Shown: positions 1 through 64,000 of the stretch, in pieces | How the letters are laid out: the number at the start of each line of letters is the position of its first letter | Numbering within the stretch: position 1 is the first letter of the stretch | Assembly (NCBI GenBank): GCA_021234155.1 | Contig: JAJEKV010000070.1 | Span: 4,990,754 to 5,054,753 of the forward strand | From: Isoetes taiwanensis | Lineage: Eukaryota > Streptophyta > Lycopodiopsida > Isoetales > Isoetaceae | Direction: 5' to 3' | DNA length: 64,000 nucleotides | Made by a program: the position numbers and the translations under genes | Notes under the pieces: generated by a model | The model's input: only the letters and a program-made list of their open reading frames with translations | Databases searched by the model: none | Told to the model about the DNA's origin: nothing

Positions 1-471
1 CCCTTTTCCCCATGCCTTTTTCCCCATGCCTTTTTGCCTTTTTGGGTCCTGTGGTAAGACGTTAAACTGCCATACCCAAGGTCACGGGTTCAACTCCTCG
101 TTGTGAAAGTGGCCATGCAATGTAAAGTTGGTGGGGGAAGGACCCACTTCAGCAATGTAAAGTGGTGGGGGCAGGACCCATCTGGGTGTGTTGTAAAGTG
201 TCACATGTCCGATAGGACGCTGCCTTGTGGCGTGACGTTAAAATCTCTTCTTCTTCTTCTTCTTCTTCCTTCACATTCTCTCTTTCCACTTCCCTTTTCC
301 TTTTCCCCCTTTTCATTTACCCTTTCCCCTTAAGAGATCGAAGCATGACCAATCACAGTGTTGGTAAGTCGTGCAATAAATCTAGGCCTTCGGATGCATC
401 CAGATGATCTCGGCCATTCAAATTAGGGCTCGGTGCACTACGCACTTACGGTATAACATTATAATATAAGA
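1..471 (-). mobile_element. Helitron, 5' terminal part only (runs off the window)
   Basis: The right edge, read on the minus strand, begins TCTTATATTATAATG, the same 5' terminus as the two complete Helitrons at 21690-24875 and 55592-58191. The shared sequence continues inward (a run around 425-460 with GTGCACTACGCACTTACGG is also found at 24835-24860). The base to the right is T and the flank continues as TGAGGTCACGAG, a sequence inside the tRNA-array unit that is uninterrupted in other units, so the A/T insertion site is confirmed by comparison. The 3' end lies outside the window. No Rep/helicase coding is visible; it carries a SINE. Confidence 0.75.
44..272 (+). mobile_element. tRNA-derived SINE
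   Basis: A split RNA polymerase III promoter is visible: an A-box-like TGTGGTAAGAC at 50-60 and a B-box GGTTCAACTCC at 87-97, with tRNA-like spacing of 37 bases. The body holds an internal duplication (a segment with GTAAAGT, GGTGGGGG and GGACCCA occurs twice between 121 and 182), and the element ends in a (TTC)n tail at about 246-270. Head, body and simple-repeat tail are the usual SINE layout. I see no clear target duplication. It sits inside the partial Helitron. Confidence 0.6.
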
Positions 472-664
472 TGAGGTCACGAGTCAATTGCCACTTAAAC
501 GAAAAAAAAATTAGTAGTGAAGAACACATTGTAATGCGTGTTGCCAAATATCAAGAGAAGCATTATTGGGTAAAACAACCAAGTACAAGTCACTTCTTCC
601 TAGCATATCAATAAAGAGATTTGATGCATTTAAAAATGAAACTCCTTGCAGGCCATTATCACTT

Positions 665-738
665 TGCTTTCATTGAGAGTCGAACTCAAGAGCTCCCGCT
701 TACTAAACGGGTGCTCTAACCAACTGAGCTATAAAAGC
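665..738 (-). tRNA. tRNA-Thr(AGU), type A
   Basis: 74-nt cloverleaf: acceptor GCTTTTA pairs with TGAAAGC, D-arm TAGCTCAGTTGGTTA, anticodon loop TTAGTAA (anticodon AGT), T-loop TTCGACT and discriminator A. The internal A and B boxes are intact. First tRNA of the array. Confidence 0.93.
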
Positions 739-799
739 TTCAAGACCTCAGTTTAAAACAAAATATTATTGTCACTTTCACCTCCACTTTCTTTTTGCA

Positions 800-872
800 C
801 ACTCTCGATGGGACTCGAATCCACAATCTCTTGATTAGAAGTCAAATGCCTTATCCATTAGGCCACGAGAGC
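800..872 (-). tRNA. tRNA-Arg(UCU)
   Basis: 73-nt cloverleaf with acceptor GCTCTCG/CGAGAGT, anticodon loop CTTCTAA (anticodon TCT) and discriminator G. Compared with the array consensus it has one T-stem change (GGGTTCGAG to GGATTCGAG), which makes an A-C pair next to the T-loop, so it may be weaker. Confidence 0.85.
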
Positions 873-949
873 CTTCCAACTTAGATTTGATAATCAACAT
901 TATAATCACAAGACCTATCCATAGGAGTACACGGCTTACCGTTTAAATA

Positions 950-1024
950 TGCTTTTACTTGAGAGTCGAACTCGAGACCTCCCACTTACTAAACGAGTGC
1001 TCTAAACAACTGAGCTACCAAAGC
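950..1024 (-). tRNA. tRNA-Thr(AGU), type B, with one inserted base
   Basis: Anticodon loop TTAGTAA and A box TAGCTCAGTTG are intact. An extra T in the T-arm/acceptor junction makes it 75 nt, and the 6:67 acceptor pair is also disturbed. It is probably an impaired copy. Confidence 0.6.
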
Positions 1025-1079
1025 TTCAACACCTCAGGTTAAACAACATATATCACTTTCACCTCCACTTTCTTTTGCA

Positions 1080-1152
1080 CACTCTCGATGGGACTCGAAC
1101 CCACAATCTCTTGATTAGAAGTCAAATGCCTTATCCATTAGGCCACGAGAGC
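1080..1152 (-). tRNA. tRNA-Arg(UCU)
   Basis: Identical to the array consensus: acceptor GCTCTCG/CGAGAGT with a G-U first pair, D-arm TGGCCTAATGGATAAGGC, anticodon loop CTTCTAA and T-loop TTCGAGT. Confidence 0.95.
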
Positions 1153-1230
1153 CTTGCAATGTTGATTTGATAATCAACAATATAATCACAGAACCAAGCC
1201 ATATGAGTACGCATCTTCCTTTTAATATTA

Positions 1231-1253
1231 CCTAACCAATTGAGATATAAGCC
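1231..1253 (-). pseudogene. Relic 5' half of a fifth tRNA in the spacer
   Basis: On the minus strand this reads GCTTATATCTCAATTGGTTA, close to the acceptor plus D-arm of the type-A Thr genes (GCTTTTATAGCTCAGTTGGT). The match stops after the D-arm. The block recurs in the spacer of every unit (for example near 7785, 8757, 9387 and 10974), so the ancestral unit may have held five tRNAs. Confidence 0.4.
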
Positions 1254-2559
1254 AAAAGTTACTACTAGTAGTCAAAGCCAGGTCTTATGGGCAAGAAAAG
1301 ATAAATGATAGATGCCGTAAATGAGTAGATATCCAAGATAATTGAATCTAAACAATCATTCTCACGTCGGTCTCTTGCTATAGCAATATGTAGATGAGGT
1401 CACGAGTCAATTGCCACTTAAACGAAAAAAAAATTAGTAGTGAAGAACACATCGTAATGCATGTTGCCAAATACACTACTACAAAAATAGGTATAAATGG
1501 CACAAATAGGTGTCATTTTTTACGTATACAAATGGCACTTTTGGCGTGTGCCATTTGTGCATATTTGTGCCCTTTATCCTCCGCCCTTTTTGTGCCATTT
1601 AAGTGTGGTCAAAATATTTGTCCTTCAAGTGTTTTCAAACTGACATATTTGTGCCACACAATTGCCATTAAAGTGACATGCATTTTGACGTATATGTGAT
1701 GTGGTTGTGCCATTAATGTGTGTTGTAAGTGACGTGAATTATGCTATTTAATTGCCATTGAAATAACAGCATTGTGACATATATATGTGGTGCCTCTGCC
1801 ACTCGAGTGCCATTAATATGACCCGTAGTGTGACATGTATATGTGGTGGTTGTGCCATTCAATTGCCATGTATATTGTGACTATCAAGTGTCATTAATAT
1901 GACAACTGTGTGGCAGGATCACCATTTTAATTGTTTTAAGTATTATGCATTATTGCAAGGATGTTCAAGTATCTTCATATTATTTTACATGTTAAACTCA
2001 TAGACAATATGAACAAGAAAGGTGATACCATTTCAGAAAAATGATATTTGCAATAAACTTCGCAAATAGCAATACATTGAATAAAGTGTCTTAGACAAAG
2101 ACTCGATAAATTTATTGAGAAAAAATGTTAATAAAGATAGCAACCATATGGTCATTGAGTTTATTGCATCTTTAAATGTTGTAAGCTCACTTGTTTGATA
2201 CAATAATTGATCATTTAAATGTCCAGGGTTTATATTTTGAACTGTAACAGAAGCATTACCATTGCCGATTGGTTGAAAGTGACAAGTCTTCTTTGGGTCC
2301 AACGAGAAAATTCTTCCATGACCAATGATAGATTTTTTCTTAAATCAAGAATTTGCACTTCGCTATTCTTCTGATGTAAATGAGGCAAAAAATAGAAGTT
2401 TCAAAAACTTGAATTGGAAATATATAGATGTTACTTTGAAATCTTTTTGGACATGTTTTGTTGGCAAGCGCTGTTCTTTAGACTTGGGTTTCACTTCCCT
2501 ACTATCCAAGTATTAAAAAGATAAGTCAATAAAATTCATTGTATATTTTCATATGATTC

Positions 2560-3400
2560 ACTAAGCAAATCTTGCTTACCTGGCTTCCAACCGATGCTTC
2601 TTTATTCATGAGTTTTCTCGCCACCTACATAGTTATTAAGTAAAAAGTTTAAAGAATAATATGAGCACGAACACTTAATAAAGATATTTCCAAAATACCT
2701 TTGAATTCATGTCTTTTTCAAGTTCTTTCTTCTTTGTATATAAGCTTTCTATTTATTTGTGCAACTCTTGAAGCATAGATTTAGTATCGTTTACTGATTG
2801 TGTAACATCAACTTGAGATTCTACAGGCTTTTCAAAGCTTTCATGGAGAGCGGTTGGTTTCACAACATGTTTACATGTATTCTTCATATTAAATGAAGGT
2901 GAAGGATGTGCAGATGTACACTAAAAGTATGTAGAATAAACAATATAAATACACAAGTGGAATTTTGAGATTCTGTAAGATACACAAAATAAAACTTACA
3001 TTTGATTTGTCTTCTAGATATAGTGTTTTGACTCCCCTTGGTACGACTCCATATCCCTTAAACGAGCTTGATTTGCAATCTCATCTGTGGTCGGCGACCT
3101 TTGCATCCTCTCTTTCTATAGAATTTTAACCAAGTGTAACTTTATGCAATTACATAAAAAAGTTTCCAAGTCATAAAAGCAAGATTCTTACCAAACACAT
3201 ATATGTTCCAGCATAGCCCCTTCTTCCTGTTGCTTTTGATCAGCGCGAGCCTTTTTGTTGCGAGTGCTTGAGTTCTAAAGTAAACGAATTTAGTATTTGC
3301 ATTCGAACTATCTATATGATCTAAGTAAAATATTGAACCACAGAGATAAAAATCAAAAAGCCCATCCTGAATCCTAAAGACACAATCCAAGACATCCACT
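2560..3400 (-). pseudogene. Remnant multi-exon coding region, possibly CACTA ORF1
   Basis: Several short open segments on the minus strand are bounded by splice-like sites. One, around 3205-3260, reads KKARADQKQQEEGAMLEH and is followed by GTAAG. A second, around 3005-3110, contains TTDEIANQAR. A third, around 2620-2790, contains KKKELEKDMNSK, a charged coiled-coil-like stretch with one stop codon. In plant CACTA elements a coiled-coil, charged protein (Ptta/En/Spm-type) is commonly encoded, so this may be the element's own decayed ORF. The segments are too short for a firm family call. Confidence 0.3.
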
Positions 3401-4496
3401 TTATCACACTGGCGTTATTACAGCAGAGCATTACATGCTAACAAAGTATCACTTAGCTAACTAATCGCAAAATATGAAGCCACGGATTTGAACCCTTTAT
3501 TACGAACACCACTACTGCATTAATTAGTTGATAGCTCAATCTCTATGAATCCTACTAATAGTTTTTAAGCACAAATAAAGAACTACACAAATAAAGATAC
3601 ATAAGAGCCTAGCAACTTACAAGTTTTCTCATTTTGATTTTTTTGATTGCAGGATAGTTCCTCCGCTAATTCCTCCACTCTTCTGTTTGATTCACTCTGC
3701 CTGGAAGTGGGGATGCTTTGCCTGTGCTTTCTAACTGGTGCAACAACGATAGAAGAGGACAAAGCATTGTTTATCTGATTAATTGCAAAAAAAATCCACG
3801 GATTTTAACTCTTCATTGAACGCCACTAAAAAACAATTAAGAAAGCACATACAGGTCACAAATATTGTGGTTTGATCAGGCATTTTGGTACGTGGCTCAA
3901 AACTTAGAGCATTGTTTTTCTGATCGTGATGGCATGCTGCCACTATTACAGTTCTGTGTTTGATCATCAAACTGTGTTCAGTAATGGTGATTGATGCAAA
4001 ATAAATGCTCCAAAGCCAGGAGACATCTGCAATGATGGTTAAGGTGTCCGTCCAGCTTTTTGTCTAAATTATCTCTTGCTAATCATGATGAGAATATTGT
4101 TTTGTAAGATAACCAGTTACTACACAGGGTTTTGTATACGAATTCAAAAAACAAAAACCATCAAGGCATCTTCAACATGATGCTGAAGGAGTTTATAGCT
4201 ATCTAGTCAATTGCCTTGCATATTCAGGCAATATTCTTTGACATGCAGGAGGTCATCTCTGCATCATCACTGCATGAAATATCCTTCATGATGAATAGAG
4301 CTGGTTACGAGATTAGTTCGTTTTGGGCAATGTGATTCCAGCAAAAATGTCTAACAGCCATTATTATATGGCCATACAGATTCATGGCTGGCTTTTCCCG
4401 CAAAAGTTTGACAGCCATTATCTTATCTTATGGCGATACAGCCAAGAGACAGCCGCAAATCATACAGAAGAACAACAGCGTTAGACGCCCTTCTTA

Positions 4497-5085
4497 GCAG
4501 GAAGCACAACAACGATGATTGCTGGATATGTTTGTCATGGACATAGAAATTCTACCCCTGAACTCTTCGAAAAGATACAATATGAAGGCATTCAACCAAA
4601 TGAAGTCATATTTTTTGAGCGGCATGTAGAAGCATTGGAGCCTTAGAAAAAGGCAGGCTAATAAAGAATTAAACATTCAGAAGTGGACATCCAAGAAAGT
4701 ATAACATTTACTAGTATCTTGCTGCTTGTAGTCATGTAGGACTTTTGGAGGCAAGGTGGTCTGCACTTCGTGTCGATGATGGAAACGTGGCATCAAAGAA
4801 AGCCCCGGGCATTTTGCTTGCATGGTTGATCTTCTTAGCCATGCAGGATGCTTAAATAATGCAGACAGTTTTCTTAAAGCCTGCAAATCTAGTCTTGTTA
4901 GTTGGACATCTATGCTCACTGCCTGCAGTGACATGAGATTGGTAAACGGTGTTTTGACCATGTTGCCCAAGCAGATCCACATGATGCTAGCGCGTGTGTG
5001 CTAATGTCGAACATATTTAGTCCTGCTAATATGAATAAAGAGGCTGCCAGAGTCGAGAAGTTGAGAATATCTGCAGGATGATAGG
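4497..5085 (+). pseudogene. Captured PPR gene fragment (C-terminal PPR plus E motif)
   Basis: Successive frames give pieces of a plant pentatricopeptide-repeat protein. About 4515-4630 reads MIAGYVCHGH and FEKIQYEGIQPNEV. About 4700-4760 reads ITFTSILLACSHVGLLEA. The region 4822-5000 reads MVDLLSHAGCLNNADSFL and then SLVSWTSMLTACS, and 5003-5080 reads VMSNIFSPANMNKEAARVEK. These match the order of the last PPR repeats and the E domain. Frames shift and stops occur, so it is not functional. It lies inside CACTA-1 and is best explained as a gene piece picked up by the transposon. Confidence 0.7.
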
Positions 5086-6029
5086 CTGGCTTCTTTTATC
5101 TTTGTTTTACAAGGTCTCTAGAAGAAGGTAAACACTGAAATCATATATTATAGTCCAGTTCCACCCTGGTAAGAGCTGCCATATCATATGGAAGGCCAAT
5201 GCCAATGATCTTTGTTCTAATCTGTTCGTTCCACTTCCATGCAATCATTAAAGGTCAGAAGCATTCAAGTCAAGGAACGTAGTAATGTGTGGATGGCAAT
5301 AAATCTCATGATGGTTATGGCAGACCCATCCTTTTTGTCTCTCGTACTCCATTTGTTACCAGGCAGATAAAAAGATGATGAATGCATAAAAAGCAAAGCA
5401 GACTTACATGTGCTCTTATTTCCATTTATTTGATCGCAAGATAGCTCCTCTTTGCTTTTATTAGTCTGCCTGGAATATGGATATGATGGAGAACAAAACA
5501 GTTTAGGTCTTGTTTTATAATATAAAACAACAAAATGAATGTCCAGGGCATTGAAACCTTGAAACGAATGTTTAGAGCATCCTTGAAACTAGGGAATTGA
5601 ACTCGTTCTTATGATGCCATAGTTATAAGGGTACAAGCAATGTAATACCTCAAGACCTCTCAAATACCTCAAGAAACCAGCAGAATTGCCAGGTACAAGC
5701 AAAGGAGGCATGCAGAAAGATGGGCAGGAGAGGGGCTTTTAAATAAATAACAGATTTTGAAGGGAGCCAACGCAGTCCTCACTAACGGGCAAAAGTCTTA
5801 CCTCGAATTCTAGTGGTAAAAAAATCTCCTTGTGTTTTTTATGAGTTTTTACAGATCTAGTTTACATCCCATCAGTTTTTGCTGCATCTATCAATCAGAG
5901 GCTATGAAGCAATGATGAAAATAAAATACAGGAAATAACTCAACGAATGTAAACCTCCGTGTCCGCTCACAGTAAATTTCCTTTTACAAAATATAGCAAT
6001 AAACAGAAAAGATTCCCGAAATGGACAAA

Positions 6030-6400
6030 TTACTTACATGCCGGCTTTACTCCGTTCATCTGGCCGGTTGAGTTTGCATCATTTTGAATGTGTGATAGAG
6101 GAATGCGACCATCTAAGATAGCTTGAGCAGATGGCCGATCATATGCATTAATCCTTTTCCTAGTAAGAAGCTTCTTCTTCTTAACATGCTTCTTTCTTTG
6201 CAAAATAGGCCGTTTCGGTGGCGAAGATACCTCGTCATCTAGGCTCTCCAAATCTCCATCTCCACTGTCTGGTTCTTACCTCGTTTGGAAATCAAGATCT
6301 TCTGTATCTGGTTCGGAGGTTGAATAGCCGAGTCCCTGGCCATCTTCAAATCCATAGTATCCATATTTGGCGCACTTCCACTCGGGCCTCGGCCCTCGCC
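6030..6400 (-). pseudogene. Captured exon of an unrecognised gene
   Basis: The minus strand shows a continuous acidic/basic segment: first residues like YGFEDGQGLGYSTSEPDTED, one stop codon (TAA), then GDGDLESLDDEVSSPPKRP, a lysine-rich stretch and INAYDRPSAQAILDGRIPLS. It ends at a good donor (GTAAGTAA). The composition suggests a nuclear or regulatory protein. I do not recognise the family. It lies in CACTA-1. Confidence 0.35.
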
Positions 6401-7652
6401 TTCTCACAACAGACCTGAGATCAAGAAACCGGAGGAGATCGTTTCGGGGGTTTTCTCTTTTCCCTCGTTTTCCATTTCTTTGTCTTTTAATAAGATGTTT
6501 TCAACATTTCATAATAATGATTCGTGGGTCTGGTATACTATTATTATACTATCATTCGGGGTATGCTTTGATTTTTCGTGGCCATTAGATCATACCACAA
6601 TTTGGGGTACAAACAGCCCCATGTTGACCCGATTTGTAAAAGGACAATTAAAAATACAAATCCAATGGTTATCATTCTCACATCAAACGTACAATACAAG
6701 AAGCATACAATATATAGCAAACGGAACTTCTCACAGTAAACCTTCCTTGCTTCTATTTCTTCAGAGGAATTGAACCTCTGTGTTTCACCAGAAGACAGAG
6801 CAAAAGAAATACATGCACAACAGAAAACAGAGCAACACCGATAACAGAGCAAACATATCCTAAAAAAATGCACCAGAAATAGAAGAATCAATCCAGGCTT
6901 GGCTGCAAATCGACCTTGCTCCATTGCTCAGTGAGAAGCCTACCGGAACTGACAAGGCCGGGCCCTAACAGGGTTTTCCTCTGTGGAAGCCTCATTTCTT
7001 ACTGAAACACTGCAAAAGAAGCGGCTAGAGCCCTGTGGTCATTGATCCTGCTATGGTATGCCCTAAGGAAAGTGGCCCTACGTATACGCTTATGATAGAG
7101 TTTACATAATTCTAAGTAGCCTATTCCGGAAATTAAGTTAATCATTATGTCCATGCAAATAGTTATACATTATATCTCCCCAACCACGTAAATATCGGGA
7201 TGTTGGTCATAATATAGCCAATGCTAAATCTCAAAAACCCGCAAAGCCCACAAAAACGTCGTGTATTAAATGGCAAAACACTAACCACACTTGAACCGCA
7301 AATATAAGTCACTTCTACAAGTGACATTTATTCCAACACAAATGCCAAAAGTATGCACACACTTCTAAGGCACATGCATGACACTTACTGGTCAAAATGG
7401 CAAAACTTAGTACACTTAAATGGCACATAAATGACACCAATATATGTGCCATTTATATGACCAACAAATGGCAAAATAGTTGTCACTTAAATGGCATATA
7501 CTTGTCACATTTGTTCATTTGCCAATTACAACGGCTCAAATGGCAAATTCATGAAAATGTGTCATTTGTTTGTGCCATTTGTGCTCATTTTTGTAGTAGT
7601 GATATCAAGAGAAGCATTATTGGGTAAAACAACCAAGTACAAGTCACTTCTT

Positions 7653-7705
7653 CCCACAATCTCTTGATTAGAACTCAAATGCCCTATCCATTAGGCCACG
7701 AGAGC
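7653..7705 (-). pseudogene. tRNA-Arg(UCU) pseudogene, 3' part deleted
   Basis: The acceptor 5' strand, D-arm and anticodon arm are present, but the T-arm and 3' acceptor are missing. A deletion has fused the spacer text CAAGTCACTTCTTC directly to the middle of the tRNA. First tRNA relic to the right of CACTA-1. Confidence 0.9.
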
Positions 7706-8029
7706 CTTGCAATTTTGATTTGATAATCAACAATATAATCACAGAACCAAGCCATATGAGTACGCATCTTCCTTTTAATATTACCTAACGAATTGAGATA
7801 TAAGCCAAAAGTTACTACTAGTAGTCAAAGCCACGTCTTATGGGCAAGAAAAGATAAATGATAGATGCCGTAAATGAGTAGATATCCAAGATAATTGAAT
7901 CTAAACAATCATTCTCACGTCGGTCTCTTGCTATAGCAATATGTAGATGAGGTCACGAGTCAATTGCCACTTAAACGAAAAAAAAATTAGTAGTGAAGAC
8001 CACATCGTAATGCATGTTGCCAAATATCA

Positions 8030-8164
8030 AGAGAAGCATTATTGGGTAAAACAACCAAGTATAAGTCACTTCTTCCTAGCATATCAATAAAGAGATCAAG
8101 AGAAGCATTATTGGGTAAAACAACCAAGTACAAGTCACTTCTTCCTAGCATATCAATAAAGAGA
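8030..8164. repeat. 68-bp tandem duplication inside the array spacer
   Basis: The spacer block that starts ATCAAGAGAAGCATTATTGG and ends ATCAATAAAGAG is present twice in direct succession in this unit and only once in others. It is a local duplication, consistent with unequal recombination in the array. Confidence 0.85.
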
Positions 8165-8209
8165 TTTGATGCGTTTAGAAATGAAACTCCTTGCAGGCCA
8201 TTATCACTT

Positions 8210-8283
8210 TGCTTTCATTGAGAGTCGAACTCAAGACCTCCCGCTTACTAAACGGGTGCTCTAACGAACTGAGCTACAAACCT
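8210..8283 (-). pseudogene. tRNA-Thr(AGU) pseudogene, type A, acceptor lost
   Basis: Anticodon loop TTAGTAA and both promoter boxes are intact, but the 5' acceptor strand GCTTTTG has been replaced by AGGTTTG, so the outer three acceptor pairs cannot form. A short deletion has joined the gene to the spacer text CCTCAATCTAAAAC. Confidence 0.8.
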
Positions 8284-8331
8284 CAATCTAAAACAAAATA
8301 TTATCACTTTCACCTTCACTTTCTTTTTGCA

Positions 8332-8404
8332 CACTCTCGATGGGACTCGAACCCACAATCTCTTGATTAGAAGTCAAATGCCTTATCCATTAGGCCACGA
8401 GAGC
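8332..8404 (-). tRNA. tRNA-Arg(UCU)
   Basis: Array-consensus copy, all stems paired, anticodon TCT. Confidence 0.95.
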
Positions 8405-8472
8405 CTTGATTTGATAATATACATTATAATCACGAGACCTTATCCATAGGAGTACACGGCTTCGTTTAAATA

Positions 8473-8549
8473 TGCTTTTTTTGAGTGTCGAACTTCGAGA
8501 CCTCCCGCTTACTAAATCGAGTGCTCTAAACAACCCGAGCTACCAAAGC
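8473..8549 (-). pseudogene. tRNA-Thr(AGU) pseudogene, type B, three single-base insertions
   Basis: Single extra bases lie in the T-arm, in the anticodon stem and in the D-arm compared with other type-B copies, giving 77 nt. The T-loop is also altered. The fold is not maintained. Confidence 0.8.
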
Positions 8550-8605
8550 TTCAACACCTCAGATTATAACAACATATATCACTTTCATCTCCACTTTCTT
8601 TTGCA

Positions 8606-8678
8606 CACTCTCGATGGGACTCGAACCCACAATCTCTTGATTAGTCGTCAAATGCCTTATCCATTAGGCCACGAGAGC
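8606..8678 (-). tRNA. tRNA-Arg-like copy with altered anticodon loop (ACT)
   Basis: The body is identical to the Arg consensus, but the anticodon loop reads CGACTAA instead of CTTCTAA. This removes the invariant U33 and turns the anticodon into ACT. Probably a pseudogene; if it were expressed, its decoding identity would be changed. Confidence 0.6.
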
Positions 8679-9113
8679 CTTGCAATTTTGATTTGATAAT
8701 CAAAAATATAATCACAGAACCAAGCCATATGAGTACGCATCTTCCTTTTAATATTACCTAACCAATTGAGATATAAGCCAAAAGTTACTACTAGTAGTCA
8801 AAGCCATGTCTTATGGGAAAGAAAAGATAAACGATAGATGTCGTAAATGAGTAGATATGCAAGATAATTGAATCTAAACAATTATTCTCACGTCGGTCTC
8901 TTGCTATAGCAATATGTAGATGAGGTCACGAGTCAATTGCCACTTAAACGAAAAAAAAATTAGTAGTGAAGAACACATCGTAATGCGTGTTGCCAAATAT
9001 CAAGAGAAGCATTATTGGGTAAAACAACCAAGTACAAGTCACTTCTTCCTAGCATATCAATAAAGAGATTTGATGCATTTAAAAATGAAACTCCTTGCAG
9101 GCCATTATCACTT

Positions 9114-9187
9114 TGCTTTCATTGAGAGTCGAACTCAAGACCTCCCGCTTACTAAACGGGTGCTCTAACCAACTGAGCTACAAACCT
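9114..9187 (-). pseudogene. tRNA-Thr(AGU) pseudogene, type A, acceptor lost
   Basis: Same acceptor deletion as the copy at 8210-8283; the rest of the cloverleaf is intact. Confidence 0.8.
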
Positions 9188-9235
9188 CAATCTAAAACAA
9201 AATATTATCACTTTCACCTTCACTTTCTTTTTGCA

Positions 9236-9308
9236 CACTCTCGATGGGACTCGAACCCACAATCTCTTGATTAGAAGTCAAATGCCTTATCCATTAGGCC
9301 ACGAGAGC
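9236..9308 (-). tRNA. tRNA-Arg(UCU)
   Basis: Array-consensus copy. It is followed directly by the long spacer, without a type-B Thr, because this unit is shortened. Confidence 0.95.
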
Positions 9309-9509
9309 CTTGCAATTTTGATTTGATAATCAAAAATATAATCACAGAACCAAGCCATATGAGTACGCATCTTCCTTTTAATATTACCTAACCAATTGAG
9401 ATATAAGCCAAAAGTTACTACTAGTAGTCAAAGCCATGTCTTATGGGCAAGATCAATAAAGAGATTTGATGCGTCTAGAAATGAAACTCCTTGCAGGCCA
9501 TTATCACTT

Positions 9510-9583
9510 TGCTTTCATTGAGAGTCGAACTCAAGACCTCCCGCTTACTAAACGGGTGCTCTAACGAACTGAGCTACAAACCT
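9510..9583 (-). pseudogene. tRNA-Thr(AGU) pseudogene, type A, acceptor lost
   Basis: Third copy of the same acceptor-deleted variant, in a unit whose spacer is truncated just before it (GGCAAGATCAATAAAG junction at about 9446). Confidence 0.8.
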
Positions 9584-9631
9584 CAATCTAAAACAAAATA
9601 TTATCACTTTCACCTTCACTTGCTTTTTGCA

Positions 9632-9704
9632 CACTCTCGATGGGACTCAAACCCACAATCTCTTGATTAGAACTCAAATGCCTTATCCATTAGGCCACGA
9701 GAGC
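9632..9704 (-). tRNA. tRNA-Arg(UCU), variant
   Basis: Anticodon TCT is kept, but the T-loop TTCGAGT is changed to TTTGAGT (C56 lost, which also damages the B box) and position 32 is G. Likely weak or inactive. Confidence 0.6.
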
Positions 9705-9780
9705 CTTCCAACTTTGATTTGATAATATACATTATAATCACGAGACCTTATCCATAGGAGTACACGGCTTCGTTTAAATA

Positions 9781-9854
9781 TGCTTTCGCTGAGAGTCGAA
9801 CTCGAGACCTCCCGCTTACTAAACGAGTGCTCTAAACAATTGAGCTACCAAAGC
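9781..9854 (-). tRNA. tRNA-Thr(AGU), type B
   Basis: 74-nt cloverleaf, anticodon loop TTAGTAA, acceptor GCTTTGG against CGAAAGC with one G-G mismatch at 6:67 that all type-B copies share. Confidence 0.8.
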
Positions 9855-9910
9855 TTCAACACCTCAGATTATAACAACATATATCACTTTCACCTCCACT
9901 TTCTTTTGCA

Positions 9911-9983
9911 CACTCTCGATGGGACTCGAACCCACAATCTCTTGATTAGACGTCAAATGCCTTATCCATTAGGCCACGAGAGC
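9911..9983 (-). tRNA. tRNA-Arg(UCU), U33 replaced
   Basis: Consensus body with anticodon TCT, but the loop is CGTCTAA, so the invariant U33 is G. This is one step from the altered copy at 8606-8678. Confidence 0.65.
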
Positions 9984-10418
9984 CTTGCAATTTTGATTTG
10001 ATAATCAAAAATATAATCACAGAACCAAGCCATATGAGTACGCATCTTCTTTTTAATATTACCTAACCAATTGAGATATAAGCCAAAAGTTACTACTAGT
10101 AGTCAAAGCCACGTCTTATGGGCAAGAAAAGATAAACGATAGATGCCGTAAATGAGTAGATATCCAAGATAATTGAATCTAAACAATCATTCTCACGTCG
10201 GTCTCTTGCTATAGCAATATGTAGATGAGGTCACGAGTCAATTGCCACTTAAACGAAAAAAAAATTAGTAGTGAAGAACACATCGTCATGCGTGTTGCCA
10301 AATATCAAGAGAAGCATTATTGGGTAAAACAACCAAGTACAAGTCACTTCTTCCTAGCATATCAATACAGAGATTTGATGCATTTAAAAATGAAACTCCT
10401 TGCAGGCCATTATCACTT

Positions 10419-10492
10419 TGCTTTCATTGAGAGTCGAACTCAAGAGCTCTCAACACTAAACGGGGTGCTCTAACCAACTGAGCTATAAAAGC
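10419..10492 (-). pseudogene. tRNA-Thr pseudogene, type A, anticodon arm scrambled
   Basis: The acceptor and D-arm match type A, but the anticodon arm is rearranged (plus strand CTCTCAACACTAAACGGGGT instead of CTCCCGCTTACTAAACGGGT), which destroys the stem and the AGT loop. Confidence 0.75.
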
Positions 10493-10553
10493 TTCAAGAC
10501 CTCAGTTTAAAACAAAATATTATTATCACTTTCACCTCCACTTTCTTTTTGCA

Positions 10554-10626
10554 CACTCTCGATGGGACTCGAACCCACAATCTCTTGATTAGAAGTCAAA
10601 TGCCTTATCCATTAGGCCACGAGAGC
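10554..10626 (-). tRNA. tRNA-Arg(UCU)
   Basis: Array-consensus copy, all stems paired. Confidence 0.95.
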
Positions 10627-10701
10627 CTTCCAACTTAGATTTGATAATCAACATTATAATCACAAGACCTATCCATAGGAGTACACGGCTTCGTTTAAAT
10701 A

Positions 10702-10775
10702 TGCTTTCGCTGAGAGTCGAACTCGAGACCTCCCGCTTACTAAACGAGTGCTCTAAACAACTGAGCTACCAAAGT
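10702..10775 (-). tRNA. tRNA-Thr(AGU), type B, G1 replaced by A
   Basis: Anticodon loop and promoter boxes are intact. The first base is A instead of G, giving an A-C first pair. The same change occurs at 11609 and 12529, so it has spread between neighbouring units. Confidence 0.7.
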
Positions 10776-10831
10776 TTCAACACCTCAGATTATAACAACA
10801 TATATCACTTTCACCTCCACTTTCTTTTGCA

Positions 10832-10904
10832 CACTCTCGATGGGACTCGAACCCACAATCTCTTGATTAGAAGTCAAATGCCTTATCCATTAGGCCACGA
10901 GAGC
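10832..10904 (-). tRNA. tRNA-Arg(UCU)
   Basis: Array-consensus copy. Confidence 0.95.
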
Positions 10905-11338
10905 CTTGCAATTTTGATTTGATAATCAACAATATAATCACAGAACCAAGCCATATGAGTACGCATCTTCCTTTTAATATTACCTAACGAATTGAGATAT
11001 AAGCCAAAAGTTACTACTAGTAGTCAAACCACGTCTTATGGGCAAGAAAAGATAAAGGATAGATGCCGTAAATGAGTAGATATCCAAGATAATTGAATCT
11101 AAACAATCATTCTCACGTCGGTCTCTTGCTATAGCAATATGTAGATGAGGTCACGAGTCAATTGCCACTTAAACGAAAAAAAAATTAGTAGTGAAGAACA
11201 CATCGTAATGGATGTTGCCAAATATCAAGAGAAGCATTATTGGGTAAAACAACCAAGTACAAGTCACTTCTTCCTAGCATATCAATAAAGAGATTTGATG
11301 CATTTAAAAATGAAACTCCTTGCAGGCCATTATCACTT

Positions 11339-11412
11339 TGCTTTCATTGAGAGTCGAACTCAAGACCTCCCGCTTACTAAACGGGTGCTCTAACCAACTG
11401 AGCTACAAACCT
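11339..11412 (-). pseudogene. tRNA-Thr(AGU) pseudogene, type A, acceptor lost
   Basis: Fourth copy of the acceptor-deleted variant, two units away from the others, which points to exchange between units. Confidence 0.8.
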
Positions 11413-11460
11413 CAATCTAAAACAAAATATTATCACTTTCACCTTCACTTTCTTTTTGCA

Positions 11461-11533
11461 CACTCTCTATGGGACTCGAACCCACAATCTCTTGATTAGA
11501 AGTCAAATGCCTTATCCATTAGGCCATGAGAAC
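11461..11533 (-). pseudogene. tRNA-Arg(UCU) pseudogene, acceptor decayed
   Basis: Anticodon TCT is kept, but changes on both acceptor strands (5' GTTCTCA, 3' AGAGAGT) break the seventh pair and weaken the second. Confidence 0.75.
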
Positions 11534-11608
11534 CTTCCAACTTTGATTTGATAATCAACATTATAATCACAAGACCTATCCATAGGAGTACACGGCTTCG
11601 TTTAAATA

Positions 11609-11682
11609 TGCTTTCGCTGAGAGTCGAACTCGAGACCTCCCGCTTACTAAACGAGTGCTCTAAACAACTGAGCTACCAAAGT
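11609..11682 (-). tRNA. tRNA-Thr(AGU), type B, G1 replaced by A
   Basis: As the copy at 10702: complete except for the A-C first pair and the 6:67 mismatch. Confidence 0.7.
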
Positions 11683-11737
11683 TTCAACACCTCAGATTAT
11701 AACAACATATCACTTTCACCTCCACTTTCTTTTTGCA

Positions 11738-11810
11738 CACTCTCGATGGGACTCGAACCCACAATCTCTTGATTAGAAGTCAAATGCCTTATCCATTAGG
11801 CCACGAGAGC
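11738..11810 (-). tRNA. tRNA-Arg(UCU)
   Basis: Array-consensus copy. Confidence 0.95.
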
Positions 11811-12245
11811 CTTGCAATTTTGATTTGATAATCAACAATACAATCACAGAACCAAGCCATATGAGTACGCATCTTCCTTTTAATATTACCTAACGAATTG
11901 AGATATAAGCCAAAAGTTACTACTAGTAGTCAAAGCCACGTCTTATGGGCAAGAAAAGATAAACGATAGATGCCGTAAATGAGTAGATATCCAAGATAAT
12001 TGAATCTAAACAATCATTCTCACGTCGGTCTCTTGCTATAGCAATATGTAGATGAGGTCACGAGTCAATTGCCACTTAAACGAAAAAAAAATTAGTAGTG
12101 AAGAACACATCGTAATGGGTGTTGCCAAATATCAAGAGAAGCATTATTGGGTAAAACAACCAAGTACAAGTCACTTCTTCCTAGCATATCAATACAGAGA
12201 TTTGATGCATTTAAAAATGAAACTCCTTGCAGGCCATTATCACTT

Positions 12246-12319
12246 TGCTTTCATTGAGAGTCGAACTCAAGAGCTCTCGCTTACTAAACGGGTGCTCTAA
12301 CCAACTGAGCTATGAAAGC
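12246..12319 (-). tRNA. tRNA-Thr(AGU), type A
   Basis: Acceptor GCTTTCA pairs perfectly with TGAAAGC. The anticodon stem has one C-A mismatch (CCCGT against GCGAG); anticodon AGT. Confidence 0.88.
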
Positions 12320-12380
12320 TTCAAGACCTCAGTTTAAAACAAAATATTATTATCACTTTCACCTCCACTTTCTTTTTGCA

Positions 12381-12453
12381 CACTCTCGATGGGACTCGAA
12401 CCCACAATCTCTTGATTAGAAGTCAAATGCCTTATCCATTAGGCCACGAGAGC
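12381..12453 (-). tRNA. tRNA-Arg(UCU)
   Basis: Array-consensus copy. Confidence 0.95.
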
Positions 12454-12528
12454 CTTCCAACTTAAATTTGATAATCAACATTATAATCACAAGACCTATC
12501 CATAGGAGTACACGGCTTCGTTTAAATA

Positions 12529-12602
12529 TGCTTTCGCTGAGAGTCGAACTCGAGACCTCCCGCTTACTAAACGAGTGCTCTAAACAACTGAGCTACCAAA
12601 GT
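12529..12602 (-). tRNA. tRNA-Thr(AGU), type B, G1 replaced by A
   Basis: As the copies at 10702 and 11609. Confidence 0.7.
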
Positions 12603-12658
12603 TTCAACACCTCAGATTATAACAACATATATCACTTTCACCTCCACTTTCTTTTGCA

Positions 12659-12731
12659 CACTCTTGATGGGACTCGAACCCACAATCTCTTGATTAGAAG
12701 TCAAATGCCTTATCCATTAGGCCACGAGAGC
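12659..12731 (-). tRNA. tRNA-Arg(UCU), one acceptor mismatch
   Basis: Consensus except for G67 to A, which gives a C-A pair at 6:67 of the acceptor. Confidence 0.85.
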
Positions 12732-13039
12732 CTTGCAATTTTGATTTGATAATCAACAATATAATCACAGAACCAAGCCATATGAGTACGCATCTTCCTT
12801 TTAATATTACCTAATGAATTGAGATATAAGCCAAAAGTTACTACTAGTAGTCAAAGCCACGTCTTATGGGCAAGAAAAGATAAACGATAGATGCCGTAAA
12901 TGAGTAGATATCCAAGATAATAGAATCTAAACAATCATTCTCACGTCGGTCTCTTGCTATAGCAATATGTAGATGAGGTCACGAGTCAATTGCCACTTAA
13001 ACGAAAAAAAAAATTAGTAGTGAAGAACACATCGTAATG

Positions 13040-13316
13040 GAAGTAATCGAAACAAAGAGGTCGGAGCAAGCGCCTTGAAGAGGAAGATTCAATTTGAAAA
13101 ATGCAGGAATCGAAGTGCAATCGAGGAGCAAATTGGCCTGTACAATTCAATTAGTAACGATGGGCGCGAATAATTACACCTCTGACAATCAAAATCATTG
13201 TTCGCCGAAAAGGCGCGGAAATCGAAAAGGTGCGTCCGGGCGCTGCTTAGCGTGCTTTCTCCGCTTCCGCTTCTCGCGCTTTTTTGTACCCCAATATCTA
13301 ACTTAGACCCCAAATA
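13040..13316. mobile_element. Fragment related to the ends of the two-gene TIR element
   Basis: An insert of about 277 bp replaces a few bases of the array spacer between AACACATCGTAATGG and AAATATCAAGAG. Its right end, TTTTTTGTACCCCAATATC followed by GACCC, is a diverged version of the right terminus of the element at 31728-46601 (TTTTTTGTACACCACCAATA, then GACCC). The left side shows no matching terminus, so it is a truncated or solo end. It has no convincing ORF: the overlapping open frames are short and unrelated to known proteins. Its GC content is higher than that of the array around it. Confidence 0.6.
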
Positions 13317-13430
13317 TCAAGAGAAGCATTATTGGGTAAAACAACCAAGTACAAGTCACTTCTTCCTAGCATATCAATAGAGAGATTTGATGCATTTAAA
13401 AATGAAACTCCTTGCAGGCCATTATCACTT

Positions 13431-13504
13431 TGCTTTCATTGAGAGTCGAACTCAAGACCTCCCGCTTACTAAATGGGTGCTCTAACCAACTGAGCTACAA
13501 AAGC
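13431..13504 (-). tRNA. tRNA-Thr(AGU), type A
   Basis: Acceptor GCTTTTG/TGAAAGC, anticodon AGT. One A-C mismatch in the anticodon stem (CCCAT against GCGGG). Confidence 0.88.
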
Positions 13505-13565
13505 TTCAAGACCTCAGTTTAAAACAAAATATTATTATCACTTTCACCTTCACTTTCTTTTTGCA

Positions 13566-13638
13566 CACTCTCGATGGGACTCGAACCCACAATCTCTTGA
13601 TTAGAAGTCAAATGCCTTATCCATTAGGCCACGAGAGC
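13566..13638 (-). tRNA. tRNA-Arg(UCU)
   Basis: Array-consensus copy. Confidence 0.95.
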
Positions 13639-13714
13639 CTTCCAACTTTGATTTGATAATCAACATTATAATCACAAGACCTTATCCATAGGAGTACACG
13701 ACTTCGTTTAAATA

Positions 13715-13788
13715 TGCTTTCGCTAAGAGTCGAACTCGAGACCTCCCGCTTACTAAACGGGTGCTCTAAACAACTGAGCTACCAAAGC
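13715..13788 (-). tRNA. tRNA-Thr(AGU), type B
   Basis: Anticodon stem CCCGT/GCGGG as in type A. One T-stem mismatch (CTTAG) and the shared 6:67 mismatch. Confidence 0.75.
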
Positions 13789-13844
13789 TTCAACACCTCA
13801 GATTATAACAACATATATCACTTTCACCTCTACTTTCTTTTGCA

Positions 13845-13917
13845 CACTCTCGATGGGACTCGAACCCACAATCTCTTGATTAGAAGTCAAATGCCTTATC
13901 CATTAGGCCACGAGAGC
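13845..13917 (-). tRNA. tRNA-Arg(UCU)
   Basis: Array-consensus copy. Confidence 0.95.
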
Positions 13918-14352
13918 CTTGCAATTTTGATTTGATAATCAAAAATATAATCACAGAACCAAGCCATATGAGTACGCATCTTCCTTTTAATATTACCTAA
14001 CCAATTGAGATATAAGCTAAAAGTTACTACTAGTAGTCAAAGCCACGTCTTACGGGCAAGAAAAGATAAACGATAGATGTCGTAAATGAGTAGATATCCA
14101 AGATAATTGAATCTAAACAATCATTCTCACGTCGGTCTCTTGCTATAGCAATATGTAGATGAGGTCACGAGTCAATTGCCACTTAAACGAAAAAAAAATT
14201 AGTAGTGAAGACCACATCATAATGCATGTTGCCAAATATCAAGAGAAGCATTATTGGATAAAACAACCAAGTACAAGTCACTTCTTCCTAGCATATCAAT
14301 AAAGAGATTTGATGCGTTTAGAAATGAAACTCCTTGCAGGCCATTATCACTT

Positions 14353-14426
14353 TGCTTTCATTGAGAGTCGAACTCAAGACCTCCTGCTTACTAAACTGGT
14401 GCTCTAACCAACTGAGCTACAAAAGC
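14353..14426 (-). tRNA. tRNA-Thr(AGU), type A
   Basis: Acceptor GCTTTTG/TGAAAGC, anticodon AGT. One A-A mismatch in the middle of the anticodon stem. Confidence 0.85.
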
Positions 14427-14484
14427 TTCAACACCTCAATCTAAAATAAAATATTATCACTTTCACCTTCACTTTCTTTTTGCA

Positions 14485-14557
14485 CACTCTCGATGGGACT
14501 CGAACCCACAATCTCTTGATTAGAAGTCAAATGCCTTATCCATTAGGCCACGAGAGC
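14485..14557 (-). tRNA. tRNA-Arg(UCU)
   Basis: Array-consensus copy. Confidence 0.95.
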
Positions 14558-14618
14558 CTTCCAACTTTGATTTGATAATCAACATTAGAATCACAAGACG
14601 TATCCATGCGTTTAAATA

Positions 14619-14692
14619 TGCTTTCGCTAAGAGTCGAACTCGAGACCTCCCGCTTACTAAACGGGTGCTCTAAACAACTGAGCTACCGAAGC
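14619..14692 (-). tRNA. tRNA-Thr(AGU), type B
   Basis: Anticodon AGT. The acceptor GCTTCGG has two mismatches against CGAAAGC, so it is probably weak. Confidence 0.65.
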
Positions 14693-14748
14693 TTCAACAC
14701 CTCAGATTATAACAACATATATCACTTTCACCTCCACTTTTTTTTGCA

Positions 14749-14815
14749 CACTCTCGATGCGACTCGAACCCACAATCTCTTGATTAGAAGTAAAATGCCT
14801 TATCCATTAGGCCAC
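14749..14815 (-). pseudogene. tRNA-Arg(UCU) pseudogene, 5' end cut at the array border
   Basis: The T-arm, anticodon arm and D-arm are present, but the first bases of the acceptor are replaced by an (ATTT)n stretch that starts the non-array sequence. This marks the edge of the array. Confidence 0.85.
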
Positions 14816-17591
14816 AAATATATTTATTTATTTATTTTTGTCTGCCCTGCGTGTTTTAGCTGATATGATTTTCTTATTCGTGCAGCCCTTATGTGGAACA
14901 ACTCTGTCATGCCTGCCAGCAATGGATAGAATATGGAAGACCGTTGTAAATAAAACAGGGAGGCACGAAGTCTGAGGAGTATAAGACATTGGAAAAGACC
15001 TTGGCCCAGACTATCATCCAAGATAAGAAACGAAGGCCCAAAGAGATAGGAAAAAAAGTGGGAAGGAAGCTGGGGAGACTTCTGAAGCATCTTCCAGAGG
15101 CCCTGCAGATGCCTACAGGATCATCTTCGCTAAGGACCTAGTCTCGGTGAAGTGGAATGAGTTCTGGGATGCTTATGCTCAGAAACAGCTACCAGATGCA
15201 ATGGAAAGAGTGCCTCCTCAAGATACTTCCATATTTGATTTGAGGACCACCGAGATGAGAAAAGTACAGGGCCTTCAGGATGATGAAGTCATTTGGCTGT
15301 TAGATCAATGCATAAACAAAGAAGTTCTGTACAAGAAGGCTTCTTCAGTTAAGAAAAAAATGTCCTTCGTTGATTGTTGTACTCATATAAAGGATATGCT
15401 AGTTATGAAGGTAGCAGTTGGGCAAGAACTTCAGAAGCTATCTGGTCTGAACTCGGCCTGCTAGACAAGTACGGCGTGTCTACTGATGACATCAAGAAAT
15501 ACGTCTTCTGCTCCAAGGACTTTCTGAAAAACAGGAAATCAAAGAACCAACAGCATACTACAAAACTATCAGATACGGTGATGGCTGAGCTGAGAAGAAA
15601 GGTTTCCATCCTGATAGATGCTGGTGGTGACTTACCTGCACTCCAATACCTGGTCTCTACTAGCTATAAGGGTCTCCTACCCGATACAAATAGGCCCTCG
15701 TAATATTTCTCTGTTTGTATCGGATAGCAGAATTGCAAAAGGAGAGAAGCGGATGAATCAAAAGGAGTAGAACAGTTTTTTTACTAGCTGCATAGGCTTA
15801 ATAACTGAGAAGCTCTTTACTATTGTCATCATATGCCCTCCAGGAGAGCCTCATATGCATGTTTTGGTGGCTTCATACGACTTGGAATGCCTAAAGGTCG
15901 TTTAGAGAAGGTTCTCTTCTCTTTGAGACAAAAGATACTAATTTGAAGATGCACTTTAAAAGCGGCTGTATAATCTTCATAATGATATCCCTTGTGCCAG
16001 ATGATGACTATGAGGTAGCTAAGAGCAAAGGGGCATCAGATAAAGATGCATGGCAGTGTTTTCTTTTGGATGAGCCTAGCTTGAAAAATGTGTTCTACAA
16101 AGCAGATGATTAGGATGAAGCGAATGAATGCCAGGAATTTGATGTTCTTGACCTTTACCGAAAAGACATCACTCTAGAAAAGGGGCCCTTGAATAAACAT
16201 GGGTTTGCAATCAATCTGGCTAGCTATCTTGTTGAGGCTTTTGCACCACTTGATACCACTTGCTATGAACTTCATGTTGGAGGGTACACTGATATAGAAG
16301 CCCTGAAGACATCAAGAAGATGTCTAAGTTTCGTGAACAATGACCAGTCTAGGGATTTCCTGGAAGTGTTTTTCGAAAAGGTACTAGCCATGGCTGATTG
16401 GGGTCATGTCAAAGATAAAAATCCATTTGCTTTGGTACCTTACAAAGGGAAGAAGCAGACTACTATTTCACAATTGCCTCCAAGAACAACTCCAGAATGT
16501 TCAAAAAGCAATGCAACCCCCGAGGAGCAGGCCACAATGCTAGCGCGGGAACCTGAGATCATGGATCAAATTATGGAGTCTATGCTTGGTAATATTCCAA
16601 TTGGTAATGTTATACTTGGGGGTACGACTATGGTAATTCCTGATACAAGACAGGATGATCATGCAAGCTCATATTCAACCACTGAGGTTCGGAATCAGAA
16701 CCCTGAGGTAGCTTTCATAGAAGAGAACGTGTCCGAACTAAACCGTGGAGTTGATGCTTCTGGCAGTAAGCATCCGGGGAGTGAAGTAGATGCTACGACT
16801 GCTGGGGATGACCACAAAGGCTCTGATGATGAAATGTAATTCACGCCAGGCGCGATATCTAAAATACTTATGACGGACAAAACGCATTCGGCGTGTATTG
16901 CAGACAATTTTTGTATGGCTAACTCTTTGTTTTCTATGCTTCAGGGCTCCACCTGCTTATGGGCTTGTGATAAAATCATTGTCTTTGATCTGAATGGTGT
17001 CCTGTGTAAAAAGTTTCCTAAGAAGCTTATTAACAGGGATGACTTCGAACAAGTCTCTGTAGAATCGAATACTAAGTGGATCTATCCTTGCCCACACTTA
17101 GAAGATATGATGAATAAGGCATTCAGATTATTTTAAGTTGCCATCTGGTCCTCAATGGAGCGCAGAAATATTGAAAAGTTCCTAGGGTATTACCAGGAAT
17201 GAATAGAGACTTTGTGACGATTTGAAACCAAACTAAGTGTATAAAGTTTCCACATCCAAAAGATTCAGATGGCAAACCGGTCTTCGTTAAACATCGTGGT
17301 ACTATGATGGATCAGGTTGGCATTCAAAAGAAAGAGAACATCATAATAGTAGATGATGATGCTCTTAAGTGCTTTTATAATCAAGGTCAGGCTCTAAATC
17401 CACCAAGTTATACTCCACTAGATTACTCAACAGATGAGTTTCTAGTACTATTCATGTCCATCATGAGTGGGTTGGCTGCTGGTAAAACAGTATCAGATGT
17501 TGTCAAAATGCATCCAGAACTAGATCGGACTAAGGAGATGGATCCCTATCTTGAGAGTTATTTGACAAAGAAAGGACTAGTCCCTCCATGA
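14816..17591 (+). pseudogene. FCP1/NIF-type phosphatase-like gene, degraded
   Basis: The 3' half reads as the FCP1-homology (NLI-interacting-factor-like, HAD superfamily) phosphatase domain. At 16960-17136: KIIVFDLNGVL, where DLNG replaces the usual DxDG as in a plant subfamily, and YPCPHLEDMM. At 17137-17180: VAIWSSMERRNIEKFL. At 17304-17590: KKENIIIVDDDALKCF and a C-terminal tail ending KKGLVPP. Upstream are long open pieces on the same strand (15147-15464, about 15400-15703 and 16189-16839) that I cannot assign; the last is acidic at its end. Frameshifts, stop codons (for example after RLF at 17136) and a gap between pieces show that it is not intact. A splice acceptor at about 16944 suggests it once had introns. 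The family acts on phosphoserine/threonine in proteins. Confidence 0.65.
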
Positions 17592-18970
17592 TGTAATCTT
17601 CATATCAAGTGAATACAATATAAAAAATGTTCTGTGTATATTGATGTATTGTTATCTACAAATGCTAATCAAACAACACATTCTTCTCACTAAAACAAGA
17701 AAATGTTAAACCACCCACTACTATAATGTAAAAATTTGCACCTTTGCAAAACAGCATGTCACACACCACAACACTATATTGAAAAAATGGTATGCAAAAG
17801 TGGCATGCTTTTGGAACAGACATAAATCCAATTTAAATGAATAATAGTTGTTAGTTGACTTAAAAGTTCTTTGCTGCCAAGGCCTGGATAAATATATAAG
17901 TTGCCTTGTATTTTTGCAGGTTAGCACAGTAATAGAAAGAAAAGTTAAGACTAAAGAATTTGGAGGCACAAAGAAGAAAAACAATGAACAAGAGAAGAAG
18001 TCTAATATAAATAAGGTAGGATTTTCATCTTGCCTGAAGTAAAAGCTATAGACAGAAGATTGGTACTCTAAACAGAAGGCTGCAGAAGCCAAGGATCATG
18101 GAAGTAATGGACAGACAACCACAAACGACATTTCAACCCCAATGGTTGAAATGCAGCTTGCTCGGAATGCCGGGGAAAATATTGCAAAGACAAGCAAGAT
18201 GCTTAACTTACCAGAACCCAGGACAGGACCATAGATTTGAAAATATTGCAAAGACGAGCAAAATGCTTAACTTATTAGAACCCAGGACAGGACCATAGAT
18301 TTCTCCAACGTGCTATGGCTTGGCAAACCTATTTGTGCATGTCTGCATTTAGACCATGGTTATTTCGGCGTGCTCTGTAGCTCTGCTTTTCTTAGTGAAT
18401 CTGAAAGAACAAGAGAGTTATATAGGCAATCGAGATTGAAGGATATTGATTGAGACAAAAACAAACAAAGCAATCAGGTCTGTTAAAGATTGTATTAGAG
18501 ATTGAATCGATGGGTTTTGCACTAGTTTTGTTTGCCCTGTTCTCAACACTCAGATGTAAAAAAGAAACTAAAAACTAACTAGCTATGTAAGAAAGAACAA
18601 CCTGAGAATTGACTTGTAGATTGAATTATTGAATTGAACGTCATTTAGTTGGTTAGACCGTTTCCAGAGCGGCTGCTCGGCAACAGAGGCGACTGATAGT
18701 CTACATGGGATAGTGGGTTTAAAGCAGTTTTTGGCATATTCTGGGCATATACTGGCATATACTTGAAATATGCCAAAAACCCACATGAATGAGGTTTGCC
18801 CCCTTAGGGGTAACCCAAAAATTTGCAAAACTTATTGTCATAAGAACTCGTACGAGAACAACTTGCATTCATGCCCTAAAACCCAATGCGAACAGCAAAT
18901 CTGCACATCTCTGGTAGCATAGTTGGTATGCAGTTCTCAAATTCTAGCCAGTCTCCAATTTCAATGACAT
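17592..18970. other. Gene-poor stretch
   Basis: There is no convincing gene. A lysine-rich open stretch at 17930-18040 (KKNNEQEKKSNINK) could be an exon of a neighbouring broken gene. A 64-bp tandem duplication lies at 18175-18302. Confidence 0.5.
18175..18302. repeat. 64-bp tandem duplication
   Basis: Two copies of a block starting GAAAATATTGCAAAGAC and ending GGACCATAGATTT, differing at four or five positions. Confidence 0.9.
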
Positions 18971-19322
18971 TGGCAGAAATGTCATCAACAATAGCACACT
19001 ATTTCGTTTGTTTGAAGCAACATGCATTTACACATTGCCATTAAAGGGCCCCAAATTATCATTCTTTTGTCTGAAGTAGCGTGCATACAAACAAAAGGGT
19101 ACCATGGCACCAGAAGGACTCCATAAATAGAAAAGCCAAAAGAAATGGCAGAAATGTTATCAATAATAGCACACTATTTCGTTTGTTTAAAGCAACATGC
19201 ATTTACACATTGCCATTAAAGGGCCCAAATTATCATTCTTTTGTCTGAAGTAGCGTGCATACAAACACTAAAGGGCACCATGGCACTAGGAGGACTCCAT
19301 AAATAGAAAAGCCAAAAGAAAC
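18971..19322. repeat. 175-bp tandem duplication
   Basis: Two successive copies of a block that begins TGGCAGAAATGT and ends AATAGAAAAGCCAAAAG, 175 bp apart, with a few substitutions. Parts of it recur in inverted orientation near 52790-52930. Confidence 0.9.
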
Positions 19323-19329
19323 TAGTTGT

Positions 19330-19690
19330 ATAGTCTTTCTTATTCTCTTAGCAGAGCCTCAAAGCTTCTGCGGCCTTCACTAATTTGAACATATAGATGT
19401 TGAAGATCCATGACTTCCAAGTGCTCAATCGATACTGCATTTTTAACTTAATCTAGCCATCTGGAAAGATAAATAATACACCTCTAGAGTTCACAAGAGA
19501 CAGCCAATTCTATCTTTTTCTGATAAAAGTGCTTTGCAGACTGTTGAGTTAAATTTTGAAATCAAGCAGAGGTTTGAATGAAGAGACCTGGCCGGAGATG
19601 GATTGAATCATTTTACCTCTTCTTTCATTGTTGATCTACCCTAAAGAGGGAGAAGTTCACTCTAACCTAACAAACAGATGCTCTTATGTG
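19330..19690. repeat. Dispersed repeat, inverted copy of 52395-52720
   Basis: Read on the minus strand, blocks such as AAAATGATTCAATCCATCTC, AAACCTCTGCTTG, ATGCAGTATCGATTGAGCAC and GCTTTGAGGCTCT appear in the same order as at 52455-52715. The copies are diverged and carry no ORF. The type of element is unknown. Confidence 0.75.
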
Positions 19691-20017
19691 GATGGGCTTC
19701 AAGCAGACGAGTTCTAGCATTTAAGTTCCCTGGAAGAACACACCATCCAAAAACATAATAGAAGTTGCAGTGAACTTAACAATGCAGAGCAGTTTTGTAA
19801 GTAGAAAGCATCTAAGTTGAATAAGAAGGAAGTTGCCAATGCTAAAGTAACAGATTATTGTACAGTGTACAAATAATAGCTTTAGCTTCACCAAAATATG
19901 AAGCTGCTTCCCAAAGGGATAAAACTGCAATGTACTACATTAAATTATTCAAAGTACAACATCGTTGGAGATTCCAAGGATCGAAACAAGTGTTATCATG
20001 GAGTAATCACCAAGTGT

Positions 20018-21509
20018 TCACTTACCATCAGGCTTTCTTGGAAATACTTGGTTGTTTATGTCGAAGGAAGTAAACTGAAACAACTTCTCAAGCTTTGCCT
20101 TTTCTATACTGAATTTCTTCGCTAAATCATCTAAGCTATGTGATCCGTGACGAAGAGTGAACAGTTCTCGTAGCTGAGATTCATTGAGTTTACCAATTGT
20201 GGTAGTTTCAACGGGCTCTGCTGCAAATGAAGTTTGACCTTTAGCTGGTCTAGGCCTGCTGTATTCAGGTCTTATTGTAGCCTGAAATAAACAATATGGT
20301 AAATATATGGAATACAAGAACTTTCAAAGTAAACAGAATGGGGTCAAACCGGTCCAGTCTCTTGCCGCCCTCCAGGTCTGGTAACCACGGACCCTACAAC
20401 CTGTTGCACCATCGCTGCATATTTGGGATTGTTTCGATCCCACTCATTTGGATCTTCTTTAACTGGTGGTGGCTCAATAATTGGTTCTGCAGTGGGCACT
20501 ATATAAGACTACAATCCAGATACAAAAACTGCAACTTATATCATTTTGAATCCCAGAGATCTGGCATTGTCAAATGTTGGGATTAAATGACAAAGATGAA
20601 AATGATATGGCATACCAGCTCCTATAATAGCTCAGATATGATAGTGAAATTAACTTTCCAATGCATGCCTGTACATTAGGATTGCAACAGCAGCAGGATA
20701 GCAAATGAAGTGGCTCTTAATCACGTCAAAATTCAAATGTCAATAATGACTTAAGGTTGAGGGCAGGATCAAAATAAAGTTGGTTCTTTGTAGTTTCTAC
20801 AAATCGCTTCTGCAACCAAATAGCTGCATCATTATTTCACATAACGTTTGGTAGATAGCAACAACAAAAATGCTCTCCAAATTCGTTCGCTACTTCAATC
20901 TGCAGAAACCATTGCCTTGCTGCAACTTTGAATTTGAAATGCATAGAATTACAAATTTTCCACTTTGATCTCAATTCCACCAACTCATCTACATCAAAAA
21001 CTAACATGTAAAGCAGCACCTTATTATGAAGCTAATGATATTTAGCATGCTAGTAGACTGTACGTACGGCAGAACCCAGTTTTTTGTCAATAAACTGGTT
21101 ATAACAGTGTTGCCAGAAAATATATGGTCCACAAAAAATACAAATAATTTATTAATGTATGTCCTCAACCACCTTGCTTATGAAGGACATCAAACATATA
21201 ACTAAGGAACATAAGGCGTATATGGCCAAAATTCAGCAACGGATATGTGCAAGCAAATGGCCCATCACAATATGTAGCCCTTCAAGCTGACGATAATATG
21301 CAACAATTTCATTCTCAAAGAGCTTTTAATGGAGATAGATACCGGACCCATTTTTCTAGGCAATAAGCAATTCAAAAAATGAACAAATAAGTAAGGAAGC
21401 ACCTACGAGTTTCGGGCCGATGAACACGAACATCCGAAGTCCTTGGTTGGGACTGCTTGGGCGCCGCTCTGGAAGCACCCCCTGTCAGCTTGCGAAGGGC
21501 TTGTCCCAT
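20018..21509 (-). CDS. NDUFAF4-like complex I assembly factor (putative), three exons
   Basis: A clean gene model can be read: exon 1 21509-21407, exon 2 20498-20350, exon 3 20281-20018, all with GT..AG introns and matching phase, giving 171 residues. The start is MGQALRKLTGG, so Gly2 could be N-myristoylated. The middle has DPNEWDRNNPKYAAMVQQVV and TRPGGRQETGP; the C-terminus has GKLNESQLRELFTLR, a helix, then KLEKLFQFTSFDIN and VFPRKPDGK. Length, the Gly2 start, a helix-turn-helix-like end and a final aromatic/FP segment match the layout of NDUFAF4 (about 175 residues, mitochondrial complex I assembly), and plants have proteins of this layout. The family call is an inference. A donor-like GTAAGT overlaps the stop-proximal codons (20024-20019), so an alternative last exon downstream is possible. 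No lesion is seen; it is the only intact-looking host gene here. A Helitron ends 181 bp upstream of its ATG. Confidence 0.6.
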
Positions 21510-21608
21510 GTTTACTTCGTTTAGAAAGACCTGGTCCGGTTGAAATTTTCCTAGGGTTTGGAGGTTGCGGATTGAATATGCTACCGTGGTTCATTTAGTA
21601 CCGTGGTC

Positions 21609-21650
21609 TTAGTTATGGTGCCCCATCATTGCTCGGCATAACTTGAAAAC
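21609..21650 (-). mobile_element. Degenerate Helitron 3' end
   Basis: The segment TTAGTTATGGTGCC, an imperfect hairpin, then GGCATAACTTG resembles the 3' end of the neighbouring Helitron (CTAGTAACGGTGCC, hairpin, GGCATAAGTTC). It looks like an older relative with a decayed hairpin. Its other end is not recognised. Confidence 0.4.
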
Positions 21651-21689
21651 TAGTAAATGCTTAATCCCAGTTACACTCCACAATATGTA

Positions 21690-24600
21690 CTAGTAACGGT
21701 GCCCAGCGTTGCTGGGCATAAGTTCAACTGTAAATGTTTTGGCCGCAATAAAAAAAATGTGCAGTAATAGTCTACTTTTGTAACTTCTTATTACAACAAA
21801 AACTTTTTAAAGCTTTAACAACATTTTAAATGAAACCTAGCTCCTTCATGTTAGATAATATTGCATTTCGTATCTTTTTGAGGTTTGAGGTTTGAGGTTT
21901 TGTTGTTAGTTTCTCCACGTTGTAAGAGGCCAACGTTTTTATTACGTAATGCCACACTCATCTCCCACTTATTGACTTAGCACAATGTTATGTTTTACAC
22001 TTGTGTTAGCATTAATGGCTGTTTTGGGACATATTGAGGGTTGAAACATTATGACATTACGACTTAACATTTGCACTTATGCTAGCATTAATTGTGTTAG
22101 CATAATGTGACTGGGTTGAGACATATTGAGGGTTGAAACATATTGACATTATGACTTAACATTTGCACTTATGCTAGCATTAATTGTATTAGCATAATGA
22201 CCGGAGACAATAGAAATCTCTATAAATCTTATATCGAATGCAATGGTCTCATCAAAAATGTCAAATGTGAAATGAATGTCAATTTTGCCCTTGTACAATT
22301 ATGATTCCAACTATGTTTCATGAGGTGTGTGTTGTTGTCCTATTCAACAATCTTGGGAGGTGTGCCTGAATTCTTCTTGTTGTCCTATTCAACAACCTTC
22401 CTTAATTTATTTTATAAAATTTTAGAAAACCAAGCCTAGTTGTGTTTATGTAAGGGGCAACCCCTTATATATTAACACAAATCTCACACAATAGTCACTC
22501 ATAGTCCACCAATTTTTGCAAGCATCGTTCATGGTTCACACAATCTAGCATATAAACTTAAGCATTATAAATCCCAACTTTCTTGAGGTGGTCTCTTCAT
22601 GTAAAGCTAAACATAGTCATCACTTGCAGCCAGTACAGATCACATGGGCAAAATTTGTTATCTTGATTGCATAAAGTACATCAACATTTATTGGAAACAA
22701 AAATGCAGAACAACATGAGCTTTAGTGGTGGAAGGCCCTTCAACTCCCCAACATTTTCATACCCCTTTAAGTAGCCATAGCATCTAAGAGGGTTAACAAT
22801 TGGGCTAGATCTTAAATTTATCAGGTTTTTCTTATACCATAGCCACCAGAACACCTAGCAGATGTTCTTTTCGCATACTTTATATTGCACGATGTCCTGC
22901 AAGTGACGTTTGCCTTTATTCCCTCTTCTTTTTAGTTTTCTTTTTTTTCTCCCTTATCAAAATCCTTCCATGTCTAACATATTCTCTTGCTAAATTGTGC
23001 CATCTGTTTTGGCTTTAAGCATATTTAGTTTGAAATAGAGCATTTGTTTTCCTTGATCTGGGTTTTACCCAATACTGAACATAAGAATGGTCAGCTTACT
23101 TAATCTATTTGCACAATAACCAGCCTAATAACCAACAGTTGTTTTCAGTTATGTCTCCATCACCCACTGTTTGAATGATTGCTTGAAGGAGGTAAACCCC
23201 ACATCCTTTTTTTCTTTTTGTTCGGCATATCAGGAGCAGAATATATTGGAGCTTACAACAGCTGAATCATCAATCACACCGGGCTTTTTAGCATATCAAG
23301 CCATTTCATCAAGCAGGGGAAACAGAGCAGGGATATAACCACGCTAAATTTGATAGAGTTGGGGAAAAAGCATGAATTCTGTCGCAAGTAATAGCCCAAT
23401 CTATGTAAATCTATAGCATGATATGTGTCTTCCTCAGGAACACAAAGAGAACACAGAGCTCAGCCAAAGGGGCTCCTCCATGTTCTAGTAACCAACAATT
23501 GAATTTGAAAGTCTTTTTCATCTAACAAAGATTTGATGTACAGGTGCTCCAAATTAACAACACAACATAACGAAATTTAAGTACTAAAAACTATACCTTC
23601 AAGCAGAGGGTTCTTTGATGCCTATTCGCAAAAGCTTTGCAGTCTTTTGATCATTGGGAGACTTCAAGAAAGGGACTTATTATTCCACAATGATGTTGGC
23701 ACCGATAAAAGCTTCTTATATTAGTCAGCACCACTGAATATATAGATGGATGACTTCTATCCATTCATTGGTTGTCAGGTCTATTTTCAAATAATTAAAG
23801 ACTCCTTTAAGAAACTTAAAAGGGAAGTCTCTCAAGATCCCAAAGGTGAAGATTGGATAGGAGAGCATTCAATTATACAGCAACGCCAATGTCAATTCAC
23901 ATGACAATGTAATCAAGACAGAGTAAATGACATGCCAAGTATTTCCATGTGTGTATTTGGCTTGAGAAAAATAATTATCACAGCTGATGCAGTGTAAATC
24001 CTGATATAACTGCATGGCTAACAAATCGAAGTATCCATCCTAACCTGTATTTAGAAGTCATCAAGGAACAGAAAGTAGATAATAACTTTAAGAATGTGTT
24101 TATAACCTTCTGTAGATGCATCTTAGAATCCCCATAATGCACTCCAGTAAGCCCACCATAAGCGTTAAAAGCACAGCAAGCTGTATGTAATATTTGTTTG
24201 TATCCTAGAAAGCAGAAGGTTGAAAGGAAGCTGAGCAGCCAAGCAGATCGCTTTGGTATTTCCTGGTACCTGCAAATGAAAACAACGATCACCCTCCAAA
24301 CACATGAGAGTCGTTTTGTGCCAAGCAGAATCCATGCAAGAACAAAGAGAGGGAATAGACATCTAAGCAGTAATTCCATACAACCTTGGTGTTGCAGATG
24401 CTTCGTAGATAGACCAAGAGCTACTGGAAACGGATTCATCTGAAGGCACATTGCTTCTGCATGCACAAAAATGAAATGAAAAAACCCTTACAACATAACA
24501 AAAACACCATAGCCCATTGCTAAGATAGGATCTGTCTCCGGAACAGACAACGCATCCGTATTGGGTTCTAGGGTTTTTGCATGAGATGTTCGGGTGCAAT

Positions 24601-24875
24601 GGCAGGCTCCGTCCTTTGAATAAAAGCTCCCAGTTAACCAAGCATCTCCTGCCGTAAAGAAAAAACTCTAATTGCTGAAGAAGATTTGTGCAACATGGCT
24701 GCCATGCTCACGAAGATCGGGCGCTAGTAAGTTTTACCGTAGATAGATAAGTTGGAAAAAGGGTAAGCTGGAAAAAAAAAGGCAAAAATGATGCCACGTG
24801 GCCCAAACGAATCTAGGCCGTCCGATTTAGGGCTCGATGCACTACGCACTTACGGTATAACATTATAATATAAGA
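21690..24875 (-). mobile_element. Helitron, complete, non-autonomous, 3,186 bp
   Basis: On the minus strand the element starts TCTTATATTATAATG and ends in a hairpin GCCCAGC-AAC-GCTGGGC, then ten bases ending CTAG. It lies between host A (21689) and host T (24876), the expected target. The same two ends recur at 55592-58191. No RepHel ORF is present. Short open frames on the minus strand at 23978-24641 have splice-like borders and may be gene pieces, but I cannot name them. Confidence 0.85.
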
Positions 24876-26900
24876 TAGGTCAAGTGAAACTAGTAAATGC
24901 TTAATCCCAAATGACACTCACAATATGTATAGGTCAGTGACACTTAACAGTTTGCATAGGTTGTAAGAGTCTAAAAAGTCACAATCAAATTTTAAGTTGT
25001 TTATCCAGAGAGAGAGAGAAAAAGAAAAAGAAAAACTAGTCAAAAACAGGTTTGATTACTTTGCATATCAAATTGTAGAATATGGTATGGGTAAGGACAA
25101 GAGCTATCACAAGAATGCATGGAAAGACAACAACTACATGGAATGTTTAATTGGGCATTTGGGAATTCAAAATAGGTGGTATCAAAGTAGATTATTTGCT
25201 TGGGCATCAATTTGTAGATTATTATGTCAATTTAGAAAGTTTGCAATGATGCGCAAGGAAGGAAAATTCAAACAAATTTAGATGTGTTCGGCATAATAGA
25301 AGTGTACATAGAACTTGCAACAAGAATAAGATATTCTTTTGGTGTTCTATGTCCAGTCTCTGGCGTTGATTGTTTATATTATCATGAAGTAACTACCATG
25401 ATGGCCATTGCATAGCTATTTCACCTGTGAGTTGTATACGGGTACCTTTGCACCCCCCATTAAGTTAGGATTTCATTAAGCTGTTATCGGTTCCTAGATT
25501 CACACCACAAGTTAGGTTAATGTGACAAAAGCTGCAACATCTTCAAAATCGATATTCAACAATGGGCACTTATTTTTGAAGGTGCTAGAAACATTCTTGA
25601 ATTGTATTCACTTACTAATCAGAAGATGTTTGCAATGTTAATAGCACTTATTCTATTGTGATGGCCTGCAATGCAGAATATATTATTAGCTGCAGCACAT
25701 TGTGTCTAACTCTGAGATTTGCAATTCCTCCTGCATTGTGACAAGCTTATCCTTGACTTCATTCATATTATATTTTCCATAGTAGTAGTAAGTAATCATA
25801 TTATAATGCTTAATCATAGGATTTTGAGTGAAAACAAAAAGATGACAGCTCGATTGATTAAATCAGGCGTAGTTGCCGCAAGAGAGGATGCTGGCAATAG
25901 TAACTTTATAAAAATATTTGTGTTAGTTTGCTTACCAAGTTCATATCCATGGCATTATGGATAAGTTGCAGATATTTGCAAGTTCTTGGCAATTTTAACA
26001 TTTCAAGCTAAAGATTCATGCTCTAAAGAAGTTTGTTGATCTTGAGTGTGAGGTTCATGTCTGAAATCCAGAGCAAGTGGAACTCGTTAGTCAATAACAT
26101 TGTTGTGCTAAAGGTCCTATTATGAAGTCGTCCTAAGTTAGATGTAAGAAATCTTACCTCTACTCATCTTATAACGATAAAAAATGAATGATTGCATTCC
26201 ATGTAAACTGTCTCGGCAGCCCAACCTTGTTGAATACATGATTTTCTTCAGGCAAACATCTACAAGTATAAAGAATATGAACAAGAAGGTGATCTAAGCT
26301 AGGAGATGAAGCAATTCCGCTTTGGGAGATTCAATGATATAAGTAAACTTCAGGGCTCTTGAAGTTGAACTGCAGAGGTTGCCACTACCCATAATATTTT
26401 CTTTTCCACGGATTTAGGTCAGTGGTCTGGAGTTCGAGAGGAAACTTGAACTCGAGGAAGAATATTTAGCTTTTTTCTTATTTTTGGGCCCTCGATAAGA
26501 TAAGTAGTAATTTTTTGGCCACTTCAGGTGAATAGAGAGTAGCTTCCTGGACATCCAATTCAGCTGTCCAATCACTTGATGGAGCAACAGCAACTTCAAT
26601 GCCAATTGGTAAAGTCCACATGTCTACCAAATCCCTTGCTTTGTCTGTGAAATTATGTTTTGCAATGCCACTCGGCTTATTAACGCTCCACGATGCCTGC
26701 TACAGTTATGGGAAGAAATTATCTTTTCAAATGTGATTGCATGATCTTGTTTTCTTCTTTCTCCTACTCTGGAGATTGATACGATATGCTAGGACCACAA
26801 AGACAAATTAAACGTTAAACCACATCTACAATTATGACTTGTGAGTTTAAATCATTTCAGGGATTAGAAAAAGAAATGCTATATTACCACAAATTCATCA
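24876..26900. other. Gene-poor stretch
   Basis: It starts with a second copy of the roughly 50-bp host block found left of the Helitron (ACTAGTAAATGCTTAATCCC), then a purine-rich GAGA/GAAAAA run near 25010. The open frame at 24997-25281 has no recognisable domain. I see nothing else of note. Confidence 0.5.
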
Positions 26901-26970
26901 TCTATTTATATAATACTAAAAGCAAAAAGAGGATAGTTTGTGCAGCGTTTGGCGTTGATTTTTGCTATTC
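26901..26970 (+). mobile_element. Helitron-like 5' terminus, second family (candidate)
   Basis: TCTATTTATATAATACTAAA follows a host A and continues AGCAAAAAGAGGATAGTTTG. The TATAATACTAAAAG style is typical of plant Helitron 5' ends, and a related minus-strand copy occurs at 48904-48954. If right, the PPR pseudogene just downstream is its cargo. I could not find the 3' end. Confidence 0.4.
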
Positions 26971-27023
26971 CATTTTGATCGTTAGATGCAGCAGTTTATT
27001 CGCTTTGCTTTCTTTCTCATTAT

Positions 27024-27846
27024 GTGCAAACAAAGATGAGGTCTATGACAAAATCCTACACGGGGATGCTGTTGTTTGTCCTACACTGGGATGTTGTTGC
27101 TTGGGGTGCAAGGATTGGAGGTTGTACCCGGGATGAGGAATTTCTTCTTGTTCTAGAGAATTTTGTAAAGATGCAAAGGCGTGAAGCCAAACAAGGTCAC
27201 GTATTCGAACATTTTGAAAATGTTCGGAAATATTGGAGCATGGCCGGATAATCCATCGCCAGATCTTAGAAGATGGGTATGACTGAGATGTGGTTCTACG
27301 GAGCAGCCTTATTGACATGTATGCAATGTGCAGTAGTTTAGAGGAGTCTCACAAAGGTTTCATAAAAGTGGCAAATCAGAATGTGGTATCTTGGGTAGCA
27401 ACGATTGCAGGATATACCCAGCATGGGAAAGGCCTTGGAATCCTTTCAGAACATGCAAGAAAAAGATATAATGGTAGACAACCTAATATTCCTTTGCGTT
27501 CTTGTTGTATAGTCGTGCCAATCTGGTTCATGAAGGCCATTGGCTGTTTGTACATGTCAAGGATCAAGGCATTACTCCAGATATGAATTATATTAACTGT
27601 CTGGCTGATCTGTTGGAGCGCACTGGGTTTTTAGAAGAAGGGAAGGACCTGCTTATACCTACTGGACATGATAATGTTTTGGCTTGGATATCCCTTCTTA
27701 ATGCTTGTAAATTGCATGGCAACGTAAGAATAGGGAGACACAGCTTTAATAATGTGTTGCATTTGGATCCATCTAGATGTACGGGCTATGTTCTAATGTC
27801 AAACATCTATGCAGATGCTTATATGCAAGAGGATGCCAAGGATTGA
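27024..27846 (+). pseudogene. PPR protein pseudogene (E class)
   Basis: Pieces of consecutive PPR motifs run in order but in shifting frames: DVVAWGARIGG (27084-27120), FVKMQ, then SSLIDMYAMCSSLEES (27302-27350), NQNVVSWVATIAGYTQHGKG (27375-27430), and a C-terminal part ITPDMNYINCLADLLERTGF (27570-27640), LAWISLLNACKLHGNVRIG and YVLMSNIYADA (27785-27820). This is the usual end of a plant organelle RNA-editing or processing factor of the PLS/E type. At least two frameshifts and internal stops make it non-functional; the N-terminal repeats and transit peptide are missing. The wording of the motifs is what makes me favour a fern. Confidence 0.85.
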
Positions 27847-27849
27847 ATA

Positions 27850-29095
27850 GTTAAGGAGGTGTGTTGGAACTTTGGATGAAATTGATTGAAATAAATAAGA
27901 ATCTATCTGAATGCTCATATGCAAATGGTTCAGAAGTTGTACACGTATATTGACTCTTCTTGAAGATCCAAGTTTTTGCCTATTATTGTGAACAAATAAG
28001 AACTGTAAGTGACTCTTTTGGATCGTTGATTAGGAAAAAAGAAATATAAGAATTTATTGTGAATTCCTGAGATAACCTTTTGGTTTTTTTAGTTGTGAGA
28101 GAATGTCGTTTATAAATTGGATTGGTTTGAAAACTTCAACCTAATTTTTTTCTTAAAATAAGGCATCATTACTTATTCTGTTGAGGAATCAGAAGCTTTA
28201 TACCAAAAACAGGAGCTGCCAAATTGCCCTTACAGTCAATTTAAAATGAGGGGATATATACAATGAACTAACTATTTTACATCTCAAAATGGGTTAGCAA
28301 AACATTAGAAACCAGTTCAAAATATTAGAGTCCAGCTGATATGGCCTGATAGAACGGTCTGAACAGAATAATTAGACATATAAAACTGATAAAAGAGGCT
28401 GTCGAAGTTTGCTTGATTGTCTCTTCAAAATGTTCATTGTTTTTACAAGTTTCGAATTAGGATTTTTAAATTTTATGCATGATCAAGCATAAGGGCATGT
28501 AAAAGCTTATCAAAAGCCGAATGATAGGGTGCTTTGAAGTTGTACTCATCTGTTTCTTCAATCTGCATATCTGCACGATTGTCAATCTTTAAATTTTCAT
28601 ATGATATAAATCATTTCACTTGACATTTACTATGGAAAGATTTGGATATTGTATATGAAATGGATTGATATGTTGAATGCAGATTTCAGTCACCATCACG
28701 ATCTGGCCTACTGCTGAAGAATCCTCTGTCCAGCATCACCGATATTTGTTGCGGAGCTACTTCACATGCAATATAAATAAGAGGAAACATTGATACACAA
28801 CTGATTCAAAATATAACAGTTTCATCTTCGAGTTTAGAGGCGGGAACAAGAGGATCCCTTTCCTGCAATTAGACCCATATAGGGCACATCTTCTAATTCG
28901 AGGTATCGTGAAGCGATACATGAGATGGGCTCACCTTAACCTTTCCACTATTTCCTGGTGCTTTTGTTACAAGTTTACGTAAAGATTTGCTTTCCTCGCA
29001 AGTTTAGTGGAGTCTACAAGTATAGCAAGTTTTGCTGAGGCTGAGGGATGTAAGACCGGTCTTGAGTCTTGACTTATACACAAGGTTCATGAAAT
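27850..29095. other. AT-rich stretch without recognisable genes
   Basis: I see nothing that codes for a known product. A short open segment near 28680-28760 is not assignable. Confidence 0.5.
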
Positions 29096-29099
29096 ATGT

Positions 29100-29908
29100 A
29101 TTCTTTTTGCTTCTACTGTTATGTTCTAGGTCTGCTATACATAGGGAAACAACATCCTTCAGCTGAGTGGTTCTCACGCTGGGGTGTACAGGCAAACAAA
29201 TGTGTACATGTAAGGACAAAGAAAGATCACAAGGCACTTAAGTTGTACCTAGATGCTACTTTCCTTCGCAAGCTCTGGGATGCGGATGCTCTGACGCACG
29301 TTAAGCTGACACACTATCAGCAGCAAGTCAATCCCAGGCTCACGAGAGGCCCACACCAGTACTTATACACCCAGTTGCCCATGAAGAAGCGCAGACTTAT
29401 AGCTTCCATTCGCACGGGTGCACATCGCCTCCGTATTGGGACAGGACGTTGGGCTCGGGAAGCACGAGAGCAAAGGCTTTGCCAGTGTTGCCACCAGGGC
29501 GCCATGGAGGATGATTGTCATGCCCTCCAGATCTGCCCAGCATTTTCCCATATCAGAGAGCGGTATGTTCGATTACTAGTGCCTGGCCAACCGTTGCATG
29601 AGTTGTTGAATACGGCGTCAGTGGGTTTGTTGGGGTCATACCTCCAGGAGGTTATGGATGCACGGACTCAGTTGTGTCTTCTGGGACGATATTGAACTGT
29701 CCTACATAATTGTACAGCATGCCAGCAGACTTATTACTGCTAAGGTTTTTCCCTACAAAACCCTTCGGGACAGGGGTTTCTTAATCCTGTCAGTAATACG
29801 TTTGCTGCTCTCTTTTTTGTTTGGGTCCCATAGGCCAGTTGGTCTCCGTGGACACTAAAAATCTATTCTATTCTATTCTATTCTATTCTATTCTATTCTT
29901 ATTCCAGA
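29100..29908 (+). mobile_element. LINE retrotransposon, 5'-truncated 3' end
   Basis: An open frame to 29695 encodes the C-terminal part of a non-LTR reverse-transcriptase polyprotein. It has RLIASIRTGAHRLRIGTGRW, then a C-x2-C-x8-H-type cluster (LCQCCHQGAMEDDCHALQIC) and CPAFSHIRERY, the usual zinc-finger tail of plant LINEs. A 3' UTR of about 170 bp follows and ends in a (TTCTA)n tail at 29871-29899. The endonuclease and RT core are absent, so it is a typical dead insertion truncated at the 5' end. Confidence 0.88.
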
Positions 29909-30157
29909 TCATTCTTTATAGTTGACTTAGGGAATGGATCTGCCAAGTTTTTACCTTCTGTGTAGGTCCATTCACATGATAACATGCATTTTGTGCCATT
30001 TTTTTGTTCCAGAGAAGTCCAATCTAATGTCATATGAATTTGACCTGCATTTTTTGGACAACTATACCTGGAGAAGCTTATATCAAATCGTATTTCTTGC
30101 TTTTGATGGTACACTTCTTCTTTTACAAGTTTGAATCCTTTCTGCATTATTTCAACA

Positions 30158-30200
30158 CTTGAAAAAGTGCCCAGCGTTGCTGGGCTTTTCATTAGGCATA
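30158..30200 (-). mobile_element. Solo Helitron 3' end
   Basis: The hairpin GCCCAGC-GTT-GCTGGGC and its distance of ten bases to a terminus (CTTG instead of CTAG, after host A) match the two complete Helitrons. No matching 5' end follows. Confidence 0.5.
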
Positions 30201-30479
30201 ACTAATAAGGATGGTGCATAGGTTGAGAGATGGTCCCATATATCTCTTTGAGAATATCCCATTTTTTAGCCCGATCTACTCCGTTATTGGTTGTGTTTTT
30301 TATATATATCCCCGTATATATCAAGGGTCCAAATACACAGATTAAACACTGGTAAAATCCAGAAGTAAAAGTAACGTTATTCTATCTAACTTTTCGTACC
30401 CAAAGTTATGCAGCATGAAGTTCAAATTTATCCAACTTTCATGTCACCATCTATAAGCTCATATACGTTAGGGGATAAT

Positions 30480-30570
30480 GTGATGGAGGAGGAAATTTCG
30501 TCTGGTAAGGGCCTGGCGAGCCCGTTAGGGTGCGCTAGATCCGAACCAGGCGAAATTGCCTTCTTCTCAC
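30480..30570. repeat. Imperfect hairpin
   Basis: GAAATTTCGTCTGG pairs with CCAGGCGAAATT about 45 bases further on. Possibly a small foldback insertion. Confidence 0.5.
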
Positions 30571-31727
30571 ATTTCCCCACGTAAATTCCAGGGAGGAAAT
30601 TTCATGCGACGTGGCATTGTATTGACCACAACTTTAAGAAAATGATGCCCATCCCTTTTAACATTGCACACAAAAATATTATAGGTTTTAATCTAAGATT
30701 GTAATACACTAAAATTTCCTTCCCCTAACTTTACGTAAACAACAAAGCTTGTATTAACATCAAGCAATGCTAGTTCCAGCCAGGATAAATTATGACCTGT
30801 CCATGTTGCTTTGAACTGATATCTGTGTCCAGTACACCAAATATCCACATCTAAAAGTGCCTTGCAATAGCAGTATTACAAACCTTGATGCAAGGGTTTC
30901 CAGGACTACGAATGTACTCTATTTTACAAGGTACCAATATAGAGCTGAACTTAATGTACTCTATTTTACAAGATACCAACATAGAGTTGAACTTTGAAGG
31001 CAAATATGGTGCACAATATGCAAATCACCCAAAGCCAAAATCAATTATGTGTGAAAGAATATGTCCAAACATCTGTGCTTCCAAAACAACTTGTTGAAGG
31101 GTACAACAACAATTGATTTCTCCTGTGAGTCAATCATTATTATGCAAATTGGCTAAGCATTATTATGAAAAGATCAAGACCTTATGAAATACGTGTGATG
31201 AGCTACTATAAATGCTAAAGAGCTTAGCAGAGCTAGGCTGTGAGAGCCAATTGGGCATGCCATGAGGTGGTCAGGATAAGACTATTATACCCTTACCATG
31301 ATCTACGACCATAAATAAGAACATTAGCTTACTAGACAAAGTCCAAGATGCAAACAACAGATAATGCCTCAAAATATGCCAATTTCTAACAACAGAGTGA
31401 CATGCCATGTTTTAACAGTAGTGTTGATTGCAACGGGTTTTGCAAAACACCCTAAGTAACTTTAATAGGTGTGGAACAATTTTAATCCCTGGGCAAGAAG
31501 CCCGTCTACCTTGGGTCTGCAATAAGGAGATTTAGAAGTTATTGGTCTGGAACTCAAATTCGACAGGATATTACCACTGAAAAAATATTCCTCAATATGA
31601 AAGAAGGATGCAATATCTTTCACGAACATTTTCAATGATCATTACCACTACCCCTGGCATAAATATCTTCCCCTTGGCATAAATATCTTTCTTTAGCTTG
31701 ATAGTAAGAGGGGCTAACTTGGGACGT
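30570..31727. other. Stretch without recognisable genes
   Basis: A short direct repeat (ATGTACTCTATTTTACAAG, twice near 30911-30970) is the only structure I see. Confidence 0.5.
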
Positions 31728-32072
31728 GGGTAAATTTTTATTGGTGGTGTACAAAAAAACGAAATTCCAGCAGCTCGTCAGAACCTCGTCCGAGCGCTGC
31801 TTTTTTGCCTTCGATGGGCCGTACGGTTCATTGAAGACTGGCGACGGGCAGAAATGAAGTCTGCCACTGAATCATCGTGAAGTGTTCCGACGAGCCTCGA
31901 AATGCGCGCGAAATCGGGTCTGGCTATGATCCTCAATGATCACGAAATTTCGTAGCCTAATTGCAGACCTCAGTTTTGGATTTGCTCATTCCGATCACGC
32001 GCTTAGTTTGCTCATTCCGATCAAGCGCTTAGTGCTTGAATCAATCGGGCGCCTTGCTTTTTCGGTACAGCC

Positions 32073-34118
32073 ATGGATTACATGCTGAAGAAGGTAAATA
32101 ATCAATTTTTTTTGGGTTAGCTTCGAATTCTAACTTGTTTTCTTTTCTGTTACAGCTTCCGGTGGCTAGAACAGAGTATGTGTTCGCCACTTTTCGTGGC
32201 TTATGTGCAGATGGGAAAAAGCCAAAACAGTTGAAGCCCGAGGACGTGAGTGAGTGTGATTGGCTGCAGGTTTGGAGCAGCCCATTAGATAATGGCAAAA
32301 TGAAGATCAGTTTGGTCAGGCCAGCTATTAGGTCGGAGTTGGGAGAGCTTGTCCACAAGGTGTACCAGAAGAAACTGGTAAACAATGAAGTTCGAACTCA
32401 GTTTGCAAGGGCATTTGGTTGGCAGCATACAAGCAAAGCTTTATCAAACAAGAAGGATTACTTAGTGAATTGGGCTTCGTTTGCAGCGGACTCCTACAAA
32501 GATTCGCTGAAGAAACAGTCGAAGAAAACCCCTTTGAATGCTTTTGACAGGAATATCCAGAGCCTCATTAGCAGGACTAGAAAACTTCGGGAGATGAAAG
32601 CAGAGGCTAAGGGCAGACTCGTGAAGATCGAAGAGGAAGCTCTAAGGATGGAAGGCAGCATAACTTTTTCTGAACAATACTGCAGCCGTTTAGCAGATGC
32701 CATCGAAGAGAAGTACAAGCTTAGGTGCGACTTGCAAAGGGATTTTGCAGATGATGCGGAATATCAAAAGCAAGCAGCAGATTTCAAGCGTGAAGAGGAC
32801 CTGATGAGGGGGCTTCTGGAGGACACGCTTCGAGGCATGGGTAAGGACATGTATTCTAAGCTTGTTGAAGAAATTTCACAGCTTAAACGTGATGTGAAGT
32901 CTTACGAGCACAGCATTGAATCATGGCATTCGAGGGCCACTCAAGTTAATATTTTGAAGACCAACAAGAAATTATAGGAGATGCGGATCAGTATGGGTAT
33001 TTATAACCTCCCGCTTTTTGCTACTTCTGATGCATGTGAACTTTGTGGTCTGCAATTTAGCGAAGATTACAGCATGCTTGTGAAGCTCAAGTGCAACTAT
33101 AAGTGGCATCTAGCATGCTTTGGAGCTGTTTTAGTTGGCATGCACTGTCTGGTTGCAGGATGTAATGAAACAGTGCCACATGCCCTGCTGCTTGAGCTCG
33201 GCCATGTCACTGAGCATGCTGAATTGGATGTCCCCGAGGAATCAGGAGGGGATACAGAAGTTGAAGAGCCAAAGGTTCTTCCTTACAAGAGGAAGCATGT
33301 GGTGGTTGATACATCAGACAGCAGTGCATCTGAAGAAGCACCTGTCCCTGAAAGAAAATTCAAGAAACGGGTCACAAGGAGTGCCAAGAAAAAGCAGCAA
33401 ATAAAGGAGGTAGCAGAGGGTAAGTCTTGTACTTAATTTGAGAATTTGCTTCATGTTTTCATTGCTTCAATTAAGTTCTATTGCTGCTTTTTTATTTGTT
33501 CAGATGCAGATGAAGATGAAGACAAGAGCAGTCCAAAGTCACCTGTGCTGAAAGGTTGTTCTTGCTTTGCATTTGTGTGTTCTTATTCAATGTATGTATT
33601 TAATTCTTATATTCTAAATTGCAGTTGTGAATGACATAGCCAAGGACCTGGTGCTTGAGGGACTGATTGGGGAAGCTGATGAAGAAGGCTTTGGCAGTCC
33701 AATGAGCAGCAAATGTAAAGGTATTTTGGATGTCAAATCTATAAGGTACTTATGTTGTGGTATTTTAATTCAAATTCTAATGCAACTGTTTATGATTTGT
33801 GACTGTAGAAACAAGTGTCAAGCACTATGTTTGACCAAGCAATACAATCAAGAATTTGATGCTGAATTTGCCAGGTAGTACACTAGCTTCTCCCGAGAAG
33901 ACACTGCCAACCCCTAGTAAGTATATGTTTGACATTTTTATTTGATGTATGTTCTCGACACAAATTTAATTATGTGTCCATTTCTTTTTACAGCACTTCC
34001 AAATCCACAAGCAGAGGCTGCTGATCCTGTATCATCTCCTGATGATGAAGCCGAGAATGAGATGACTCTGGCTGAATCCTACATGAAAAATAGGGTGAAG
34101 TCAGAGAAAAAAGTTTAA
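32073..34118 (+). pseudogene. Coiled-coil protein with RING/PHD-like finger, first gene of the TIR element
   Basis: Exons that can be read: 32073-32093 (MDYMLKK), 32156-33419, 33504-33554, 33625-33720, 33809 to about 33916, and a last exon ending at 34118. The N-terminal 130 residues form a compact domain that I do not recognise (start LPVARTEYVFATFRGLC; also GWQHTSKALSNKKDYLVNWA). Residues of about 150-270 are highly charged and helical, a likely coiled coil. After an in-frame TAG at 32975-32977 the same frame continues with CELCGLQFSEDYSMLVKLKC and WHLACF, a C-x2-C..C-x4-H-x2-C zinc cluster of RING/PHD type. An acidic/serine stretch and a basic KKRVTRSAKKKQQ nuclear-signal-like segment follow. 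A TGA also sits in the fifth exon. Both stops could come from C-to-T changes. Function is unknown; by position it is the partner protein of the transposase-like gene. Confidence 0.6.
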
Positions 34119-34329
34119 TCTATGATTTCTGAACATCTGATATTTCAAAAAACTTTTAACTTATGTACTGATATTTGGATGCCATGAGGACATCCAGATA
34201 AATTTTGTATAGAACTTACTTGTATGACCCCCTTATGTGCTGATATATATTGGATAAGACTTATGTGCTGAGAAAATTTTGTATATGACACTTATTTTGA
34301 AATGTAATGTATATGCTACTTATTTCGTT

Positions 34330-34815
34330 TGTGCTACTTAAGCTATGAATGTATGTATAAGGTATGCATGTATACATGTATAAGGGTATACGTTGTGTAT
34401 AATGTATAAGGTATAAGGTATGTATATAGTATGTATAAGGTATAAGGTATGCATATAGTATGAATAAAGTATGTATAAGGTATGAAGTATGTATAAGGTA
34501 TGCTGTATATGGTATGAAGCAAGTATGTATAAGTACGTATAAGGTATGAACCAAGTATACTATATAAGGTATGAAGTCTGAAGGTATACTGCATGTATAA
34601 GGTATGTAGCAAGTATACTGTATGTATAAAGTATAAAGCAAGTATACTATATGTATAAGGTATGTAGCAGGTATACTATATGTATAAGGTATAAAGCAAG
34701 TGTACTGTATGTATAAGGTATGTAGCAAGTATACTATATGTATAAGGTATAAAGCAAGTGTACTATATGTATAAGGTATGTAGCAAGTATACTATATGTA
34801 TAAGGTTTAATATAT
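34330..34815. repeat. TATA-rich minisatellite
   Basis: Irregular tandem repeats of TATGTATAAGGTAT with AGCAAGTATACTATA, in units of about 43-46 bp on the right side and shorter ones on the left. It lies just past the 3' end of the plus-strand gene. The Tyr/Ile-rich open frames on the minus strand here are by-products of the repeat. Confidence 0.9.
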
Positions 34816-34914
34816 ACCATGTTTATAAAGTAAGATACCATAATGAAGTAATGAACATTGTGAATAACTTCATAATGAAGTAAATAACATTGTGAATAAC
34901 ATATTCTAATAAGA

Positions 34915-34992
34915 ATTTTACAATGAATGAATGTTACATTGAATAAGAATGTTACAATGAATGAATGTTACATTGAATGAATGAATGAATGT
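34915..34992. repeat. AATG-type microsatellite
   Basis: Runs of AATGAATG with two copies of GTTACATTGAATAAGAA-like text. Confidence 0.8.
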
Positions 34993-35039
34993 TTAATGGC
35001 TCACTTGTTCAATTATTCAATTGTTCAATTGTTGGCTTT

Positions 35040-35400
35040 CCACTTAAGCCTGCTGACTTGGCTGATGACTTGTTTGCTGCCTTGTCTGCTGACTTGGCTG
35101 TTGAGTTGGTGTGACTTGGTCATTGAGTTGGTCTGCCGACTTGGCTGTGACTTCGCCGCTTGACTTGCCTGCCGACTTAATTTCTGCCGAAGTTGGTCAC
35201 TGATTTGTCTGCTGACTTGCATGTTGACTTGACTGTTGAGTTGGTCAGCGACTTTGTCTGGCCGACTTGCTTGTTGACTTGACTGTTGAGTTGGCTGCCG
35301 ATTTGCCCTGCCACCGATTTGGTCACGACTTGTCTGTTGACTTGCATGATGTCTTCTCTGTTGACTTGCTCGGCCGACTGTCTGGCCGCCGACTTGCTCA
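35040..35400. repeat. Degenerate minisatellite GACTTG-N-CTG
   Basis: Repeats of GACTTGNCTG and GACTTGACTGTTGAGTTGG about 10-20 bp long. On the minus strand they translate into Ser/Gln/Arg-rich low complexity (QVSRQ-like). The tract lies directly after the stop of the minus-strand gene, in another frame. Confidence 0.85.
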
Positions 35401-36965
35401 TTTAGATTGCTATTGTTACCAAAGAACATCGAGGCTAGTACATGTGAATGCGCCTCGCAAACTTTCAAGTATGTTTTCATGGATATCATCCTCCAATTCA
35501 AACATATTACGTCCTATATCCTTCATGTCAAAATTGCAGGAGACAACTAAGTGACTGTAAACACTGCAGTCTGGCTCATATTCATGTAGTTCATACCTGC
35601 TGTCTCCCACCAGTTTATAAAACTTGCCTGTGACCACCACTTCCACTACAAGAGAATGGGCGTATAGTGTCAACCCTTGTGTCAAGGCATAAGTGTAGTG
35701 ACAACTTTGTGACCACTGCTACTTTCTTGACACAAAATGCTTTTATGTGTCAAAATTGTGTCATAGGCATAGTGTCAAATATTTTGTCAAAGCATTGACA
35801 TCTTTTTGTCAAGGTTATATTGCACTTAAAGTGCACATTTACAACAACTTTTCAACAATGTTATAACCGAGTTGTATAATCTTTTCTTAAGATTTGTAAC
35901 AAAAGTTCATTTAACTTTGTGTCCAATATCTTGACAAAGTTGTGTGGACCATTTCTAGATCATTATGATATAGTTGTATCCAATTTTGCATAAATCTTGC
36001 ATACATGCTAGAGGGATAATACTCAAGACTGAATACCCACATATCAAAATGATATATATCATAGCAGTACTTAAAAAAACTTAACAATGTTAACTAATCA
36101 TAGAACACATCAATTTGTTCACTTAGATCGTGCCCATCATCATCATCTAGATATAAATGAAGAGTCAGGTCTCGCACAATCTAGGACCATCTTGGGTGGC
36201 ATGAGGAAGTCGTTTCTTGTACAAGATGCTCTTCTGCCATACAACCCTTCAGTTTTACCATTTGACGCACAAAACCCTTGAGCACTTTCATCTAGCGCTC
36301 CAAAAAAAACATCCATCTACTAGGAGCAGGCTCAGCTAATCTGATCTCATTCATGTGCAATAGCAAATGCACTTATGGATGTAAGCACATTGTTAATGTA
36401 CTGAGAGTTTTCTTTTTGGTGAAGGACGCCAGTCTTTATTTAAACAAAAGTCAAATACAAGTAAAGATGCAAAGACAGGAATAAAATCTCAGAGGGTAAG
36501 CATGAAAACCCATTAAGTGAAGCAACCTGCCTATGCATAAGAGCGCACATGCAAAAACTCCTCAAAGATCAAGCGCCTCTTACAAGTGGCAAATGAAGAA
36601 CAATGATAAGAATATCTAGCATAATAACAGGGGGTTCTTTTTGTATTTTGGTACGCTTTTTGCTTATGGTTTTCATATGATTTGATGGGCATATTTCACG
36701 AGGCCTACTAATTAGTGCATATAGAGTGCACACTGTATTATCACATTTAATGGCATGTTATCTATGGGTTTGCAATGGTTTTTTGCTTCACAAATCTAAT
36801 TTCCAAAAATGCAAGGATCGAGGCGCTTCGTTTTAGGGTTCGTGTTAGGGTCGTGAAGGAAAGGGGCTTCTCAAGCATGTGATTTTGAGGAGGACAGAGA
36901 TGTGGTTCACAGAGGTTGTACAAAATGTAGGAAAATCCGAATTCTAGCGCAATAGCCTGGCAAAT

Positions 36966-37137
36966 TTGCATCTACCACCAGGGCTCATGTTCCATCTGAC
37001 ATATGAAGAATAGGTGGTCAAAAATTTCCATTCTGTCGAATCCGGTGGGCCCAAATCCAGTGGGGGGCCAATTGTGATAGCAGAGGTAGATTTCCATAAG
37101 TTTGATCCATGGGAGCTTTCAGCACATGCGTTGAAAG
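36966..37137 (+). pseudogene. Captured NAC transcription factor exon 1
   Basis: The frame reads HLPPGLMFHLTYEE, a stop (TAG), VVKNFH, then IVIAEVDFHKFDPWELSAHA. This matches the start of the NAC DNA-binding domain (LPPGFRFHPTDEEL ... EVDLYKFDPWELP). It ends at a GT donor at the position where NAC genes have their first conserved intron. Substitutions in subdomain A (Phe-Arg to Leu-Met, Asp to Tyr) and the stop mean it is dead. It lies inside CACTA-2, so it was probably picked up with part of its intron. No second NAC exon follows. Confidence 0.8.
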
Positions 37138-37973
37138 GTAGTGGTTGTTTTTCAGCCAGAGGGATAGAAATTACCCAAATGGAGCTAGACTCAACAGAGC
37201 TGCGACTTTGTTCCATATTAACCTGTCTTCTAAGTACGTTTTTTTTGTTCGTGAGCAAAACCAACTCTATAAACCACTTCCATCATCTAGCACTATACGT
37301 CCCTGCTGAGGACATGTTACAATGATACCATGGAAAAATGATTGAAGAGATTGACACAAAAAGAACACAATACAATTTTCCAAGCAAATTGTTATCATGC
37401 ACGAGATCAAGAAAAATTACTATGCCATATAAAACTTTCAATGTTGCTACAATAGGTAGAATTGCATAGCCAACATATAAGGACAAAATGGGCAAGATAT
37501 ACATAACATTGGGTACAAAAAAAACTATACCATTGGTGTCAAGAGAAAGAACTGCGGGTTTTCACGGATACAATGAAAAAGTTAGAGGTTGCATACAAGA
37601 AAAAGAAAGAAGGAAACATTCTAATCTTTAATCTCTTGCTCATGCCACATTTCAACATCTAAAATGTTTGCTAGAGATTCTGTCCAGGAACTTCGAAGCG
37701 GATTAGAAACTTGCTTGACAGTAACCATGGCATCATGAAGAAGAACGTGACAAAAGTAATAGAGGGAAAAGCTTTTTCCCTGACACCAGCACTTGAGGTC
37801 ATGTTACAGATGTCCAAAGCAATGAGGTCACCTCGGGTTAGCAGCTTTTAAGTTGGGTGCTGACGTGTTTTCCTACGTGGACAGTCTAGAATCGCAGGAA
37901 ATCGGTCACCTCGGGTTAGGCAAGCCTGCTAAAAATCATAAAAAAGGGAATCATGACAGAAGACTATGTATAA

Positions 37974-38073
37974 GGGAAAGTCCCTCCGGGCTTGATTCCG
38001 GAGGGGAAACCCTACCGACCCGCGGAGCGGGGAGGCTGGTTAACCCTCCGGAATCAAGCTCGGAGGGACTTTC
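37974..38073. repeat. GC-rich perfect-stem hairpin inside CACTA-2
   Basis: Two arms of 32 bp (left GGGAAAGTCCCTCCGGGCTT..., right its inverse) pair with one mismatch around a GC-rich loop of about 34 bases (ACCGACCCGCGGAGCGGGG). It looks like a small foldback element, GC-rich against AT-rich surroundings. Confidence 0.85.
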
Positions 38074-38839
38074 CCTCAACGTAGAGGATGGCTGGGCCCA
38101 ATCCAGGCGTGCCTCATGTCTGCATCCAGGTGAAAATATCAGAAGAGCAGGTACAAAAAGTCAGAAGGTGGCGTAAAAACCACGAAACGCAGAGTAAAAG
38201 CGGCGGAATGCAGAGTAAAGATGTTGGACATAGAAAAAGGTGACATGTGTCACCTATTCATTGGATGAGACGGCTGGATTGGGCCCAGCCGTCCTTTACG
38301 TATTTGGTAAGGGTCAATTAAAAGATCATTCCAATAAACGTCTCTACTTATGTGGACCAAGGCAAAGAAAAAAGTCTTTTCTCCATTAATTCAATTCAAT
38401 TCATTAGATTTTTACAACTTTAATGGTTGTGGTAGGTATTCTAAGAGTCTTAAGTTTTAAGGTTTTAAAATACGAAAATGGAACCTATAACTTATACGAG
38501 CCTTAAGGTTTCGAAAAATTCCACAAAGGCAAGAAGAAGAGAGAGAAAAAAGTAAACGCGGGAAGAGCAGAAAATTTATGGAGCGATCTTACCTGGTTCT
38601 GGTTCGCATCACCGCAGTCTTGATCATTATCCCATCGTCTACAAACAGAGGCACCCTCTGCTCATATCCATTGGTGTTTGCCATCAGCGGAGTCACCATC
38701 ATCGCCATCAGTAAGTTTCTTAAAACTTTCTATTTAGGATTTGACATTCAATTCAAATCAGTTAGTAGCATCAACATTCTTTTGGCATTCAATTCTCTTG
38801 TTTTACTCTCTAGTTTCTCCAAACGGATAGGGCAAGGAT

Positions 38840-40890
38840 AAAGATGGATCAACAGAGGAGTAATGGCAAAAGGCTTGAGAGTTTTCTTGTTAATGTGCCT
38901 GAAGATCTTTTGGCCGCCCTGATGAGCGAGTTGAGAACGGGTTCACAAAAATGACGCAGTGGATGACGACACCAGAACCATCAAGGAAGCAAAATGATAG
39001 CCCAGAAAAAGAAACAAGAAGGGAAAGGAGAGGTAAGGGGATTCAATGATCTGATATATTTTCCTCCATTCTTGCTAAATTTCTATATTTTCTGTTCTTT
39101 GATAGATGGATGCGAAGATGTGTACTTTTTTGTAGCCAGTGCCAGTTTTTTTAAATAATTATGAACCAGCCCTATGCTAGTTTTTCTCATATAGGTTTGC
39201 TGCAATTCGCAAGCCGTAATGTACTGTGGTAACTTGTCTTCTCTATTCATAGTCATAGATATTGTAAAGTTTAAGCAAAATTAAGCCTGTTTCTGAGTAG
39301 AAATGTTTTGATAGAAATTGTTGTCTAATGCTAAAATAACCTACTGAAACGATGTTGCATTCCATCCTTTTGTAGTTGCAGCCAGTCCCTTATGTATGCT
39401 TCTCGTATTTATATATTTATTCCTTTTCCAGGCATAAGGAATGGCTACGATCATCTAATTCATCCAATATTTTAGAAGCTGAAACGTCAAATCAAAGAGC
39501 CGAGAGAAAATCGTGAAGCTCTATTATCTTACATTGCCACATTGTCTTGAGTGCTTCGTCCTCATCTGAGGAGGACGATGAATCTAATGGTGAAGGTCAT
39601 TAATCCTCTGACGGAGATATCGAGAAAGACACTATTGACATTGACTTGTCTTACAGTGTTCAATTCTGAAGATTATCTAACTCAAAGATATGCCCTTGTT
39701 CCACTTGTGCATCAGATTTTGTACTTCATCTAGTTACCATGTCAATTAGGCCTATATTCAGACTGTACAGAGGTCCAATCTGTGTGTTATTGTGTAATAT
39801 GTTCATTGTTCCTTAAGGGATTTTTACATTTAACTATATTGGCATTTAAGTTGTAATTTCTTTGTACTAGAACGCCATCTCGGCAAATGCATATCAGCAC
39901 ACAGTCATCTCAGCAAATGCATATCTGCATCCCTGTGAACAAAATGCTGCCTATAGGATCTTCCGTATGCTACGGGTCTTCCTTCTACTTTTTTCCCTCA
40001 TCTTCATGTCATTCTAAAGTTGTAAATAGATGTAATAGAAGTGATTTATTCTAGCTATTTCTACAAGGCTTGCTATTTCTCCAAGCCTGTTCTTGAACAG
40101 CTGCAATTTAACTTCATTGGTGAAGAGATCTCCTACCTGATTACTTCTAGATCAGTAACAGGAGCAGTTGCGCCACATTGTACCTTCTTACACGTTATGT
40201 GTTTTTAATATATTTGATGGTTGCCTGATAGTCCCACAAAAAGTTTAAAAAACTGTTGAACTTTTAAATTTCAGAGATTCTGGCATTTATTCTTGAGGGT
40301 TTTGCATCTGTGTTGACATGTGCATTTTGACATGTGCATTTATCATTGCTGGTTTTGCACTGCTGACAATGTACTTTTAAAATTCAGGTATGTTTCTATA
40401 AGGAACGGTTATTGCGAGATGAAGAGAAAGCGGTGGATGCTTTGAAAGCTTATTGCAGGGAATTGGATAAACAATTAAGGAGATCAATCCTCGCCCCTTT
40501 GGCAGACTTTGAAATATATTCATGACCAGTTTGGTGATAGTGCAAGTAAGATGGAGATTGTTAGATTTTTGAAGAAGAGATTGAGACAGTGGTGGTAAGG
40601 ATCTAAACGCTTTCTGGCTGTCATTGTATGTAAGATTAATTTTACTGACATGAATAGTAAGCTTTTCTGGTTGTCATTGTATGCAAATTTAATTTTACTG
40701 ACATGAATTATTCTAGAGACAACTTACGAATAAATGTCCATGCTTGGAAATGCTATAAAACAATGCATGTAGATGAAGAGTCATGGAAACGATTTGTAGA
40801 GTCTTGTAACAGGACTTATCAGCGTCAAAGGGATGGCGCTGCCGTACGAAGAAGAAGACAACGTATTGGTTCTGAAGGGGTCATGTCCAT
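38840..40890 (+). pseudogene. Exon-like pieces of an unrecognised gene carried by CACTA-2
   Basis: Open, charged segments follow one another with splice-like borders. About 38845-38955 reads MDQQRSNGKRLESFLVNVP and EDLLAALMSEL. About 39555-39665 reads SSSSEEDDESNGEGH (acidic). About 40390-40595 reads RDEEKAVDALKAYCRELDKQ and, in another frame, HDQFGDSASKMEIVRFLKKR. About 40715-40890 reads NVHAWKCYKTMHVDEESWKR and RTYQRQRDGAAVRRRRQR. They may come from one nuclear protein gene. Frame changes indicate decay. I cannot name the family. Confidence 0.4.
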
Positions 40891-43380
40891 CAAAACAAAG
40901 TTTGTAAATATCCCCTTTCTTTACGTAAAAAATCTGTCCTTTCCTTGTAGCTCCCTTCATTTTTGACATTTAGGTTTTGCTCTGCATGAAATAGAAGTCT
41001 GCCATTCAGCCTAGAATATGGGTGCCCTGCAGTACCAACTAATTTCAATCTACCTAATTTCTGACCTGCATGAAACAATTTTTTTTGTGAGCATTTCGAA
41101 CGTATTTGAGGCTGCATGGATGTGGAGCAATGCTGCAGCAATGCATCTGGCTATGAGCCTGGGTTTTCCAAATGTAATTTCTTTAGTATCCATATAGAGA
41201 CATCAAATTATGTCCACCCAGTACATAGAGCTCTGAAATCATGTACTGAAAAGCATGTAGAAAACTTCACCCCTAAGTTTGCAAGCCGAGATTTTGTAGT
41301 TCTGGTGTTATAAGTACGGTTATTGAATGTCTCTGAAATATAATCATCACCATGTTTGAGACATATTGGATAGATATATCTGGGCAACTACTTATGGCAG
41401 GTATCAAATCATAGAATAGTCCAATTCATGAGGATATTGATCTACACATCCGTTGTATCTTAAGCAATAGCAAAGATCCAGCACTGACAGTTGACGTTGC
41501 TTTCTCATTTGGTAGGTGGATGCTATTTGAATTCCTTTATAAGGTCCAGGGCTCCTGAATTGTCAACAAAAATCTGGGCTATTTTGATAGGAAGATAAGT
41601 AACCAGAGCAATTTTTGAGTGCCTTCAATGAGAGCTTTAATTTTTGCTTCTGTGTTACTTAGACTTACAGTATTTTGTTTCTTTGAAGTCCATGTTAGAG
41701 CACTTGTATCAACGAGAGAAACATAACCAGTAGTACATCTTCGATAATCATATCAGTCCTGCATGATCAGCGTCCGTATAAAAGACCAATTTTGGGTTTT
41801 CTTGTATATGGTAAGTAAGCCTCCGCAGATTAGTTGGTCTACTAATGTGTTAGATTTCAACACTTAAATTCTTATGGAACAAATTCTTATGGAAATATGA
41901 AGTTGAAATAACATTTCTGCATTAACATTTGTTTCAAAGTCTGATATACATATGTGAAATGTAATTAATAGGGAGAATGCAGTGGAGAGAAAAATGATGG
42001 TTTTGAAGGCACATCTGGTGATCCACAAGATGGACATAATGTTGCCGATGGATAAGATCAAACATTATTCTGATTTGTTAAGTCTTTGAAGATTTCTCTT
42101 GTTCTGTAGTATTTGACCTTTTGATATGAGCATCTCATTTGTAGAAACCTTATTATTATGAATAAGAATCTTCAAACATGTGTATCTTGTTGCACACCGA
42201 AGTATCAATGTAAAGAAATGGAATCTTGCTATTACACAAATTATAATACAATTTCAAAAAGGGTTGCAATGGTTGACGCAATTAACAAATTTGTTTGAAG
42301 AATGGTTCTTTTCTTGTCATAGAACATGTTGATTTCCTTGTTACTGGGTCTGACAATTGCTTTGACAAAAGGCATCATGCACTAGCTGATGCAATATTTG
42401 GAGTAATTTAGTCACAAGTTTCGATGCTAGCTAATTTATAGTTGACGAAACATATATGCCATGGTGATTATTAGCTTGTCACAACACTGATGGAATTTTG
42501 CCACTATATGTACAATTATTTATTGCAATTGAGTTATAATATTGTTTGAACATATATGCCATGGTGGTTATTAGCTCGTCAAAACTTTGATGGCAGTGCT
42601 TTAATATTGTTGGATCAATTGACGATATTTTAATGTTACATTTGTTATAGTGCCCTCAAAACTACCAATGCTATATTGACACTAACTTGTTGGCAATGAT
42701 GTTGCAATTTCGTTAATAAGGTGCCTCTATGACATGAGTTATGACAACTGAGTGTGCCACAATCTTGACATAACACTTGACGCCCGAGCGTCAACTTTGT
42801 GGTAAATGATCACGTCAGGTATAGTGTCAAAAATATGACAACTTTTGAAGTTTAAGAGGATCTATTTGTGTCAAGATTTTTGACGTTATACTAGACGTTA
42901 TTGGTACCTTTCTCTTGTAGTGTTCGCTCCTCCCAAATTTTTGGCCCCAAGGATCTTTGTATGCTTTCTCTACAACATGCTTAGGTACAGTACATTTTAA
43001 GATGTAGAAATCAACCTTCTTCTTATTACCTGCTGGAGCAACCACTGCAAAGTTCTCTCCTACATCTATAATATCTCATTTCCACTCAGCATCTCCCTCA
43101 TAGACTGGCCCATCAACAAGTGCAGCATCATCCTCAATCCCTGGTCTTAATTCTGAAAACGTCCAGGTACCTATCCTATCTTTGTGTATGCACTTACGGA
43201 CTTACCCACCCAACAATTATGACAAAAGCATGAGTAATTCATATGTGCAACTTGAGTGGCATCCTTGGAGTTCACTGGCCTGATGCTATGAAATTTACTG
43301 GACCCTGTTAAAGTAGCACAGTCGAACTGCTCAACCCTGCTTACTTCATCCAGCTTGATCTCCCAAAAATACCTACAAAC

Positions 43381-43520
43381 ACATATTAATGAGTAACATT
43401 GAGTAGTGTCTAATAAGTAACATTGATGAGTAACATTGAGTAATGAGTAACATATTAATGAGTAACATTGAGTAGTGTCTAATAAGGAACATTAATGAGT
43501 AACATTGAGCACTGTCACAG
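43381..43520. repeat. Short tandem repeat GAGTAACATT
   Basis: A block of about 60 bp built from ATGAGTAACATTGAGTA and GTGTCTAATAAG is duplicated inside an intron region of the minus-strand gene. Confidence 0.8.
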
Positions 43521-46500
43521 CAGTCATGAATCCTATGTAAAATGTACCTATGTTTATCAGAATCCTTGAAGTGTTCCCTGCAGAATTGAACAACATCATG
43601 AGCATCCCGTAAAGGCTTGGAATTCCTCTTTAACATTTCGTGTGTGAGTGCTCTCTTGAGAACGACCCCTGCCCCATCATGCTCACCTGCCATTCAAACA
43701 ATTGTGTCTATTATCTTACAAAATGTAGGCCAATCAAAACTGATCTGAATTTACCTTTTCCATGATATGAAGCAAAGTAGTTCCAGTTTATTGGAATGCC
43801 AGAGCTCTAATAGAATCTCCCAAGAAAGTAGAATGTTCTTGCACCCTTGAACTGGTGTGAGCAGCCATCAGACCACATTACATGGTTGTTGTATCTGACT
43901 AACTTGCTGGCCAAGTAATCAGCATGCTTGTTTAGACAGTGTTGGACGAATAAGGTGTCATGATCTCTATCATCCGAAATGTAAAAATGTGTCTCCTTGA
44001 TGATATGCCTGTCACCACTGCTGAAAGAGTTCTCTTCAACCTCTCTTGCTGTTGCATGCATGTAACTGATGTGCACAAGTATTGTGCACTGATCATTTCT
44101 CCAACGCAAGCTTTGGATTTCCTGCTGTATTTTGAAGGTATAGTTTTCAGCAAAATCTATGACTGATACCACAGTGTTTTCTGGGAAAGTGCCTAGACAT
44201 TCTCTGAATTGCTTTGCTTGCCACTTGCCGCATAGTTATGGGGAATGAATTCAGTCACAATCTTTTTGGCATAAGACAGCACATCTGCTGTTGAACTGGT
44301 CTTGTATACAAGCTTTACAATTGGCTTTGGAACCAATTTTGTCCCACCATTGCCATCAACCTCTTTTGCTGATTCAAAAACCTGAAAAGAAGAAAGTACA
44401 ACCACAAAATAAGTTTAAGACAACCACAAATGAAAAAACTTAATATGCTTCACATACCTTGTCAAAGGTTTTTCCATTCTACCAAATGCCCTGAACTCTT
44501 GCTCAATTCTTTAGGACACATAGGTAACTTAGAAGGGCCACAGGCTTTGCATTTCAGCAACATGCAGTCATGAGCATACCACTCATTTGCAACATCCTTA
44601 GCACATACAATTGACCTCCACAAATCACTTGATGATTTGTAGGTCATTGCATTTGCTTCACATTTCGGTCCAGCACCACAGACAGAACAAGTACAACTGC
44701 AGTCAACACCATGAATATTTCTATCCAGCCTAATTTTGTTTAGTGCTTGTCTGACATAGTGAAGCCTCATGTGGTACACACAACAGCAAGTTTCTCTATC
44801 CTTTACTTTTCGAACGAATGGAGGTTTTAGTGCACGGAATGCTGAGAAAGATACTTCAAATTTTGGTTATTCTCTTCGAAATCTTGCATAAAAAGTGCAC
44901 TGCATTATAAGCAACAAAAAGGGTTAGCATTGTGAAGAAATGAAATGATAAATTTCAAACAAAAAAAAAAAAAAACCTCAGTTTCCTCCAGAAAGTGAAG
45001 AGCATGCATTATCTTGTTTCCTTTACCAAGCCTAATCTTAATAACATGTTTCTTGCATGGTGAAACTCGTGTCTGAAAAGTCCAAAAGTCAGTTACTAAT
45101 TTTTGTTGTTTCCTGCTTAGTTTATCAGATCTGGTTTTCTTTTTAAACATTGACCATGGCCATCACCAATTTCTGCTGTTTTCCTTCTCTGAACTGCTGT
45201 AGTAACATATCTTCTATTCAAGTTCAGACACTTGGAAGTTCCCAAGCAATTAGTGCCAGGTACAACATCATATACCATGGATGAGGTCCTTGCTGTAAGC
45301 ACATCCATTGACCTGGCATACTTATGCTTTGCAAGAGAATTCCTCAAGTTGTTGACAATCTTAGTCATTCTCCCTAATTCTTTCAATTTCAACATTTCAA
45401 ATTATGGCAGCATCTTAGCAGCACCTTGAAGAACTTCTTTCCTCTCCTTTTTTGACAGTTTTCGACATACCTTATTAGCATGTCCATCAATCAACTTCTC
45501 TTGCTCAAAACATCTTCCAGATCTTTGTCATCTTCTAACAATTCAGCCTCCCTTGTTCTTTTTCTTGCTCTCTGCTGCCTTTTTCTTTGTGCATCGATTT
45601 TCCTATAGATTAACAAATTTTCTTGTGCTTCAGATTCTGCAAATAACAACAGTTATGAAAATACAGCACAGTGCACATAACTTGAGCACAAAAAAGGAAG
45701 TCAGTACAGCACCAATAACCTGCTTCAATTTTGTCATACATGTGCTGGTCTTGGATGTCCTCTGCATAATCTTGGATGTCTTCATGGACAAAGAAATCCT
45801 CTTCTTTCTCTCTTCCAGATTCTGCAATTAATAAAACTTCTGAAAATTAAGCAATAAATTTTATTGCAAATGAAAGCAATGACCTGCTTCAACTTGGTCC
45901 TCCATGCTGTTCTTGAATGTCTTCTGTAGATTCAACACCTGTAGCATCATATGTTGAAAACTGTGTATCTTTCTCAGCTTCTGCAAATTAAGAACAAATC
46001 AATAACAGAACCAAATTCAATGACCCAAGAACTGCTGATTACTGAACTACTGATTACCATGAATGTATTCATAGCCAAAAGATTGTTCTGGAACATCAGG
46101 AACGTTTGCAAAAGGCTCAGTATAAGGCGTATTCCCAGCAATTTTGGAGGCCAGCCGACCACACAGCTGCTTAAATTGCTGGGATTGCTCTACAAGATTA
46201 TGTAAACTGGACAGTAAATTCTTAGAATCAAATCTTGTTCCATTCTTAGAAATGGCCAAAAGGAATGCGCCTTCCCAATTCGCTTGATTGGAAAACATCT
46301 GCAAAGAAAAGCAGCAGCTGCATTCTGCCAAACAAACGGAGCTTTGGAAAATTTGCCCGCCAATTGCAAATTCCAAGCAGCACCCGAATTGCTACATACC
46401 AGGGATCGCTGACTTGGACAAACAATCGGCCGATCCTCCAAAATTGATCCGAGATCAACCGTTCCGGAGGTTGGGAAAAAATGGCGGGGAGGGAAAAAAA

Positions 46501-46601
46501 CAATGACGGGTGCCAGGACGTCACGATGAAGGTCTGCCAGCACCCGTTAAGCACCCGATGTCCCGGACTGCTTTTTTGTACACCACCAATAAAAAAGACC
46601 C

Positions 46602-47490
46602 ACATGTAAATCAGAATATTTCCTTGTGATTAATACGTGGAGATTCACATGCCTGTAAGCATAACATTGTTGGAACCTTAAAATCCCATTTGATCTATGC
46701 CAAGAAATAAATTTCCTGAATAATAGAGAGACAAAAGCGCATGTCATTGACTTACTTAATAATGGTATAATTGTGCTTCAGTACAGTATCTCAAGTTTCA
46801 AAATTGACATACACGGCTACCTGCACAGTTTTGTCACCAGACCGAAAATAATGAGATAGCATTCATGTGCACCTTTGTCTATAGCAAATAAATAGATTAC
46901 CTAATGAGTAATGCATATTCTCTAATCTATGAAATTGTACAATTACCACATCCATACCTGCACATCAGTAACAACCATGATTTGAAGCCTCTGCTATTTA
47001 GATAAAAAGCATAAAAGCCATTGCAAGTTCATAGCATTGCATATTTTTCTAAAAATTTTGCAAACTTACCCCGGCAAAGCAAAACCGAAACAGTTCTAAA
47101 TCCGTTTTTTCCATAGTGGATTGATGCAGACCTCTTCAAATAAAAGTACATGGCTAATCAGGTTCGTATGGCATAGATCCGGCATTGTACCCTTACTAAA
47201 GCACAGATCCAGCATTCCGGCTAAAACAAGTAGACCTGGAATATTCTTGTTTTCCAGACTTTAGAACTCTGGGCAACCAGGGTAGCTGCATTTTTGATAA
47301 CTATAGCATTTTCAGAATACTGGTGCTCAAAAGCATTCGAATTTTGTATCATAATTAAACCTAGCACTATTGCTAGTGAGTGAGTTTGGTGCCTATCATT
47401 TACATGGTCCAGAGGTTAGCTGCAGTCATGAGTAGGAGCCTGAACCAACACATGGAAAAGCAAAGATGGAGGAAAACATACCTGCCACCA
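46602..47490. other. Stretch without recognisable genes
   Basis: AT-rich; no assignable ORF or repeat. Confidence 0.5.
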
Positions 47491-48331
47491 GGAAGCAAAT
47501 TCAGTATGCCAGTCTTAGGTAAAATGCTTCCTAGAGAGTTTATAAATTCAAAAACCTTCTGTCCTTTCTAATAGCTACTCCCAAATGCAGTGTGAGATAT
47601 TACATCTGCAGTTAAGCAGTTAAGCTGTTCTAACTCGAAACCATGCTCTTCAATAGCAAATTCCCATTTTTGCACCATCTGTAAGGTGCAGGTAACCATG
47701 GCACCCACCATTTCCTACGCTTACAAGCAAGGATATAATATATGTTATCTTTACAAACCTAAGCAGAATAATAAAATAACTGGTACCTTGAGCTTCTCTG
47801 CATGAAATGCAGGAGACGTCTCCTCTGCACCCAATCTTCTCCTTTTGCTGATATTAGACCATTTCCAGCAAGATCCTCTATAAATTTACGCATCATAGGG
47901 CTCTTGCCAAAATGGTCGAATTTCCTAGAGAGGACATCTCTTATCATATCCGGGTCATCTATAACCAACCTTGGTTGATCCCCAAGCCATGTCAAATATA
48001 ATTTCCCATACTGTTGGGAGTAGAATTTATGATCAGGTAGGACATGATCAACAATATCATGTGTTATTTCACTGAAATCATTCCCACGAGCTTTTGCACT
48101 CAGATCTAAAATGTGCAGCATATTGCCAAAGATGGGAAGAGATGGGGGCCCTCTGATGCCCTGTTGCAAGAAGAAAGCTCTGATACTTCGAGGCCTGAGA
48201 AAGTAATGCTTGAAGTGGCTCCATAGCTTCCAGGCAAAAAAAATTGTTACAAGCCCACATAGAATCCATCCGAGTCTTTGATCCAAGAAACAAAAAGGCA
48301 AGCTTTTCTTATCCAAGAAACAAAAAGGCAA
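47490..48331 (-). pseudogene. Cytochrome P450 pseudogene (CYP72 clan), two 5' exons
   Basis: Exon 1 (48331 to about 47790) has an N-terminal membrane helix (WILCGLVTIFFAWKLW), the Pro-rich hinge GIRGPPSLPIFGNM, YGKLYLTWLGDQPRLVIDDP and LISAKGEDWVQRRRLL, typical of the start of a CYP72-clan enzyme (haem monooxygenase, ER-anchored). Just before the exon end the reading frame breaks where LLHPAFHAEKLK is expected; the DNA looks like a 7-bp loss between two CCTGCAT copies. Exon 2 (about 47690-47495) reads EFAIEEHGFELEQLN and LTADVISHTAFGSSY, then a TAG, then KVFEFINSLGSILP and a donor GTATGT. The I-helix, ExxR and haem-binding exons are missing. Confidence 0.85.
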
Positions 48332-48344
48332 GCTTTTCTTATCT
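48285..48344. repeat. 30-bp tandem duplication at the P450 start
   Basis: The unit CCAAGAAACAAAAAGGCAAG plus ten more bases occurs twice; in the P450 frame it doubles a peptide like FLDKKSLPFC. Confidence 0.9.
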
Positions 48345-48903
48345 CGTTAGGGAAGCATCTGCAGCCATTTTCCCCATATCTGAGACCGTTGACAGAGAGT
48401 CTGGCCATTTTTGTTTGAAACAAGTGTTTGTATGCCCTAAATCTATATCGATCTCAACAATGCAAAATTTAAAAAAGAAAGCCAAAACATCATTGAGAAG
48501 CCAAGTTTGCCAAAGAACCTGCAAAATCTGCTGGATCTGCACCCAAGAGGCCTCGCCATGCCGAATCTTTTCAAAAAGATCAGCACCCATGAGCCATACT
48601 GTGAAGACAACTCGAGGTATATTAGTAAACTTTCAACTTTCCCCTTTGCAGTACTCAGGCATGAGCTTCTTGAAAGAAACAAAAGAGGGGAAAAAAACTT
48701 ACGTAGAAAAATATGCCAAAAAGTTCATGAAACCCGCATCCTTGCCGAACTTCTTTTGCCGTAGAAACCCGCATCTTTGCCCAACTTCTTTTGCCGTAGA
48801 GAATCTTAGGTGTTTTCATAGAGATGAAAAAAGACCAAAGGCAAGGCCCTTCTAATAACTGCCCACAACGTGACCTAATCTAACGGTTTAGAACATTTAA
48901 AAA

Positions 48904-48954
48904 TGGAGGGACAGGATCGCGCACAAACTATCCCAAAACTCCTTTAGTATTAGA
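48904..48954 (-). mobile_element. Helitron-like 5' terminus, second family (candidate)
   Basis: On the minus strand it reads TCTAATACTAAAGGAG, then GGGATAGTTTGTGC, closely related to the terminus at 26901. The element would extend to the left and would include the P450 pseudogene. The 3' end was not found, and the base before TC is not A. Confidence 0.35.
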
Positions 48955-49525
48955 AGAAATTTATCGCGACGGCCAAGGCCGCCGCGAACATTTCTCTTTA
49001 CCGACTTGGTGTCATTTCAAGATGAGATTTTTAGACTAGATAACTCGTTGATTAGTCAATAGTTAATAGGCAAGGACAATTAAACTCCTTAAATCGAAGA
49101 ACTATCCAGTTCAAGAACTTGATGGGCAACCTCAGCCTTCTACTGGAACAAACAAATATGAAAGAAGATACGACTATGTGCTACCTAGTATTGTTCTTCT
49201 CAAGTCAAATCTTAGAGCAGAAGAAAGAAAGTAAAGACTGTCATCAAATGTTGTGAATGCTAAGACGACCACAAGTCCAACACCTTCTAGGGCAATTCTT
49301 GATATTTTAAGAGTTCCTACAGAGCGTGGGGCTAAAATGTTGAAACTCGTGGTTAGCCAGGTTCTGTTGGAAACGGCTTTATCCAATGGGTTCTTTAACA
49401 CTAACCAATCTTGTTTGAATAATAGAAGGCTCTATTGTTAAGAGGGTGAACACCCATTAGGTTTCACAATGACAGAAGTATATAGAATCACTCTATTATT
49501 AAGAGGATGAACACCCATTAGGTTT
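48955..49525. other. Stretch without recognisable genes
   Basis: It contains a small GC-rich palindrome (CGCGACGGCC-AA-GGCCGCCGCG at 48966-48987) and a roughly 60-bp imperfect tandem repeat near 49440-49540 (GAACACCCATTAGGTTTC twice). Confidence 0.6.
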
Positions 49526-49529
49526 CCCA

Positions 49530-50332
49530 ATGACAGAGGGATATAGAATCGAAATATGGAGGCACAGAGGTTACAGTTGGAATTCTGGATATGGAGGAAC
49601 TGTGGCAATACTGCTAATCATCGTCTGCCATAAAATTGTAGAGTTGCAACAATTTGTGAGGCTAGAATCTGATGGAAATATGGTGGCTTATCAATATGTT
49701 CAGAAAGAGTGGTCTAAAACATACCAGCTTTTACAGACTTCTGCAAATATGTGTAAGGCACCCAAAGCCTGTGGTGCCTATGGTCTGTGCAGCATGTCTG
49801 ATGGATGTTAAATGCCTTCAGCAAACAGAGGGCTCTGTTCACAGTGCAGAGACTTATGTACAAAGTAGTTCTAAGTGCATGGCTCCAGTTTCAGAACCCC
49901 TGATTTGCACTGGGAATGAGGCTGCTTTCAATCACTTTGTTAACCTGACAGATACCACATATTTTTCTACTTCTTTTTTCCACTCCAGACATTGTTTCTG
50001 ATCTGAATCATTGTCTCAGTGCATGCCTGTCAAACTGTTCTTGTGTTGCACTTTTGTATGATAGAAGTTCCAGTTTTTGCTTCTTGTTAGATGCTGTTTT
50101 GGGCAGCTTTACTGTTGAGAGCACTCAACCTCAGGTCCCTGGTTTTTTGAAACTCAAAAATTCTCATCTGGCTTCTTCCTTGCTTGCGTCCATCACTGGT
50201 GCGTCAAAATCAAACGGATCATCTCGAGCGGCCATTACAGCTCTCGCTGTTACCTGTGCCTTCTTGCTTGCAGCTCTTATGGTCACCTGCTGGTTGATGA
50301 GGGAAAAATTGCCCCTTGCTTACCGCTGCTAA
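49530..50332 (+). pseudogene. S-domain (G-type lectin) receptor kinase pseudogene, ectodomain only
   Basis: Three frames in sequence give parts of an S-domain receptor-like kinase ectodomain: VRLESDGNMVAYQYV and KACGAYGLCSMSDGC (S-locus glycoprotein/EGF-like part, 49660-49810), SEPLICTGNEAAF and TTYFSTSFF (49880-49980), CVALLYDRSSSFCFLLDAV (PAN/apple-like part, 50040-50100) and a single transmembrane helix (ITALAVTCAFLLAALMVTCW, 50235-50295). The family perceives ligands at the plasma membrane. The N-terminal bulb lectin domain is missing, and no kinase follows: it stops at 50332. Two frameshifts separate the pieces. Confidence 0.8.
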
Positions 50333-50681
50333 ATGGTAGCAGATCCTAGAGGAGAAAAGGTACAGAATATGATTACCATATAGATGTGAGGGTACTTATG
50401 GCATCCTGGCTTGCAAATCCTTGTAACTGTTATTTTTCATTCAATTCTGTCCAAGAGCTAAAGCAAGGACATATTGACTTCCATGTAACCAATGTCATGC
50501 TGCGTGTGTGACTGCACAAAAATGCTCAAGAAAGATGGATTTTTTTAAGACGGCTAGTAAAGTTACACATAGTAATTTGTACGGCTTTTACTTAGCAGAG
50601 TTAGAGCCTACCGTGAAAGTCTCCTAATATTCCCATAAATAGCAAGGATGTTTCATTCCTTCAACCGGAAATTTATGGAAG

Positions 50682-51330
50682 GGGAAACTTTCGAGAGCAG
50701 GAAGTTTCAGGAAGAAACTTGCTGGCGGCGGAAGCGGCGAGCGGCGTCAGCCGCGAGCGGCGCCGCCGCCAGCAAGTTTCTTCCTGAAACTTCCCTGCTC
50801 GAGAAAGTTTCCCGCCGTAACCTTCGTCCACCTGAAGATTACCTGATCCAGCAATTTCTTGGCCTTTTTAGAATTTTTCTTGCAGCTATAGCAGCGGATT
50901 CCATCATATTCGTCTTCAAGCTCGAGTTTGAGCCATCTTATGCTCAATTTGGTGAGAACTTGCTGGAATGGGCATCCTCCCGGCAGAACAGATAGAAGCA
51001 ACAGGTAGGAGCAAATATCTTATTTCTGAAACATGATTTTGAAACAAGTTTTCAAGAATCAGAGAAAATTAAGAACCTATGCATAGCCTTTGATGCCCAT
51101 TCCGGCGAAGGCAACAACAGTGTTAGATCCCCCTGACGGCGAAGCAGCAGCAGCTTAAGAAAAAAGTCTGTAATGTAAGAAAAAACTCTGTTGTTGGTTG
51201 TGGAAAGAAAAACATTTTGTAACAGATTACTGGTGGCGCCGCCAGAGCCCCGCCAAGAAATTACACTCAAAGGTTACCTAAAAAACAAAAGAGCTGAAAC
51301 CTTAGGTAATCTTCAGGTGGCGAAGGTTAC
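50682..51330. mobile_element. GC-rich foldback element with two nested inverted repeats
   Basis: Inner pair: 50682-50731 and 50764-50812, about 50-bp arms (GGAAGAAACTTGCTGGCGGC and inverse) around a loop rich in GCGGC. Outer pair: GTAACCTTCGTCCACCTGAA at 50817 and its inverse near 51305-51331. The inner hairpin is strongly GC-rich against AT-rich flanks. The open frames over it are artefacts of the palindrome. Target duplication was not identified. Confidence 0.75.
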
Positions 51331-52390
51331 GTCAGTGTTTATAGAAGAATACCCAGAAACCTAACAAAAAATTTCCTCTCGTGCACTAGTTCAACTGGAA
51401 ATTTTCTCATTGTCCAATTAGAACAACCATCTTTACCATGCCCAAGACTCGTTCTAAGCAATGGATTGAGATGCAAAATAAGTACCAAATATCCTAAGAA
51501 TGTGGGATTTTGTTTTGCTAAATAAAGCCGGAGCATTCCGAGCTCAAAACTCAAGCTAAAAGAAATTGGGTCCTTAGGTTTTGCGAGTAGGTTGCATAGC
51601 TAGCTTGTTAGAATTGAGATCGAGATCTGAAACCAGACAATAGATCAGGGCTCAATCTCCAACACCTATGCTCCTGCCTTGCTTGGGTTGGTTGGGCCAA
51701 AATTAAAGGAGAGACCCCATTCTGTGCATCGTAACAGAGGCAGGGAACCCGGACTGGAAACCCTTTATGCTGAGGGCTGAGGGCTGAGGGTCATGGCAAG
51801 GCCCTAATCGATAAAGTATCAATGAAGAAAGCATACAGTTATGAATCTCGCTTCTTGTCTGCTGTTGAAGCAACTTGCTGAATGCGGCGAGCTATGGCAA
51901 GTATGATGGATGGCGCCAGAAGATGCAGAAGAAGTTGGATATGGCGAACCATTGGCAGCCGATTGTAGACGCATAATCAACTGCAGACTGGGCGATTGCA
52001 GTGCCACAAGAATCAATAGCACCCTTTGGCGATGCCCAGTCCTGCCACAACAGGACTCATGCAACAGTCGGAGCTGCCTTAGATCGGCCTTACAAGTTGT
52101 GACTTGCAAAACATAGAACCGTGCGCCCCAGTTGGATTACTGAACTCCGATTTTTTATAAGTGTCAAATTCTACTGCCGACAAGGTATTCTATCCTTTTT
52201 TAGATTGATCAACATCAAGCAGACTTAAGCCCCATCCGCGGATGATCTGAAATGTAAAGAAAGTAGCAAAAGAGGAGTTCTGCTTTGGGTCTTATGCTGC
52301 AGGTTTTTCCCTTTCATAATTTTTCTCAGAATCAAGATTTTTCTCATATTTCTTCATTCGGCAACATCTTATTTCTATGGCACGTAAGGC
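51331..52390. other. Stretch without recognisable genes
   Basis: It holds a three-fold GGGCTGA repeat near 51772-51790. The open frames around 51819-52116 show no known domain. Confidence 0.5.
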
Positions 52391-52394
52391 ATTT

Positions 52395-52930
52395 GTTTGT
52401 TACATTACATTGGCGGGAACTTTTCCCGCTTTAGGTTAGAACAATATTGAAAGAACAGGTAAAATGATTCAATCCATCTCTGGTTGGGTCTCTTCATGCA
52501 AACCTCTGCTTGGTTCTGTTCATGGAATTTCAAAAGTTTAACTCACCAGTGTCATGCCAAGCACGTTTATCATGAAAGATAGAATCGGACTGTCTTTTGT
52601 GAACTCCAGAGGTGTATTCCTTTTCAGATTGTTAGCTTAAGTTAAAAATGCAGTATCGATTGAGCACTTGAAGTCATGGACACATACGGAAAAGAATTGC
52701 AGCTTTGAGGCTCTAAGTACTAAGGAAGAGAATCAGGAAAAGGCAAGTCTTAGAGGACAGATGCAAGATTTTCATGTTTTGGAAAGAGGTTTTCTTTAGC
52801 TTTTGTATCATAGAGTCCTCCTGGTGCCAGCTTGTGTGTGCATCCTACTCTAAGTACAATGTCGAAATGCATGTTGCTTCAGAAAAACAGCTAATATCAA
52901 TGACATTTTCGGCTGTCATTGAAACTGCTA
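52395..52930. repeat. Dispersed repeat, inverted copy of the 18971-19690 family
   Basis: Same block order as the 19330-19690 repeat, in the other orientation, followed by blocks related to the 175-bp tandem unit (GAGTCCTCCTGGTGCCA; ATGCATGTTGCTTC). Confidence 0.75.
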
Positions 52931-53424
52931 AACACATGCTATCACATGGTTGAATGAGTTAACTACGTGAGAACTAAATGAAGAATTCATCCATCAATCA
53001 TCAAGAAACAAGTCAAATGGAAAGGAATTTTTATAGCGTTCTGCTAGACAAGCACTCTCTTTGTAGTATTGCTTTCCTTGTCTTTTACATGGTTGCTCAC
53101 AAGCAGTTGTCATTTGCAAGTGGGGAGCAAAAGGAACCATTTGTATGCGTTAAGCATGGAAGAATGGGTGAACTCCACATCAAATTACTACATTGTCAAC
53201 CTTTTCCATTATTTCATGTAGGGAATTGCAAGGGACTGGCATGCAAGCGGCAAAGCCGAGCGTTTTATTTCCCTGGCAGTGATTACATAGTTTGGCACTG
53301 AGCGAGGAGTGCATTCAAGAATACGCACATTTGGAACAGAAACTAGATTGTTTGGTGTATTATATTCCCTTATTGATAACATCATCCTTGATCACTGTGC
53401 TACTTTTCTTATGTTTGTAGGGTA
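52931..53424. other. Stretch without a recognised gene
   Basis: One open frame (52978-53301, 107 codons) has no recognisable domain and is probably chance. Confidence 0.45.
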
Positions 53425-54722
53425 AACATATTTCCTTGTTCCATGCCAGAAATGTTCTGCAAGGATTTTATACACATGACTTGTAGTATGGAGAGCATCC
53501 AGAAGACATAGGACATTGGGTTACCGCAAGTAATCGGCATTAGTCGGACAAGATACAACTTTGTTGTTGTAGTTAGTACCAATGAAATTGCAAAGAAGCT
53601 ACATTTGAGACTTCAAAACCTGAAGCAAAACAAGGGTTAGAGAAAGATATTATTTGGGAGTGAGTTAGATTTGGTCATACCGTATGCATGTGGTTTTTGA
53701 ATGATATCATACATGAGATTGTAAGCATCTGCATAAATGATTTTAGAGCCTTGCAAGGTTACTCGAGGATCCGAGAGTAGCTTGAAGTTTTTGTTGAATA
53801 GTTGCGGGGCTTCATTTATTTTGTCAACACACCGCCTGTGTTTGCTTATGTTCGCCTTTAATTAAGTGTCTTGGAGCACATCCAAGAGGTCGAAGAGAGA
53901 TGATGACATACTTACGGGCCCCCTTGTATAACCTCTCGCTATGAAAACAATATAATTAGCAAAACCCCGCTCAAATGTTGCGTAAAAAACGTATTATAGT
54001 GCTTACTTGAATCTGAGAACAACCATACATAGAGAGATGAGTAAGTCTCAGATACCTAAACCGTGTAGAGCTTCTCATTTGGCATGTCAAAATAATTGTT
54101 GATTATGTCATTGTCTCCAATTCCCATCAAGAATATAGCATTAGATATGAGTCGAGAGGTTGACAAAGGAGCCATTCGAAAGCGATCAAAAATCGCTTCA
54201 CTTTTAAGAAATTATTAACCCGTGCTCGCAAGGGTGCGGGGTAACTGGATTGGAGTAAAGAGCCTTGAAATTCAAATTATTACCTTCTTGTTAGATGGGC
54301 ATGAAACCTAAATGTGGCACAGTACATTGTTTTGCTTACATTAGATGCTCCAGGTTGTATTGTATATTCCACAACACGCTTGTGCAAAATTAGCTCCATG
54401 CATAAAATTAGGGTTATGTGACCTAATGGTGGAATCGAGGAAGCCCTAAATATGAAGCTGAAATTCTGAAACATTCGTGCTTAAACATGCATACATCGCC
54501 AATGAAAGCCGTTAGCTTACGGATATAATCAGCTACAAGATAACCGTGCGTGAATCGGGCCCAAGAGCCACCGCCAGGGAAAGAAATTCCATAGGGAGGG
54601 TAATTTGCCTTAGCATTCGTCGAATTAAGATAATTGTCATTCCCTGGATCCAGGAAAGAAGCTCCAAATATAAAAATGGCAACGAGACTCTTGAAATCCA
54701 TGGAAATTCTCCCTACCTCCAA
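53425..54722 (-). pseudogene. GDSL esterase/lipase pseudogene
   Basis: All blocks of a plant GDSL lipase can be followed in order on the minus strand. Block I at 54685-54640 is IFIFGASFLDPGNDNYL, followed by ANYPPYGISFPGG and ARFTHGYLVADYI. Block III at about 54150-54080 is NAIFLMGIGDNDIINNYF. About 53930-53860 reads KYVIISLRPLGCAP. About 53830-53690 reads NEAPQLFNKNFKLLSD and KIIYADAYNLMYDIIQ. About 53640-53560 reads GFEVSNVA and KVVSCPTNAD. The final Asp/His block at about 53510-53430 is DALHTTSHVYKILAEHFW. The GDS motif has become GAS (catalytic Ser kept, Asp lost). Several frameshifts and stops break it. The family consists of secreted serine hydrolases of the SGNH fold. Confidence 0.88.
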
Positions 54723-55591
54723 GCCTCCAAAAAATAGTTGTCTAATTCAGTGCAGAATGAGCACAAACCACTTTGTTTCCAAGCGAATTTTCCACTTGTT
54801 TCACACGGTGCATGAATGTGAATATGTACAAAGGGTCTTGTTTAAGTAAAAAAATTCCAATTTTGGATCCCAATTTTGGATGGGGGGTCACCACCAATGG
54901 TCCACTTAAGGATCAAATCCTTGTATCAGGCAGCTCCTTAATCCAATTTAACTGATTCAAATTAGCTACATGTGCCTTGACTCATGCCATACAAGATAAA
55001 ACAAGAAAAAATCAGAAAAAATGTTGTATTCATCTCCTAATAACCTGTTAAACATGCCTAGTTTATGCACCATAATTGTCCATCATGATCCCTGAATGTC
55101 CAAGCCTGATAAATCACTGAAGCACAGAAAATGGACCACAAGCTTACCTTAATGGACCTCTTCTTTGTCTTTTTGGACTTGCCGTGCAACACCATTGGAC
55201 CAAACAGAAGCTTGGGTAGACCACATGTAATTTGTAAATGACTGTTATTTTGTTAAAAACTATTCTCAATTCCTGTTGGGGGATGGGAGGCAATGATCCT
55301 CCTCAGCCTGTAGGCTAACATCCATGCATCCCCCTGCAGCACCCCAAGAAACTCATCAGTCCAGGAGTTTGAATTGTTAGGCAACACTTGTTAACATGTT
55401 GCTTAACAATCCAAACTCCACAAGCAATTACATAACAAATACTTACCTGCACAATCGAATTGGACAACTGAATTTGCAAATACAGCAGAAAGCATGATGT
55501 CTGAAAATACATATACACAACTTAAGCATTCAGCCATCACAAACATGGTTCCCAAAAAGATAAAGATATCATTGATTTTGTTATACCTCAA

Positions 55592-58191
55592 CTAGTAATG
55601 GTGCCCAGCGTTGCTGGGACACCACAATTTACCTTAAATAAACCACCACACACATCATAATCCATCAAATAACCACCAGATAGTTTGCCCTTTTACCCAT
55701 TCAACCAAACACTGCTTCTCCTGCATCTCAAAAGTCGATTGTTTTCCTGTCTTGTCACCAGCTCCAAGGGTCAATTTCTTTCCTGCCCTCATCAGCTCTA
55801 TTAGAGACAATTCCCAAGGAATGGACATCCATTTTTCTTTTATCTGGTTGCTTTGGGTATACCCTGCTGCCTATGTGGCAACACGACATTTTTTAAAATT
55901 CAAAAATCAATAAAAAAGATCATTAATGTTTGAGACAACAATATTTTTAGTGGAAACATGGAGCTCCGAGGATTCGAACCTCGATTTAACCATTATCTCT
56001 AACAATATAACAACACAATCACGGTATAACAAAGTATAACACAATAAGTTCCTTAAAAAAACCCTATCACTTTCCTATCATTATGGTATAAAATGGATAT
56101 CAGCTCAACTGCATGAATCAGTTCATGTTTTATCTGCTGCAAATTTCAACCAAAGTCCTGGTACAATCAGAGCACTCTTCATTAAAATCCAAGGCAATAG
56201 TACGCAGGATTTGCATGATTAATGAATGACATGTGCTATTATATGTGCTACAACGTCAAACCCATGAATGCCAATTTTCGATTCCAACATCTGCCCCAAA
56301 GCAAACTATGTATTTCGTGTCCCAAAGCAAACTATATTTTCTATGATACGTATGTAGCTTATGAGACCTGCACACAATGGAGCTACATCTACATCTGTGT
56401 AACATTTTGGGAGAGGAAAACAAAAGTCTGCATTTGCCACAGTATGCAGAACCTCCATCAAGCCAATAACCTAAAAAGATAAAATTGTGGTTGTTCTAGC
56501 TTTGTCCGTCTGTTCTTTGTGCTGTCCAAGAGAAGACAAAGAAATTCTGGAAGGAGCCAAAGGACACGGAACAAATAAAATGTGGATGTTGAGAAGAGGT
56601 GCTCTTGCAATGGCCAATTCAAGCAGATGATATTGTAAGCTTTCTGGATAATGCAAACGAAATCCAAGCAACACCTTTGTGCTTCTATTGTCTAAGAAGT
56701 ATCCAGAGAATCTACTTTACAAAGCAACATGAAGAATGCGAATCTAAAAGGTGCAGACCCTTGAATAGGCATGGGTAGCAGCTGAAACGACTATATCATC
56801 ATGATGATCTTCAATCTAAAATGCAGTAACTGCAGAAAGAGGATGCAATAGATATATAGATATATTTATGAAGTATATTTCCAGAGTGTACAGTATGTTA
56901 CTAAACATGCATTATAAAATCAGGTGACCTCGATATTCAAAATTCGTTTTTTGTTGTCTGAATCAGGAAAAACCCCCAAAAAACACTCCCTTTTTCCTTT
57001 TTTTTTTTACTGGAGTTGGATCAACCATTGAAGGTCCTTAATCATTTTTACATACCTGATAATTCATCAACAGATCCTTCATATGCTGATACTCTCTTTT
57101 GATATGTGTCAGAAGGGGGGTTGTCTTCTATTTTCTTTACACCTAAGAAGATGACACTGCAGATATATGATAGATTAACCTTCAGCTTTGTATGGAAACC
57201 TAAATTTTACGATTGTATTCTTTTCCATCGTATGTAGAGATTAGAATAATAATATGAAGAGCTAAGAGATTCTTTACCTATAAAAGGTTGCTTCCTCTCA
57301 TGATTTTGCCCTGAAGACACAATAATTTTGATCTTTTCAAATGGATGCAGAGCTACTTCCAATCATCTATATTTGCTTCCCATTTATTCAGAACCCATAG
57401 CCAGATTACATATGGAACCAACTGAAAAAATATTCATGGCCGCCATATGGTGACCTGAAGCAGGAAGAAGAAAAGCCAAGATCATCTCTGCCATCATGCC
57501 AATTTTTTTTAATCCTGTGTTTGGATTAGAGGACTGGCTTTTTCGCCATTTGTGCTATATAATTTGTGTTATACGTGGATTTATCTAGGACCACGACCTT
57601 CAGACCCATTAATGCAGATCATTCCTTTTTTCCAGAGACAGAGATGGTCCAATATTTTTCTATCAGACTCTCGTGACCCATCTCAATCTTTGTCCTTACG
57701 CTCTCCCTAAAAAAACCTTTCCCGTAGCATATGGTCCTTTGGAATGTGCTTTCTCCAATGTATAAGTTTTGGGTTGCAAGCTGATGAATAGGGCCAAGCA
57801 GAAACTCGTTCATTAACGCAGGCAGATCATCTGAGCCATCTGCAAAAATCACTATCTGGGCTCTGTATTCTTGTAAAAATGAAGCGGATTTTGAATTTCA
57901 ACGCTGTAATCTGCCCCCTTTTTGCTCTATTTAGATTGAACAAAGATCCAGCCGCCTAAAGCTATATTCTGCTCAATGGCATATTTTCGCTCTGCTTGGC
58001 TATGGCAGGGTGCTGAGGAAACCCGAAGCGAGGGAGAGAGATAGATGGAATGACCCTTTTTCTTATTGAAACCCTAAAGAAACCTAACCCGTCTGAAACC
58101 CTAAAGAAACCTAATTCGTTCGATCTAGGTCAAAACAATCTGGACCTTTAAATCTAGGGCGTGGTCCATTACTTAACATTATAATATAAGA
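55592..58191 (-). mobile_element. Helitron, complete, non-autonomous, 2,600 bp
   Basis: Same ends as the Helitron at 21690-24875: 5' TCTTATATTATAATGTTA on the minus strand, 3' hairpin CCCAGC-AAC-GCTGGG and terminal CTAG, inserted between A (55591) and T (58192). It holds no RepHel gene. Short open frames inside (for example 57619-57852 on minus) are not assignable. Confidence 0.85.
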
Positions 58192-58367
58192 TAAGAAAGA
58201 AACAATGTTGAACACGGCTCCCAAAAGATGACAGAAATTAAGATTGTCATGGAATTCAACAACACCTACATTGAAGTTACATTATAGTGATCAATATCCC
58301 AAAACAAGAGTTGAATGCAACAAGAACAAAGACCAAAATGTTGCATGGTCTGGAGGCTAAGTTAGGT

Positions 58368-60839
58368 TTAGAGAATTGCCTGATCTTTTTGGTATAGCAC
58401 ATCCAGCCTCCTGGTTTTCTTTAAGGGCTGTTCTGATCCAGAACTTGCCTCAGAATCACTTCCAGCTCTATGATATTCACCATGGACAATACCATTATCT
58501 TCTCCAACATCCCTTCCATGATAAGCATCTGGAATAGACCAGTATCCTTCTGGATCATCCTCGTATTCTCTATGTGTTGCTGCAGCCCTTCTCTTCTCCA
58601 ATAAGTGATCCCAAGAACATTCATGAGTGTCCTCAATTAAACACCCAAAACAAGTGCCATCTTCTTGGGTCTGAACATTATGCACATGTTCATTGTGCAC
58701 CTCTTCTTCATGCACATGTTCATTGTGCACCTCTTCATTCATGCACATGTTCATTATGGTCGCAGAGCCTACAAAACATATCAGCATTAAATAAAGAGTC
58801 TAAATGAGGATTTGTTGTAGCAGCTGCATGTCTCCTTTGCCTTAATCTCCATTTGGTCTTTGACCTAGCATCCAAAACAGGTTGAGGCAGCATTTTTTCA
58901 TCTCCAAACAACTGGCCTACAGTGAATTTGCATTTACCTTGTGCATCATAAATCAGAGTCCTATACCTAGCTGACATCCTTTCATAATTTGCCTCTGCAA
59001 CTTTTTGTGCCTCCTTGGCAGCCTTCACAATTGCCTTTCTTTTATTCTCTTGCTCTTTAGCCATCTTCTTCTCTGCTGCCAATCTCTTTTTTTCTGTTAC
59101 TCTCTCAGCTCTAACCTTAGCAGCCTCTACCTTTCTTCTGTCCTCTTCAATTCTTGCACTAATCATTTGATCCGAAGTAATAAATAACTTATCAGCAAGC
59201 AATTCTGGTAGCCTAGACCTTTTAGCTCTTGGCAGCATGTCAACAATAGCAGGAGTTGGTACATGTGGATGAGCAGATGGCACTAATTGTGGTGCTGGAT
59301 CAGAGATTACATGATCAGAGATTAAGGCAAAGGAGACAGTAGGGGCTGCAACAGCATGCTCCAAAATAGTGGAGCTAGTATTTTCATTCAGATTTAGCTG
59401 AGGCATTGAAGGATCTTCAAGAATAGGTCCATTCTCCTCAATGTCATTATCAGCAACATCATCTTCACTGTCCTGCACAACAAGATCATTAGCAAATGGA
59501 TCAGGAGAAACAGCAGTTGGATTGAAGAGCCAGATCCCTGTCTTTGCAAAGCCAACAGCAATATTGGGAGTCAAAGACTCCTTCAATGATGTAGACAACA
59601 TCATAGCCATATCCTCTTTTGTAGGTTCATGCTTTGGTCTAGTATGCATGTAAACACCCCTGTTCCTTCTAAAACGAGCCTTGAATGGAGAGAAGCATGA
59701 TACATCAAGAGGCTGCAATTTATGGCTAGTGTGAGGAGGTAAGCAAAGGATATGGAGGCCAATTCTCTTGGCATGTTGGATGGCTTTCAAGCTGACATGA
59801 CTCCCATGGCCATCACAAATAAGCAAATGTGGTCTATTTTCAGAAATTCCACCTGGAACACTTGCTGCAAAATGGTCAAGCCATGCACCAAACAACTCAT
59901 GTGTAATCCATGCTTTTTGTTGGTACGCCATGGCTGCACCAAGCTCACAGCCTGCCATTAGATCTCTATCCCTCATCCTCTTTCCCTTGAATACATAACA
60001 ACCTGGCATCACATGTCCTGCTGCACTAACACAGCATAGAACTGTTAGCCATTCTCTATTCTTAGGAATATGCTCACACACATTCCTATGTCCTCATCTA
60101 GCAAGGATTCTAACACTTTTTCTGCCACCAGCTTGCACTCCAGTCTCGTCACAGTTCCATATAGTGGCTGCACTCAAGTTTAGATCAGTCTGCAGCTTTC
60201 TTAAGGCAAGGTAGAAACCCTCCAAGTTAGTAGAGTTCATTGCTTTGACCCTCTGGACCTCCACACATTGTGGTGATCTCAAAGTGAGCTCGGGATTCCT
60301 CTTTTTGAACCCTCTCCACCATGATCTTCCTGGAAGACCATCTTTAAATAGAGTTTGTCTATTAATACACATTTCACTGACTTTCTCTCTCTCAATAATT
60401 ATAAAGTTACTCCTCTGCCCTCATCAGCACATTGATGACAGGATTGGACAAGATAACTTTCCTCCTCTTTGGTCAAACATTTAGGCACAGATCCAAATTT
60501 CACATCAGTTAAACCATTTACCCAATTTAGAAGAGTGGTTTTGGGAACACCATAGTGTTGGGAGGCCTTCCTAATGGACATGATGCCATCATCAATGGCA
60601 TCAATGGCCTCTTCCATCTGCTGCATTGTCCATGATCCCCTTTCCATTAATCTGATCCTTTTGCCACCAGGAATTATAGAGTTACACGGATTGATCAAAA
60701 GCCTCTTTGATCTTCCATTGGACTTGGTTGGCTGCCTCGAATTTTCAGCTACAGCAGCAGTAGGTGGAGTATGCAAAGTTCTGCCTCCTCTTAGCTGCAT
60801 TGGTGGAAGGAAGGAAGAAATATCAAAGGGATGCAGCAA
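58368..60839 (-). pseudogene. pogo/Tigger-type DDE transposase, broken
   Basis: The N-terminal piece (60839-60399) has a psq/CENP-B-type helix-turn-helix: MEEAIDAIDDGIMSIRKAS, QHYGVPKTTLLNWV. Next (60372-60094) come GLPGRSWWRGFKKRNPEL and the first catalytic Asp in TIWNCDETGVQAGG. Then (60081-58735) come REWLTVLCCVSAAG, the second Asp in HLLICDGHGSHVS, LPPHTSHKLQPLDVS, the third Asp region, and a long charged tail. A one-base frameshift near 60395 and a TGA at 60096-60094 (in a context where Arg or Lys is usual) inactivate it. The C-terminal end shifts frame within a 30-bp repeat, and an acidic extension with NEHVHEEEVH is read to 58368. The family cuts and pastes DNA at TA sites. Confidence 0.88.
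58681..58758. repeat. 30-bp tandem repeat in the transposase 3' end
   Basis: The unit TGCACATGTTCATTGTGCAC plus ten bases occurs twice plus a partial third time. In the reading frame of the last segment it encodes repeated His/Glu motifs (NEHVHEEEVH). Confidence 0.9.
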
Positions 60840-61455
60840 AAAGTTCTAATGGATGACAAAGATCAAATGGAAGAAATCTGAAATGAGTGACAAAGATCAA
60901 GAACAACAAGAAGAGTGAGAACACTTAGCTCTCAAAGCTCATCCAATTCTTGCTTAAATAGATCAAATATCTGCCCTGCATTCGAATCATGTTAGTTTCA
61001 AAACATAGATCATAAAGAATGAGGGGGAAATTCGAAGTACCAGCTGTTGGAAGGCCTGGATCTATCCAACTACTTGATCCTTATTGCTTGACGGCTTGGA
61101 TCATGAGGAATGAGAGGGAAATCCGAAGTTTTAACCCTCAAAAACATCCAAGCTACTCTATGGCGCGAGATCTACGTGCCAAAACGTGATCATAGGATGC
61201 ATAGGACTGATTTCTTGAGAACCCTTGCTGATTCTTGAAGGAATATTACCGAGCCACAAAAATCCATAGATGGCCCAACCTATCTACACCTGCGAACCAT
61301 CACAATCGTCTGCCGGTCCATGCATGTGCCGTTGAGATCATGTAGGGAAGAATTGGCCGGATGACAGCTCGGGCGCTCGAGATCCTTCGTCGTGAATCCA
61401 CAAACTCTAAAACTAACCCTGGCCCATCTACATGACCAGTTGGACCATTGACGTG

Positions 61456-61481
61456 GGGCGTGGATTTTTTCTTACGCCCCG
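61456..61481. repeat. Small hairpin next to the pogo-like right end
   Basis: GGGGCGT-(GGATTTTTTCTT)-ACGCCCC, a seven-base perfect stem 45 bases inside the terminus. It could be a subterminal transposase site or simply structural. Confidence 0.5.
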
Positions 61482-61526
61482 GTCCATCCAAAAAATGGGT
61501 CATGGTCCATTGGTGGTGACCCCCCC

Positions 61527-63745
61527 TTATGTGAAAAGTGAACTTGGAGAAAATCATATAGATACAACATAACTCGTTTACCTGTAATGGTTGGACTAAT
61601 TATCGTGTCGAAACGTTTTAAAGTTTCATATTTAAAGGGTATATTTTATGTTCAAGTTTAGAGGTGCATGGCAACTTTTCTTGAAATAATATGGTTTTAC
61701 TATACACTTTGTATGAAAAACCATTGTTATATTTTACACATGTGGCGTGTAAATATGCCATCCTTTAATTTTTTGCTAAAGGATAAAGCTTATAGGATTT
61801 CTGTTTAATCGTGTGCATGCATTTGGCTTACATGCATGCTGGACATGTGGGTCAACATGCAAGTGTGCTTGCATGCCACTTTTTCCTTGGCTTATGGGTT
61901 TTATGGAAGCGTTCACTTGCTTCATGTGGTACTCTAAGGTGGGTTCTAGTGTGATATCTAGGCTTCCTATTTTGGTTACAATTTTTATCTTACAAAACGT
62001 CCACGTAATGGGGCAAGATTATGGACATTCTGGGTTGAAGCAAATAAAAGAAAAAGAAAAATGGTTTGAATAGTCACACAATCGATTTAGAGTATAACCC
62101 TATTTCGTGATACAGCATACAATCGCATATGCTCGAACGTGGAAGAGAGCCAAGAAAAGAATGGACGGATTTAGCAAAATTATCCTAGAAGCTGGATGTA
62201 GATGGCCGTTTTGCTCTCAGTAGTCATAAAGCTTGTCACTTCTAATCTGACCTGTGTAAGTCGTCTGCATCAAATATGCTGGTTACAGGTTGAATAGCAT
62301 GCCAGATCTTTCTGGTGCTGCTGGAAAACATGCCTGGACTCTACTGATTTTCAATGGCAGAGATATGGCCTATTCTTGTTTTGCCTCTATCGATTTATTG
62401 GATTTGCTTCACTTATCCATGTTCCAAAATAGGGCATCGATTTATGATGGGCAGGGTCTGTGCCAATACCGGATCAAGCTGTCTCAGAGGGCGACACTTC
62501 GTCGGCATGCAAGTACCAGATTTCTCTCGACAAAGTCTGTCATAGCTCTTGATCTTTGTAAGTTTTTTTTCACCTAATTAGACATCATTTTAGGATTTCG
62601 ATTTTACAGAATCGTGCATTTTTGTCTCTGATCTGGTGATAAATCCTGCAAATGCCTTAGTCTGCATAGGCAATCCGGATCACTGGAGAAATTCTGAGCC
62701 CCTATTGTTTCTACAATTTGGGTTCAATGAATCAGGAGGGCAAAAAAATCAGAAAATTTGATGGGTCTTTTGCAAGAGCAAATTGATCTAACGCATGGCA
62801 AATCAAGTGGAAAATCTGCCGCCCAGATGATAAATCTTTGGGGCCATTTGTATTGCCAGTCTGCAGCAATATGCAGTGAGAAACAATATTCGATCAAACA
62901 TGGGATGAGAGCAGGGTAATTTTTTCATCCATGGGATATGAAAAACAGCTTCCCAACGAATCATAATAGATATGAGAGACGGATTGAATTGAATACAAAA
63001 TATTCCAGTTTATTTTATCTATGGTACTCAGGCACTCAATTGAGAGAGGTTTTCCAGCAAGATTCGTACTGCATTCCAAATATTCCAAGGCTGGATTCTT
63101 AGTATAGTTCCTGCTTACCGGTTTTTATTTAGGGATCCACCCGAACTGTGGATCCTTAAGCTATGGAGCCATAGGAGCTATGGGGCTTCTGAACAAAACC
63201 GAGCCTTTGATTTGGGATAACTCGTCCGACGAATTTTGAACCAATGGTAAATTTATGGATATCGATCCTGAAATTAAGCCGGATCGAAGAGTTGAAAAGT
63301 AACCACATGGACGGTTACGCCATGCCAAATTATAGACCCGAATCTGATCCAAATCCACAACACCGGATTCAACTCTAAAACCCACAAAGCAAGGATTAAA
63401 CCCAACTCGTCTTCAGAACCCTTTTTTGCTTGATTCGATAAATAAATAGACTTAAACTAGGATTGAATGCAAAAAATGGCTAGATTCAACATAAAATGGT
63501 GCATCCGATCCAAGAAACAGACGTTAATATGAGGTTTTAATGCTGGTGCTGAGCTGATCCCTTCACAAGACGAAGAGAGGTTAAGAAAAAGCTCCCATTA
63601 GGGTTTTTTTGAGATTAAAAAAGGGCCTTCAAAACATGCCAACTAAGCCAAATGAAGATAAATGAACTGCCAATCGAAATCGAGTCTACGGGTCTGGTCG
63701 GCAAAACCTGTTATAACAACTCTGTCACATTTTCTAGCATAACTA
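61527..63745. other. Stretch without recognisable genes
   Basis: The open frame 62290-62577 on plus ends next to a donor-like GTAAGT but shows no known domain. I see nothing else supportable. Confidence 0.5.
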
Positions 63746-63993
63746 TTGATAGAAAAGTCCAAATGAGCTCTCGGTTAGTGCAATAGATAGATCTCATTGA
63801 GATCTCTCCAACCCTTAGATGCTTTGCACATATTTTAACCACTTATGATTGTCAAAACTCCAAAAAATATGGTTTTTACCATTTTTTACTATCCTATAGG
63901 GCTAAAAGATATGCAAACCACCGAAGGTTGGAAAGATCTCAATGAGATCTATCTATTGCACCAAACAAGAGCTCATTTGGACTTTTCTATCAA
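63746..63993. mobile_element. Foldback MITE, 248 bp
   Basis: Arms of about 70 bp at 63746-63816 and 63924-63993 are inverted copies with a few mismatches (TTGATAGAAAAGTCCAAATG at the outside, AGATCTCATTGAGATCT nearer the centre, itself palindromic). The 107-bp centre is AT-rich. The element is non-coding. Target duplication is unclear because the window ends seven bases later. Confidence 0.85.
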
Positions 63994-64000
63994 CACTTAT

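Follow-up and report, generated by a model that had tools for sequence, protein, structure and literature searches.

The region from position 31,728 to 46,601 of a stretch of 64,000 nucleotides from Isoetes taiwanensis (contig JAJEKV010000070.1), the whole of which is referred to as the window, is best explained as a decayed copy of a cut-and-paste DNA transposon with terminal inverted repeats (TIRs) and two convergent genes, a reading to which, the roles of the genes included, a probability of about 0.88 was assigned. The element works like members of the Sola superfamily and on balance probably belongs to it, a likeness drawn from published descriptions of Sola.

A perfect inverted repeat of 24 bp (31735-31758 and 46572-46595) was found in the window, and comparison with other copies in the genome placed the outer limits, marked by GGGT, at 31728 and 46601, giving TIRs of about 30 bp, GGGTAAATTTTTATTGGTGGTGTACAAAAAA on the left (31728-31758, forward strand) and GGGTCTTTTTTATTGGTGGTGTACAAAAAA on the right (46572-46601, reverse strand). 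Guided by the 4-bp target site duplications (TSDs) of these copies, the duplication of the window copy was placed at 31724-31727 (ACGT) and 46602-46605 (ACAT), a pair with one mismatch. Full-length copies collected by TIR, a check proposed in the initial annotation, end in GGGT, and the 4-bp TSD is perfect in 16 of the 19 copies read at both ends, a duplication of 5 bp being found in none of them; two copies are one base off and in another (L028) two of the four bases match. Seven of the eleven copies that were cut out whole measure 7.5-7.9 kb and the other four 4.9-7.0 kb. Furthermore, TATTGGTGGTGTACAA occurs 271 times in the genome vs. two occurrences of the reversed control, which places the pattern far above chance. 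The initial annotation had proposed a transposon whose TIRs enclose two convergent genes, with common borders in a comparison of many copies as a test: since TSDs stand at the same ends in the copies, the two genes do have common borders, and the multi-copy comparison agrees with the proposal, as does the co-location of the genes described below. Tandem-repeat arrays lie between the genes (34261-35513), and in copy L025 the 12-nt array at the corresponding place, read in the gene-2 frame, specifies a tail rich in Lys, Ser and Ala. An Rfam scan of 31000-47500 returned nothing at gathering score.

Gene 2 (about 35030-46298, reverse strand), the putative transposase gene, is split by a nested element; its limits were inferred from copies and from GT/AG sites, and its core exons would lie at 45636-44977, 44899-44458, 44381-43755, 43686-43548 and 43372-42923, continuing from 35643 downwards. 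The blocks highlighted in the initial annotation, DFAENY, SDGCSHQFKG, HGKG and EHDGAG, are all present: exon 44381-43755 carries DFAENY, WSDGC and HGKG, exon 43686-43548 carries EHDGAG, and HGKG and EHDGAG join across the inferred intron. The protein is Cys-rich and displays a DDD-type motif order with a D2-D3 spacing of 40 residues. In 25 loci the Asp is kept, where the motif is readable, in 18/20 cases for D1, 16/18 for D2 and 18/18 for D3, the exceptions being Asn at D2 in L033 and L044 and a lost D1 in L026 and L029. Gene 2 most likely encodes a DDD transposase, with catalysis predicted from these three conserved Asp. Of the Cys-rich, DDE-nuclease-like protein described earlier, the Cys-richness and the DDE/D-like motif order stood, and the RNase-H fold is unsupported, as the AlphaFold model of a single gene-2 exon of 142 aa was unusable (pLDDT 41.5).

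At least 150 gene-2 matches, from 7037 rough candidates, were scored in the genome, with identity down to 66% among the matches listed. The ratio dN/dS was below 1 in seven of the eight pairs giving a ratio, out of 13 hand-picked pairs tried and without a significance test; the pair L021/L022 gave 1.24. The hand-spliced protein of 865 aa matched no Pfam model at E up to 10, in a scan for which an ORF of the window (58735-60093) served as positive control and matched DDE_1 at 1e-24. That gene 2 lies outside known plant superfamilies, as had been suggested, agrees with the lack of a matching Pfam transposase model; as we know of no Sola model in Pfam, this missing match says little. Comparison with NCBIfam and PDB sequences gave nothing usable, and four matches in PHROGs (best E 0.15) were judged meaningless. 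No confirmed relative emerged from IMG/VR or the GTDB genomes when two gene-2 profiles (A1 and A2) served as queries, or from IMG/VR when a peptide of the sister family B (see below) did, and the nine stretches of IMG/VR with the DNA pattern for F-x3-HGKG-x2-DG had matched frames without any other block.

The transposase gene is interrupted by a CACTA-type element of 7.3 kb (35644-42922, ends CACTACAAGAGAA and TTCTCTTGTAGTG, 3-bp TSD TTC), which is foreign to the transposon and makes up about half of 31728-46601. It is missing at the corresponding place in copies L021, L022, L024, L025 and L027, and L031, the sixth in the comparison, carries a deletion at that point. CACTA as the identity of the whole transposon was rejected and applies to the nested insert only. 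Both genes of the window copy are broken, gene 1 by an in-frame TAG at 32975-32977 and gene 2 by a frameshift near 44233 and a stop at 43807. The nested element and the broken state of both genes were overlooked in the earlier description.

The accessory gene 1 (32073 to about 34118, forward strand) looks like a gene for a coiled-coil-like protein with a RING-like finger. Its exon limits were inferred from splice-like sites, with a first exon at 32073-32093 and a large exon from 32156, and its layout comprises an N-terminal domain, a coiled-coil-like part, the RING-like finger (33035-33163) and a charged tail. A RING-like core C-x2-C..C-x-H-x2-H-x2-C was found in 17 of 28 loci, in line with the RING-like partner named earlier, and the longer pattern C-x2-C-x10-16-C-x-H-x2-H-x2-C-x8-14-C-x4-C in 13 of the 28, none of the three family-B loci among these. 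Matches of Pfam RING models to gene-1 proteins all remained below the cut-offs, and one of the four proteins of one scan had no RING match. At least 145 gene-1 matches were obtained, with 142 scored out of 2502 candidates and with identity down to 33% among the matches listed; dN/dS was below 1 in all eight pairs giving a ratio (12 hand-picked pairs tried, no significance test).

A gene-2 match was listed within 10 kb of 32 of the 145 listed gene-1 matches vs. about 0.26 expected, and 31 of these 32 pairs are oriented tail to tail, two of the 31 being pieces of one gene; the other 113 listed gene-1 matches have no listed gene-2 partner within that distance. Gene 1 adjoins gene 2 even at 33-38% gene-1 identity and, judged from sequence, is kept with the putative transposase over deep divergence.

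The initial annotation had also pointed to a second, diverged end near 13316 in a tRNA array as a sign of mobile relatives. This end is real and accords with such relatives: the fragment of 262 bp at 13049-13310 (reverse strand, TIR GGGTCTAAGTTAGATATTGGGGTACAAAAAAGCG) shares 97-98% identity with the left terminus of a sister family, B, which has its own TIR and copies in the genome. Two of the three family-B copies read contain a gene-2 homologue, the pieces of which are 27-63% identical, and a TSD with three of four bases matching was seen in one of two copies read. On the gene-1 side, family B shows a NIF/FCP1-like phosphatase domain downstream of a RING-like stretch; PF03031 (NIF) matched both proteins scanned (E 4e-10 and 1e-11; 39.9 and 44.9 bits, cut-off 21.8), and phosphatase activity is uncertain, because the acidic motif reads DIN.

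In the most likely mechanism, the gene-2 product would bind the TIRs, excise an intact element of about 7.5-7.9 kb with GGGT at both ends, and insert it at staggered 4-bp sites, leaving a 4-bp target duplication. For the gene-1 product, a role in promoting mobilisation or in counteracting host control would be most likely, perhaps that of a cofactor resembling a ubiquitin or SUMO ligase. Where a DNA transposon has kept a second gene for long, anti-silencing or targeting factors are well worth looking for, and one genome here offers two branches for comparison, one of them with a phosphatase domain and the other lacking it. Many NIF-like and RING-like frames of the Isoetes genome are probably transposon genes, which annotation may mistake for host phosphatases or ligases.

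That the DDD transposase forms a lineage of its own with a regular RING-like partner, and the element an undescribed superfamily other than Sola, is unlikely. The 865-aa protein without a Pfam match even at E up to 10 and the presence of gene 1 beside gene 2 down to 33-38% gene-1 identity are consistent with it, as is a literature search in whose listings and passages no description of such an element was recognised, but the 4-bp TSD, three Asp, TIRs and size of 7-8 kb fit Sola as characterised in PMC10741241. We regard as rather improbable the specific proposal of a separate DDD superfamily of seed-free plants with a regular RING-type partner, in which one very numerous branch adds a NIF phosphatase and the partners modify host proteins, by attaching ubiquitin or SUMO and by dephosphorylating the tail of RNA polymerase II, in order to evade silencing or guide transposition. 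An AcademX-type element is decidedly doubtful: the description of this group gives a TSD of 3 or 4 bp, a range that includes the 4 bp of the Isoetes element, and relates the TSD lengths of the two lineages of Academ to a helicase or nuclease that the element encodes (PMC10045372). The gene-2 protein is Cys-rich, as this alternative would allow, yet neither a helicase nor a nuclease domain was found by a Pfam scan of gene-1 and gene-2 proteins, which covered the small ORFs in part. Horizontal transfer from an animal into the lycophyte is very improbable; its one favourable point is the likeness of the gene-2 motif blocks to cnidarian and insect proteins, which we presume, whereas the deep divergence in one genome (listed gene 1 to 33%, gene 2 to 66%, family-B gene-2 pieces 27-63%) suggests long residence, several transfers being compatible with it as well. 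If the animal affinity were true, a DDD lineage would be common to animals and seed-free plants. Two unrelated genes between chance inverted repeats, or captured host genes, would agree with a gene 1 devoid of any known transposon domain but are extremely improbable, and a captured host gene pair was rejected, because the same TSD-flanked borders occur in many copies and co-location (32/145 listed vs. about 0.26 expected) is far above chance.

The preferred reading of a TIR cut-and-paste transposon is shared with CACTA/EnSpm, MULE, hAT, PIF-Harbinger, Tc1/mariner, piggyBac and Kolobok, from all of which the element differs in a gene 2 without Pfam match. The TSD lengths of the first five do not fit, and piggyBac and Kolobok, with their TTAA target duplication, were rejected, as TTAA was found in only one of the 16 perfect TSDs. 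Sola is marked by a 4-bp TSD and a DDD transposase (PMC10741241), by TIRs of at least 11 bp and a size of mostly 2-9 kb, and was already recorded in the moss Physcomitrella as Sola1 (PMC10741241; PMC9033089). The label of a new system in the initial annotation is probably too strong, since TSD and DDD transposase are stated marks of Sola and Sola occurs in Physcomitrella. The Isoetes element resembles Sola1, 2 and 3 in its 4-bp TSD, TIRs of about 30 bp, DDD-type motif order and size within 2-9 kb, and differs in its RING-like or NIF-like partner, which the accessible parts of these descriptions do not mention for Sola (PMC10741241; PMC9033089). Sola1-1_Ec32 of the brown alga Ectocarpus is 21.5 kb long and has an accessory gene with ParB-like and DNA-methyltransferase domains (PMC12477816); it is likewise a large element in which the accessory gene and the transposase are encoded on opposite strands, whereas the Isoetes element measures 7-8 kb and has a RING-like accessory protein, joined in family B by a NIF domain.

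The element at window 31728-46601 is one of many copies with terminal inverted repeats (TIRs), common borders and a 4-bp target site duplication (TSD), carrying two genes of mostly low dN/dS, one of which encodes conserved Asp residues. Its inverted repeat is perfect over 24 bp (31735-31758 and 46572-46595), and GGGT forms the tip at both ends. Genome searches covered an assembly of 1,658,258,908 bases in 1110 contigs (the window being C1079:4990754-5054753) and yielded at least 41 matches to the left and at least 40 to the right end, most of those listed terminating at, or a few bases from, 31728 and 46595-46601. The 16-mer TATTGGTGGTGTACAA was found 271 times, compared with two occurrences of a letter-reversed control; among 100 listed places, 16 adjacent pairs up to 20 kb apart faced inward, 13 of them spaced 4.9-7.9 kb, and six such pairs showed other orientations. 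Collecting full-length copies by their TIRs, as the initial annotation had proposed, fixed both ends and the duplication: in 19 copies of the window family and close relatives, read at both ends and including the window copy, the 4-bp flanks were identical in 16, differed by one base in two (L026 and the window copy, ACGT/ACAT) and matched at just two of four positions in one (L028), and identity over 5 bp occurred in none. Since the duplicated sequences vary among copies (TAGG, TGAC, CATA, TTAA, CACC, TATA and others), TTAA is not a fixed target.

Gene 1, an accessory gene on the plus strand (32073 to about 34118), and gene 2, the putative transposase gene on the minus strand (about 46298 to 35030), travel together. 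A listed gene-2 match was located within 10 kb of 32 of the 145 listed gene-1 matches, where about 0.26 were expected; the other 113 had no such partner among the matches listed, which is not evidence of absence. With 31 of the 32 pairs arranged tail-to-tail (two of these being pieces of one gene) and common borders flanked by 4-bp TSDs, the picture of a two-gene transposon drawn initially was right. Both genes also lose similarity in the same order across four further loci, the identities, given first for gene 1 and then for the main exon of gene 2, being 66% and 87% in L052, 41% and 73% in L051, 38% and 70% in L050 and 34% and 69% in L049. Ratios of dN/dS, obtained from hand-picked pairs without significance test, were below 1 in all eight gene-1 pairs that gave a ratio (12 compared; six close pairs 0.22-0.55) and in seven of eight for gene 2 (13 compared; four close pairs 0.11-0.25), pairs lacking a ratio being saturated at synonymous sites; the sole gene-2 pair above 1 (L021/L022, 1.24) contains few changes. 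Short tandem repeats of variable kind occur between the genes or at their ends (window 34261-35513, L025, L049); in L025 gene 2 has a Lys/Ser/Ala-rich tail whose coding sequence is a 12-nt repeat, and a Lys-rich repeat frame adjoins the catalytic exon in L049.

The gene-2 protein, derived from hand-spliced exons, has a basic N-terminal part followed by a Cys-rich block (CCCVYHM...CxCxxCGxGPxC), then the motif blocks VSVIDFAENY, WSDGCxxQFK and HGKGEHDGAG in this order, and finally a Cys-containing C-terminal part. Animal proteins with HGKG-x2-DG blocks are known, which agrees with the putative cnidarian similarity put forward initially. The Cys-rich protein with DDE-nuclease-like blocks that had been annotated was located, and among 25 loci, counted only where the motif was readable, its three Asp residues were kept in 18/20 (D1), 16/18 (D2) and 18/18 (D3); D2 was Asn in two copies and D1 was lost in two, and 40 residues separate D2 from D3 in the window's family. 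The motif order suggests a DDE/D nuclease whose third residue is Asp, a provisional reading because the sole structure model (a 142-aa exon, no alignment) reached a pLDDT of 41.5. Searches with gene 2 gave zero matches in Pfam and NCBIfam, only four in PHROGs (E 0.15-0.32) and nothing below E 0.6 among PDB sequences. The same Pfam library detected the pogo/Tigger-like DDE_1 (PF03184, E 1e-24) in a 452-aa ORF elsewhere in the window (58735-60093, minus strand).

Gene 1 comprises an N-terminal domain, a coiled-coil-like part and a RING-like finger. Of the coiled-coil/RING-PHD-like protein initially described, 17 of 28 loci yielded the RING-like core C-x2-C..C-x-H-x2-H-x2-C, 13 of them with C-x4-C as the last pair, and the coiled-coil-like part showed just a weak Rootletin match (E 0.003). 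Pfam RING models scored under their cut-offs, matching weakly in three of four proteins scanned and not at all in the fourth; in the window copy Tyr replaces the first His of the core.

At 14.9 kb the window copy exceeds the eleven copies cut out whole, seven of which measure 7.5-7.9 kb and four 4.9-7.0 kb. A nested CACTA element of 7.3 kb (35644-42922, from CACTACAAGAGAA to TTCTCTTGTAGTG, with the TSD TTC on both sides) occupies the last part of its transposase gene. Five of six compared copies (L021, L022, L024, L025, L027) align uninterrupted over 35643/42923, the sixth (L031) having a deletion at this site. Stop-to-stop frames in the insert reach at most 116 aa, and GC-rich inverted repeats lie at 37973-38301. 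With this insert, a gene-1 stop at 32975, and both a frameshift and a stop in the main exon of gene 2, the window copy is not expected to be active. Near the right end of the two-gene element lies a cytochrome P450 N-terminal exon or fragment (47759-48346, minus strand; PF00067, E 6e-9).

The second, diverged end annotated at 13316 is real and is the left end of a sister family, family B: window 13049-13310 is 97-98% identical to three family-B copies, and the best 40 of 307 candidates in a genome search with this end, the window itself among them, all reached at least 94%. The fragment lies within the span of a tandem array (665-14822) in which ARAGORN called 29 tRNA genes, all on the minus strand, Thr-AGT and Arg-TCT mostly alternating, plus a single call each for Ser and Leu. 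Two of the three copies cut out (L046, L048) contain a gene-2 homologue, its pieces 27-63% identical, and none was seen within 9.8 kb in L047. In L046 the ends are separated by 7.1 kb and the TSD is TAAT; the flanks of L048, read by eye, are AAGT/AAGC. All three carry a stretch resembling the gene-1 N-terminus (E 5e-14, 3e-14, 2e-7) and, further along the same strand, NIF-like frames, with PF03031 matches in L048 (E 4e-10) and L047 (E 1e-11). A RING-like stretch in L046 (LPCEHVYHLAC...CFRC; Pfam E 0.009, under cut-off) misfits the pattern of family A, that of the window copy. A NIF query gave 5621 rough genome candidates, of which 150 were scored, indicating a very large NIF-phosphatase-like family; for 18 of the 40 listed family-B ends, one of the first 51 matches lies on the same strand, 2.2-4.0 kb further inward. 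One weaker NIF match occurs in L050 outside its gene pair. Several open NIF-like frames at 46-48% identity (e.g. C1035:4665153, C46:454028) may represent additional transposon families or else genes of the host. The acidic motif of the family-B NIF domain reads DINGVL, its second Asp replaced by Asn, and phosphatase activity is therefore uncertain.

In the most likely mechanism, the gene-2 protein would bind the TIRs, cut, and insert the element at sites staggered by 4 bp. The RING-like finger would let gene 1 act as a helper or against silencing, and in family B the NIF domain would add a phosphatase-like function.

In the literature searched, as far as its text was accessible, no paper was recognised as describing this transposon family. 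The initial proposal of a new system was sound as to a two-gene transposon; a wholly new system was not established. AcademX shares the TSD length, as far as the available part of its description goes (PMC10045372), but its nuclease domain was not found in the window-element proteins scanned. Sola elements, according to the portions available, possess a DDD transposase, 4-bp TSDs, a size of mostly 2-9 kb and TIRs from 11 bp (PMC10741241), with Physcomitrella Sola1 as a recorded plant example (PMC9033089) and a brown-algal Sola1 in which a large accessory gene lies opposite the transposase (PMC12477816). Compared by description only, the window element agrees in TSD, size and TIRs, and its triad is suggestive; its most likely place is close to Sola, as a two-gene lycophyte variant whose sister family is notable for carrying NIF.
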